DNA of 64,000 bases from Ceratodon purpureus (Eukaryota; Streptophyta; Bryopsida; Pseudoditrichales; Ditrichaceae): positions 2,552,776-2,616,775 of the forward strand of contig CM026428.1 in assembly GCA_014871385.1 (NCBI GenBank), in the 5' to 3' direction. The translations under genes were made by a program, and so were the position numbers. Position 1 is the first letter of the stretch, and each line of letters opens with the position of its first letter. Positions 1 through 64,000 of this stretch are shown piece by piece. Below the pieces are notes generated by a model that saw only the letters and a program-made list of their open reading frames with translations, ran no database searches and was not told the DNA's origin.

Positions 1-1932
1 CCTGGGAATTCGGAGTTCACTCCGCCGATGTTCGCGAGCACCGAGGAGCTTCGCGCCATGAACAACGTCGTCGATTCCGTTGCGGAGGATGAGGCTGGGG
101 GGCAGCTCGAAAGTGCGTTCAATCCCCTGTTTTTGGGTATGCCAGACGATGGAGCGAAGTATTATGCAAATTTCGCTTCTGGCGGTACTACTGACGTCGG
201 CAGCGGCCAGGAGTATGACGTCTTCCTCAAACAGAAGTCCATGGAAATTGCCTGCGCGCCAGCCTCTTTCTCGAGGGTGCTGCTCTTCCCCCATTTCTAA
301 CTCACCCGTCAATTTCTGTCCCAATTTTTGCAAACTTTACAATCTTTGGTGTAACTCGTACTAGTTCGCATCAAGATTTGGGAAATCGCAAGGAGTTGTC
401 GTAATCTGTTGACGCTTAGCTAACGAAACAAGGATGGGGGATGATGGAAACAGGCAGATGGCGATGGAACAAACAGGGGACTGTCAGTTGGAGCACCTCC
501 ACTGACGGCATTTGGGATCGAATCATCTGGTACTTTCCGCCGCTTCAATATCTGAATGTTAATTAGCCACCGTAGTACAGATTTCCGCCTAAAAGTTTTC
601 CCCTGTTCTTGAGTGTGGCGATTGCTCAAAGGTTTCGATTTCTCGCGTCCTATTCGTTTGTTTTGTTCTTTGAACGGTTTGAGCGTCATCCTTACACCAG
701 GCACCTTCGTCATGGCAGGCGCGAGCGCTTTACCAAGCGTTGGGCAGTGTGCATCGGGGGGTACTCCACCGCAGTATCCGAAATCCGACGGGGACGCATC
801 GGGGAAATCCAGACCGATTACTAGCAGCTCCGAAGTTTCGGACGATGATGAGCAAGATTTGCTGAATCAGAACTTACCACGCAGTGAGCTTAAGCGAGTA
901 AAGAGGTACACATTTTAATTTTGATTGTAATGATTGATGCGGTAAAATTCAGGTCTTGCGGTGAAATTCAGGAAAATTTCGACATGTGAGTTGGCTGCTG
1001 TAGATCCAAGTTTCAAGAGCGTTTCATATTAGAGTTGGTGGTACTGTACCTCCTGCTGACTTTGATAATTTTGTGTGTGTTGCAGAATGCTTTCAAATCG
1101 TGAATCTGCTAGACGGTCGCGCAGACGAAAACAGGCACACTTGAGCGACCTGGAAGTACAGGTCAGAATGCGATGCCACTTGATCGTAGAATTTTACGGC
1201 GTCCGCTTGAAGGCCTTAGAGTGGTATATATTATAGACGTCCATTTTTTATGCTGGGTTCATTATTGAAGGCTTGTAATTAGTGGCAATAATATTTAATT
1301 GTACTTGCAATTTGTGAACCTGACTAAGGAGAGTTTATGGTTGTTTGTTGCTGAAGGTTTCGCATTTGAGAAACGAAAATACCACGCTCATACAAAGATT
1401 GCAAGAAATCAGTCACATGCACAAAGAAGCGGCTATTGACAACCGCATTCTCAAGGCGGACGTTGAGGCTTTGCGTGCCAAGGTAAGCGTTTACCAGATT
1501 ATCAATAAATTTGTTAACACCAATTATTTGAAACTCTAATTTTATTCCTCATATGAAACTTGGGCTTAGGCTGACAGTCTTGGTGGTGACTGAGTGCAGG
1601 TGAAAATGGCGGAAGGTATGATGGCCCAGCGAGGCCAGCCGGGGATGGCAGATTTCAATCCGGAGTCAAGTTTCAGCTTTATGACGCCCTATATGACGAA
1701 TGACATGGACAGATCGTTCTCGCAGCCTTTGGGGCACAGCTCCATGCTCCGGCAGGATCTGCAACAGGGCAACCATGGGGGTAAGACGGGGTGCACACCG
1801 CCCAATATGCAACGAGGTGCCAGTGTTGAGCATCTGCAGAAGCGTATTCGAAGTGGGGGTTCTTGCAATGCGCCGGCCTGGGGTGGTTGGGAAATGGACC
1901 GACCTGCCATGGTTCAGGAGCACGGTGTCTGA
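1..1932 (+). CDS. Group C bZIP transcription factor (Opaque2/bZIP63-like), 5' end outside window
   Basis: A DNA-binding regulator of the plant group C bZIP type, which binds ACGT-core elements as dimers, often with group S bZIPs, in energy and stress signalling. Exons seen: 1-276 (frame open at base 1, so the start lies upstream), about 748-905 (a start at 775 also keeps phase), 1086-1161, 1357-1482 and 1600-1932 (stop TGA). The basic region on the third exon reads [19 protein letters not shown], carrying the diagnostic N-x7-R. A leucine zipper with heptads follows and runs on through [19 protein letters not shown], typical of the long group C zipper. The first exon ends in a block like [11 protein letters not shown], matching the conserved group C N-terminal motif, and the C-terminus has the familiar EHLQKRIR. 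Donors and acceptors are canonical. The family call is firm; the junction between the first two exons is the least certain. Confidence 0.88.
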
Positions 1933-2963
1933 AGAACCGGTATCAGATTTTCAATTTGCCAATTCTCGTGCCCAATTCACTTGCTTCTCCATATCAAGTG
2001 AGAGCCAGTGGGAGTGGTGAAGGGGGAGTTCGTGGCGTATTTGAATGCATTATTCTGTTGGACAGAGGGATCAATAAGATATCGAGAGGAATCGTAGTTG
2101 AAACGATGACATAAATGATCTGGAAATGCTTCCGATGATGGACAATGTAGCATTTCGCAGAGGGTATAAGTAGACTAAGTGTTGGTGCTTAGGTGAGTGG
2201 TTTGATGCATAATACTAGTATATTATGATTGTGATTGATTTGCTGTTGTATATAGAAGTTTGTTGTTGCTGCCAATCTTGGCGATGACTGGCAACTAACT
2301 CAGCTGGTTAGAATATGGATTCTAAGACCACTGTGCAGTTCTTAGATATTGTGAGTTCTTTCATATTCAAATAAAGCCATATACTTTCAGATGAACTTCG
2401 AACATTGCGTTCGTGACTGAAAAGCGCTTGTGAATGTCACGAGAGCTTTGGCATGTCAGTGTTCAAACTCTTTGAATTCTTTCAATGGTGTTGATTCATC
2501 TCTGTTTATTCAACTTCGTGTGCTGATTTGTGGGTCAAGTTTGATTCTCTTTCCAACCTGCCCAGATTTCTCTGAAACTAGAATTTTAATCGGAGGCCCC
2601 CAAAGCCTGTTCAGATACGATTCAAACGCCAACTTGGAGAACAGCTGATGACACTTGTTCCTGAAAACCCATCACCAAGTGCTGAACATGAATTAGAAGT
2701 GCTTAATTGCGTCCTAGTTTTTAATCTGTACACAAGCATGAGACATCCAACAGATCGCAAATGAGAAGTAATCCTGCGTCACATTCATAGCCTTAATAAA
2801 ATCGCATAAATGCATTCCTGAGACAACGTGATAACATGTTGGTGTGCAGCCTAGTCCACTGATATATTTGTTTAGACTAATGATCTGTGGCCTCTTGAAG
2901 AATTGGACAAAAAGCGTCTCAAAGTACTCTGCCGCATTCAACATTAAATGGGGAGTATTCAGA
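1933..2963. other. Convergent intergenic spacer
   Basis: This holds the 3' flanks of the bZIP gene (+) and the TNL gene (-), which converge here. I see no coding exon. A stretch at 2296-2345 resembles a tRNA 5' half (an A-box-like CTCAGCTGGTTAGAA), but no matching T-arm follows, so it is not called as a tRNA. Confidence 0.5.
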
Positions 2964-5900
2964 TCATGTGGAATTTCTAACCTCGTGTAATCCTCGCACC
3001 AGACTTGTCACTCCACTCGATTCGTCGTGATAAGCTTTCAAGAATCCGCTCTCATCTTCTTCCAAAACCTGGCTTGTACCAACAAATCCTGTATACAGAT
3101 AATCGCTAGATGATCTTGCATTAAGCTTGTCGCCGTAGGCAATAAGAGTGGACACCAACCCCAGGGAAGCTGGAAGCTCGGTGACGGACGTGGTTCCCCA
3201 CATTGGCAGGCCTTGCAGGGTTGTCAGCGCTCCCATCGCCTGAACGCTGCCACAATCCCGCAACATGAATCGCCGAAGGCCTTTGAGGTTTCTGATGGAA
3301 CTCGGCAGCTTCTGCAAATTCTTGCACCCCTTCATCTCCAACCTTCGAAGTCCTGATAACTGGCCTATGGACCTTGGGAGCTTTCTGATGGAACACCTAT
3401 CAATGTGTACATCCTCCAACCTTGTGAGTCCACCCAAAGTCTTAGGCAACCTCTTCAAGTTGCCACAGCGCCTCAGCCTTAGGTCAAGGAGCAGTTTGAG
3501 ATCACAGATTGAGTTCGGGAGGCATTGCAGCCTCTCACAAGTAATCTCCAACTCTGTAAGACCCATCAAGAGTCCGAAGGATTCCGGAAGCTCAGTGACA
3601 GTGCTATCCTTTAATAAAAGCCATTTCAGGGATTTGAGGGCCCCATAAGCGAGGAGAGATCCGAATCCGCCACACTTGCTTAAATCTAAGTAATATAATC
3701 GTGACCAGGCTTCCCCGATGTGGCCATCTGAGAACGTCTGGCATTCTGCACTGGCCTGTAGCCGTAGCAATTGAAGACTGGAGCAAAGCCCAATGGAAGG
3801 TGGAAGCTTCACGAGCGAGGTGCAACCCCGTACAGAAAGTGTTTTCAGATTTGAGAGGGCACCTATGCTGTCTGGGATAGCTGTGAGGCTTGTACATCCA
3901 CTTAGGAAGAGAGATTGAAGTTGTTGGAGTTGTCCAACGGATTCCGGAAGCTTCTTCAACCCAGTGCATCCTTCCAAGTCCATACAGTGTACTCCTGATG
4001 CTTGTCCTATGGACTCTGGCAACCCTTTCAAGCTGCTACAACCGCTTAGGTCAAGATAGTGAAGTTTTTTGAGTTGTCCAATGGATTTTGGGAGGATTTT
4101 TAGTTTTTTGCAATCTCCAAGATTTAGTTCCTGAAGTTGTGAGGATTGTCCAATGAAGTTTGGTAGCCTTGTGATGGATGTGCATTCTTGCAAGTTGAGT
4201 TGAAGTAGGTTGGGAAAGCCCTGTCACATGAATAATCATTTGTTACACACAATTAAGTAAAGCTCGTAAGGTTCAAGAAATTCTTCATTTTAATAATAAA
4301 CTAGAAAACACGTCCTAGATATGAAGATATTATTTTTAAGAAAATTGAAATATATCATAATCAAGATATCACTTTGTATTTCAAACTTCTCAACGGATTT
4401 TAAATTTATCAAATTATGACCAAATTGTCAAATCATTCAATCTGAGTTAAGATACGAGACAATGGCAGTAGGTTGTGTAAGGTTTAGGCATGGGAGCACC
4501 ACACTTGTGATGCGGAATGAACAGAGGGTTGGGCATGTGAAAGTGGGAGGTGAAGGAACTGGATCGCTGAGATGAGACGTTAGCTGCTCCGTATTTTCTG
4601 GTGAGGGGCCTTGGGAGTTAGACTCAGATCTAGAGCACACAGCAGGCAAGTGCGCTGGGCCTTGTCCGCCCCCTGTCGAACCTCTAGTCTGAGTTAGCTT
4701 CGCTGCAGAGTTTGCTTGCTGGAGGAAGGATAGTGTTGGTTAGGGGCACTGCTACGACACGCTTTAGATCTATATGTTCTACTGCAGAGCCGAGCAAGGT
4801 GCTGAGGAAAAACTGAGCGCTGGGTCCTGTGTTGGAGAGTGCCGCTCTCGAGCTCTGCAGACATAGCATAAAGGTTATTTTGTGGCGCAGCAGTAACATT
4901 TAGCACTCAAGGAAGCAGCGCTGCGACTAACTTCCCGAGGATTCCTGATCCAGAAACTCCCACTCTCATCATTGCCACATTACGCCGCAAGGAGCTCCGT
5001 AAGCTCCTGGACACTCTTACTTCCTATGTCAATCTCTATCTCTTCATTTTCTGCATCTTCACATATTCATTAGTACATCTCAGCTATTATTTTCCAGTCC
5101 TGCTTTCTTGCTATACACCACAGTCTGTAAGAGAGTCACCTGTGAACGCCTCCCTAGCTCTCTCGAGTACTTGTGTAAGATCCGAAATTCTCGGATCTCG
5201 CTCCCACCTTAGCTTCGAGACACATCTGCACAAGGATACCGATAAGGAGTGCACACCACACCGCACAAACTGCTACTCTCACAGATCAGATAATTTCGGA
5301 TCTCAACGTTCCATTACCACATCTAGGATACCATGCTCAGGTGACTTGCAAGCAATCTGCTGGCAAGCACCCTCTCCCGCAGACTTTGTAGCACTCAGTC
5401 CTGCCACTCTCCAAGTGAGTCTTTCACACACCACCGCAAGTAGTTGCAGACACAAGGCTACTCTCAACACTCGACACGAAGACATTCAACACCTGGAGTA
5501 CGTTGGAGAACAACCCACAGTCTGTACCAGCGAAGGCTTCGAAGACCTCTGCTTCAAATCGCATCGACACCTCCCAGCTCTGCATCAGGACCAGCAATCT
5601 CAAGAAGCATCAAGGCAGCCGAAGTATTTCCAAAGTCACCATCAAGGGAGCCTTCAGCAACGTACCTCAGGGAGCCGAAGGATTTCCAAGTCGTCATCAA
5701 TTGCAGACCACGACACTGTCACTGCACAGCTACTGAGAGAGCACACCGAACAGCCTGCCAAGAGCAAGTACATCCTGCTGATTGGAAACTGCCGAAGCTG
5801 CCGAAAGCTCCCGAAGTTGCATCTGCTGAAGCTGTATTTACCAGCACTCTCACATCAAGCAAGGCTGTTCACCGACCAGCACCCCAAAGGTTTACCCCAC

Positions 5901-8900
5901 CCCGTCAAAGGAACCGCAGCCCAAGCACCTTACAAGAACTGTCCACGAAACACCTTGGGAAGAACAGCGATTTCTTGTGAGTTCTTACTGAAGTTGCGAT
6001 CCAAATGTGCAAACAATAGCCACAGCTCCGACCTGCAAGGACAATCATTACAAACCCACGGCAGCAAATCAGGTAAGTTGCTGAACTTAGCACCTTGCCT
6101 TCTACAATTCCTTCACCTTACTTCATACTGTACTTCAAGGAACCCTAAGTTGACGCACCACAGAAAATCGGCCATAAAAAATCACATTATTCAGGGTTTA
6201 GTTTACACACCCCCCCTGTATGCATGCTTTAATCGCCCTCTTGCATGCTTGTGCCGTCACCTTGCCTACTTGAGTCGGCCCTCTGGCCACAGAGTCGTCC
6301 TCTTGTCTGTTTGCCTGGAGGGATGGGTCAGGCCGAGACAATTGTCTCGCAGCACTAGCTGCCACACATGCCAACGGCACAACCAAAAGCACAAGACAAA
6401 TACAGCGCACAAGAAACGTAACTGGAGAACCTCACCGAGCCATAGCAGTTGGAGCACCCCTGCGTTTGCAATCCCAACCGAGAGAGCAGTGTGGAGCAAT
6501 CACCGTAAAAGGAGTACTCACCGAACCTGCAAAGTCATCATCGCCAATCCAAAGCTGAGCGGCTGGAGAACAGTCAAGTCTCTGCTACATCCAATTTCGC
6601 TGCAACGTTGCCCACCATACCAACTGCTGCAACTTCGACATCGCCCATCAAACCAACTGCTGCGACCCTGCACACCGTCAGGTAAGTTTTCTCAACTTCA
6701 CCTTCTCAATTCACACACACACCCTTTAAACCACAATTCATTGTGCACACACTCCTCTTGTCTCTTTCACCTCCGGTACACAGTTTATAGACAACTTTGC
6801 ACACTAACTAGAAATAAAACACTCACAAGAAAACCTAAACACATTATAACAAATCAAGTTCAAAAAACAACGATATTACAACTTGTTGGCTTGCAAAGTG
6901 GGGAGGGTTGGGGTACAAAGTACAAGGAAATCGTCAAGCAGTCAGGAGGCGCCTTAACCTCAATCAAAAGCTTTCAGCCGGAGACGCATGACAGCACAAC
7001 GCATAGCAGCAGAGAAGACCATTACCAAAAATCAAAGGTGAGCCATCAATCGCAGCTGAGTACGCTGCCAGAATCGCTGCGACGTTGCTCATCACACCAG
7101 TTGCTACAACTTCGACGTCACTCATTAAACCAACTGCTACGACCCTTCACATCGCTGCTCAAGCTCCGATGCTGTTTATCATACCAGCACACCAAACCAG
7201 CACTTCGAACCAGCTGTCGACCGCATCGTCAAATTAACTGCACTTCAACGCCAGGTAAGTTTCGAAACCCTTGTCCAATTAAATTTCAAATTCCGCAATC
7301 AATCTTAGTAGCTCAGGTTCATAGCCATCACTCAATCTCGCATTTTTGCCCTAAAAATATTTTAAGCAGCAACATCACACTAACATGCATCCCAAGCACT
7401 CTCCTTAGCACCGTTTTTCAGGGTTTTGAAGCTGCACCTCAACCCAGCGCAACGTCGAGTGAATCGGCATCACTTGCAGCTGCTCCAAAAACATCAACGT
7501 TTACATTGCGGGAATTAGCAAGCAGCCCTCCGGCGCCGCACATCTCCAGAAGCTTTCAGCCGGAGCTGAACCCAACTGGTGAGCACCCACCTGGCGATGC
7601 CGAGAGCAGATGCGAACAAAGCCCCGCAGCAAAATCAGTAGCTGTTCACCAATTCAAACCTGCGAGTTGCAACATACAGGTAAGTCCCCTTACCCTTCAT
7701 CATACAAAAAATCTGCTTGCACCATTAAACCTAAAATCTCTTAACTCCTACATCAATTCTGCTCATATCCTTGTCGTTTTCTCCTGTACGTTCAAGGCTA
7801 AGACAGAATACCCAACTCCCCCTAAGAACATCTTAAATAGAAAAAACGCACTAACCAACATTTCCAGCATTTCCTTTAGTATCGTCTCTCAGGGTTTTGA
7901 AGCAGTGCCTGAGCAATCCCGAGCAGCAAAAACCAAGGCGCACGGAGAGTGCCGTCGATTCCTTCCCGACGAAAAGCTGCCGCGAACGGAGGCCTGTTCC
8001 CGAAACCTTGCTTCCGATTCCTGCTACGAGCAGACTCCTACTCTCGGACTCCCGCTTCGACGTTGGAATTGGCAGCGAGAAGCCTGTCTACACCGCCTCC
8101 CTGCCTCTCTCACCGCAGCCAAGACGGCGTCCCGCCGAGTATACATCACTGAAGCCGAAATGGAGAAAGCGAGGGCAGAACACGAAAGAATCTCGGCGTA
8201 TGTGGCCTGCTTCGGCCAGGACGGCCAGGAGGATACCGAGATGATGAATACGCCGCCATCGCAGAAGTCTCAAGAGTCCACAGCTCAGAGTCTCAAGAGG
8301 CTCCTTGCCGAAAAAGCCCGAGAGAAGAGTCTCGCCAGCCCCAGCCAGAGCAAAAGAACGCGAGAGACAGTGGAGGCCACAACAATTACTGCGTCGCCAC
8401 AAACCCCCCCCACCAAGACTGCCGCACCGGAACCAACACACGTCAGTGAACCAGAGTCGAACCAGCGGCCAAGGTTTTGGCTAGGCTTTGAGACCATGGA
8501 GCAGTTGGCAGTTGAACGAGGAGAAGAGGAGCTATTCAGTGATGAGACTATTGAAGACAGAGTGCTGCGTGGAATTTCAAGAGATGAAGCAGAAGAAATG
8601 GCACAGGTAAGTGCAGCCTTCCCCCGTGTACCTCAGTTGTTGTATCCATCTGAGAGACCTGATGGAGTTTTGGGGCAGCACTACAACATAACCCAGGTAC
8701 CCTTTGACATTTCCACAGACCCTATCTCCCACCTCTCTCTTGATTTCCATGTTGCTATCCATTTTCAAATTCCCAAGGCCCCACTCTTGCACAACTACAT
8801 CAAAGACATTGTAAAAAAGAGGTTAGACTATATGCACATTCCCTTAGGCACAAAACTCATTGAGCCCATCTCAATAATGTGTATGAGTGTGAAACGGGGG

Positions 8901-11900
8901 GGAGAAAAAGGAGTTTGGGCTGGGATTATCAAACTCCATCTCCTCCACCCCGAAATTGATGGCATTGCAATGTTGAAGGGTCTTAGACCCTTCATTCTTC
9001 AACTTAACCCTTTTTCAAAAGTTGGTACTTTAGGCAAAGTTTGTAAGTCCTACCATGGTATTGTAAGGAGCAATTCTCTCTCCATCAAAATTACTAGTGA
9101 GACCATAGTTGGTGTCTCTTCACATGCTCTTTTTCTTGATGTGCTAGAGAGTAGTTTTAGGAGAAAGCACGATTTTGAAATTGTTGATGTGCAAAAGAGT
9201 ACTAACCAAAGTCATGCCTATATTGTAGCCCCCTCACCATCCCAAGCCAAGAAAATTCAGGATTTCCAAGTCTCCACCTTCCATGAGATTTTGGATGGCC
9301 AAGTGAAGAAAGGCCCATACATCACCTTGGAGAAAAAACAAAGGAAAGATGCCCTCACCCTTACCTTCTATAACCTTCCGATTTTGATGAGCATTGATGA
9401 CACAACCTTAGCTATTTGCAATGAATTAGGTACAAAAAATGTTATCTCCATTTGGTTTCACAAATCAAATGGAAGCAAACATAATGGGAGTGCAAATGTT
9501 GAATGTTTGAATCCCTTTGTTTACCGAAAGTATGTTGGGAAAGAAATCAAGATTGGGGCATATCATGTGGAAATTACCCCACACCGTCGAAGTTTAGAAG
9601 GTAGTGAAAAACCTTCCAAGGAGCTTTTGGTCAAGTTTGGGTTTGAAGATACTAATACTTGTTTGGTTCACACCATGGAAGCTATCCAAAATCAACCACA
9701 AGGGGAGACAAGTGCCACCAAAAACGAGGTTCTTACCATCATGAAGGAGGTAATTGAAGAAGGCAACAAGAAACTCAAGCTTGAGTTGCACAAGGACATG
9801 AAGGTGCTCAAAGATGATATTGTCAAAGAAGCTCATCTCTATGCGGATGAAATCAATGACAAACTCAAGAGACAAATGCTTGACATCCAAAGTACATTGA
9901 CTTTGGCACTCACCGGAATGCAACAATTTATTGGATTGGTAAATCCAAACCTTTTACTCAAGGATAAGTCAAATGTGGATTGACCACAAATCGCCGAGGT
10001 AAAAAGTATTTACCACAATACTACTCTAGATACGTATCTGTATTTAGACCCAGTTTTATACACATAGAATATACTAGAAGAAATATAGAATATTACCGTA
10101 TTATACACAGTATTTTACAATGTTTTGAATACTTTTTGAAATACAAATACGATTACTATACTCCATACTTGTACAAATACAATCCACAACCAAAATACTA
10201 CCTTCATCCAAAAACCTACTTTCATCCAAAACTTAGATTGCATCCAATACTTGGAGTTCATCCAAAACTTAGATTGCATCCAATACTTGGAGTTCATCCA
10301 AAATTCAAATCTCATCCAAAATTCAAATCTCATCCAAAACTCAAACTTCATCCAAAAATTAGATTTCATCCAAAATTCAGATTTCATCCAAAATCCAGAT
10401 TCCATCCAAAATTCAGATTCCATCCAAAATCCAGATTCCATCCAAAATCCAGATCCCATCCAAAATTCAGATTCCATCCAAAATTCAGATTTCATCCAAA
10501 TTTCAAACTTCATCTAAAAATCAGATTTCATCCAAATTTCAGATTTCACCCAAAATTCAGATTTTATTCAAAATCAAAGGCCCATTCAAAATTCAAATAT
10601 CATCCAAAATTCAAACTTCATTCAAAAATAAAATTTAAACCAAAAACTACACTTAGATTCCATACACAACACGTATACAACCTTAGTACAAAAAATCATC
10701 ACCAACCACCACATTATATCAAATCCAACCATAAAATGGCCTCGGCCTACCGACCTCGCCTAAATACAAAATACAAATATCAATTCATAAACAAATTAAT
10801 ACCCAATACCATAACAAATCATACTCTAATAAATACAAATACATATATATATTCTTCAAACATACAAGTAGAAAATACAATATCCGCCATACATTCAAAA
10901 CCAAAAATTCATCCAAAATTAAAAATTCATCCTAAATTAAAAACTCTACCAAAATTCCAAATTTATCCAAAATTCCAAATTTATCCAAAACTCCAAATCT
11001 ACCCAAAATCCCAAATCTCTCCAAAATCCAAAAAACACCAAAACTTCAGATTTCATCCAAATCTTATAAGACATAGTAGTCATCCAAACTATAAAATCCA
11101 CCAAAAAATCAAATTCTATTTAAAAAATATAACTCACTCCAAACAAAGAATTATCCCACAATATCAATTTCACATAATAGTTGATATTATACAAAAACAT
11201 AACCTTATTAACAAACACTCTACTACCATGGTCTACCAACCCCAAATGAAAATAGACAAAACCTATCAACATCGTGAGAGAATAAAATACGAAAAGAATA
11301 CAAAACAACACATTTACAATTGGTTTACTAACTCAATTACAAACCATTCCTCTGAACCCTCTACAACCTCGCACTATCTACCTTTAAATCTAGAACAAAC
11401 AATACCTGCATTACCTAATCTATTCAACACAGCAAAATTCATAACAACAAAATATTACAAACTAAATTATAAAAACCCTAAAACTAGTATTTACCAAGGA
11501 TACTACTTTGTAAACAAATTAGCCCTACTTCAATGTGGGGACATTGAATCAAACCCAGGGCCAATGCCCAACATACTTAGAACTCATCCAGCCGAACATA
11601 AGAAAAGAGCTAGAAGATACTTTATCCCTAGCACAATTAAATTCCGCCCAAAATACCAACATATTGCAAAATCATTTGCTCCAATTTTAATAACTAACCA
11701 CCATCTACACCATCAAGCAATCATTGAATTTCCACACCTACATCAATACATACAAATACAAATACAATCTCCACTACCTCACATACTATATGCATTAATC
11801 GTTACCATACACCCATCAATAAATACATGTAATGATATATTAGCTCATCCCCGCATTCACCACTTCAATGATATTTGGACTAATACAGTAATGATTAAAC

Positions 11901-14900
11901 TAGCCAACCTAAATAACCCTCCGGAAAGACACATCCTCACTCAACATCCTTATATCAAATTCATTGAAATGAACCAAGACCTAATATCCCCAAAAAACTC
12001 AATTCATGATGAACTTTACAAATTTATCCATAACCAAGATACACCACCAACACCTACCATACTCCAAAGAAAATTTCCTTTCTTACCAAATAAATTAATC
12101 ACTGAAGCTCTACGTTGTTTCGAAAGTCTAAATGAATACTCACATCCACCACCCCTTCCAAACATCCCAACACCTCCCCCGAGAATAAATATTAACACTA
12201 ATGACGAAACAAAAATAATAACTTGGAATGCATCTTCGCTTAATACAGCTCTACCAAACCTACAAAACCTCGTATACAACTCTTCAAGGAATACGGCAAT
12301 TATAAACATCCAAGAAACAAAACTCACAGCAACCAAATCCACTAAATGGATACAAAATCTATTTCCTGAGTATAAACTCATTTTTAATAACACACATGCC
12401 CTCACAAGATGCATGCAACAAAGAATGCCCTACACCCCCGGAAGAGGAGGCTTACTTACACTTATACACAATAAATATGCTTTCCCTGGAAATATTACCA
12501 AAATCCCTACACCAGCAAACATTTCCCCATATCTACAAATAATAAAAATAAACAACCATCCGTTATTACCATGGTTAATCATACATTTATACATGCCGAC
12601 ACACCTAGAAGACATCCGCCTCATCCCCCACATTCAAACTACAATCACAAACCAAATAAATGCACACCCTAATCATACATACATCTTGTGTGGAGACTTC
12701 AATCGTGATATAGCACTAAACGGAAGACAAAATCACAACACCAACACCCCACCACAAGAAGAAGATACTCAATGGAAAAACTTTACAAATTCACTAAATC
12801 TAGAATACATCCCAACAAACACAACATTCACGAGACAAGGTGGTTACAACTACACATCAACTAGTCTCATAGATGGTTTCTACATAAAATCCCTAGATAA
12901 CACTAGACTTACCTCCACGACAAATACAAACCTGAATCTAAACTCAGATCACTACCCAGTCACCTTACACATTCCACAAAACCTATTGATAGCCAGACCA
13001 CCGGCCCCCACCAATACCCCAACAATTAGAATCTTAAATCCAATACCTCCAGAAAACTTAGAAAAATTTAATATTGAATTTTTTGAAAAAAATTCTATAC
13101 AAATAAATGAATTAACCAGACTTCTAGAAAATAATGACCATCTTACCCCCGATTTATGGCAAGAAGCTTGCGCATCCTTAGACAAAATCGTAGAAAAAAT
13201 CTCAGAAACCATTGAAAAAACATGTAACGCACCCCCACTACCACAACTCACAAATAGATCAAGACAACAAGGCGGCTTTTTACCTCGAAAACTAGCCAAA
13301 GAATGGAAAAAACACCTTGCCACATACCATCTTATTAGAAAAACTATATATATTGCAAAAAACAACCCCCAATGGCAAACACACCCCATATTGAACGAAA
13401 TACGTAGCCACCAATATGTACAAATACCACATCCACCAGCAACAGACTCTATACCAAACGAATGGATCGGTGACATAGCTAATATCGCTAAAACTGCTAA
13501 CAAAGAAGCCAGGAAAATAACCACAAAATACACTAAAGATTGCATCCACAAAGCTGTATCAAAATATCGACAACTATATGAAAAAAGCCCCAAAAAAGTA
13601 AATCGAAAAGTCTTCAAAAACTCTGAAACGTCACCTCTTGACTCTATAATGGATAGACAAAACCACATCTTAACTAGTCCGGAAGATATTGCTCAAGAAA
13701 TTTACATCCAACAATCCATTAGTAACCGGCCAACAGTCCCTACATGTCACTATCAAACTACACATCCTCCACAATGCACATGTAGCGTTAGACAATATCC
13801 ATGGCATGACTTGGACGGATTCACAATTGATCAACGCGGAGAACCACAAATCCCCCTACACACATATTTTGATCAAGAAACTTACGATTTATGCCTCAAA
13901 AACCTAGGAAATAACAAAGCCCCAGGCCCAGACAAAATACCTAACTCTATTTTGAAAAATATGCCCCCACGATTCCACAAACTACTATTTCTATTTTTTA
14001 AACACTGCTACAAACAAAAACAAATACCTGCATCATGGAAAACCAGTCTAACTGTCTTATTATATAAAAAAGGCGAACCATCCCAACTTACAAACCATAG
14101 ACCTATCGCTTTAGCAAACACCATATACAAACTCTTTACTAGCACATTAACCTTTATCCTTTCCACATACGGTGAAAAACATCAAATTCTGCATGACAAC
14201 CAAGAAGGATTCCGAGCAGAAAGAGGAACATCGAGACAACTTCAACTACTTATTGCAGCCTTAGAAGATGCAAGATTTACAAATCAAGATATATATATCC
14301 TCTACATTGACTTCAAAAATGCTTTTGGCTCCATTGACCATGCGAGACTCTTAGCCATAATGAAAGATCTCGGATACCCAACCGATGCTATAAACTTGGT
14401 AGGAAATATATACTCACAATCCTCTACTATATTTTCTGGAGAACATTTTGGTAAAACTCTACCTATTCCCATCCAAAGAGGAACAATACAAGGGGATACT
14501 CTTAGTCCATATCTATTTATAATATTCTTAGAACCACTTCTTCGATGGTTACAACAAGGTGACAATGGATATACCTTTGGTACATCCAACGTTACAATCT
14601 CATCCGCAGCATATGCTGATGATTTAGCAGCTATTGCAAACAAATTAGCATCACTACAAATACAACTAAATAAATTAGACAAATTCTGCGAATGGGCTGG
14701 AATGGATCTTGGTATACCTAAATGTGCAGTGACCGGATGCCCAAATAAATCAAAAATGAACCCCATAGCATTCAAAGCACAGATCCAAGCCACCAATATA
14801 AACTACAGAAACCAACCAATACCAGTTTTGGACCAACATGATCCTTATACGTACCTTGGAATAAACCTAGCACCATCACTTAAATGGAAAACACAAATAA

Positions 14901-17900
14901 ACACCACCACGGCTAAAGTCATCAAACAATGTCAAGCCTTAGTGGCTTGTCCAGCCACTATGAAACAAAAAATCAACATGGCCGATACAGTCATACGTGC
15001 TGGGATCGCATATAGCTTCTACGCAGTACCATACTCTATGCCAGCCATTAGAAAACTTGACAAAAAGATCATAGCACTCCACAAAACAATATGTGGACTA
15101 CCAAAAAGTACATCTAATATTGCTACACAACTCCCACACGATCTATTCGGAATGGAAGCCTTTTCGTTAAAAAATGCCTATCTACGATGTATTGGAGAAC
15201 AATTACAAAATGCTCTTAATGACAAAGGCAGACTCGGTAAAATCTACTTTGGCTTAATACAATTCATACTTGCAAAATTTGGAGGCTCCGAAGAAATAGA
15301 CCGCATCAAATATCAAGATTGTGTGAGATCCCCTATCACTAGAACATTGTTTTTACTCAAACATGAAGCCGGAGTCCACCTTAAGAGCACTATAGAAAAT
15401 TTTCTATTAAATCCATCCCCACTCGAAACCGCATGGATGCAAGAAGCACAACACCTACATGGCCTAAACCCCAAAACTTCTCTCAAACTACTACAAAAAC
15501 TACTATTACATAATATAATAAACTTAGAACAAATAACCATGCCTAACGGGACCACCCTAATGAACCCAGACGAATATAAAATATACCACTCCAATCCCAC
15601 AAAACTCATAAAAAGTGCGCTAAATATTGCCAATCAATTATTTTGTAAACCCACTTGCCATCAAAGATGCCAAATACCATGTCGATTCCGATTCCACTCC
15701 CCTCCAAGAACTCTAAAAAATGATTACATATTATTAAACCACAACATTCTACCACAACAATTGAACCCCCCAATACACCCCCCCAACCCTCCTATTCCCG
15801 AACGTCCTCCTCCTCCCAACAATATGCTTAAATATCCAAGACAATTTCCCATACACACAATACTAAGCCACAAACAAAATAAAATCAAAGATCCAAATGG
15901 GATAAACTACAAAGATACAACATATTTATGCCAATGGACCACGCCAAATAATAACACATACAACAAATGGCGTAATCAATGCGAACTTTTCCCGTGGAGC
16001 GACATTAACACTTGTCTCCACAATACTGAATTACTTACTCAATACTACACTAAACAACAACATAAACATTTCTTAGACACCATCGAAAAGCACTTCTCCA
16101 TAGAACAACAAAAAGATACAAGATACGTTACTCCGGCCACAATTATCCCATTAGCACATGTCTCCATTAATGAATGCAACCCAGAAAATGACATCGAAAC
16201 AGACTCAAACATTATCCAAACACAACATGACGTCGCACACATATACGAAGATAATGGCCGGCACCTCATCACCATCCCGAAAACTAGACTACTATGGCTA
16301 TGGAAACAATATCAACATGCAAAAAATATCCCACACGGCCTTGAGCCATCCATCCAAGCATTTGAAACTGAAATTGTCTGGCTATATCAAAGATATAAAT
16401 ATCGTATCCCAAAAAATGATCCACTTAAATGTGCTCAATATACAATACCAACTGAAATACTAGATTTTCTAATATCAACATTCAACATCCACCAATCTTA
16501 CTTTTCATCACCAGTTACATGCCCTACACAATTTACCCAATTCTACTCACCATTTTCACGAGATATAATATTTGGCTCCCTAGGGAAAGCATTTGATCAC
16601 AAATGGAAAGGAATTGGCTACGCTCACCCCCACAATGAAACCGACTTACAACAAGCCATTCATTGGGCCCGCCTTGCGGCAAAAAATGACCCAAACAGTA
16701 TCACCATACTCATCTCTCCCGATACTAACTGGTACCAAAACCCCAACCCCTACACTGGTCCATTCCCAGACACACATATTATTGCCCATTTTTCTGCAGA
16801 CACCATTACATATGAAGAACCAACAATTCCCCCCGAACTTAAACTCGAAAGAAAAGAACTTTCTACGCTCCGAATATTCTGTATCCATCACCAAAACAAC
16901 AACATCGGTACACACGAGCAAATAAATCAACTCGTTCACACAACTAACAATCTCCAAATATTACAAATTCACACACAAATTGCATCTCCGACTCCCTTAA
17001 ACACTCATGTCAATCCCAGTAAAAAATGGTCCAAATCATATTACCCAAACACCCCCGCAAATAACTCAACACCTATCCCACAACTACCAAATTACCAAAC
17101 AAATCTACCACTAAAATTCCACCCCCAATTCAGTTATTACACAGATGGATCATTCAAACCCCCAAAAGAAATGGGCAACGGTAAATGGAGAAGAGAAAAA
17201 GCCGGATACGGTATTTACAGCCCCAAAGGCCTCAATATCCCCAAAAGACTCCATGGACACCAAAATATACTCCGTGCCGAAATGATGGCAGTACACAAAA
17301 CACTCAGAATTATTAACACACAATTCCCTAACGAACCAGCATACATATTTACCGACTGTCTAAATGTACTATACTTACTTAATACACAAATAAAACATCC
17401 CACACTACATAATAGTCACCCCGATCAAACCACACTTGCCTCCATAGTAGAACTACTCCAACAAAGAACACAACCAATTTCACTATACAAAGTTAGAGCA
17501 CACATCAACATTGACGGTAACGAAGAGGCAGATTATTTAGCAAAGCAAGGTCTAAAACTAGCACACAGAAAAGCCCTACACTCATACGAACATGCCCATG
17601 CCACTCCTTCTACTTCCAAAAAGATAACTGGCCTTCAAGAAACGATGTTCCAGACAAAGGACCAGTTAGAACTCTAGAAAAACAAATCAAAAAATATGAC
17701 AGAGAAAACAATCTAGAAAACATGGCCATACAAACCCCCAACATTTGCAAATGGACGGAAAATGTAGACATAGACAATGTACTTTCTAACGAATTTTGGG
17801 AAAACCCAGCCATCACTGACAAACAAAAATCATGCCTCATAAAATTCCGTACGGGAACTTACATGGGCCAAGCTAGAAAACAAATGTTTTTCGGAAGAGA

Positions 17901-20900
17901 AAGATTTCCATCCATCACATGTCCCATTTGCAATTCACGCGAACCGGATACATGGCTACATGTATTACTCACATGCCAACAACAACATATACACTCCCTC
18001 CGAGTCAAAAGACACAACAAAGCTGTATGGGAAATTAGAAAACTACTAGTCTCATCCGAAAAATCTCGTTGTTTTATTCTCATGAATGCGGGCACCTTCA
18101 ATGATAAACCCCCAGAAAATACCGTTCCCAACTGGTTACTTCCATGCACATGTGGCACTCAAAGATGTCATTGTAACTCTAGATTTAGACCAGACATCCT
18201 TTGCGTTAAAGGTTTGCCGTACCAAAGCGACCCCCCTACAGAAATAAACCCCAATCTTACCATACAATTCATTGAATTCACATACTGCAATGATAGATTC
18301 TCACCAGAAACATTTGTAGCTAAAACCAACAAATACAACCCACTAATTGCCAGTCTTACCGCTAGAGGATGGAAAGTCGACCCCCTCATTGTCATCACAG
18401 CAGGCGCTAGAGCTACCACACACATTCCTTCAATGAAACTACTTGCAGACAATTTCAAAATACCATGGCTTACCATCAAAAACACCTTTAAAAACATAAA
18501 CACTATTGCCATACAATATGCCATGTCTATACTTCTCCACAAAAGAAGAATAGAAAACCACCAACCATTACCCGAAACATTAGACCCCCCATAGTCAAAG
18601 AAAACCCCTAAATATAATCAAAAAAAAAAAAAAAAAAAAAAAAAAATTTAGTAGCTAGAGCTACTTTATTTGAATTGATAGCATGCGGGTGTCAAGTCTC
18701 TTGTCAACTTCTCACAGAGGGGGCTGTTGGTTGGCTCAACTCATCTACTGCCTGCAATTGCTCGCTCAGCAGTACCAAGCCACTTCATCCCCCACATCCA
18801 CTCAAACGAGTCCATCAGGGTTTGAACCCGGACCAGATTAATGAGACAAACGCTCACCTCCAACCAACAAATGAGCTCGTGGCTTGGTGTCCAAAATTGA
18901 AATAAAATGAATCTTGAGTTGATAATCACTACTATTACTGGCTACTTGGTACTAGTTACTGGTTACTGGTTACTTTGTGACTAAAGTGTCTACTCTCGAA
19001 AGGGGGGAGTAGATCTTTACTTCCATACCTTTGTCCTGTGGGCATTGGCTTGGGGGTGGATCGAACAGACACTTAATTCACTTCGGTCTCCTCCGGAGAC
19101 CGTAGTTTCTCTCTCTACGAGACAATGATTAAGAAATCAAGGAATATAATCATTCTATATTAATTTAGAATTTTAATGGCTAAAAGATTAGATGAAGGAT
19201 TTATTTTTTGTTTTTTTTAAATTGAAGATTAAAATATTGTAGTTGATCTTATATTCTTTGTTTTTTCACATGAACTGATCCTTTGGCAAAAACTCAAAAA
19301 TGTAGTCAACCAAATAAGGATTAAATTATATTAGAATCATACTAATTTAAATAGAAAGCTTAAAAAATTAATTCTAAAAGTTTAAAGAAAATATAATAAG
19401 GTATTATTATTTTATTTTTATCAAAATTTAAAACCATTAATAAACAAGTATGCATTATGTATCGTAACTTTTATATATTGAATTTTGAACATTATACACT
19501 TCTACTATTTATCAACAACTAATTGGAACTTATAATCATGTAAAACCAAGGTTTTGAAAAAACATACCTTCAACATGCCTTGTGACTCAGTCCATAGAGA
19601 AGCCAAATTGGTACTCATGGAGAAGTCAAGTGATGTCAAATAAGATACGTCTAGTCCAAGTGGTATACAATCCAATACAATCCCTCTCCACCTTAGCCAT
19701 CGTATTTTGGTTGAAATACATCTAAAGTCTCCATCCACCACGCATCCATCCGGCAATTCAAGAAAATGCAAGTTGGGCATACTTGCAAAGTCCTCTACTT
19801 CAAACTTTCGCTTCCGACTTCCTACCAAACTTAAAGCTAAGGTCTTGATTGTTCCCTACATTACCCAAAATGCATATTTACAATTATAAGAAAAATAAAG
19901 TAAAATATATACAATATACAAAATATATGAATGATCTTTTCATCATAACAAATTCTTTTACGCACTTGATCCATTTAATTAAACTCAACAACATAATTCT
20001 TTATTTCTAAATAATTATTTTTTAATTCGCACACATAATTTAATGAGGAATGAAAATAACAAGATAGAATCAAAGATTTAGTAACTTACTTGCTTCTTCA
20101 TGATTGATGCCTCTGCACCAGCACTGCCATTTACAAAGTATTTCTTAGCCTTTTTTCCTATTTCTTGTCCCAAGTCTATCAAGAGATCGTGCACCTTAAA
20201 AGTTGTACGACCGCAATCAACACTGACCAAGTTCTTGTTGGTAAGGCTTCGCAATGATGTACGAGGTGTTTGCACACCACCGCACAATGTGCAATCCTGA
20301 CAACTGCTCCAATATGCTAAAGCCTCCTCCACCCCACGATTGCAAAATAAACAAGCTATATCCAGAAACATGTGCTTCTCTGGTTTTGAAAGATGATCAT
20401 AGCTCCATTTCAACACACCCTTCACATCTGGATTTTGCCTCAATGCATGCACTGCCTCCAACCAGATGGCCTCCGTGTCTTCATCTGATCTCACATCGAA
20501 CAAGCTCGATCCAATAACCTTGAGCGCAAGAGGCAATCCACCACATCCTTTCACAACATCCTTGGCGACACCTTTAAACTCTTCTAGAGCTTCATCAGCT
20601 TGGAAAGCATGCCAGTTGAAGAGCATATTGGACTCCTCCACACCCAACGTGGAAACATCATACAAACAATGCTCCAGTTTTGTTCGACCAGCCACATTGT
20701 TGAATACACTCCGATCACGAGACGTGACGATGATGCGGCTCCCCGGATGGAGATCACTTACGAAAGGAACAAGCGCTTCAAACTGGTTAAGTTTAATATA
20801 AACATTATCCACCACAATCAACACTGGCCCAACAGATGCAATCTTCCGAAACCAGGAGCTGTAGTCATTTGATGTGCTCGTCTGGACACGGAGGAGGTCC

Positions 20901-21973
20901 CACAGCAACTGCTTCTGCAGCTCCCTTACCCATGTCGATCTAACCTCCACACCCGAGGTCGATGAATCTCGGTGAATCTCCAGAAACGTCATGTTCAGGA
21001 AGTTCTTCTCCGCCACGAAGTGGTTGTAGATTTCCCGTGCAAGCGTTGACTTGCCCACTCCGCCCATTCCCACAAGGCCAAGAATTCCTGTGCCAGCACC
21101 CATGTCTTCCGTCATCTGAATGCATGCCTGAGCTCGGCGCTGGAGTCCCACTCTGTAAGGCTCCACGTCCACAGGGTCGTTGGACGGTAAGAGACGAGCT
21201 ACTTGGTTCACCACTTCCCGCTTCAGCTTCGCTTCATCACTGCACATGCAAGGCGGGTACAACGTTGGACGAGCAGGATCGAATGAGAGCATAGCAGGGC
21301 GTTCCAGGAACCAATGTTCTTTTATTGAGCATAGAATACCGCAATTTGGATTCGCATTCTGTGTGGTGACATGGATTCAGATTTCTACAAATTGATGTAA
21401 TGGTTGGGGTAGAACAAACCACGCACAACCATGCTGTGTGCCGTTGTAATTATCACAGAGACTTGTAATTAGTGGAGAAACTCACCGTTTGAAATCAGCC
21501 AAGCAGAAGCCTGTGATGTCTGCAAGTGCTCGGAGGGCATCCGTCCACTCTTGCAGTTTCTTCTGGGTTCGTCCCTTCGACTTGTGTTTGAGGAATGCCT
21601 CTGCGAACGACCCATTCTCCACCCACCGCAGGCCCACGGGCTCTACATCGTAGAACACAGGAATCACCGGTTTGCCGCTTCTCATCATGGCCACGAGCTC
21701 GTTCAGGCAGTACTTGGACTCCGCGTATCTTTTGGACACAACAGCGACGTGAACTTTGGCAGCATCGAGAGCCTGGTCGATGGATTTGAGAGCGGGGTTG
21801 CCCTTCATCAGCGACCGGGCGTCCAGAAATGGACGAAACCCTGCACATCGGAGTGCGTCCTCCAGATGCGCAACGAACGTGGCCTTCACATCGGGCCCGC
21901 GGTGGTTGAGAAACACGTCGAAATTCTCCGTGACCGCGCCACTCGTGCTGGCTTCGCAATCGTTCATGATCAT
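2964..21973 (-). CDS. TIR-NB-ARC-LRR (TNL) immune receptor gene, split by a 15.3-kb intron
   Basis: Intracellular immune receptor. Coding exons on the minus strand: 21973-21486 (TIR), 21239-20090 (NB-ARC), 19855-19568 (linker/first LRR) and 4220-2964 (LRR, stop TGA). All four join in phase to give about 1060 residues. The TIR exon shows FDVFLNHRGPDVK and the NADase-type glutamate in KYCLNELV. The NB-ARC exon has the P-loop GMGGVGKSTLA, kinase-2 VLIVVDNV, SRIIVTSRDRS and GGLPLALKVIG; the MHD position reads VHD. The last exon is about 15 LRRs of the SIGQLxxLxxLxLxxCxxL type. Donors and acceptors are canonical (GTGAGT, GTAAGT and GTATG donors). TIRs of this kind hydrolyse NAD+ on activation. Intron 3 (19567-4221) contains a complete LINE in antisense orientation, yet no exon is damaged. 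Whether the transcript still splices across it is unknown. Confidence 0.85.
5142..8159 (+). repeat. LINE 5' leader: degenerate tandem units in an open frame without ATG
   Basis: This stretch stays open in the ORF1 frame for about 1000 codons with no in-frame ATG. It contains related units. The block at about 6600-6680 recurs at about 7078-7155 with clear similarity (a shared CAACTGCTGCAACTTCGAC-like core). GCTTTCAGCCGGAG occurs near 6970 and 7553. CAGGGTTTTGAAGC occurs near 7420 and 7888. CAGGTAAG donor-like sequences occur near 6068, 6679, 7252, 7677 and 8606. It could be a promoter-bearing repeated 5' UTR, as in L1 monomers, a decayed N-terminal extension of ORF1, or both. If translated it would be Ser/His/Gln-rich with no domain I recognise. 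Confidence 0.6.
8160..9983 (+). CDS. LINE ORF1: gag-like protein with RRM-like fold and C-terminal coiled coil
   Basis: Nucleic-acid-binding ORF1 protein, expected to coat the element RNA. The start at 8160 is the first in-frame ATG (GAAATGG context) in a frame that is open from at least 5142. About 607 residues: an acidic/polar N-terminus (residues 1-170), a long middle domain, then a segment near residues 400-480 beginning LTLTFYNLP and ending HVEITPHR that reads like an RRM (an RNP2-like strand, later SANVECLN as an RNP1-like strand). A coiled coil follows (about residues 525-590: NEVLTIMKEVIEEGNKKLK and on). RRM plus coiled coil is the usual build of LINE ORF1 proteins. It ends GTG GAT TGA, overlapping the ORF2 frame by 4 nt. 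The RRM call is from pattern, not a profile search. Confidence 0.7.
   Translation: MEKARAEHERISAYVACFGQDGQEDTEMMNTPPSQKSQESTAQSLKRLLAEKAREKSLASPSQSKRTRETVEATTITASPQTPPTKTAAPEPTHVSEPESNQRPRFWLGFETMEQLAVERGEEELFSDETIEDRVLRGISRDEAEEMAQVSAAFPRVPQLLYPSERPDGVLGQHYNITQVPFDISTDPISHLSLDFHVAIHFQIPKAPLLHNYIKDIVKKRLDYMHIPLGTKLIEPISIMCMSVKRGGEKGVWAGIIKLHLLHPEIDGIAMLKGLRPFILQLNPFSKVGTLGKVCKSYHGIVRSNSLSIKITSETIVGVSSHALFLDVLESSFRRKHDFEIVDVQKSTNQSHAYIVAPSPSQAKKIQDFQVSTFHEILDGQVKKGPYITLEKKQRKDALTLTFYNLPILMSIDDTTLAICNELGTKNVISIWFHKSNGSKHNGSANVECLNPFVYRKYVGKEIKIGAYHVEITPHRRSLEGSEKPSKELLVKFGFEDTNTCLVHTMEAIQNQPQGETSATKNEVLTIMKEVIEEGNKKLKLELHKDMKVLKDDIVKEAHLYADEINDKLKRQMLDIQSTLTLALTGMQQFIGLVNPNLLLKDKSNVD
9980..17677 (+). 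CDS. LINE ORF2 polyprotein: basic repeat - 2A - APE - RT - PCIF1-like - RNase H
   Basis: Retrotransposition enzyme, 2565 codons. The frame begins at TTG (9980), overlapping the ORF1 stop in TTGA. The first in-frame ATG is at 10736 (AAAATGG). Landmarks: HPK-type repeats 10200-10640; a second Lys/Pro block 10895-11060; 2A motif 11531-11563; exonuclease-endonuclease-phosphatase domain about 12208-12975 (TWNASS, IQETKL, CGDFNRD, SLIDGF, NSDHYPV, all the expected APE residues); reverse transcriptase about 13870-14760 (NKAPGPDKIP, IDFKNAFGSID, GDTLSPYLF, YADD 14612-14623); PCIF1-like segment about 16495-16790; RNase H about 17130-17570 (YTDGS, RAEMMAV, FTDCLN, GNEEADYLA, giving D-E-D-D). All catalytic residues of APE, RT and RNase H appear present. 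The expected C-terminal CCHC module is missing from this frame and continues in the -1 frame. Confidence 0.85.
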   Translation: MTTNRRGKKYLPQYYSRYVSVFRPSFIHIEYTRRNIEYYRIIHSILQCFEYFLKYKYDYYTPYLYKYNPQPKYYLHPKTYFHPKLRLHPILGVHPKLRLHPILGVHPKFKSHPKFKSHPKLKLHPKIRFHPKFRFHPKSRFHPKFRFHPKSRFHPKSRSHPKFRFHPKFRFHPNFKLHLKIRFHPNFRFHPKFRFYSKSKAHSKFKYHPKFKLHSKIKFKPKTTLRFHTQHVYNLSTKNHHQPPHYIKSNHKMASAYRPRLNTKYKYQFINKLIPNTITNHTLINTNTYIYSSNIQVENTISAIHSKPKIHPKLKIHPKLKTLPKFQIYPKFQIYPKLQIYPKSQISPKSKKHQNFRFHPNLIRHSSHPNYKIHQKIKFYLKNITHSKQRIIPQYQFHIIVDIIQKHNLINKHSTTMVYQPQMKIDKTYQHRERIKYEKNTKQHIYNWFTNSITNHSSEPSTTSHYLPLNLEQTIPALPNLFNTAKFITTKYYKLNYKNPKTSIYQGYYFVNKLALLQCGDIESNPGPMPNILRTHPAEHKKRARRYFIPSTIKFRPKYQHIAKSFAPILITNHHLHHQAIIEFPHLHQYIQIQIQSPLPHILYALIVTIHPSINTCNDILAHPRIHHFNDIWTNTVMIKLANLNNPPERHILTQHPYIKFIEMNQDLISPKNSIHDELYKFIHNQDTPPTPTILQRKFPFLPNKLITEALRCFESLNEYSHPPPLPNIPTPPPRININTNDETKIITWNASSLNTALPNLQNLVYNSSRNTAIINIQETKLTATKSTKWIQNLFPEYKLIFNNTHALTRCMQQRMPYTPGRGGLLTLIHNKYAFPGNITKIPTPANISPYLQIIKINNHPLLPWLIIHLYMPTHLEDIRLIPHIQTTITNQINAHPNHTYILCGDFNRDIALNGRQNHNTNTPPQEEDTQWKNFTNSLNLEYIPTNTTFTRQGGYNYTSTSLIDGFYIKSLDNTRLTSTTNTNLNLNSDHYPVTLHIPQNLLIARPPAPTNTPTIRILNPIPPENLEKFNIEFFEKNSIQINELTRLLENNDHLTPDLWQEACASLDKIVEKISETIEKTCNAPPLPQLTNRSRQQGGFLPRKLAKEWKKHLATYHLIRKTIYIAKNNPQWQTHPILNEIRSHQYVQIPHPPATDSIPNEWIGDIANIAKTANKEARKITTKYTKDCIHKAVSKYRQLYEKSPKKVNRKVFKNSETSPLDSIMDRQNHILTSPEDIAQEIYIQQSISNRPTVPTCHYQTTHPPQCTCSVRQYPWHDLDGFTIDQRGEPQIPLHTYFDQETYDLCLKNLGNNKAPGPDKIPNSILKNMPPRFHKLLFLFFKHCYKQKQIPASWKTSLTVLLYKKGEPSQLTNHRPIALANTIYKLFTSTLTFILSTYGEKHQILHDNQEGFRAERGTSRQLQLLIAALEDARFTNQDIYILYIDFKNAFGSIDHARLLAIMKDLGYPTDAINLVGNIYSQSSTIFSGEHFGKTLPIPIQRGTIQGDTLSPYLFIIFLEPLLRWLQQGDNGYTFGTSNVTISSAAYADDLAAIANKLASLQIQLNKLDKFCEWAGMDLGIPKCAVTGCPNKSKMNPIAFKAQIQATNINYRNQPIPVLDQHDPYTYLGINLAPSLKWKTQINTTTAKVIKQCQALVACPATMKQKINMADTVIRAGIAYSFYAVPYSMPAIRKLDKKIIALHKTICGLPKSTSNIATQLPHDLFGMEAFSLKNAYLRCIGEQLQNALNDKGRLGKIYFGLIQFILAKFGGSEEIDRIKYQDCVRSPITRTLFLLKHEAGVHLKSTIENFLLNPSPLETAWMQEAQHLHGLNPKTSLKLLQKLLLHNIINLEQITMPNGTTLMNPDEYKIYHSNPTKLIKSALNIANQLFCKPTCHQRCQIPCRFRFHSPPRTLKNDYILLNHNILPQQLNPPIHPPNPPIPERPPPPNNMLKYPRQFPIHTILSHKQNKIKDPNGINYKDTTYLCQWTTPNNNTYNKWRNQCELFPWSDINTCLHNTELLTQYYTKQQHKHFLDTIEKHFSIEQQKDTRYVTPATIIPLAHVSINECNPENDIETDSNIIQTQHDVAHIYEDNGRHLITIPKTRLLWLWKQYQHAKNIPHGLEPSIQAFETEIVWLYQRYKYRIPKNDPLKCAQYTIPTEILDFLISTFNIHQSYFSSPVTCPTQFTQFYSPFSRDIIFGSLGKAFDHKWKGIGYAHPHNETDLQQAIHWARLAAKNDPNSITILISPDTNWYQNPNPYTGPFPDTHIIAHFSADTITYEEPTIPPELKLERKELSTLRIFCIHHQNNNIGTHEQINQLVHTTNNLQILQIHTQIASPTPLNTHVNPSKKWSKSYYPNTPANNSTPIPQLPNYQTNLPLKFHPQFSYYTDGSFKPPKEMGNGKWRREKAGYGIYSPKGLNIPKRLHGHQNILRAEMMAVHKTLRIINTQFPNEPAYIFTDCLNVLYLLNTQIKHPTLHNSHPDQTTLASIVELLQQRTQPISLYKVRAHINIDGNEEADYLAKQGLKLAHRKALHSYEHAHATPSTSKKITGLQETMFQTKDQLEL
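10200..10640 (+). repeat. 18-bp minisatellite encoding a basic HPK hexapeptide repeat
   Basis: About 25 imperfect copies of an 18-bp unit of the type CATCCAAAATTCAGATTT. In the ORF2 frame it reads HPKFRF and variants (HPKSRF, HPKFKS, HPKLRL), alternating basic and aromatic residues. The unit lacks stops in at least two other frames, so long shadow ORFs occur here. A looser block of the same kind (HPKLKI, YPKFQI) lies at 10895-11060. Confidence 0.9.
11531..11563 (+). other. 2A ribosome-skipping motif in LINE ORF2
   Basis: The codons read QCGDIESNPGP, matching the 2A consensus D(V/I)ExNPG|P exactly. They are preceded by a Leu-rich stretch (KLALLQ), as in working 2A peptides. Skipping would occur between G (residue 527 from base 9980) and P (528), releasing the basic repeat domain from the APE-RT protein. 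2A sequences are known near the N-terminus of some trypanosome and animal LINE polyproteins. Confidence 0.85.
16495..16790 (+). other. PCIF1-like methyltransferase-type domain (degenerate) within ORF2
   Basis: Residues about 2172-2270 of ORF2 run in the order seen in PCIF1/CAPAM N6-adenine methyltransferases: an FSSPVTC block, FYSPFSRDIIFGS, a Gly-rich turn, the position of the catalytic NPPF tetrad, a helix, then a hydrophobic strand ending near a Trp (ITILISPDTNWY). Here the tetrad reads AHPH, so catalysis is unlikely. The match is by eye and moderate. An unrelated Rossmann-like linker is possible. Confidence 0.4.
17722..18594 (+). CDS. LINE C-terminal ORF (-1 frame): CCHC finger and restriction-like endonuclease-like domain
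   Basis: 290 codons from the first ATG, but this frame is open from 17521, overlapping the ORF2 end by about 157 nt. It is therefore probably the C-terminus of the ORF2 protein, reached by a -1 shift. The C-A5-G run at 17617-17623 is the likeliest crossing point, either a slip site or a single-base indel. The sequence has C-x2-C-x9-H-x4-C (17920-17976), then RPDIL near 18187 and IEFTYCND near 18268, followed by an AKxxKYxxLIxxLxxxGW helix and VITAGA. CCHC followed by (K/R)PD...(D/E) is the signature order of the restriction-like endonuclease of R2 and Dualen elements. The spacing between PD and E (about 26 residues) is longer than in R2, so activity is unproven. Confidence 0.6.
   Translation: MAIQTPNICKWTENVDIDNVLSNEFWENPAITDKQKSCLIKFRTGTYMGQARKQMFFGRERFPSITCPICNSREPDTWLHVLLTCQQQHIHSLRVKRHNKAVWEIRKLLVSSEKSRCFILMNAGTFNDKPPENTVPNWLLPCTCGTQRCHCNSRFRPDILCVKGLPYQSDPPTEINPNLTIQFIEFTYCNDRFSPETFVAKTNKYNPLIASLTARGWKVDPLIVITAGARATTHIPSMKLLADNFKIPWLTIKNTFKNINTIAIQYAMSILLHKRRIENHQPLPETLDPP
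18620..18646 (+). other. LINE poly(A) tail
   Basis: Uninterrupted run of 27 A, 25 nt after the last LINE stop codon. It marks the 3' terminus and plus-strand orientation of the insertion. Confidence 0.9.
18647..18895 (-). mobile_element. tRNA-derived SINE-like sequence
   Basis: Read on the minus strand from about 18890, the sequence is tRNA-like. It has an A-box-like GAGCTCATTTGTTGGTTGGAGG, an anticodon-like hairpin, and the B-box arm GGTCCGGGTTCAAACCC (about 18816-18834). An unrelated body follows and ends in the palindrome GTAGCTCTAGCTAC, then the T run shared with the LINE tail. This is the SINE build. It lies in TNL intron 3 on the same strand as the TNL gene. Family not identified; its exact head is uncertain. 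Confidence 0.5.
18896..19567. other. Remainder of TNL intron 3
   Basis: A non-coding stretch with short TTACTGG repeats near 18945-18975 and a perfect 8-bp stem at 19084-19102 (CGGTCTCC TCC GGAGACCG). AT-rich intron sequence then runs up to the exon 3 donor. No gene seen. Confidence 0.55.
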
Positions 21974-22989
21974 GGCCAGATCACAGCCCTTGTCGAAGTG
22001 CCTTAAGCGCCGAACAAGCACTCACGGTCTCCTGCGCCAGATGGTTGTCGTTCGCACTGCTGCTCAAGTCCACGCCACGCTATGCTCTAACATTTGGCAA
22101 GAACCTAACTTAGAAACTCCTCCAAGTTCCTGAAAGTTCGAGTTAAGAAACTAGATGCGGTGCATGGAGAAGCGTCCACCGACCTGGAAGCCTGGGTATC
22201 CCCGTTGGGATCAAGCTTTAGCACATGCTACTGGAACTTCACAAAGCGACTGGCTTTCACAGCCTGAGCGTCCCCATCTCGACAATGATCTGCAAGTCGA
22301 GGTTGAACGCCCTTCGTATCAAACGGCCTCCCACTAGTTCTGATCTCCTCGACCCTCCTGGGCGCCATAGCCGGCCATGAAACTTGTCTCTCAGGCTCTC
22401 TGGGACCGTACTTTTTACCGAGAGTCTACAATCAAGCTGGAGATATGACGTTTGCGATAGATTGACATGCAGGGCTGGGGCACGGATGTAGAATCGACCT
22501 AGTATACTGAAATCAGACACCAATGTCTTACAGGTTCTTCATGCTGAGGTTTGAAGTGATCCAAAGCTTCTCCAACTGGAATACTATTTGCCGACTACAG
22601 TGGTCTGTAGTTACTGTAAAGTTCTGCACATGAGGGGGCGGGAAGTTGCGTGTACAGACAAAATGGTTTGCGTTGGAGTACTATTCAACGAGCATTTTAT
22701 TATTTAGGACATTGTGTCCTCAGCAAAGAGTCCCCTTCTCGCTGAACTAAAACGTACAATTCTTCTATCATACAGTGCTACAAAATCTTCATCTCTCTCC
22801 CACCAAAATTGAATCAAACAGAGCTGATAGAGGTGCCCTGAATCAGAATCAGTCTAATTCAATCGGTGCAGCTCAGGATCAGCAGCTATCGGAATCATGA
22901 CCACCAGGCCAGTCTAGTATAAGATCCGCTGGTTTGGAGACAGACTGTTTTGATTGATGCTAAGAAGAAGAAACATGGCTCCGAAATCA
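21974..22989. other. Spacer between TNL 5' end and MATE 3' end
   Basis: This should contain the TNL promoter and leader (both genes are on the minus strand, so MATE ends just upstream of TNL). I see no further coding exon or recognisable element. Confidence 0.4.
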
Positions 22990-24576
22990 TCACTTAATCA
23001 ACGCATAGAGCACCTCTTCTCTTGCCTGGAATGAATCAAACTCCGGCTTCCGGGGTCGCTCAACTTCGTCAGGGAAATTGGAGTCACCAACTCGCTCCAC
23101 TGCATTTCGGGCTTGTTGCTCCCAATCAGTGCGAGCAGTTGCAGTAGCAAGAATGATCACTTGTGTTAGTATTCCAGAGGACATACCAATCCAGAATCCT
23201 CGGTCGTTGTAGTGGAAGACGAAGGCCAGCACAATGCCAATGGGTAAGCCCACGCCGTAGTATGAGCCCAGGTTTGTGGCAGCGCCGAACGCTTGCCAGC
23301 CTCCTCCTCGGACTACACCTGTTAAGACTCCTTGGACGGCGTCTAAGCAGGACAGGGCCGCGAGCATTGGCATGATCAGTGCAACGTAGTTGGCAACCTC
23401 CGCGTCGTTTGTGAATAGCCATCCCCACCACTTCCGGACGGAGAATAGGGAGGTGAAGACGAGGAGACCTTCCACTGTGGCCAAGCAGAGGGAGACTAGT
23501 ACTGCACGTCGGGCTGCGAGAGGTTTTGCAGCTCCAAGCTCGTTTGACACGCGAGTACTGGTGGCTGCTCCCAGTCCGTAGGGGATCATGTACACGAGGG
23601 ACGAGGTTGTCATGCAAACTGAGAGTGCCGAGGTTTCCAGCTTCGGATTTGGAAGTAGGCCCGAGAAGATGATGAGTAATTCGGAAGACCACATTTCCAA
23701 GCACACCATGATGGCGGATGGGACTGCAAGCGAGAAGAGGCTCAACAAGTCCTCAAAAGCTGCACGAGAAAAGCCGGTCCATGTCCTCTTGCAGTGGGGA
23801 GAGAATTTCACATACAAGGCCAGAATTGTAACATTTACCCAGTTGGAAACGCTTGTTGCTATAGCAGCGCCTCGAAACCCAACCCCTAGTCTGAATATTA
23901 GCAGATAACAGAGAGGTATGTGGACGAAGCACAATGTAGCGAGGGATGAGATGGACATCACGAAGACGAGGCTTTGAGCTTGCAGAAATTTTACCAAAGG
24001 TTGGATTGCTACATAAGCAAAGAGAGATGGTATAAGAAAGCGAGCGTACTCTCCAGATTTTCCAGCAATCTCCGGGTCCTGGCCGAATGCAATCAAAAGT
24101 TGAGTCATGTTGAACCAGACGACAGCAACTGGTATGGCAGTGAAGAATAAGACAAGCATTCCCCGCTGCAGATAGATGCCCACCATCCGGTAATTCTTTG
24201 CACCGAAGGCTTGTCCACACAACGTCTCGAGAGCACATCCCATGCCTACAAGCAGACTGAACCCTGTAACGGCTGCAAAGGACGATGCTAGCGCAGCTCC
24301 AGCGAGCGCGAGTTCGCCCAGGTGGCCCACAAACATAACAGACACGACTAGGAGGGAATACTCGAGAAAATTTACAGCGATCATTGGACCGGCTAACCAT
24401 AGCTGCTTCCTAAGCTCCTTCAAAAACCAGCTTCTAGTGCATTCACTGTCTCTCTCACCGCTGTCGGCGGAACTACTCTCATGCGGGAAGGTTGAATGAG
24501 TCACTGTGGTGTCGTCCGGCTCTAACCGAGAGTTCTCGCAGTCAATAAGCGGCTTGGTGTACGAAGGGGAGTCCAT
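22990..24576 (-). CDS. MATE family multidrug/metabolite efflux transporter (DTX-like)
   Basis: A cation-coupled exporter of organic substrates at the plasma membrane or tonoplast. 528 residues, intronless, starting MDSPSYTK. The hydrophilic N-terminal 50 residues are Ser/acidic-rich. Twelve hydrophobic segments follow, with MATE hallmarks: KQLWLAGPMIAVNFLEYSL in TM1, FVGHLGELALAGAALA, the LETLCGQAFGAKNYRMVGIY loop motif, and in the second half IPYGLGAATSTRVSNELGAA and GVVRGGGWQAFGA. Length and motif order match plant DTX proteins; the substrate cannot be read from sequence. The gene follows the TNL region on the same strand, with no evident functional link. Confidence 0.93.
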   Translation of the reverse strand: MDSPSYTKPLIDCENSRLEPDDTTVTHSTFPHESSSADSGERDSECTRSWFLKELRKQLWLAGPMIAVNFLEYSLLVVSVMFVGHLGELALAGAALASSFAAVTGFSLLVGMGCALETLCGQAFGAKNYRMVGIYLQRGMLVLFFTAIPVAVVWFNMTQLLIAFGQDPEIAGKSGEYARFLIPSLFAYVAIQPLVKFLQAQSLVFVMSISSLATLCFVHIPLCYLLIFRLGVGFRGAAIATSVSNWVNVTILALYVKFSPHCKRTWTGFSRAAFEDLLSLFSLAVPSAIMVCLEMWSSELLIIFSGLLPNPKLETSALSVCMTTSSLVYMIPYGLGAATSTRVSNELGAAKPLAARRAVLVSLCLATVEGLLVFTSLFSVRKWWGWLFTNDAEVANYVALIMPMLAALSCLDAVQGVLTGVVRGGGWQAFGAATNLGSYYGVGLPIGIVLAFVFHYNDRGFWIGMSSGILTQVIILATATARTDWEQQARNAVERVGDSNFPDEVERPRKPEFDSFQAREEVLYALIK

Positions 24577-27320
24577 CCTGCCGCTGCCTGGCTGGAAATT
24601 CCCAATTCTAGAGCTCTGCTTCGCAAAGCTCGACCCTAGAATGAAATCCGATTCGCCGAGGGCACAGGCAATGGCGATGAGTCACTAACAACAACAATCC
24701 ATTTCTTCCCCCTCGTCTGCACAGAAAACAGCATAGATCGGTGAGCCTAAACAATTGCGTATGAATGCCAATCGAACAACCAAGCATCCTCGTGTATTCC
24801 GATCCTGAGGTAACTGTCTCGAGTTCGATTAGCTAGTCAAATTGCCGAATGAAGCTCTAAAAGAATACCCGCCTTCCTGACCATGCTTATCAATATTCTC
24901 CGTTGAGCCAAACTAAGCATGTGCCCTTGCAGTTTTCTTAGCAGAGTTGTCAGCATCAGAACAGTGTATGATCAATATGAAATCATTCCGTTCAGCGAAA
25001 CCGTTCAATTGAATGGCTGAGGACCAACTTCACAGATAGGAATCACCATTGTTGTCGCCAGCAGTGAAGATGCTACTATGTTGACAATTGGTGCATCTCT
25101 AGTACTGCTTCCTCTGTGGATAATCATACAAGGCGGTGTTCAACAAAGACCTGATTTGAATATATGAAAGAAAAAAAAAGATCGTGCAACCAGAGAATCA
25201 ATTCTGGTGCAGCTTCCCCTGGGCCCACTTACGAGACTCATTCTAGAGCTAGAAAAATTCCATCTCTTCCTAGACATGCCGGAGATGCGGTAGTTCCAAA
25301 ACCCTAGATTTGGCGATTCCTCAGCAATCGACGCTAGACAACAGAAAGCAACAGGCGATACCATGCTACAACGCCATCCCACCTCCAAGTACGATTCTAT
25401 AGTTTTCAAATACCCCCAGTAGCTGACCCATTACCTACCCAATTGCATTTTCCAGAGTGGTCCCCAAGAAAGACATTCTGACTTCGTCAATTCAGATTCT
25501 CACGACGTCCGTTCACAACCGGCAGATGGTAAAACCAGGAGGGAGAAGAAGGATTGAATGAGCCCACAGCGACGTTACCTCTGTTTAGATCCAGTCCATA
25601 CTCAAAACGATCAAAGACTATACCGACAAGAACAGAGCAAATGCACCCCGTTATTCACAAATTGTCTCTCCCACGACCACCAACAATGAGCAACAAGGTT
25701 TTACATATGTACTGAAGGGAATCACAGAACAGTTCGCAGGAAGATTTGCAATCACAGTGGGCTTCCTGAGTTGCGACGTCCCTGTCGAGGCTGAACAATC
25801 ATAGACCTGTCACCTCACCTCTATCTCGGTGGAGAAGAATCACCACCAGTTCATCAATACCTGGTCATGAATCCTGACCTCAATCCAGAGCTCAACTCTG
25901 GTGTCAGAGACCTTGAATCAGAAGATAAGAAAACCGGATTGGCACAAAGAAAATAGGGAAAGAATGAGTTGAGGTGTAAGTAGACTACCCGTGAAACAAG
26001 GACGTATACGTGAACTCTCTTCCTGCTCCATCAGCCAGCACAGCAGTGATTCTAGAAAGAAGGCAGCCCTTTGTGAGGAACGCAGAACTTGATGGAGCAC
26101 GTCAGGTTCCACTTGCAATTATCTCCGGCCTAGAATCTCGGTCTTCCCGCATCGCAGGTTTGATGCTCGACCTCGACGAACACCTGCCGAAGATCATCAT
26201 CAAGCCACTGCGAAAGGTATAATATGCTGTGTACGTTCGTGAATCAGTTTGATACAGTAAGCACTTGAACTGCCGCTTTTGTAGCCATATGATAACTCCT
26301 GAAGTTGCAGGCAGCATTGTCAACCTGGTACGAAAAAAACCCGTGAGTTCAGCCTTAAGAATCGGACAGCTTGAGGTTAGAGAATACAGACAAGTTGACA
26401 ACTCCAGGTTAAAAGCTAAAAGTAATGACTGGATAATGCGAAAATATGTTGCTTGGCATGAAGTTTGCTTGGCATGAAGTTTGCATGGAAGGGGATTGTA
26501 CTTTGTGTTCTTTGGTATCGTAAGGAAGGAAAACCGGGTGAAGGCCAGAGAGAGAGAGAGAGCAATCACCATTGTGTGCACAACCATCCATAGCCAGGCA
26601 GCTGGGACTTGAACACCTGAGGATTAAAGCGGACCAAGTGTAGACAAGGAGTTACTTCGAATTACTCCATTCATAGGTCAAAAGTAGCTTGCCTGCTCAT
26701 GTGATTGGAAGAGATATCTGAGAAAGGTGGAGAGCCTTCACAGGATTAGGATTAGAAATGACACAACTGTTTTAAATACCAACACGATTTAAGAAAAGAG
26801 ATCATGCACATGTTAGAATGAGTGTTACAATGGGATTCACAATGGGTGCTTCCAATATACGGTAAGGTGAAAAAAATAGACATATATTGTAGTTTTATGA
26901 TAGCTTAGCACTTAGATATTTTGTATTTAGCACTTGGATATTTTGTATTGTTCTTTTATTAATACTGTTGACTTTTTTGTTGATGAAAATATTACAGGGT
27001 TGGATTCTTTGGTTTACCAAAAAAGTATTACTATGAATTCAGTATGAATAATATATCCTTTATTTGGAAGTCCTCTGTTGGTATATGACAGGCACAATAA
27101 AAAACAATTGTACTCATTTGAAAATGTTGGAGTTAAAATTTGTCAATGGTGATCCTGTTAAGATTTCATGCTTTTTATTTGCATGCTTCGACGTGTTGGG
27201 TGAAGCTTTTCATGCTGTGCATTTACTAGTGTGTGAACTAGCTTCAGCAAGCCGGAGTCAAAAGCTGCTCATCAGCTACAAAGGACGAAGTTTATGCAGA
27301 CTTCTGAGGTGATCCTAATT
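24577..27320. other. Intergenic region, no gene recognised
   Basis: Contains the MATE leader and promoter. Small features: a 16-bp direct duplication (GCTTGGCATGAAGTTT) at 26453-26484 and a short (GA)n run near 26549. The ORFs present, up to 161 codons at 26102-26587 (-), show no domain or coherent composition. I do not call them. Confidence 0.5.
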
Positions 27321-28645
27321 CTATACTTTAGCGTGAAAATCTGCAAGGATTAAAGCTTTTGCAACAGGCTTCAATTTGGTGTCTTGCCAGGCTATGTGCT
27401 CAACACTGGCAAAAACTTCTTCCTCCTCTTCTGTGCTGGGAAAGAGCTCTAGAATCCCATACGTGAACCCCTTGGCTAGGTCGGGTGAAAAATTTGAACC
27501 CGCACTCGCCTGTCCAACTGTAGGACACCTGCACAGGTCCAAATTTGTACTAATTAGATGCTCAACATCAAAGATGCGACGGAAGGGTTTAATGCACCTT
27601 GGCAGAAGTTTGTAAGGAATTTTCATGTCCGTGATCATTTGAGACAGACTGACATTACCAGGCGGTAGAATTGTACACCTGTTTCTTAAATGGCCTCTAC
27701 ATTCACATCTAAAAGCATGCTTTCAATTTGATTGCAGTCCTTATATGTCGTGCTGTGTTGAGGTTAGCACAGAAAAGTTGAGTGCTGTACTTGGAGGGAA
27801 GATGTTCTATTGATTCGACCAAAAACCTCATGTCATCTGCTGAAGTTTCTTCCTTGGTTTTCACAAGCGTGATGCGCTTGGCCCCAGTTTTCTCAAGGAT
27901 CGGTCCACAGGGAATGCATTCCCAATCTAAGGCGATAAGATCCTCAGTCAGTCCTTGTACATATTTCTTTTGGATTCTGACATGGGCAGGACTTATAAGG
28001 TAAGCATTCAAAGCTACTTTGGTTTGGAAACGCCCATGCAAAACATGTGTATACTCGCCTCCCTGAACCTGCAGATTGTATCACCTAACACAATTAAGCT
28101 CAGGCGCGGAACACTTTGATTTCACTCTCAAGAGTTAGCAACTCAATATCATGATTCAAAAGTTCAGACTACTGCACTACGGCAGAAAGGCATATGTTCC
28201 GCAGCCGTAATGAAAGTTGCTTTGACCACACACAGTTAGCTCACATGATCATGTCATGGGTTCAATCACCGAAATTTCAATGTCATGTCAGTGCTCAATA
28301 GATCGCACCGAGAGATATGTATACCGAGAGTGCTGACCCGACAGTGAGTTCGAGCACTCCCTCCAGCTTGCGGAGCCCATGCAGTGCATCTATCATTGCT
28401 TGTATCTCCTGTAAATCCGCGTCAGCTTTGACCTTGAACAACACAATGTGCTCAATCACGGGGTCAGTGAAGCCTGGTGCTGTGGACAAGAATTCAGCAA
28501 TCGACGCTCTTCTGCTGCTCGAAGCTTGTTCAGCTGCCTGCATTGAGTCTCTTCGCCCTCGCAGCGCTATGTCTGCCACTGATGACGGCCTCCTCATACG
28601 CGTACTGCTATTCACCTGGGAGGGTCTTGGAGGGCGTCCGTCCAT
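27321..28645 (-). CDS. Two-domain stress-responsive A/B barrel (Dabb) protein
   Basis: Exons on the minus strand: 28645-28325, 28068-27771 and 27517-27321 (stop TAG), in phase for about 271 residues. The start is MDGRPPRPSQ. The N-terminal 65 residues are Ser/Arg-rich and contain no fold I know. Dabb domain 1 begins IEHIVLFKVKADADLQEI and continues across the intron with GEYTHVLHGRF, AYLISPAHV and LIALDWE. Dabb domain 2 begins RITLVKTKEETSADD and ends GSNFSPDLAKGFTYGILELF...ILADFHAK. Dabb proteins form dimeric ferredoxin-like alpha/beta barrels; plant members are stress-induced and some have antifungal activity. The second-to-third exon junction is the least certain. Confidence 0.8.
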
Positions 28646-29610
28646 TCTTCCTTGCTCAACTCGCTGTAGCAATAAATCCTAATAATTCAACTGGGTGAAC
28701 TACAAAGAGATGGCAGAAAAAGATCACATGAGAGAGAATAAATTTAAAATGAGGTCGCAACTATCCCACACCCCTTGCATTTCCACAGGGAGACGCTGCT
28801 TCGCACTGGCATCCCATCGGTACAAAACGTTGCTTCCCGCCCTTCCTCCCAGCTCCAACATCATCAGCAGAGAAACAAAGCCAAGCAGCAGACTGCACCA
28901 TAATCCTAAATTTCATGATCTCAATAATTTCCGCAGTCTATGATCACAGATGGGCTCAATAGATGGTAAGGAGTGAGTGACTATCAACTCTTAAGTAACT
29001 AGCACAACATCATCGGAAGCATGTGGTCTACTCTTCCATTAATTGATCGTAGGAATGCAACTACACCGCCATGTCGGGTGAAAGGTGCCGGTTCAAGTGT
29101 ATCCCGAGTCTCTTCCACATTCAAGACCCTGAAGAACTAGGCTTAGTGTCCTTCCACATCTCGTCAAAGTGTATGCGAATCGTCAGCACTTTGCATCAGT
29201 GAACTCTCACCGATTCAGGACGATGCACTGAGCACTAAGTTCCTTCAACATCTTTTCAAATTGAACAGTTGAGCTCCAGGCCTAGAGGACTACTATGAAC
29301 ACTCTACAAACCGGGACAAATGTCATAATAATTCAAATGGCAAAGCTGCACAATGAGCTTCGTCTTCTCGAAAAATACACACATGGATCGTTGGCATGCT
29401 TTGATTCAATTTATTTTATTTTATTATTGAACTGCTCTTGATTGATCGTTAACCTAATATTCTCCTCGGAGTTCATTCCAAGACACTATCAACGCAATAA
29501 AATACACAGGTTTTGAGGTTAGAGCATAAAAATTTGCCATTTCTAGAGTGAAAATAAAAACCACTTGCAGAGCATCCTCTGGTATCAGAATGAATGTCGA
29601 AATTAGCCAC
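28646..29610. other. Spacer upstream of Dabb gene
   Basis: No coding exon recognised. It contains the Dabb gene leader and promoter and the 3' flank of the alpha/beta hydrolase gene. Confidence 0.4.
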
Positions 29611-32600
29611 TCACACGACAGATACTCTCTTCAGCAGGCTCTTCAATGACTTGCCAACCTCTTCTCCGAAATCCTCTTGTGCATGATGGCCAACCTGAGT
29701 GACACCAATAAAATTTACAGCATCAGAAAATGAGAAAATGAGCCTCTGAACAATTTGGAGTTCTTGACATTCCTAGAAGCATTAAACATGATGATATACG
29801 ATACAACTTCAGAAAATAAAATGTGGTTTCAGAAGCCACATTGAAGACAGGGCCTTATCGCACAAAACTACGCATTGCATAGAGCTGCCACATTTTGACT
29901 TCATGAAAACTGAATCGCATGTAGGAAAGTTTACTTGTGGGAGCTGCACAAGGCGTGCATTAATAGACTTAGCAAAATCCTCCACGCCATTGAAGTCCAA
30001 CCATCTGTCTTTTAGACCCCAAATAATAGACACAGGCTTCTTCCACCTTGTGGGTGAAAGAATTTCCTTCGTGGCCTTCACAGATTCCTGTTCAATCAAC
30101 TTGGTACGTTAGAATTCGTTCAGAAGGATTTGGTCCTTTTCTCACTTTGACATACATCTAGTCATGCTGTACTTCAAATTTGATGCCAAGCAGATGGGTA
30201 TTAGAGCAGCGAAGGCGCAAAATAGGGAGTGCATCTACACGCTACAAACGTTATAAATACAAGTGAAACATAAGACGGAGCTGAAATAGTGGAATAGATC
30301 AAAGAAGGAAAATGCAAGTGGCTTCTTAGACGTTCACAATTTAACAACCAACACCTTCTACGAGGCCTGACCATGACTTTGTTAAACTCACCTTCAGCTC
30401 ATTTTTTAGGTTTCTGCTCAGGGCCACAAGAGCAAACCCGGAAGCCCCGGAGGTGAGATATGGCCGGCGGTAGACCATAGCATCCTCTTCGTCAAGAATG
30501 TAAGGACCACAGTCCGTCAAGGGTTTGTCACTTGCCTTTAGAGGATCCTGCCGATACGACATGCGAAAGTCTTTGATAATCAGAACTCAGAGTTCATGCA
30601 CTGCGCCGCCTCGGATGAGTATGGAAACATCAAACTTCTACTTCATCAAAATTATAACACATGTCACACCTAATAGATTACTCCGAAAGATTAGTCGAGA
30701 GGGCAAGAACACGATCTGCCTGGCATCTTTGAACTCACTTGAGCAAAAACTTCTCCCAGAAGGAATGTAGAAAACGCTGCTAGTGATGAGGGAAGACGTT
30801 GGTGCCGATCTGTAATCTGCAATGTTTTTCGCATACAAAAGAAATTTTGAGTGTCTTTGTCAGAGTAAAAATTGTAACAGAAAGTACGTGCAAGATCCAG
30901 AAAGTATTCAAGCTGGCGAGAGTTTGGTTTCAGATGGGAGTCCACCAACTTCAGGGCGCGTATCTCAATCAATGGAAGAGAGAAACGAACAAATCATACT
31001 GGTAGTTCTATGAGAAAGTTGGACAATTGACTTACAGGTGGATTTATCAATATCAGCTGCTTCACCATATCTTCGTTGTTTTTGGCAAACTGCACTGCTG
31101 CTGGAACAAAGTATCCCTTCACAATCACAAATACAGCATTTTTTAATACCAAATGATCTTCTGATTACATGTGATATTAACTGGACGTGATCTGTTTTTT
31201 TATCTTAATACTAGAGCTTAGCGCCGCTCCTACAACACAACCTCATTGAACCAATGCTAACCATGTTGCACAAGTCACAATAAGTGCAAATTTTACCTGA
31301 ACAGCGAGAGTAAAATTGCTCAAGTCCAGGGCATTCACCAACAACTTCAGCGCCGTCGCATACTCTGCCAGCATCCTGAATCAGTCAATACTCATCTAAT
31401 TGCCTGTGTATTTAAACATTCTAGTCCTTCTAGAGTTTACGGTCACACCCAGAGCCACCATATAAATCTTCACAGTTGAAGAGCTAGCCTTGTCAATTGT
31501 TCTACTAAGATAGAAACAGTATAATTTCCAAGGGCCTGCAGTCTTGCAGACCTTCACAACTAGCGCAGTACTCAGCAACCCCAGCTTCAACCTACATTCT
31601 CTTCATTGTGATAAATTGAGATTGCACTAAATATTGCACTAAATTTTCATATCACATTAAATGATTATCCAGGGGCAAAGTGACCCCATGAGCTTCCTAT
31701 AACAGGCATACACGCAGTTGCTTGCTAGTTGCCTTCCTTAGTAAAATAAAATGATATTGGAGGAGTCTTCGTACCATCTGTTGTGTAATTAAAACCATAT
31801 TTGGGTTGGGGCTTGTCAGAAAATCCAAATCCTGCAGACAATTAGATCGTTTTAGCATACGTAATGTTTTTGAACTAGCCGGGCTATGGAAGCGTCACTC
31901 AATGATCCCTCTGTAGCAACTTTGAGTCAACTCAATGGGGAAACTAGTTTTATCAACTCTCATTCTTGAGGAGCGATGGAAGATTAAGAATTGCGTCATG
32001 TGATTTGGTTTTAAGGACTTGCCTAGCCAGTCAAAGGCGACTACATGGTAGTCAGGAGAAAGCTCTGCCATTACTTTCCGATACGAGTATGCCTGCGCAC
32101 AGTGTAACGACATATCTTATTTTACAGTAATATCAGACAATACCTAGTACAGAAATGCCTCTCGAATCTCGATTTTGAGGTAGAGTCCCTCCGCAAAAAC
32201 ATCCCCATGTGATTTCCTTGTGCCGTCTTTCGCTGGAATCCTTACGTCGTTATACCTGCGATGGAAACCCATGAGCGAGGACGACAGTTGGATTCTTGCG
32301 GTCACCTTCCTCCACGTAGAACCATCTGGCAATTCACAGATTGAAACAGTGTGACCAAGTTGATCGTATACTTTGAGAGACCTCAAAAATCAAAGAAGAT
32401 ACAAATGATCTCATATAAAATATACTTAATCTGAGTTTAATGAATTTTCCATATCTTCAGATGGAGAGCATATAATTTAAATTGCACGAGCTTTGCTTCG
32501 GTGTGCAGTAACTGGTGCCTTCCCACTCACGAAGATTGAGCAGCAGTCTATCTACTTCAATCAAGATTAATAACTTTGATTTCAAGAAACCCCTCCTGGA

Positions 32601-33868
32601 TTCAAACACAAAATACGCTCAATTGTGCACATTTTTAGATCCGTGTAAACCATTGTTGAATATGTAAAACAATTAAATCAAATCCTGCGAACGCCCTACC
32701 TAGAATTGAGTACGATTGTTACTATCGGCAGAACCTGAAGGAATCGGTTGATGTCTGTGAGGCTTCGCCCATGGCAAGTCCAAATAGCGGGTCCTTAGCT
32801 TTCTCCAATCCACCTTCTACAGGATATGCCTTCACCTGTCCAACCATAGTCGATGTTTAACCTAATGTGGCGCCAATTCCATATGCTTTGAATTATGACA
32901 CAACTCTGTAGGGATAGCAACAGAGTATGAATACACTAAAGAGAACTGAATGTTTCACTACAATTCTGATATGTTAATACACGTAATGGAAACACTCACC
33001 ATTTTGCCACGGGCGAACCATTCATCGGCGCGTCCAAGCTCATCAGAATATTTTCCTGGCCAGCAGAAAGACGGTTCAGTAGAAAGTCAGCCTAAACGAG
33101 GATTGCAGAGGTTCGCTCCTCGTGACCAACACAACGAATCGATCCTACCTAATTGCATAGTACAATGCTGCTGCCGTTCAAAGCCCTACAATCTCCACAC
33201 TATCGTTTCTGCGGGTAACGCTTCCCAGTAAGCTCAATGTTCCAATCCTCCCCAGTTGAAGCCTATTCTTGTTGTAAGGATAACTCACCGCCAGAAAAGG
33301 AAAAGCCATCACCCATGGACACCGGCGCGTCTATCAGATAATCCTGTAAACAAAGCTTCGTTACAAGGCGATCTAAAGAAATACTAAAGTCTACTTGCGA
33401 GCAATTACAAGCCAACAACCCCCATTACTACACTGTCAGATTGCACTCCAATTTATCTTAGTCCAACAAACATGGTTCCAGAACTAATTAACGGACCAGA
33501 AATTAACACACCGAGAGAGCAAGGTAGCCAATTTCACTCTACGAAGCTGTGGCCAGGTTCGCTAACCCAACAATCAAAAACATCCACAACCACTGCCAAA
33601 ATTCGAGGAATCCAGCATTAGGTCACTAGCAAAAGAACAATACGACGCTTGCCTCGTTATCGTCATCGACATACATTGCTCTAGTCCTCATCGACCGCTT
33701 CAGAGGCGCCGAACGAACGCCACCCCGTCGAGAACCCACTCCCTCAAACCGTTTCTGAACGTCCACTAGACAACATCTTTGTCCACCACTATACGAGCAC
33801 TTAGCAACAAAATCCCGCACCCGAATCGCTGGCGCCACTGCGGTACCACACTGCGTAGCTACCGCCAT
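29611..33868 (-). CDS. Chloroplast-type alpha/beta hydrolase (At4g12830-like), 13 exons
   Basis: Alpha/beta-fold hydrolase related to plastid-targeted plant proteins of unknown substrate. Exons (minus): 33868-33644, 33343-33289, 33055-33000, 32835-32735, 32325-32256, 32092-32023, 31831-31775, 31364-31297, 31116-31036, 30816-30739, 30547-30392, 30087-29935, 29694-29611. They total about 417 residues with phase kept throughout. The N-terminus is Ala/Arg/Ser-rich, as in a transit peptide. Motifs: KAYPVEGGLEKAKDPLFG, oxyanion-region HGFPSQAYSYRKV, FDWLGFGFSDKP, SDKPLTDCGPY, MVYRRPYLTSGASGF, WGLKDRWLDFNGVEDF and VGHHAQEDFGEE, where GHH carries the likely catalytic His. The usual GxSxG elbow is VQGYFVP, which lacks Ser. 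That is also the state I recall for this subfamily, so classical hydrolase activity is doubtful. The intron after 32023 uses a GC donor. Confidence 0.9.
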
Positions 33869-34394
33869 CGCAGACAAAAACCAAACTACCTGAATCCTCA
33901 AACCTGGACGTAGAATCACACAAGCTCAGAATCCATGAACTGGCCTAAACTTCAACAGAAAATACTCCTCTAGATCACACCACAGCAACCACTCAGCCTA
34001 GAACAAAGCTTCGACCACATCCGAAACCTTTCCTGCAACTGTGCATGTCTAGATATATACACAGTTACTGTGATCGTCGATATCGATCGACTGCAACACG
34101 ACACTGGATTCCTGTGGTGGCAGGTGAATTGTACGCTTTTCTGATACTACAACGTCGACAGTTTGTTTCTGTGGTTTGCAGGAGAATCGAAGCTACCGCA
34201 GAAGTCGAACTCTTTAGTTGGCGTCGAACTCCGCCGTGGATTCTCGGTTCGGGCGCCATCGTGTGCCTGCAGTTTCCGGAAACATAATCCGGAGGGAGGC
34301 TTTTGCTCCGTTGGTCCACAGGCTCTCATTCAATGGTGCATGCCCCACTGGTGGAGCTTTGAGAGGGACAATACAGGAGGAGTTGTGCACATAT

Positions 34395-34700
34395 ACTGTG
34401 CAAATACTGTGCAAATAATTATGTGCAAATACTGTGCAAATAATTATGTGCAAAATGTTGTGCAAATTATTCTGTGCAAAATGTTGTGCAAATTATTCTG
34501 TGCAAAATGTTGTGCAACTTATTCTGTGCAAAATGTTGTGCAACTTATTCTGTGCAAAATATTGAGGAAATTATTTTGTGCAAAATATTGAGGAAATTAT
34601 TTTGTGCAAAATATTGAGGAAATTATTTTGTGCAAAATATTGAGGAAATTATTCTGTGCAATATATTGATGAAATTATTTTGTGCAAAATATTGTGGGTC
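34395..34700 (+). repeat. 26-bp tandem minisatellite
   Basis: About 11-12 copies of a 26-bp unit such as TGTGCAAAATGTTGTGCAAA plus TTATTC. It drifts from left to right: the first two copies carry TGTGCAAATAC, later ones AATATTGAGGAAATTATT. It lies about 530 bp upstream of the hydrolase start codon. The gradient of variants suggests growth by unequal exchange. Confidence 0.93.
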
Positions 34701-35949
34701 GCAACAATTGTGAAGAAGTTTTTTAATTTAAATGCAGTAAAATCTGCGGTTTATTGGAGACAAAAAGAAAAAAGAAAAGAAGAACAAAGAAAGAAAAAGA
34801 AACTCTGATGTTTGAAGAAGACTAGTGTGAATAAAGTATTTGTTTGTTTCACTAGGTTTGTTGAAAATCTATAATTATATTGATGGTTTCAATTTTTTTA
34901 TAGCAGAGTCAATCTTTCGTAGAGAAAGTTATATATAGAATCAAACGTGTATTAGGTGAATTTTACTACACTTATGATTCTAAGTAATGTGGGCGTCTAA
35001 ATGTTTTTATATAAGGCTATATTGTTTTTAATAATGAGGCTATATTGTTTTTTTTTTTTTAATGAGGCTATATTGTTTTTTTAGGCTAAATTTTTTAATG
35101 TAAAATTGTTTATACTTGGATATTAAATGGAATCAATAGGGTAACAATGAGTGGAATTGTGAATAGATTCTTTTAAAAGATGATTGATACTAATGTTTAT
35201 TACCATTATGACATGTTATGGTACAAATGAAGTCATTTTTGTGTGGCACACATTTGATCAAGTTTCTCTACTAGTGATTTTTAATAGTAATTCAATCCTC
35301 TAATGAACCAAAAAATATTAAATGAATTTTTATTTTATCTACATATCTAATTAGTAGTCTTGTCACTATAGTCAAATAAACATATACAACATGTTTGCTT
35401 TAAACCACCAACTCTTGCATCCTTCCTACATTTCAAAGAAAAAGTGTAATTTCTCACTACAGTATTTATGAATATCATGGTCAGTGTCATATGTTAGTAA
35501 TCTATGTTTCCTGTTTAAAAAATAAAAGTGGTGTAAAAATTGAATTTTTTTTATCATTTGATGGTATTGAGTCATTCCAAATAATTATTAAAGGTCTATT
35601 TTTTTTATGCCCAACTTTCTTTTTATTTGTATAGGCGTAAGTTTCAATATCTTCCATTAAAAAGTCAAATAGAAATTGAGTCTTGCAGACCATAAAACAT
35701 TAATTTGTAGTCTATGTATATTAAAAGGAATCAACAAAAAATATCATATAAGAATTTGATTGGATCATGCATATGTCTTTTATCACACTTTTTAGTTCAT
35801 CAATAAAATTTTAGGACTTTTAAACCATTATATATTTGAATTTTACTAAACTAATATTAAAAAATTATAATTATTACAATATATATGAATGAATCAAACT
35901 TAATTAAAAATCTTAATGAAATTTACCTCTATACAAATATATTACATAT

Positions 35950-36125
35950 ATTAAAACATTGGGGTCGGAAAGGTGCAATCCGTTGCCATCCTCCACCGAC
36001 TGCTTCTTCACCGCCCACTTTAAGAACTTGGCAGCAAGAATGAGGAGCTCCCTCTCACAAAATGGGAGAAGGAGCTTCCTTTGAGACACCAAGTCTTCCT
36101 TAGTCTCCTTGCGCTCCTTGTCAAT
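35950..36125 (-). pseudogene. Coding-like island (possible exon or gene fragment)
   Basis: A GC-richer block whose minus strand reads ERKETKEDLVSQRKLL... and on through LILAAKFLKWAVKKQSVEDG, preceded by an acceptor-like AAG. The amphipathic, charged composition looks protein-coding, but I do not recognise a family. It may be an exon of the same broken gene as the island at 37370-37770, which is on the same strand. Confidence 0.3.
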
Positions 36126-37369
36126 TATAAAATCTTTGCCAAAAAGTGTTGAATTTATGTTTTGTGCATATAAGCTTTTACATATAAAAGGTTTATATTT
36201 ACACAATACTACCTTGTTTGTTTATCATTCATATCATAATAAAATCATTTCATATTTTTTTAAATTATATATGTCATTTTCATGTAATTTTAAACAACAT
36301 TTTAAAAAAAAATAAAAAATAAAAAAAATAAATAAATTTAATATCACTTTATAAATATAATAAACAGAGCACCTGATTCAAGTGAATTCAAATTCACATT
36401 TTCTACAGAACTTTGAATGATAGACAATACCTTTCCTCACTTTTGTCGTTGCTTTTTATATGTCAACAATTCAACATGAAGACTCAAAAACATTGAACTA
36501 GAGAAGCTTAACTTAGCTTGTACCTTGAAAAATATAAATCATTATAAGTTATCTAGATTTAACATTAATGATATTTGACATTCTCACGTTGGTGTTACAA
36601 TTCTTCAAAATCGTACAATTGTGTTAGTTGGTTGAGAACATTGATGAGGGAAGGAAAAAAGTGTACATTTTCCAATGTATTTGGCCTTGATCACCTATCA
36701 TGTATCTGCTTGATAATTTGATTTTTACTATATTTACCATTTTAGAAAAGTTTGTTTTGTCTCACTTAATTATCATTTTTGTATTTTGAGTAAGTAACTA
36801 TAGTGATCAGATGGTGAGCTCCAAATTCATTCTATAGACATATATATCTTTAAAAATTATAATTGTTATCCTTATTGCATTTAAGATAATAGTAATAATG
36901 AAATTTTTCATATGACTAGGTCAAAATAGGTGGAATCATAATTTATTTTGCTAACATTTTAATGGAAAAATATATTATTATGTTATTGTTTTTGGATTTT
37001 ATTTATAAATTTTTCCAAATCGTTTTTTTTAATTTTTAATTTTTAATTAAGTTTCTTTGAAGATTTAATAAGGTCCATTTTCTATAATTTTCGTATTAAT
37101 AAGTAGCTTCATTACTTTTTAGAGTTAAAAGCAAAAAATATTTCATGTTTTAAAGCTTGTAAAATTATGCATTGTACAAAGTCTTTTGGTGAAAATGGCA
37201 ATTTGGAATAACCTTTTCTTAAAAAGTTCATTCAATGAATAATTTGATGGAATTCAAGAGTAAATAGAAGATGTTACTATGTTAAATTAATTGAGGATTA
37301 AGAAGTTACTAAAAAGTGTTATTATACTCATAAAGTTTTAAATATTTTTTATGTTTATTATTACTACAA

Positions 37370-37770
37370 GGTGTCTCAAATACCAGCATCTCATGTGTAA
37401 AACCTGGAACAGCCCTTGTGACATTATCCCAGTACGCCGCTTTCTTTGCCAAATCCGGGACTTCGGTATCCACTATCTTCTTCACTCCATCATTATAGAC
37501 AACGATGTAATCCTTATCCTCCGAGACATTCTCAAGCATAATTTCTTCATAAACCCGTTTTGTAGGATGTGGTTTCCGAATCTTATCTCGGGCTAAGCTG
37601 ATGTTCTTCCCACGGGGCACAATAGAGTGGAGTCCTTCAGTGTTTCTATACTCCCAAAGGTTACTCAACTTGGACCAAACACCCGCCATGTTTTCCAACT
37701 CCGTGATACCACAATGCACGTGCGCCTGCCGCGCTCCTTCCCAGTGACTACAGGGACCCAACAAGAACGA
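37370..37770 (-). pseudogene. Coding-like island of unknown family
   Basis: A minus-strand open frame of about 130 residues with normal composition (ENMAGVWSKLSNLWEYRN ... DKIRKPHPTKRVYEEIML ... DYIVVYNDGVKKIVDTEVPD ... WDNVTRAVPGFTHEM). It is set in AT-rich DNA, and a GTATTT donor-like site follows. No domain recognised. It could be an exon, a captured gene fragment, or part of a decayed element. Confidence 0.35.
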
Positions 37771-40597
37771 CTGAATGCGAAACCATCGAATACAACCTTG
37801 TCAAGAAGAATTCACCTATGAATAATTACACGAGCTAGTTCGTCGAACATCCACTAAAAAAAACTGCCTCCAAACTGCGTTAAACAAAGAGAAAACCACT
37901 TGTTGATACTTAAAATGTCATAATAAATATCAGATAAATAAAATTTCTTTATGAATACAATATCCATTTAACATTTATTTTTTAGTTTTAATTTTAAATT
38001 TAATTTTAGTATATTTTTATGATATTAATGATTTGATTGAAAATATATCCAAGAACTATTTTCAACAAAAAGATTTTAAAATATTTCAAAAATAAAAAGA
38101 ATCTATTTGTGATATTTAATATTTAATGGTTATATTTAAATAATACTTAGTCTCATCATTAAAATCTTTCATAAAACAATTGTCTGACTTTGATAGATTA
38201 AGATTTTATAAATTATTTTTATTGATTTTAAATATATAATATCTCAAAATGCATCTTGTTTAAATAATACATTATTCAAATTAAAACATGTTTTTATAAA
38301 TAAATTGATCCATTAATTATATAGATATATTTTACATGAAATATTATAAAAAACTTAATCTATGTGTCCTTTTAAAACATGTAACATAATTATACCATTT
38401 TGACTATTTCAAGGATTGTTTATGTGTCTTTAATAATGTACTAATTATCTTTCGATGCAATTTAGTCATTTTATATTTATGTAATCTGAAAATAATGCAC
38501 ATCATAGATTCATTTATTATTTAAAAAAAACATTTAAAATCCTAAAAATTAGATACATACTTTGAATTTTTATTTTTTTTATCAAAAACAAAATTTTAAA
38601 TTGAAACTAGTATATTCAATGCAAGAATGTTTTGGCACATTATAATTTTTTAATTAATAATTACTAGATTATGTGATGGCATATCAACCATTGATATTAT
38701 AAATACATTTACATTGTGTATTGTGTAAAAATATACAAAAGCATGTAATGAAAAAATATTGTTAAGAAAATACATTGAAAATACTTAAAGAATTCACACG
38801 ACATATAAACAACTTTTCAAATACTTAGAAAGGTTATTTATTTCAAAAGACACATGAATTAGATTTATATATGATTTCTTGTAGAACTAGCTTGTGATTA
38901 AGTGATGGACACTGTTTTACTAAAAATAATCTTTGATTCACAGGACAATAAAAATGATAATTTCACTCTGTACTAATCATAAATTGCAATACCAATATCA
39001 AAAACATACTAGTAAGTCCAAAACTATACAATATATTAACCTTTGACTTTCCTTGTGTTTTTGGAAGCTTGAAACCTCAAAACTACGATTTTTTTACCTC
39101 TATGCACTTTCAAGGGTGTAAACAGTTTTAAAAGATTTTCAACCATAAGATCTTGAATCTAAGCTTATTTGTAGTACTAGTACCAAAAATTGACCGTTGG
39201 ATGATTATCGTTTTTAATATAGTAACATTCAAAGTTTGTGCAAAAGTTTTTTTGGGCATTGCTCGAGAGGCATTGCTTCCACGGTGCAAAGGAAGACTTG
39301 AAGATTGTTACCTCAAACATTTTGGTCATATTTTTTTCCATGTATCTAACTAGGTTAGGTATGCTCATGCAAAATTTTAGGGACTCAAAACGCTTTTTAG
39401 ACCTTCATGCAAATTATTTTCTATAAGAAGGTATAAAATTGACAAAATAGTAAAACATGCAATACAAAAACATTTTGTAAGCTAAGGAAAAAGTGAACGG
39501 TGAGTAGGTACCTTTACAAATTTGTGATTTTTGGAATTTTTTTTTTTTTAAATTCAAAAATCTCAAATTTTGACAAATTTTTAAAGGAAAAATTCAAAAA
39601 TTACTGAAAACTTTGAAGCTTGTCGTTGTAAACTTTGGAGGTTGCCCTTGTAAAATTGGTAATTTTTTTGACTTGGGTCACTATGGAATCTGAGTAGTGA
39701 TTTGGTAATGAACATATTTCTATTTTTGTTTAAAAACAAAACCTAATTTTAGACTACCCGTTTCGGACTTGAAACCTAAAATTTCTAGATGAAGGTTCTA
39801 AAATTGGAATTTGGCTTCAAATTTTTTACTACATAGACCTTACTGTAAAGGGAGCATCCAGTAAAAATCTTGAAAAATTATATTACTTTTAACCTCCCCA
39901 TCTAGGCTGCCCGGAATTGCAAAAACCCATTTTGGGTTTTAAGGATAGTTAGGGGTTAAATATAGAAATATTGTCACTAATGTATACAAATAGGTACCTT
40001 ATCACGACACTAAATACAACATGACACTAATTATCATTTCTTATGAAATCATAATGCAGAGAGTTACCGGATAAACCTCCCACGGTATTAAGCACCATAA
40101 CAGCGTTTCACGACCAACTCACGACCAGTCCACAGGCACCGGTAACCACGTCCATCGAGGACCCAAACACATACACCGTCACAACCTAAAACCAACACCG
40201 CACCAAAACGCCAACCCAAAACTCTACGAAAGCCATAGATAACCCACCAATAACGGTTTTGGGAACCCATCCCTTACCCTCAAGAGCTCATACGTCTCTT
40301 CCCCAATTCCATCAATTGCATTTACCATAAGCTGAGACCAATCCAACTTTCCTGGACACTTTTTCTGGTCACTTTGCATATGATTGTAAGCACAAAGTGA
40401 GAAAAGAAAAAACTTTGAAACTCCAAAGGCTCAAAAATCTGATTTTTAGGACAGTTGAGTGGAGCTTTGTTGTTGAAGGTGTGGGAGAGCTCACATTGCA
40501 GACAGAGAATTCGTTGCTGGAGTTTAGTGGAGGTGAAGGAGAAGAGATCTGTTGCAGGAGAAGAGCTTTGGTTGCAGGGATTTGGTTGAGTAGAATC

Positions 40598-42588
40598 ATG
40601 CAGCAAGTGGTAGCCATGCAGCAATGTTGTTCTACAGCTGTATGGCCCAGCTGCGGATATGGTTCTAGTGGGAGGGCGCAGGTGGGGGCTTCGACGAGTG
40701 TGGGTGTGGTGCAATTGGCGTCCGTGAGAACGCATGGTTTGAGTTTGTGTTCGGATAGGTTTAGGGTTTCGGTTCAGCAGCGATGCCGGAGTGTGTCGAA
40801 TTCGCAAGCTGGTCGCAACACGGAGGAGTTGCAGGTATGTCTTCATGTTTTGGAATGGGTTGGTAGAGTGTTTTGATGTTGGTCCTCTGTTTATGTAAGT
40901 TTAGAAGCCCTAATTGTTAAATATGGATTGTATGTGAATTTTGGGTAGTGGATGGGGCATGTAAGTCTGGGGTGGAGGGAGGATATTTTGTGCATAGCGT
41001 ATGTGTTTTATTGAGCCTCTGTGTCACAGAAGTGTTATTCCTGATTTAAAGTTTTTCTTGGTTAGTGAATTGGGTACATGAGAGAGAGAGAGAGAGTGCA
41101 GCAATAGGTTTAGGACATGTAGATGTGATTTGTTGGTATGAAATATTTGTTTCCAGTAACTATTGGTATGGGGACTTTGCAACCAATTTTTGGAATGGGA
41201 TGGAACTGTGGTAGGGAGCAGAATTTGACCAGCTGGGAGAGGAAGACCTCGATGCTTTGTTTGAGGAGTACGGAGAGACCGTGAGGAATGATGAGGAGTC
41301 GAACAGCATCACTTCGGAGGTTGACGAAGATTCCGATAGCCTAGCTTGTGAGTTCTTGCCGGTTGTTTGTTGTCTTTCTTTTTCGTCGTGCAGTAATGAG
41401 CAATTCGGCTCGCCGTTTTCCTTACTTTGAGATTTACCATGGAACCTATGGCGTGCATGAAGTTTGATTGCTACCAGGATTGTATTCTCTAGGAGCTATT
41501 ATGTGTGATTTGCGATAATTATCCTAAAACATCGATGATATGTGTTCTGAGGGGTCTTATTAACAGAATGAACTGCTTGTTTTAAAGTTGCTGCTGTTAC
41601 TAGTGACAAGCATCACTTGATTGCAGGGTATATAGCTACAGCTTACACTTCTCAATTTATCATCAATCTCAGAATAAAAGTTGGGTGGTATGACTTAAGT
41701 CTTGATTTTTCATTTTATGTTGTTTGCATATTCATATGATGAAGGTTGGGTGCAGTTGCCGTGGCCTTGGCTGAGGCTGCAAATGATGTGAAGGGCAGTG
41801 ATATCCAAGTGCTATGTGTGAAACCACTTATCTATTGGGCCCGTTTCTTCGTTGTTGTCACTGCCTTCTCCAAACCTCAGATTGATGCAGTGGGGTATGT
41901 ACTCTTTTCTCGAACTCCTGGACGAGATTTATTTTGAATGAAATTTTGCTTCGACAACAAACATTTGTGACAGCTGTAACTATGAGTCTTCATATTCACA
42001 CAATTGCAATGCCATTCCCCTCTGGAAACAATATTATTGGTCCACTGGGTTGTTTCTCGTAGGTCCTGAATTCATAGAGCTTATGAAGTTTCAGTATTTT
42101 AACGTTGGTCTATGATATGGTGTGATGCAGAAAGAGAATGCGGGACATAGCTCAGGAGAAGTTCAGCCGCTCTCCTAAAGGCGACAGCAAGCCCAACGCA
42201 TGGACTTTGCTAGATTTTGGTGCGTTATAAGCCTGTCTAACGACCAATTATTCCTGTATCCCCTTTGAGTAACCTAAGAACCTGAAAGCTATTTTAATAA
42301 GGAGTCGCTGTTTTCAATGAATAGGGTTCAGCTGATACGTATTGACCTTGGAAGTAAGTCTGTATCACTCGTATCTTAACAATGGTTATAGAAGTAGATC
42401 AAACCTACTTGATCTGAATTTTGTTGCCTTTCATGAAGATTGTGTTGAACAACTGGCTGTTGTGGGCTGCAGGGGATATTGTGGTACATATTTTCCTTCC
42501 CAAGGAAAGGGAGTTTTACAATCTGGAAGAATTTTACGGGAATGCTACACTAGTCGAGCTTCCCTTCGAAAACCGTTCCGTGCAATGA
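40598..42588 (+). CDS. Chloroplast Iojap / RsfS ribosomal silencing factor
   Basis: RsfS-family protein. In bacteria this protein binds uL14 on the large ribosomal subunit and blocks subunit joining; plant Iojap acts on plastid ribosomes. Exons: 40598-40834, 41215-41347, 41756-41894, 42131-42219 and 42473-42588 (stop TGA), about 237 residues in phase. The first exon is Ser/Arg/Val-rich (MQQVVAMQQCCSTAVWPSCG), consistent with a transit peptide. An acidic linker follows (LGEEDLDALFEEYGE). The RsfS core reads AVALAEAANDVKGSDIQVL, YWARFFVVVTAFSKPQIDAV, WTLLDFGDIVVHIF and EREFYNLEEFYGNA, which are the conserved family blocks. The start was chosen as the first ATG giving a transit-peptide-like N-terminus; an upstream in-frame stretch to 40397 lacks such features. 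Confidence 0.93.
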
Positions 42589-44598
42589 TCATAGACATCA
42601 GACCTTGCAGAAGAACCTCGATTGAATCCGTATAGTTGCCACTCACGGAGGCGTGGCTAAACAGGACTACTGTCACGTAAAAGTCCTTAGGCTACTTATC
42701 TCACCTGGCAGATTCTCTGTGTCTGGACTCGGTGCAGATAAACGAGTACCATTGTTTCTGGCTCTTTCGATAGCTTCAAAATGGTAAAACAGCAGAAATG
42801 TAATCTGCCACATGCCGACAGGAAAAGCCGATTTTTTAAGCTTTATCTGAACCTCGAGGCAGTGATTCAATATTTTATCCCTCGAAACAGAAGTAAAGAT
42901 TCGCCCGTTCACTTGACAGCTTCAACGCATTCACTTGAAGTACTAAACCAGTTAGCATCCCAAGAAATCCATTGTTGAGATTCAAGCTCCATGCATATTC
43001 TTATAGAAACCATTGATCTCATCTACAATCTGACCCAAACTTAGACAGAAGCCCCACTGATGATCGGAGGAACTGTACCTCATGAACACTTTAGTCCGAA
43101 CCTAACTTTTAATCCTGATTTTCGAAAGCTGATGAAGAGACTTAAAAATCTAACTTTTTATCCTAATTTTTGAAAGCAGATGAAGAGACTTATATCTGAC
43201 TTTTTATCTTAATTTTTGGCACCACCGAAAAGAAGATGATCTTTTTATCTAGACACTTGTCTCAAACGAAAAGATGATTCCATAGCAAACACAGCAAAGG
43301 ATGACAGCATCGCCAATCTACTCCCATGCTGCGACTCCACTTTCGGAAACCATCACCAACCCGGGTACGCCAGCAGATATATTTTAATAAATTATCAGCC
43401 CAGTTATGCAAACTAAGTCGGCATTGAAATCTCACATCAAAGCGACAATAATGCAAAAGCAGGGCCATCAATGCGGATGGAAAACGAGCTCCGCAGCATC
43501 AGCTGGGCAGCGCAATCCGCGACGACCAGAGCTGCAGTCGCAGATGCTCGTCGAGGCGAAGCTGACGAAGTTGGCGAAGCTCGGTCATCGCGCGGTTAAC
43601 AACAGCAGCGGCCCCGCAGCGTTATCGCTTTGGCATCGCCATCAAATGGACGGGCACCACCAGTCTGCTTTTCGGATTCCGCGGAGCTGAGCGTGCTGTT
43701 GATCCAATTGATGTGGAACACGAGGTGGCTACGCTGTAGGCTGTCCCGACGCACATGGCGTATTTAGGCGGGGTTGCAAGTGGGGTGGACATGATGATGC
43801 GCAACCGAATTTCTGCTGGGATGTGGAAGAGGTAGGTGCACGTGAGCCTGGAATAGGAGCTGGGTTGGGTGTTGCGCAGGATTTTTTAAGCTTCTTTCTC
43901 GTCTGTTGTCACTGGACTTACGCCAGACAGCCCATTAGAGGAAAGCTACAGCATGTGTCCACTTTGCAGTCGTAGGTGGGCTGTGTCTGTTGTCTTCCAG
44001 CGTTGAGGACACTGCGGGTTCGCTTCTGAAGTTGGCAGCTTGGATAATTGGGAGTCAGCTGAGTGAGGGCTTTGGGGAGGTTTTGAGAGGTTTTGGGAGG
44101 AGTTGAGAGGATTTGGGTAATTTGGTCTTAAAGATGATGGTAATCAGCAGGGAATGCGAAGTGGACGCTCAGGTTGGTGGGAGCCAGCTGATGGTGCGAG
44201 CTCTGCCGCTTCTGAGTTCGTGTTTAGCTGCTTCCCGCCTGTCTTGAAGTGGATTGGGTGTTGGAAGGCAGGAGTGGGGAAGAGTTTTGGGCTTTCGAGC
44301 TTATTCGGCGACAATGCCTGGGACCATTCGAGTTTCAGGTCTGTGAATGACCGCTGTGCCCTACTACTTTGGTTCTTGTTCGCGGTTCTTTGTGTCATCT
44401 TAATTGGTTATTTTGGTACTTTGAGGGATTAATATCATGCTGATGTCGTTGCTGCTAATCCGTCTGATGATTGGGTTTTTAGGGCTATGTGACGTAGAGA
44501 GATTTGATGGAAAATTGACCTAAAGTGGGTGGGCTTTAGCTTGCTGGGACGTTTCCACGATTCTTTCTCTTATTTTGGTGTGTTTATGGTAATTGCAG
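42589..44598. other. Intergenic region and probable 5' part of the C2-domain gene
   Basis: No clear coding exon. The C2-domain gene needs at least one upstream exon, which must end one base into a codon, and this should lie in about 44100-44590. I could not fix it. A repeated motif (CTAACTTTTTATCCTAATTTTTGAAAGC and variants) occurs near 43105-43215. Confidence 0.4.
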
Positions 44599-47311
44599 TT
44601 CTGGAGGCCGTAGACCTTCCGGAAGTTCTCACAGGTATTACAGATGAGTCGTTAATTGTGAATTATGTTATCCGTTTATGAGATCGCTATTAAAGGTGTA
44701 TCTGTTAAAGATGGTTTTATTTTCTTGTAGTTTTCGCTTTCGACTCTGTGGTTAACAGGTGTCGCGTGTTTTCTCTTATTATTTCACAGATGGAACTATC
44801 GGGAAAGACGTAACTGCTAAAGGTACTGCTAAATTCTATACACTTGCGATTTTTTAACCAAATTCTCTTCTTTCCACCTTTGATGTCGGCTAGTAGCCAG
44901 TAATTGAGTTTTGAATCGCTACGATGACCTTGGTTTGTAGCACATACGAATTATCTGAGGCAGACGAGATTACTGTAGGTTGTGTTGGTGATTATAGAGA
45001 AACTAGGATCCTTTCTTTCATTCACGAGATGACACTGGTATGTGTTAAACTTTGTTACACTTGTCATACAGTCTGGCATCTTTATGGAATAAGTTAGGGA
45101 CCTTTTGTTTGATTGAGTTTCTTTGCGTAAGTAGTGAATCTGTTCTCAAATGCCTTTTGGTTTGTGTGCGTACGCAGTTACTTTGGGCCCAAAATTGTTC
45201 AAGACTCAGCCTGGAGTTGCAGACGGGGGCAAAATTGCATCGTGGAATTCAGATTTTGCCTTGTAAGATTCTTTTGAGATTGATCATTTTGGTTCTTAAG
45301 GGACGACGGAATTTGTTTTGAATGGATGTTTAAACAGTGACAAATACGAATGCTGCGCTTACTGGGTGATATTCGTCTTAGAGGTCATGTCTATGTCTAA
45401 TGTAATAACAAAGAAGAGCCATTCTGTTTTGGGCAGCCCTGTGATGAATTTACGAGACAAGCTGGTAATCTCTATTTGCAACAGTGAGGATCATTCCGTG
45501 ACTCAAACTGGTGGGCCATCCATGCTCTCCCTTCTTACAATCTTGTCCTGAGCATCCTCTTTGGTGGTTTTGGGTTGGCTTGGATTGACTTGGGGGATAA
45601 TCAGAGAAGCTCTTTCTGTTTTACTTCGTCTTCCTACAATCGTAACTTTATTCTACTTCAGAATTAAAGCCGAATTGTGCGAATCTTATTGAGTGTCTGA
45701 CATCTGTCCACCGCTTGTCAATCGCCAGCAGCTATTGAAATTCCTTCAATCATTCAGAAAGGCAGTCGAGACGAATTCGTAGCACTCAATAAAGGAGGAC
45801 GAATTCATCTAAGGATGAGCTTTGTACTCACTGAGGAAGAGCGAAAGAAAATCGAATCGATGGTAAGAACTAAAATTTTTAAATTACTGGAATTTGGTTT
45901 GGTTGATCTCGTCTGGGATTTGTAGGACTTCGCTTTTGAACATGAACCTAACTTCAGTCCATCTCACTCGCAGAGAGTAGCGGCTCTGAAGAGGAAGGAG
46001 GAAGCTGAGCGTTTAAAGAAGACAGTCGTCCTGCTACCTGTAACTCCTGAAAAGCAGCCGAAGGTGTCCCCCGTCACGACCGTTGCCATTACGGAGGTTG
46101 ATGTCGCAACCACTCGTGACAAGAAGGATTTGAAAGAGCTAGCAAATGGATCTTTAAACGTCAGGAGTGATTCAACTATACTAGGTGATAAGAAGGATTC
46201 AGCCTTATTTGGTGATAAGAAGGATCCAACAGTATTAGGTGGCGACAAGGATTCTACCAAAGCAGTTGACAAGAAGGATTCTACCATATTAGTCGACAAG
46301 ACGGATACAACTATAACAAGTGACAATAAGGATGCATTAGGTGATAAGGAGAATTCGACGCCGAAGCGTCCAGCCCCCAAGCCGATGTTTAATTATTCTA
46401 AAGCGATTGGTGTGCCAGCAAGCGCGAAGAAGACCGTGAAGAAGCCAAGCGCATCGGTCTCAGACAGTTCTACCAATGAACTCAAGGCAGACAACGATGA
46501 CGTTAGTTCTGGGGTACAATTGGTAAGAGAGAGTACTAAGAACGCAGACTTGGAATTAGTTTCATCTGAAACCACTAAATTAGACGCTTCTGTGAAGGCT
46601 CCTAGCAGCGGAGATTCGACTGTAGTATCAGTAACAAAAACAGTAGAGAGTACTCCCCAAGGAAGTCTAATACCAGCTGCGGAGGTGGATACCGTGAGTA
46701 GTGATTTCAAGTCAACTAACGGTGGAATGAATTCTGAATTACAAAATGGAAGAGAAAGCTTAGAGAATACTGAGGATCTTGGAAACAAAAAGCTAGATGG
46801 GGCTGTTTTGCTGAAGACCAAACCAGTAGACAGCGTAGCCCAGGCTAACCCACCACGATCTGGGGTAGAATCTGGGGTTCCAGAGAATTCGACTAGTGAA
46901 GTTGGGAAGATAGACAAGGATGGTATGGATTCTGAGGGTCAAGCAGCAAGAGGAAGTGCAGAAAAGGTTAGCACGTCTCGAACCTCAAAATTAGATTTCC
47001 CGGCAGAAGATGCCTCACCTAGCAGCGAACACGAGTCCTCGTCACTAATGGTAGTATCAGAAGATAGTGCACCCCATCTCCAGGTTGCTCTTCGAAGCTC
47101 TTCTTCAGGATTGAAAACTGTGAAGGCACGGGTGAAGAGCACACTCTCAAGGGTCTCTTCAAGGCGAAGCTCGAGTCGTGTAGCTAGCTCCAATTCCCTC
47201 ACCCGCAATCCAGTACCAGTTCCGGTCGTTTGGGTACAGGAGGTTGTCCGGAGGGCTCTTTCAAACGTCAAGGGGTGCTATGGTTTAAACCCAGCAGCTG
47301 TCCACCACTAA
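44599..47311 (+). CDS. C2-domain protein with long disordered Lys/Ser-rich tail, 5' exon unresolved
   Basis: Exons found: 44599-44634, 44790-44822, 45178-45262, 45338-45483, about 45732-45862 and 45974-47311 (stop TAA). They connect in phase from VLEAVDLPEVLT through DGTIGKDVTAK, LGPKLFKTQPGV, a WNSDFAF block, FVLEVMSMSN and SVLGSPVMNLRDKL. That is the strand pattern of a C2 domain (membrane/phospholipid-binding fold). A linker follows (GGRIHLRMSFVLTEEERKKIE), a motif often found directly after plant C2 domains. The last exon encodes about 445 disordered residues, with degenerate DKKDSTxLxx repeats at 46170-46340 and a basic Ser/Arg tail. The first exon with the true start codon is not identified. 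Confidence 0.68.
46170..46340 (+). repeat. Degenerate coding repeat (DKKDST unit)
   Basis: Six imperfect units of 27-33 bp built on GATAAGAAGGATTC, translating to GDKKDSALF, GDKKDPTVL, VDKKDSTIL and similar. They fall within the disordered tail of the C2-domain protein. Confidence 0.75.
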
Positions 47312-48325
47312 GTGGTCTGGTTCAAACCATAACTCTTGAAGATCTTTGAGTTGATTTTTAAAACCGTCACATGCGCACCAGGGAGAATACATTGCAAGAG
47401 TTCAGTACAAGGGCACCACTGAATGACCATGACAGGCCAGTTTGACAAGTAAGCTCTCCTATGCCCTCTTATGAAATTGGACTCTGCTGAGGAAGTACTC
47501 ATTGGATTATGACTGAGTTGTAATTTGTTTGGGGCATCTGTGCACTTGGGATCTAGTCCATGCGGCATTCTGTAATGGATTATCTCAGTTTGCAGCACTT
47601 TAGTCCATGTGATTTGTGACCCATGTCGAAGAATTCACAAAGACATCGAAGGAAAGAAACAATTAGTAATGTTGTGATGTTCATCTGCAGGGATGGTTCT
47701 GGAGAAAAACTTTGTCCAACGGTACTATCACCTCTTGCACCAAGTCCGACATCAGGTGCCCACAAGAGTCACCTTATGAGAATTGCTTATGAGAGTGAGC
47801 GGAACGCACCTCCGAAAACGGATCACTCTACACCGATCGCTAGTTGTGCCTGTGATGATCTGCAAGCACCATGACAAGCATTGTGCCTGCAAATCATCAG
47901 CGTGTGACTAATTGCTAAGATCTGTACGTATTATCATTAACACAACCCTACGCGCATGCCTGGGGAGATTTTATACAATGACCAGTTTATATCATAGAAC
48001 GTTACAAGGGTCCTTGTAGATTGAAGTGGAACACGAAAGCTGCCTCGCAAGTTTGAGTGCAGCGTTGTAGATTTTTGTAAACCCGGAACTGGGCTTGTGT
48101 AAATCACCATGAACAGGATTTTGAGTAACATGAAGGGTTTTTTTTTATTTCGCCAATGTTATGATTCCAGAAAACTGGTTTCCTCATTTTGGTTACAATT
48201 GGTACTACATTTAAATATACTGGAATCATCCATTACATCTACATTTACCCAAAGTTTACACACTTAATACACATTTGTATCTACTAAAATCAAACTTCTA
48301 CCTGCACCAGAATTTTTGTCATGAT
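47312..48325. other. Convergent spacer between C2-domain gene and HMG-box gene
   Basis: Contains the two 3' flanks. No additional gene recognised. Confidence 0.45.
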
Positions 48326-49108
48326 TCAATTGTCATTTAGATCTATCAACTTGTTCTGTACCGGTATCTGTCGGAGTGTTGGAGAAGCTTGAGCAACGTT
48401 GTACTCCGCCAGGTCTTTCTTATATCGCTCCTGATCAAGCTTGGTTGCAGTTTCCCAAGGCAATTTCTCAGCTGAAGACATACTATTCCACCTCTCTCCA
48501 AGGAGTTTACCCATCTCTCCGAAGTTCTTATTAACATGGTCTGGATTAGTCTTCAGTTTCTTCCGCTCGTCAATCTGGAAAAGCATGAATGCAGAAAGTG
48601 CACGCCTCGGGGCGTTTGGGTCCTTCACCTTTTTCAACTTCTTAACCTTCCTCTTCTTCTTCCCACCAACTTCCTCATGATCTTGATAGCTTGCTTTCTC
48701 AACACCCGACATTCTCCTCCACTTCTCAGAAACAATCTTAGAAAACTTGGCAAAAGTCTGTGGTGCTTGGCTCGGATGCCCCATCTTCATCATCTTCCGT
48801 TCATCTTGCAACTCAGACACAATAAAGTTCACGAATTCACAAGTCAGAGTGTTAGGATTCTCCTTCTTCTTCCTCATGATCTGAATTCTTCTCTCACCAC
48901 TATCTTCTCCACCATCTCCATTTCTGTCCTTGCGTTTCTTCGAAGATGGTAACACATCCATGTCTTCCGTTTTATTCCTCTTCTTCACAGACCATACTTC
49001 AGGTTCCTCTCCATGTGTTGCCATGTCTCCAGCCCACACCATCTCTTCCGTAACAGTACGCTCAGAAGATGCGTCAGACTTGTTATCTTCAACTTGAACG
49101 ATCTTCAT
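48326..49108 (-). CDS. Double HMG-box protein related to SSRP1 C-terminus
   Basis: 260 residues, intronless, start MKIVQVEDNKSD. An acidic/basic N-terminus with nuclear-localisation-like SSKKRKDRNG precedes a diverged first HMG box (about residues 90-150: NPNTLTCEFVNFIVSELQ ... WRRMSGVEKASYQDHEE). A KKKRKVKKLKKVK linker and a canonical second HMG box follow (about 168-240: DPNAPRRALSAFMLFQIDER ... LGERWNSMSSAEKLPWE). HMG boxes bend DNA in the minor groove. The second box and its linker are closely similar to the box of the neighbouring SSRP1, which lies head to head about 0.8 kb away. A local inverted partial duplication is the simplest reading. Function beyond DNA binding is unknown. Confidence 0.85.
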   Translation of the reverse strand: MKIVQVEDNKSDASSERTVTEEMVWAGDMATHGEEPEVWSVKKRNKTEDMDVLPSSKKRKDRNGDGGEDSGERRIQIMRKKKENPNTLTCEFVNFIVSELQDERKMMKMGHPSQAPQTFAKFSKIVSEKWRRMSGVEKASYQDHEEVGGKKKRKVKKLKKVKDPNAPRRALSAFMLFQIDERKKLKTNPDHVNKNFGEMGKLLGERWNSMSSAEKLPWETATKLDQERYKKDLAEYNVAQASPTLRQIPVQNKLIDLNDN

Positions 49109-49189
49109 ATTGAATGTAATAAGAACTGCAACAACACCACGCTTTCGACAATATTGATATAAAATATCAGAAAAAGTGTTATAACACCA

Positions 49190-49510
49190 CACTGCTCGTA
49201 TAAAATAATAACTAACAATTACTAGGGGTTTGTTTATATAATATCTCTTAGACAGTCCAAAGTAAAAGCTAGAATGTAAAACCTCAGCTCACTTCAACAA
49301 CACTACACTGCTCTAATGAATAGTTACTAACAATCACATGGGTGCTCATATAAAATAATAACTAGCAATTACACGAGGTGCGTATATATACTGGTAATGT
49401 TTCTTAGAGAGTCCAAAGTAAAAGCCACAATGCAAAATCTCAGGACCCAAAAAGTAATATCAACGATCTTAAGTGAAGCGAAAAAGTAAAATCTCAGGTC
49501 CCCAAAAGTA
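49190..49510. repeat. Imperfect ~156-bp direct duplication in the HMG/SSRP1 divergent promoter region
   Basis: TAAAATAATAACTAACAATTAC near 49200 recurs near 49356, and CTTAGACAGTCCAAAGTAAA near 49249 recurs near 49405 (CTTAGAGAGTCC...). This gives a repeat spacing of about 156 bp. It lies upstream of the double HMG-box gene. Confidence 0.6.
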
Positions 49511-49916
49511 AAAGCAGAAAGGAAAATCGGAGAAATGGAACCATCCAGGGCACTCTCACGGTCATGGATATAACCACGGTCTTAGACAATTTAACGATAA
49601 TGGGGAAGGGCCTTTCTTCAACGTAGAAGAGACAGACATGAAATTAGGCAAACAGTCTTGTCCCGTAAATTAGGGTTCGAAGCTCATCGTTCTCGCGGGA
49701 GAAAACCAAACCCTAGAAACACAGTGCATTTGAAGATCTTCAGGGCATTTTGCAACCCCTTCCCCGGCGTGGTTGGAGCGCAAGATGGTTCTCTCTGAGC
49801 AGAGGTTGGCGCTCTTTCTTCTGGATTATTAGAGACTGAACGCGGGGAGGTTTTGTGGGGGTTGGGAGTGTGGGGGAGTGGGGAGGGAGTGAGTGGGACT
49901 AGGGTTTGGGGTTGCA

Positions 49917-51938
49917 ATGGCGGACGCAGCGGTGCATCAGTTCAATAGTATATTGCTGGGAGGGCGGGGCGGGACGAACCCGGGGCAGCTGAAGGTGAAC
50001 AGTGGGGGGTTCCAATGGCGGAAGGCGGGGGGTGGGAAGGTGGTGGAGGTTTCGACGTCCGACATTGCGTCGTTGAGCTGGACGCGCGTGCCGAAAGGGT
50101 TCCAGTTGGGGGTGAAGCTGAAGGCGGGGCGCGATGTGAAGTTCAATGGGTTCCGGGAGGCGGATATGGCGAGTTTGGGGTCGTTCTTTATGGCGAACAT
50201 GGGGATCAGCGCGGAGGAGAAGCCATTGGCGATCAGTGGACGGAATTGGGGCGATGCGACTCTGGAGGGGAGCTCGTTGGCTTTCACTGTGGGCGGTAAG
50301 CATGCGTTTGATGTTTCTATTTCGGATGTGTCGCAGACGCAGATGCAGGGGAAGAATGAGGTGATGTTGGAGTTTCATGTGGACGATACGACGGGTGCGA
50401 GCGAGAAGGATACTTTGATGGAGTTGAGTTTTCATATTCCCACGACGAACACGACTTATTTGGGGGATGAGGAGCGGCCCCCAGCGCAGATTTTTCGGGA
50501 GAAGATATTGTCGATGGGCGATGTTGGGCCGTCCGGCGCTGAGGCGATTGCGTTGTTTGAGGAAGTGCATATTCTCACTCCGAGAGGGCGGTACAATGTG
50601 GAGCTTCATCTCTCATTTTTGCGGTTACAGGGGCAGGCTAATGACTTCAAGATTCAGTATAGTAGTGTGGTTCGTCTTTTTATTCTGCCTAAGAGTAATC
50701 AGCCGCATACGTTTGTGGTGATCACATTGGATCCTCCTATTCGGAAGGGGCAGACGTTCTATCCCCATATTGTATTGCAGTTTCCGTCGGAGGAGATAGC
50801 AGAGTGTGCCCTTTCTATGAACGAGGAGCTTTTGAATACCAAATACAAAGATCGGCTCCAACCCTCGTACAAGGATCTGTCGCACGATGTTTTTACGCAG
50901 ATTTTGAGGGGCCTTTCCGGTGCCAAGGTGACACGCCCAGGCAAGTTTCGGAGCAGTCAAGATGGGTACTGTGTGCGGACGTCTCTCAAGGCAGAGGAAG
51001 GCACGTTGTATCCATTGGAGAAGAGTTTCTTTTTCCTGCCTAAGCCACCAACACTTATCCTTCACGACGAGATTGAGTATTTGGAGTTTGAGAGACATGG
51101 TGCAGCTGGCACTAGCAGCATATCATCGCACTACTTTGATCTGCTCATCCGTCTGAAGAGTGAGCAAGAGCACCAGTTCCGTAACATTCAGCGGAACGAG
51201 TACCATAATTTATTCAACTTTATCAGTGGCAAGAATCTTAAGATCATGAACTTGGGAGACGCACAAGGTACCAGTGGTGTTGCTGCTGCTCTTGAAGGCT
51301 CAGATGATGAAGGAGCTCTTGATCCTCATCTCAACCGCATTCGAAGTGCTCGAGAGAGCGGGGGTGCTGGGCTTGGCGACGAAGAAAGTGATGAAGAGGA
51401 CGAAGACTTCGTCGCTGAGAAGGATGATGCTGGCTCTCCTACTGATGAATCGGATGAAGAGGACGCTGATGGTAGTGAGGATGGTGGGAGTGGTTCGGAG
51501 CAAGAGGAAGAGGAAGAAAGGCCTAAGAAGAAGAAAGAGAAGAGGGAAGACACGGCACCGAAACCAACTCCCAAGAAACGGAAGAAGAAAGATGAAGACG
51601 ATGGAGAAGATGGTGGTGGGAAGAAGAAGAGGAAGAAGAAGGAGAAGGATCCGAATGCCCCGAAACGTGCACTTTCTGCCTTCATGCGTTTCTCGCTTGA
51701 AGAGCGGAAGAAGATGAAGGCAGACCCAAGTCAAGCAGCGCAGACGTTTGGAGAAGTTGGCAAGAATCTTGGCGAGAGGTGGAGGAATATGTCGTCATCT
51801 GAGAAAGCACCTTTTGAAGCCGCAGCAAAGGTTGATCAGGAGCGCTACAAGAAGGCCATGGCTGGATACAAAAGTGGTCAAGCTGGTCCGGCAGAACCCT
51901 ACGACGATGGAGAAGATGAAGCATCTGATGATGAGTAG
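49917..51938 (+). CDS. SSRP1: FACT complex subunit SSRP1
   Basis: Histone chaperone subunit that, with SPT16, reorganises nucleosomes during transcription and replication in the nucleus. 673 residues, intronless, start [10 protein letters not shown] (ATG at 49917; the open frame extends 24 nt further upstream without an ATG). The order matches SSRP1/Pob3: N-terminal PH-like domain ([10 protein letters not shown]...), a middle double-PH domain (about residues 190-430, ARTPRGRY-like [33 protein letters not shown]), an acidic stretch (about 455-545, [19 protein letters not shown]), basic [20 protein letters not shown], and one C-terminal HMG box (about 580-650) as in plant and animal SSRP1. Absence of introns is notable for a housekeeping gene of this length and could reflect an old retrocopy, but the reading frame is intact. 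Confidence 0.96.
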
Positions 51939-53933
51939 GCGTTTGATATGTCTATTATTAATCGCTAGGCCCTTCAGACGGTAATGGAGCACATGTCGAG
52001 AACTCTGGTGCAATTAGTTTCATTCAGTGTTGGTCCTTGCGGAGATATTACATAAGATTAGGTTGGTCGTTCTTGTGTTTCATTGCAGATCCTCACAAGG
52101 AACAACAATCTGATTTTTGAGCACGACAGCAGAAGCTGTTGCTGGGGATTTTCCGGTTGCAAGGTGTTGGGCTTTTGCCCCCACTTGGCTGGGCTTACAT
52201 GTGCAGTGGCAACTGGTGACAGCGGCCTCCAGGTTGATTGCGTGCATTGAGCAGGCTGCACTGATAGGACAGACTCCAAGATATATCATTTTTGACATGA
52301 TATTAGGTATCATGTCATGCAACCACCTTGACTAGATGTCTGTTATGTAAAATTGGTTGAAAACTCTGTAAGAATCTGCTGGATTTTGGGAAATTTCTGG
52401 TAAGGGCCTTTAAGTCTTATCCGAATATTAAGGATATTTTTCCCGGTCAACACCTTCATCCCGCGAACAATCCCGGACATTTGTTATTATTAAGGCTGAG
52501 ATCTGTCTGATCAATTTACATACTCCTGAATGTTGTGGTAAAGGGATGCTTACTCATGCATTACAGTTGTCTGTCTTGTCCCAATGTGTCCTTGTTTGTT
52601 TGGTGGCTCCGGAGCAATAACAAAGACTAGAGGAAAGAGTTCTGGGCAGTGCTGTTGTAATTCTGTTCTGTAAGGGCTTTGTAGAGAGGAAATTTTACTA
52701 CGTGTCTGCTTCAAACATGCACGAGGTGTAGAAATTCTCAGCTATCAACTGGTCTGTCAGAATAACTTTTGTGTGCCTTGTTGAGCGACGACTACTTGTG
52801 TATCAACACAATTATAAGGATTCGCTTCAAAATATGGAACTATCTCTGCCTTCTGGGTTACAATAATCTGTGTAACTTAGAGGCTTAGAGCTGGGACCTG
52901 ATTTGAAACCCTGCTTCTCTTGAACTCTTGGCAGAAAGCAATGCCAGTAACAGTACGGCTGTTCGTGTTGTTCCAATATTGTTTGCTACTGTGTGGACAG
53001 CATAGTGAACACTGGCAAAAACCTGAGAAACTGTCACCATATGATATGCATCTACGTCCATCCAATTGTGTTCATGCACACAGACGCAAACCTGCATTGA
53101 GCTGTTGTCAGTTGGACGTACAAATACAGATGCATGCATTTCACAGATCGCAGATCAGGAAACAGAAGAAGTGTTCACAAGGGGGACTAGAGAAGGAGTT
53201 AATGTGCTGCGCTTCCAGCCCTTGTGCGCATACTCCGTGTCACTGGGGCGCAGATTGTCGACACAAAGCTTTTATCACTGCAATATCATATATCATATGA
53301 AGAGCTCTTTCTAACGATTTCTGAAAATATAAAACCTATACATGATTACATAATGTTCGCGCTAGTCACCTGTACATCTGGCGACATAGAGATCAACCAT
53401 TGTGTCTAGCAGAGGAGGTACCTCATGCCGGTTACTAAAATCGACACACCCAGAAGTTTCAATGAAGAGGATAGAAACCGTAACTGAAGGGGGCTCCGCA
53501 TTAGGGGCAGGCATCAACTTAAATAAATTTGTGACGACATGATGAGAAATGTTCTCAGTTGAGCTCAAGCATAATGTTCACTACTAGGAATTCCAGATAC
53601 TAACATATGCATCTTACATAATATGTGCAAGCCATCAAGGACTTTCCAAGCAGAGGAAAAAAGCAAAAAGAGACCGAGTGTGTACAGAACAATAGTTTCC
53701 ATTGCAAATCTTACAGTCCTCAATACCTGGATAATCCGCTGCGTTCAAAACCTCTACGCGAATCCAATGACAAATCGGTAGCCTATGCTCAAAAATTTGA
53801 GAAAATGTTATTCTACAGCTGCAAGTTCCATCCAAAACTGCAATGATATCTAGTACCCTGCTCTATCGATACACACACTTTGCCGACCGCTGCTGAGACA
53901 GAATCTTTCGCAGAAGTTAATTACAAGCACTGC
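51939..53933. other. Spacer between SSRP1 and LHCSR 3' ends
   Basis: Holds the 3' UTRs of the two convergent genes. The small ORFs here (up to 126 codons) have no recognisable domain. Confidence 0.45.
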
Positions 53934-54889
53934 TTACAGACCAAGTCTCTTGAACAGGTGCACGAAGATCTCCTCTCCGGAAACCAACTCCTGGGCAACG
54001 AACGCAGCGATGGCGATCATGGCCAGGCGCCCGTTGTTGAGCTCCTTGGACTGCATGTCCTTCCTCTCCTTGGGGTCAGAGGGGAGAAGGCCCAAGGGGT
54101 CGAAGCCCAAGTTGCCGGGCTCGTAGTCGTCCCTCAAAGTGTTGAAGTCCTCAGAGCGGGGAGTGGCCCATCCGAGACCTACTCTGTACGCCTCGCACAG
54201 GGCGATGACGAAGATAAGAGGCTCCCAGAAGACGGCACCACGGGCCTCCACCTGCTGGAAATGGTAGATGGCAGGGCCGGTGATCTTCCCGTCGAAGTTG
54301 TAGAAGAGCGAGTAGTCCTGGAGCTGCTCCTGGACAATGAACCCGAGCGAAGCAAGCATGGCCACACGGCCGTGGGTGATCTCAGACTCCCTCCACCTGT
54401 TGAGCTCCTTGATGGGACGGGGGCTGGAGGCAGCACGAGCCAACAGATCGGCGGGGTCGAAGATGTTCTCGAAGGGAGCGGTCACTCCGGGCATGGTCTT
54501 CGCATCTGAAACAACCAACAATAGTAGATAAGAGTAAAAAACTACCCACATTTGTCTGCAAAGCCATTTCCGACATCAGAAACAGGCACCCAAGGGAAAC
54601 AATGCGGCTGTCGAGATAAGACACTCTCATTCAAGACTATGAACAAGTTTAGGACCAATTGCTTTATTCAATAGCTGAGTGAACAAGGAATGAACTTGGG
54701 AGTTGTAGGAGAGAAGAGCAGCTTACATTCGAGCACATTGGGTGGCACAACAGATGGGTCCGGGGAGACCTTGTCAGCCACGGCACTGATGCGCTGCACG
54801 TTGGAGCGGCGAGTAGCCTGAGGGGCAGCAGCAGCGGAGAACAGCTTCGCTCCCGAGAAGCAGCTCACAGAGGACATGGCGGCGGCCAT
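53934..54889 (-). CDS. LHCSR: Light-harvesting complex stress-related protein (LHCSR)
   Basis: Thylakoid pigment protein for energy-dependent quenching (qE), responding to lumen acidification. Two exons: 54889-54727 and 54505-53934 (stop TAA), joined through a split Tyr codon for about 244 residues. The first exon is a transit peptide ([20 protein letters not shown]). The mature part runs [20 protein letters not shown], then the three LHC helices. Helix 1 has the chlorophyll-binding [18 protein letters not shown]; helix 3 has [18 protein letters not shown] and [10 protein letters not shown] lie on the lumenal side with acidic residues expected to sense pH. Length and sequence fit moss LHCSR rather than ELIP or LHCA/B. 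LHCSR is absent from flowering plants, which use PsbS alone, so this gene is the best lineage marker in the window. Confidence 0.93.
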
Positions 54890-55016
54890 GGTGATCACCA
54901 ACAAAAACAAATCACTTCGCACTGAAACTCGATCGAAAATGTAGCAGACAAGTGGAAAGCAAACTGTGAATGTGTGAGGGAAGAGATCAGTGAGTGAAAG
55001 ACTAGCCAGGAGTGTC

Positions 55017-55025
55017 GTTATAAGC
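55017..55025 (-). promoter_or_regulatory. Possible TATA box of LHCSR
   Basis: The minus strand reads GCTTATAAC about 130 bp upstream of the LHCSR start codon. This is a plausible position for a light-regulated TATA promoter with a leader of roughly 100 nt. No other element is claimed. Confidence 0.35.
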
Positions 55026-55083
55026 TCGTCAACATTCTCCGTTGCGCTTTTCCGGCTCTGTCAGCTGAGGCCCCGATTGTGTG

Positions 55084-55860
55084 ATGAACGATGAACGATC
55101 ATCATACCCCCAGCTGCCGCTCCCTCAACCTCCCGTTGCGAGGGGCTCGTCGTGGCCCTATCCAGGCTGCTCATCTTTGCAGGCCTCCGCCACCCAATTC
55201 ACATCATCGCCCCGGCTCTATCTTCGTCCCATCTTCGTTCCAGTTCTGTCGCCTTGTCGCACTCCGCTTCGTACCCCGATAATAAATATTTCCCCTCTTT
55301 CCTGTGACTCCGGTACCAAAAGGATTCAAGGACGACCCATCTCGCCCGCTTTGGTCTCCACCTGGCGTCCACTCCCTCTAGTATCTATTTCTGTGTCGGA
55401 TCTTTTTCTTGGCCCACAACGTCCCTGCATGTGCACATTTACTATCCGATCAGATGCCCCCCTCCCGGTGCTTTGTGTCCGCATGTCGCACTCGCTATTG
55501 CAATTCTGCACAATTCCACTCACAAGTGACCTATTCGAGAATCGGTTTAACGCCATGGCTGGAGAGAGGTCGAGATCTGCAACTTCTAGATTCTGGGTCA
55601 CTGAATTCTCACCATGGTTGTATCGAGAAGCAGTTTTCAAGGGTTTTCCTAACATTACACTCGCATTGAACTTGACCGACCAACTATCTCATCCACTTGA
55701 TCAGCTAGAGATGTGCATGGCGAATTTTGACACTAATGTGGTTAACCAGATGATATACTCTATTTGCATAATTGCCAACCAGATAATTACATATACTTCT
55801 AATGAGAGACTTTTACAATGCAACTCACTCTCACAGACTCACAGATTGAGCAAACGCTAG
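55084..55860 (+). CDS. Hypothetical ORF divergent from LHCSR (doubtful)
   Basis: An open frame of 258 codons starting MNDERSSYPQLPLPQP, Pro/Ser-rich at first and of ordinary composition later. No domain, signal or membrane segment is recognised. It begins about 195 bp from the LHCSR start in divergent orientation, so it sits in the probable LHCSR promoter. It may be a chance ORF in a T/C-rich stretch; low confidence. Confidence 0.2.
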   Translation: MNDERSSYPQLPLPQPPVARGSSWPYPGCSSLQASATQFTSSPRLYLRPIFVPVLSPCRTPLRTPIINISPLSCDSGTKRIQGRPISPALVSTWRPLPLVSISVSDLFLGPQRPCMCTFTIRSDAPLPVLCVRMSHSLLQFCTIPLTSDLFENRFNAMAGERSRSATSRFWVTEFSPWLYREAVFKGFPNITLALNLTDQLSHPLDQLEMCMANFDTNVVNQMIYSICIIANQIITYTSNERLLQCNSLSQTHRLSKR

Positions 55861-56267
55861 CCTGAGTCTCTGGGCAAGCCATCAGCATACATTCTTGCAA
55901 TATACTCAAGTAACCATACTTCCCTCATAAATTCTTTTCCTTTTTTCTTATTTGATTTACAAAAATTGTGAATGTCCATCAGTGTCAGGTACATGTCTCA
56001 TATCTCTGCTATTGCTCTTTCTACTCATGAAAATACCACAGATCTTTCGTTTCTGCATCATGAAGTTGCGCAAGACATAAATCTTTCTCCTAGACTTTTA
56101 CATTGAGTCTTTTGACTCGTTCCCTCCCACCTCATCTGCTCACCACCTCTTTCAGCTGACGCCCCTGCCCTGCATGACCTGCTCCTTCTAGTTCTGTGTG
56201 CCCCATCCTGTGAATTTTCGGTTACATTCCCTACTGACTGGGAACATAATTTGATATGGGAGAGGAG

Positions 56268-58331
56268 CTAGTATCGGTTATTCGGGAAGAAGCTGAGACC
56301 CTCAGGTCGCAACCTGTGAAGGCCATACCTGTCGATATCCCCAGGACGCCACCAACTTGGCGCAGGGCAATTAGGTTCAGCACGCCAGCGCCAATAGTAA
56401 AGCTGTTGCTTCGAGAATGGCATAACATGATATTTTGCTGCCTGGCTGTGCACTACTGCCATCTTAAGCATCTTGCACACATAGGGTCGCCACTTCTGCC
56501 CTGCAGAAACCGGCAGCGGGTACTCACAAATGCGTAAACAGGCATCCCAGTCTTTGACCGCATAGATCTCTTGAGTCTGTTGAAATATACTTGTGCTGTT
56601 CTCAGGTGACGGGTACCCATAGTGGCTATCAATCCCTTTTGAAACCAACCTCAAGAAGCTGACTTGGAACATGAAGAGCTTCAGTGAGTAAGCATTTGCT
56701 GCAAACGTCTCCCGAAGTCGCTGCAGGGACACATATGAGTCGTCCTCCAAGTGTGCAAGGTGCACTAAGCTCGGTTTGTCAGGCTTTTTACTCCCATCGA
56801 GGTACCACACTACATTGCGTGCCAGAAGCTCCTCAGTGAAGCGGACACAGTATGTACTCCAGTTCTCTTGCAAGACTAGCAAGTATGTGAGGAACTGACC
56901 AAGATCCGGCGTTCGACTTTTCTGTCTGCCTCCTTCGCTCCCTTGAAACATAGTGACACGGTTACGGATCTCTCTTTCTACCTCCGGAAATTGCTTGGCT
57001 AGTTTTTGAAACAGGTCAAGCAAAAGACAGTACCCCTGCAGCGCTTTCTCAGAGGATTTCTTTACGGTCCACCGTCGGTTTCCTGATAGCGCCTGTCCAC
57101 TGCTCTGCAACTCATCACAGTCCTTCACAAGCTCAAGCACCATGTGATTCATGAGGCGAGGAAGGACCTCTACAATGCAGAGTGGCCAGCGTTCCATTTT
57201 ATCGGGCCGCACCCACTTGCGGTGAAGGTGCAAGAGGGAGTCCTTGAGAATAGTCAATGCGCTGCGAAAGTGCAATGGGCTGATAGCAATAGGAAGAAAG
57301 ACGTTGAATTTCTCGCCGCATATTCCCGTTCGAACAAGATGCTGCGTATAAGCTTCCTCTGACAGGAGATCGAGCATCGTGATGGTAGCAGCCCTTCCAA
57401 AGAAGCGTCTGCTCGGAAATTCAAAGGATTCACCGTGTTGGACTTTGAGTCCTATGCCCAGCACTGACTCTATGTGGGTTTTGCGAAGGTAAAAGCAGAC
57501 GAGTTGCCTGCGGATGAGGACGTTTTGCTGCAATTGCTTCACTGGAGGCCATGCTCTTGACAGCGAATGCATATCCTGGTCCGACAGTTTATCAAGAATT
57601 GACAGCCAACAATCGTTGTCAAGGTCGCCAAGAGAGCACTTCTCCTGTTGCCCTGGCAGCTGCATATCAATTTCCATGGCAACTGCATTTGACGAGGAAG
57701 CTGCGTCGCAGTTGGAAGGCATCGAAATATTCGACATCCCCTGTATAAGTCCATCACCAACTTGAGATTGAGTTTCGGAGGATGAAATCGAGAGATTGAA
57801 GCCACATGACCTGCACTGATAGCCCCGGACTACTTCCTCGGCGCACTTCCGAAAATTCTCTTTAGATAAATAGCTGGGGATCACGGGACTTGAGCCTCCA
57901 TGGTCCTGGTCGACCTCATCGACAGAAAAGAAGCTCAGCAGCTGATAGAAGATGTACTTCAGAAGGTACGCTGGCGTATAGCCACCGTTGTAGCCCATTG
58001 TCATGTCCCACTCGCTGCGTGGACTCAAGATGTCGCAGCAGATATAGTCCGCATCTAGCACATTGGGATGGTCCACGACCGTTTGGATTGTCACTCTCGG
58101 TGGTTCCCGTGGGTACGCATCTGGTATGTGGACCTTGAAGTGCAAACGCAAACGCGCAAATGGGCCGGATTGGGGACTCAAAATAAGACACATGTTCTTC
58201 ATGTCGTTGTCACAAAAATGATACTGAATTCCTTCCAGAGGCTCTTTCTCCAGCTCTACGATCTCTCGTTGCAATCTCAACATGGTTGCCTTCATAGCCA
58301 CGTTCGATTGGTGATCGCCTTCTTTCGACAT
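56268..58331 (-). CDS. UBC-fold (E2-like) / F-box fusion protein
   Basis: 687 residues, intronless, start MSKEGDHQSN. Residues about 10-150 form a ubiquitin-conjugating (UBC) fold: LRLQREIVELEKEP, a central strand region, PREPPRVTIQT, HPNVLDADYICCDIL with Cys at the catalytic position, and PAYLLKYIFYQLLSFFS. A C-x2-C pair (YQCRSCGFN, about 170) and a Ser-rich linker follow. An F-box-like segment lies near 235-280 (CSLGDLDNDCWLSILDKLSD). The remaining 400 residues are helical and resemble the C-terminal region of large UBC proteins in fungi (EFGVRR-like block, NVVWYLDG, YSLKLFMFQVSFLRLV). The combination suggests an E2 bearing its own SCF-docking module. Whether the Cys is active and whether it binds SKP1 are untested. 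Confidence 0.82.
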   Translation of the reverse strand: MSKEGDHQSNVAMKATMLRLQREIVELEKEPLEGIQYHFCDNDMKNMCLILSPQSGPFARLRLHFKVHIPDAYPREPPRVTIQTVVDHPNVLDADYICCDILSPRSEWDMTMGYNGGYTPAYLLKYIFYQLLSFFSVDEVDQDHGGSSPVIPSYLSKENFRKCAEEVVRGYQCRSCGFNLSISSSETQSQVGDGLIQGMSNISMPSNCDAASSSNAVAMEIDMQLPGQQEKCSLGDLDNDCWLSILDKLSDQDMHSLSRAWPPVKQLQQNVLIRRQLVCFYLRKTHIESVLGIGLKVQHGESFEFPSRRFFGRAATITMLDLLSEEAYTQHLVRTGICGEKFNVFLPIAISPLHFRSALTILKDSLLHLHRKWVRPDKMERWPLCIVEVLPRLMNHMVLELVKDCDELQSSGQALSGNRRWTVKKSSEKALQGYCLLLDLFQKLAKQFPEVEREIRNRVTMFQGSEGGRQKSRTPDLGQFLTYLLVLQENWSTYCVRFTEELLARNVVWYLDGSKKPDKPSLVHLAHLEDDSYVSLQRLRETFAANAYSLKLFMFQVSFLRLVSKGIDSHYGYPSPENSTSIFQQTQEIYAVKDWDACLRICEYPLPVSAGQKWRPYVCKMLKMAVVHSQAAKYHVMPFSKQQLYYWRWRAEPNCPAPSWWRPGDIDRYGLHRLRPEGLSFFPNNRY

Positions 58332-60258
58332 ATTGTCGGCACAGTATGAGAGGGAGGGTCAGAGCGCAGGGGTGCAACTATTTTATATCCAAACGAGGTT
58401 TGTAAAGAGGGAGAGTCGGTCAGAAAGTAGTACGATGAAGAAAAACACCTTCGAGATCATCTGAAATTCAACATGATCCACGAGTGAATCTCCTTCAAAT
58501 CACTAGACGATAGCGGCGCGACAAACAATTTCCGCTCTGCCGACCTTGCAGCGTCACGTCAATCTATGGTGTATATATCGACTACTTCGACTCGATTCCT
58601 CCCCAGACACCTTCCTCATGCATACCGCAACCTCATCATGAATCCAAACACATAGGTGTTTGCGAAAATATACAACTCAAATCCGCTATTCCCGAGCCGC
58701 GGCTGGAAAAAGAGGATGAGATCGTTAATTTAACGTCAAAAAATCTGCAAGAAGTGCCGGCCAAGTAAGCTAAAAGGAGTAGCACTGAAGCTTAGTATCA
58801 GTTATAGTGAATTCCTGGTCAATATTTAGAAGGTATACTGCAGTAAATGGATACCTCCAACCCCTAAGCCCTCTATTTGTGTCACATAACTGACTGTCTA
58901 GCTTCAAGCTTTTTCTATTTTATGGTATTCTAACTTCAAGCTTTTTCTACCTCATGGTGTTCTAGCTTCCTTGATAAACACGTAGTATAGTCTAGTACTA
59001 GTTTAACATGAAGTCAACCTAATTCCAACAAAGTGTTAGGAGAGAAGCAGACATCTCAGAAATTAGACAACATACCTCCGTTCTGTGTCAAGTCTTCACC
59101 TCTGGAGGACGAAGCCTAACGCAGACCACCATAACCGATTAGCTTCAAAATACCCGATTGAGAGAGGAGAGATCCTCGATTGTCACCATCTGGAAAATCC
59201 CAGGCATTGACAGCTTGAGTCGGAAAACCGACTGCCTCCATGCTCTACCCACTTGCTCTATCTCCCCCAGATTCAGAATTAGGGGCTCCACCCCTCCACT
59301 TGCGTTTGTCTGTAACGTGTTTAGCGTGAACTCAGCTGCCAAATTTTGAACACTGTGGTTGCCAGGTTCAACATCAGTGGGCTTGCTACCTAAAATTGGT
59401 CTCTGTCTTGACTATGGGCGTATAGGTTGGAAGAAGTCCCTCAAAGCCATTTCTAGGACAGAAGCTGAAGAGATTACCCAAGGCTTATTGAAAGCTTTTG
59501 ACTCCAAGTGGTTGATTAGAAACATTTTGGGATGTAAGACAGATCTTACTGTTAGATGGATACTCATCCCAAACTATTCTCCCCAACTTGCTCTAACTAG
59601 TTCTCTCTCTCTCAAGTTCTAGTTACTTTCTACCCTAGATGAAAATCTGATGAGGGTTCTACTTTTCTTTCTGCAATGAAGTTCGTTCATTTGCCCCAAA
59701 ATAAAAATAAAATAAAATTGGTCTCTATGACTCGGCTACCGACTAATCATTCGAGGAAAGCACGGGAAAGGTTGAGAGGGATTTCACAACAGTGAACAGC
59801 TTTTACCATCAACCTTCATGCTGTCGGTTTGAAAGTCGTGTTATTTGGGTTAATGTGGAGGTCCGGTTACTGGGGCTCAAATGCTATGAGGGATGAGGCT
59901 GTGGATTCATTTCATATCGCCGATCAAGAGTCATAGCCATCAGTCTGGATTCCGAACTGAGTGTGAAAGTGTTGGAGTGGAAGTGAAATTACGTTCGATA
60001 TCCATTTGTTATACATTCACTTGAGTACCACCAAGAATGCGTCAATCCTCTAAAAGTATACGCTCAATGCTTGAGCTACTGTTCAGCCTCTTTGAACGTC
60101 ACTCCGTCTATCATTATCTCCCCTAATTGGAAGCAGAGCATCACCTATGCCGAAACAGATCAATTCATATCCTGCAACTGGGTTGAAAGATTACACTTAT
60201 GATACACTCTTGAGCCGAAATGCTACTGCTCGACTCTGGTTCTAGTTGTAAACCAAGA
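58332..60258. other. Spacer with a small repeated-looking fragment
   Basis: No gene called. The minus strand at 59145-59340 contains KLSMPGIFQMVT, and the minus strand at 61840-61990 contains KLSMPGIHISET. These short similar peptides may be remnants of one repeat family, though both could be chance. CTTCAAGCTTTTTCTA is duplicated near 58902 and 58933. Confidence 0.35.
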
Positions 60259-61492
60259 CTAGCCACCATGTAAGGTGGAAATGAATATGACTTCGTCCTT
60301 CTCTTCCAGCACCGTCTCAAGCCGACCACAAAGCTCCCAGTCGCTGTCATTGACCAACACTAGCACACCAGGTCGCCTACAACAGTTCACCAAGTTTTAA
60401 AAACAAAAATTGCGCATATGAAGAACAAAAAATCAAAACTAGTGAAAACTGTAAATGCAATTGCAGTATGTTCCTTTCCTAATCTGCTAGCTAAACAAAC
60501 TTCTCGAAAGCTTTTGAAGGTGCTTCATATCATTTTTGGTGATCCAGCCATATGGTTGTCCGATGAATTGAACAAAAGACAACTTGGGACTAAACTTTAC
60601 AAGACAAAGGACCTCCTTATCTAGTACTCATATTTCAAAATGATCCTTGGATCTGACAAGCGGTAGAAGGTGATCGGAGTACTCACACTGAATTCTCCTT
60701 CAGAAACATCTCTGGCCTTTCCTTGAGTAGGTTTTCCTTGATCCAAGCAAGAAGTGACTCCATCGTTACCTGCCAAAAACAAGCAACAAAGTTTGTGAGA
60801 TCAAAAGAACTCTCTCGTAAGCGCTTATGAGCCTACTCACCAGGTTCCTTGCCAAGATGATAAGAACTTCTGGCAGCGTGTATCTCAATTGCCGTCAGCA
60901 TCAGGAAGAGGAAGAAGTAACTGCACAAAAACCATCCAAACCTTCGATCTCCTAAAACTGCTACAACAGACCAACCACTAAATTCTCAAGAATCCTTAAC
61001 TGTAAGGTCTTCCCTCACGATTTGAAAATCCCTAAGTTCCAACTAACGAAGCGAAAAAGGAATTAGGTCAAGTAGCAATTCCGCTGCTCTGCATAAACTC
61101 ATCACATGACTTCATGCGCACACTGCCATCTTCAATTTAATCATTGCAGGGGTTGATTTTTGTGTGTGATATCCTCTTCAAAGGAAGTAGAAACAACACG
61201 ATCCAATACCTCTTTCATGCCGTTAGGTGGGACGACATCGACTTCATGTTTCTTCTGCGACCCGAACAGCAACTCCAACCCGCCTCTGTAACCAATTGCC
61301 CCGAAAGTCAGAACAAACCCACGAAACCTCACGGTAAACACAGACCCACAACTTCTCATGATCCCAAACTACCATCACTCCAGAATAATCCACACCAAAA
61401 CTAAAAGAATCACCGGACGCTCAAACACAGACAAAAAAAATAAAAATGGACCCAGCAGCAAGCGCGTACCCGAACTCCAACGTGAGATGCAT
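60259..61492 (-). CDS. URM1: Ubiquitin-related modifier 1 (URM1)
   Basis: Sulfur carrier and ubiquitin-like modifier. Its C-terminal Gly is thiocarboxylated by a UBA4/CNX5-type enzyme to supply sulfur for 2-thiouridine in cytosolic tRNA wobble positions. Exons (minus): 61492-61470 (23 nt), 61285-61210, 60769-60687 and 60376-60259 (stop TAG), exactly 99 residues in phase. It starts [20 protein letters not shown], has [20 protein letters not shown] in the middle, then [14 protein letters not shown], and ends [12 protein letters not shown] with the obligatory terminal Gly-Gly. Length equals the family norm. The first coding exon encodes only seven complete codons, so automated annotation could easily miss it. 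Confidence 0.95.
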
Positions 61493-62017
61493 GTTGCTAC
61501 CTCCACAAACGAAAATTCCCGGCTCTCAATTGAACACGGCAGAGCAAGCAAACGAGCTCCCACACAGCAATCAATCAATCCGCTCAAAAACAGAACTTCA
61601 GATTGGTTTTCACCTGTCCGGTTACCCTAATTCTTCTTCGTCTTCTTCTTCCCCACTTGAACCTCTCTCTACTTTTACTTTTTCCCTTAACCCAACAGTG
61701 TCAGTTTTTCACAAGCTGAATTGCCGGCGAAGAAAAGTGGTAGACGAAGTCGGTACACTGAATTGACAATCAGCCAGACAAGACTAATTCAACACTGTAG
61801 CCAAAATTCACATCGTCTGCCACCGGCCCACATTTGGGTCTCTGAAATATGTATACCAGGCATGGAGAGTTTCTCTTCTGCAATGAGTGTCTGTATTTTC
61901 CGTTTAATTTGGAAGAGGTCATCACTTGCATTGAGTTTTGCAGCCAACATCCAGAGTTGGAGCGAGAGATAAGGTTGGTATATCACGCTCACATCGATCA
62001 TAGCAGCAGGGCTCACA

Positions 62018-62491
62018 ATGGAGTGCACCAGGCATGTGAAGCAGCAGGTGTATTACATCCAAGTGTGTTATGCTCCTGAGATGAGTTGCCACGAGCGTGT
62101 GCGCTTCGCGATTCTAGCCAGCAGTTGGTTTCCGAGGCCGTTGGGAATTTTGCTCTGGGTTATGGTTCATGTGCTGCTCGTCGTCGTTGGAAGTGTCCTT
62201 GCTCTGGCTATGTTCGTGGCAGGAGTGGTTATCGGGCTGCCGTTGGTAGTTTTGGTCTTCTTCATGTGTATGTTGCCCTTTCTATGGATTGGATTGGGGA
62301 AGCTGATGCGCTGCCCGGTGAGTGATCACGAGCATACAGGCCCTGCTCTGTGCGTTTGCGGAGTGTTCTCTCTGTGTGGGTACGTTGGGGTCGCCGCGTA
62401 TTTTGAGTGGATTTGGCGGCGGTTTTGTAGAGATTTGTTGCCCAGATGGGTCCGGGAGATTGTTTACGTACGTGAAGCGATTTACGTGTGA
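62018..62491 (+). CDS. Small multi-pass membrane protein, unknown function
   Basis: 157 residues from MECTRHVKQQ. Three or four hydrophobic segments can be seen: about residues 40-65 (LGILLWVMVHVLLVVVGSVL), 66-90 (VVIGLPLVVLVFFMCMLPFL) and 105-125. A positively charged amphipathic tail follows (WIWRRFCRDLLPRWVREIV). No family recognised. Codon composition and the length of clean hydrophobic stretches favour a real gene; no intron is needed. It could also be an exon of a longer gene. Confidence 0.5.
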   Translation: MECTRHVKQQVYYIQVCYAPEMSCHERVRFAILASSWFPRPLGILLWVMVHVLLVVVGSVLALAMFVAGVVIGLPLVVLVFFMCMLPFLWIGLGKLMRCPVSDHEHTGPALCVCGVFSLCGYVGVAAYFEWIWRRFCRDLLPRWVREIVYVREAIYV

Positions 62492-62669
62492 AGATGATCG
62501 CGCTCGGAGTATACTAAGTCGGTGAATCCAGCGGAGACGAACTCTGTTTCTCGGTCATAAAGACAGTGCTCATCTTGCACGGTTTTCTCTGCACATAGGC
62601 TTACATTTTCCGCTTGGGTAGAAGATTTCTTTGCTGATTTCTGTGTAAGAGTCGGTAACCCTAATCACA

Positions 62670-62870
62670 TTGTTCCCGGAGACAATGTACTGTGCTCCCG
62701 GACAAGTACTGCACCTGGAATCTTATGTCTTGTCATTCAACCTACATCCTGGCGACACATCAGCCTGGGTTGGAGAATACTTGCACAGCTTAAGAGCAGA
62801 TGCTGTGAAAGCAAGGGAGATGATGTCCGAGGGGAGGAGATTCAAGCATGTGAGCGATGAAGAGTTCTGA
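62670..62870 (+). CDS. Hypothetical short ORF
   Basis: 66 codons, starting MFPETMYCAPGQVLHLESYV and ending EGRRFKHVSDEEF. Coherent amphipathic composition but no recognised domain. It may be a small protein or the 3' exon of a gene whose other exons I could not find. Confidence 0.25.
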   Translation: MFPETMYCAPGQVLHLESYVLSFNLHPGDTSAWVGEYLHSLRADAVKAREMMSEGRRFKHVSDEEF

Positions 62871-63189
62871 ATCGGTAAGGGTCATACCTGGGATTAAATC
62901 TGAGCTGGTTCGTGTTTGTACACTTTGAAGCCTTTGAAGCCCGTTTTAAAGCTGCTTGTAACATTGTCTATTCGGCGATTTGCAAAACTATCATCGTGTC
63001 TGACCTTTTGTGATTGTGATTGGTAATTTCTAGAGCTAGGCTTTTGAGTTCACTGGGATGAGGAAAATTGTGGAACTGTGAATCCCCTTTTATGATCTGC
63101 AAATGTGAACTTGATTAACATATTCCTAGTGTACTGCAGATATTGCGGCCTCATCAAGCACCGCTCAGCAATATTCATACTGTAAGCAA

Positions 63190-63915
63190 GGACTTATGGG
63201 ATGTCGACGCTTAGCATCTGCGAGAGAAGCTCTGGGTGGAATTACGACATCACTTCGGGGGACTACACTTTGAACCAAACAGAGAAAATGGAGTATGTTG
63301 CTCACTTGATCCGCAGAGGAAATTGCTCACTTGATCCGCACTCTGCCTCAGAACCGAAAAGTAGAGCTCAGGCCCTACCTGTCTGTTATGCTCAACAACG
63401 TCGTCTCCCGCTTCCATCTAAACAAGCGCTTGAGTGCAAGATCAGGAGGTCATGAAACCGAAGAGGAGCTGTTCGCGATCAAAAACTTCAAAGAGATCAC
63501 GCACGAGATCGCACTCTGCCTCAGTGCGTTCTACCCTGGAGATTTCATTCCGGGCCTTAGAAACGGTTCAAGGAATGTAACAAGCGCATGGACTCGTTTG
63601 TGTCAAAAATCATCGCGGAGCATGAGGCAGAGCGGAAGGTGGGAGCCATTGCAGAGGAGGAGAAGGACATGGTTCATGTCCTGCTAGATGAGATGGAAAA
63701 GAGCGAAGAGGAGCATTGAATCACCATGGCCAATGTCAAGGCCATACTGTGGGTATGATCGAAGATGTCTCTAGTCGCTTGGCACGCCGTGGAGAGGTCG
63801 GACGTCACCAACGATCCGGACATCGTCGAAGAACCAGGTGGCCTCTCCGTTCCCCGAGCTGTGCCGTTGCAAGTGATTGCAAAACCACGGTTGCCATTCG
63901 GTTCCAACACTTGAT
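63190..63915 (+). pseudogene. Cytochrome P450 pseudogene (internal and 5' deletions)
   Basis: Pieces of a plant microsomal P450 in order. First comes EEIAHLIRTLPQNRKVELRPYL, followed by FKEITHEIALCLSAFYPGDF and IPGLR. After a frame change near 63560 come KRFKECNKRMDSFVSKIIAEH and EKDMVHVLLDEMEKSEEEH, then a stop (63718) followed by ITMANVKAIL. A jump follows directly to the C-terminal tail (WHAVERSDVTNDPDIVEEPG, PLQVIAKPRLPFGS, stop 63913-63915). The I-helix, ExxR and heme-cysteine region are deleted, and the membrane anchor is absent. A 25-bp tandem duplication (TTGCTCACTTGATCCGCA within it) sits at about 63299-63345. Lost motifs and frame breaks make this non-functional. Confidence 0.85.
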
Positions 63916-64000
63916 GAGCTGCAGATGTGATTTGGAAATGCATAGCAAGAAGCAAAGAAGCCATACTCATACAGAGCTCTCTATTCATTCGGAAACCACA

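Follow-up and report, generated by a model that had tools for sequence, protein, structure and literature searches.

The window, that is, the whole 64,000-nucleotide stretch of the moss genome analysed here, holds an element that is a LINE, in which an APE-type endonuclease and a reverse transcriptase (RT) share one open reading frame (ORF2; 9980-17677, +, 2565 aa) with the peptide QCGDIESNPGP. The features of the element are as follows.

8160..9983, +, ORF1 counted from its first ATG, 607 aa; the frame is stop-free from 4872
9968..9984, +, ORF1/ORF2 junction motif GTCAAA-N6-TTGAC, found in 16 of 26 copies
9968..11401, +, K/H/P-rich, fast-evolving, stop-free N-terminal extension of ORF2 (open frame, dN/dS)
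10220..10645, +, 18-bp tandem repeat with HPKFRF-like units, further units at 10892-11045 (repeat scan)
11402..11518, +, conserved approach to the 2A (IPALPNLFNT...YYFVNK), dN/dS 0.11-0.21 over codons -45..-8 across the deep split
11519..11563, +, putative StopGo/2A element LALLQCGDIESNPGP (motif, copy comparison, synonymous/nonsynonymous counts, and the class rule in the available part of PMC12846837)
11558-11560 (Gly) and 11561-11563 (Pro), +, predicted Gly/Pro break, from the 2A core
12218..12961, +, APE-type endonuclease (PF03372, aa 747-925; PF14529, aa 866-994)
14066..14869, +, reverse transcriptase (RVT_1, E 8.8e-28)
16343..16660, +, PCIF1-like domain with HPHN in the place of NPPF (PF12237 profile)
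17132..17554, +, RNase H (E 1.7e-12)
17722..18594, +, C-terminal part, out of frame in the window copy and in frame in the copies L025 and L023
18620..18646, +, poly(A) of 27 nt, taken as the 3' end of the insertion (repeat scan)

The Pfam families found in ORF2, namely Exo_endo_phos_2, RVT_1, PCIF1_WW, and RNase_H, all lie downstream of the 2A. The endonuclease is over the cut-off with PF14529 (E 1.2e-6) and below it with PF03372 (E 7e-5), and the RT has its best solved-structure match in R2 (E 1.4e-29), followed by human L1 (1.4e-15), as a ranking of hits and not a tree. The window copy is damaged at its far end, where the frame is lost after RNase H, whereas L025 and L023 read on. When 18641-18720 was compared with 4001-9000 for a TSD, no repeat beginning at the poly(A) end was found. 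ORF1 matched no Pfam family at E<=0.1. Its frame is also stop-free for the 3288 nt before the first ATG (4872-8159), against 38 and 43 stops in the other forward frames; the codon-position composition of this stretch is flat, it contains four AGGTAAGT donor-like sites, and pieces matching it occur at C11:5445420 and C12:16324552 in frames of 1380 and 1381 aa.

Positions 11531-11563 (+) translate as QCGDIESNPGP in frame with ORF2, and open coding sequence in the same frame flanks the 2A on both sides, which bears out the sequence-only reading that the peptide fits the 2A consensus. DIESNPGP conforms to the StopGo core, defined in the accessible text of PMC12846837 as (D/G/C/N)(V/I)ExNPGP, and the degenerate core has a single match in the window and none in 100 dinucleotide shuffles. 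The Leu-rich segment said to precede the motif is indeed present as NKLALLQCG (11513-11539). Moreover, ALLQCG-DIESNPGP combines a Leu-rich hexamer ending in (A/S/C)G with D at p12 and S at p15, a class assignment made by eye. According to the part of PMC12846837 available, the Leu-rich motifs 2 and 6 of viral StopGo sequences (LLLLSG-like) end in (A/S/C)G and are found alongside D at p12 together with S at p15; activity in reticulocyte lysate is recorded for one motif-6 example, ALLQCG itself not being named there as assayed. The likeness to this class consists of ALLQCG together with p12 D and p15 S; the bearer of the motif differs, being a virus in the one case and a retrotransposon in the other.

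A tblastn search with window positions 11000-13000 yielded 621 candidates, of which 66 places, counting the window, were scored, and we read 26 copies, consisting of the window and 25 of the 65 other places (the 20 best and the 5 weakest of the table). These copies fall into three groups, hereafter designated subfamilies, with 92-98%, 83-84%, and 67-70% DNA identity to the window. Loss of NPGP in sibling copies, named in the sequence-only reading among the findings that would speak against a 2A, was not observed; NPGP is present in 26 of 26 copies and DIExNPGP in 25, the exception being L031, in which E is changed to G (DIGTNPGP) and the frame around the site spans 88 codons. The hexamer before the core is ALLQCG in 24 of the 26 copies, with GLLQCG and ALLQYG occurring once each, and both the Gly at p11 and the Met following the 2A Pro are invariant (26/26).

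Across the deep split, the 15 codons of LALLQCGDIESNPGP show, in four pairs of copies, 9-11 synonymous changes over about 11 synonymous sites versus 0-1 nonsynonymous changes, in a small number of codons and in pairs that share one split and are therefore non-independent. The sole nonsynonymous change, S to T, falls on the free position x. The dN/dS ratio is 0.34-0.98 at codons -300..-151 and 0.35-0.54 at -150..-46 (seven pairs), and it is 0.04-0.08 in the 27 codons after the 2A (four deep-split pairs), 0.16-0.23 at codons +36..120, and about 0.045 at +221..390 (deep-split pairs). With the lower ratio over codons -45..-8, this profile indicates that constraint on the peptide starts about 45 codons before the break, is complete except for x at the 2A, and continues into the enzyme, although with 15 codons the 2A is statistically inseparable from the conserved enzyme part that follows it. 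Between the window and L025, the endonuclease part is close to identical, with dS about 0.06 at codons +221..390, and dS is about 0.8 before the 2A, a contrast that may reflect mosaic elements with swapped 5' halves.

In the 362-Mb genome, D[I/V/M]ExNPGP has 163 matches (91 on the + and 72 on the - strand), whereas the backward pattern has 0 and the NAGP variant of the core has one match and one backward match. A Gly directly precedes the core in 151 of the 163 matches, against about 10 expected at a chance of 1/16 (binomial P ~3e-165, which is overstated since related copies were treated as independent). Among the 100 cores listed of the 163, at least 54 nucleotide codings of the octapeptide are used, with T, S, L, P, I, Q, or V at x. 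Among the same 100 cores, 56 lie within 200 nt of the place expected before an endonuclease relative (52 of them to the base), the paired relatives being 59-100% identical to L032; a further 16 are followed, 4-10 kb on, by a PCIF1 match (one of them doubtful, at 9.9 kb), and for another 6 an endonuclease match stands about 1.03 kb downstream. The remaining 22, for which no endonuclease or PCIF1 match was assigned, may belong to other LINE families, represent copies that are decayed or went unscored, or include a few matches by chance.

The same association is seen when counted from the enzyme side. Of 60 relatives in the listed part of the genome with a match extending to the site, judged by coordinates, 52 show an intact core; the other 8 are 70-79% identical to the query, and none of them lies in a frame longer than 803 aa. 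Among the matches listed, only 48 of the 78 PCIF1 places follow an intact core, and 43 of the 48 core-to-PCIF1 distances are 4747-4804 nt. The relatives and PCIF1 places that lack such a core weigh against a working 2A, as does the E-to-G change in L031. Likewise, for frames of at least 2000 aa in the listed part of the genome, the core lies 3.5-11 kb upstream in 14 of 14 that bear PCIF1 and 1023-1035 nt upstream in 13 of 15 that bear the endonuclease. Two endonuclease matches without a 2A core, C4:6445566-6445871 and C4:7407741-7408046, stand in frames of 2195 aa and probably belong to another LINE type. Scans of viral and of bacterial/archaeal contigs, seeded by 6, 2, and 2 short peptide patterns and including no plant genomes, confirmed no relative.

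The enzyme is preceded by a long extension. From the 2A back to the previous stop, the window has 523 stop-free codons, with 29 and 26 stops in the other two + frames, and the corresponding stretch is stop-free over 393-565 codons in 10 measured copies of the 26 (those with long, well-placed frames), with 26-48 stops in the other + frames and 28-36 expected from base composition; across all 26 copies, the upstream stop-free run varies from 49 to 877 codons. Part of this frame would be kept open by the 18-bp repeat, whose length is a multiple of three. The sequence-only reading had placed the 2A between a basic repeat domain and an APE-RT enzyme. This stands insofar as repeats lie upstream and Exo_endo_phos_2, RVT_1, and RNase_H downstream, and fails insofar as the repeats are not family-wide: HPK-type units occur in the window-like and second subfamilies, and L029 and L032 of the third subfamily carry other repeats at that place, so a basic repeat domain conserved throughout the family was rejected.

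At the 5' end, the ORF2 frame opens at 9968, in -1 relative to ORF1, whose stop codon is 9981-9983. The motif GTCAAA-N6-TTGAC at this junction, unlike its flanks, is shared by all three subfamilies (16/26 copies). In 8 of 12 copies, 16 or 25 nt separate the opening of the ORF2 frame from the end of the ORF1 stop codon that follows it; the distance is 70 nt in L012 and 100 nt in L016, and L011 and L029 fall outside the ORF1 comparison. No XXXYYYZ heptamer was found at the 13 junctions examined, except for A-runs in L016 and L029. In 12 copies, no ATG before the 2A is common to all three subfamilies. An ATG in MASxYRPR is common to the window-like copies and L029/L032, and one in TTM(V/A)YQ to the first two groups, and with each present in two of three subfamilies, an internal start before the 2A gains somewhat in plausibility. 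We favour entry into ORF2 at the ORF1 stop, and entry by an internal start before the 2A may occur. The junction resembles the termination-coupled restart of SART1, as described in the accessible portion of PMC5972666, in that the stop of one frame marks the opening of the next and a junction motif is shared; it differs in having no AUG, with UUGA in the window and UAG-NN-UUG in the other subfamilies.

Collectively, the motif, its context, and its constraint suggest that in this moss APE-type LINE the segment very probably works as a StopGo/2A element. Ribosomes would enter the ORF2 frame by a -1 frameshift or a coupled restart at the ORF1 stop, or by an internal start before the 2A, and would translate the basic, rapidly evolving N-terminal extension in part or in full. 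On reaching ...LALLQCGDIESNPG^P, they would be kept from joining Gly to Pro by the nascent chain lying in the exit tunnel; the upstream product would be released and translation would resume at Pro-Met-Pro-Asn-Ile-Leu. The predicted outcome is two separate proteins, one N-terminal and the other an EN-RT-(PCIF1-like)-RNase H enzyme.

Other readings of the locus were weighed against this one. The invariant Met after the Pro leaves room for an internal start, and the enzyme might thus begin at the ATG just after the 2A (PMPNIL...), with NPGP incidental or a relic; invariance of that ATG in 26 of 26 copies, and the lack of an upstream ATG common to all three subfamilies, fit such a start. We nevertheless consider it improbable, since it leaves unexplained the long open frame upstream, the conservation of LALLQCGDIExNPGP amid synonymous change, and the recurrence of the core with Gly at p11. 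A 2A of weak or partial activity, which would yield mostly a fused ORF2 protein or a ribosome pause, is in keeping with the varying activities of published 2As (PMC12846837, as far as its available text goes), but a core unchanged in 25 of 26 copies and a p11 Gly in 26 of 26 fit a strong site, and we regard weak activity as unlikely.

It might also be argued that the DNA or RNA is what is conserved, as a promoter, RNA structure, or IRES, and that the peptide is a by-product. The stretch is indeed far better kept than the sequence before it, but across the deep split the 15 codons have taken 9-11 synonymous changes at about 11 synonymous sites, and at least 54 octapeptide codings are used among the 100 places listed, which makes this very improbable; conservation of DNA rather than of peptide was rejected on these two counts. 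Low complexity of the ORF before the 2A would make a chance match easier to conceive, yet the shuffles gave 0 in 100 and the genome controls 0 and 1 versus 163 for the core; a chance origin, to which we give virtually no credence, was rejected on these shuffle and whole-genome control counts.

PCIF1 is a cap m6Am methyltransferase, and NPPF is the catalytic motif of PCIF1-type methyltransferases. The likeness of the moss domain to PCIF1 (PF12237) consists of a profile match over the cut-off in the window (E 4.9e-10) and in L032 (4.8e-12), and the family has 150 scored matches over the cut-off in the genome; the solved structures of PCIF1 match the domain weakly by sequence (E 0.078 and 0.52). 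The moss domain, which lies within a LINE ORF2 and is flanked there by RT and RNase H, was detected by tblastn in 24 of the 26 copies and not in L018 or L030. It differs from PCIF1 in the catalytic motif: the window copy has HPHN instead of NPPF, and HPHN is aligned at that place in 23 of the 24 domain-bearing copies, the remaining one, L014, having HLHN. Over the 41 residues around HPHN, there are 11 synonymous and 0 nonsynonymous changes between the window and L032, and 13 synonymous and 2 nonsynonymous between L025 and L029. On these comparisons, the domain is most likely one that is under selection but catalytically altered, and it is probably not a working m6A enzyme; we would guess that it binds RNA caps or adenosine.

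The 2A of L1Tc from Trypanosoma cruzi was reportedly described by Heras in 2006, and 2A in APE-type elements of multicellular organisms is said to have been reported by Odon in 2013. Consistent with the statement in the sequence-only reading that 2A is known in trypanosome and some animal LINEs, the available parts of PMC4981915, PMC5972666, and PMC11512398 describe non-LTR elements, from trypanosomes and sea urchin among other species, that encode D(V/I)ExNPGP in frame. The moss LINE shares with these known cases (L1Tc, sea urchin, APE-type) a core that is in frame; it is set apart by its moss host, the long fast-evolving extension before the 2A, and an ORF that also encodes a PCIF1-like domain and RNase H, a contrast drawn from the moss features alone. 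In plants, StopGo constructs function (PMC12846837, PMC4981915, and PMC12371167, in the text accessible) and are in wide use in biotechnology (PMC12371167, likewise in part). A 2026 survey of nearly 10,000 viral StopGo sequences gives, in its available part, no evidence of natural use by plant viruses (PMC12846837), and a non-exhaustive search of the literature, available in part, found no report of a land-plant element with a 2A. The moss 2A-LINE thus looks new, in that the device itself is known, the kind of host is new, and the surroundings are unusual.

A broader reading, which we consider possible if rather doubtful, is that the moss LINE superfamily encodes a polyprotein with two recoding events, in which ribosomes would pass from ORF1 into the stop-free lead of ORF2 by slip or restart and the 2A would free an enzyme carrying a repurposed, catalytically altered, perhaps cap- or adenosine-binding PCIF1-like domain; this would be the first natural StopGo system established in land plants. 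If real, a native StopGo would imply that the plant's own genome confronts its ribosomes with such sequences, and its dozens of natural variants within a single moss genome would be a ready source of plant 2As. With this element, the way in which a LINE balances the amounts of its proteins also becomes directly testable, and it may be asked why a LINE keeps a PCIF1-like domain. As for its genomic setting, LRR, NB-ARC, and TIR exons flank the LINE on the minus strand (3006-4217, 20078-21289, and 21482-22021, -), as if it sat in an intron of what would be one TIR-NBS-LRR gene.
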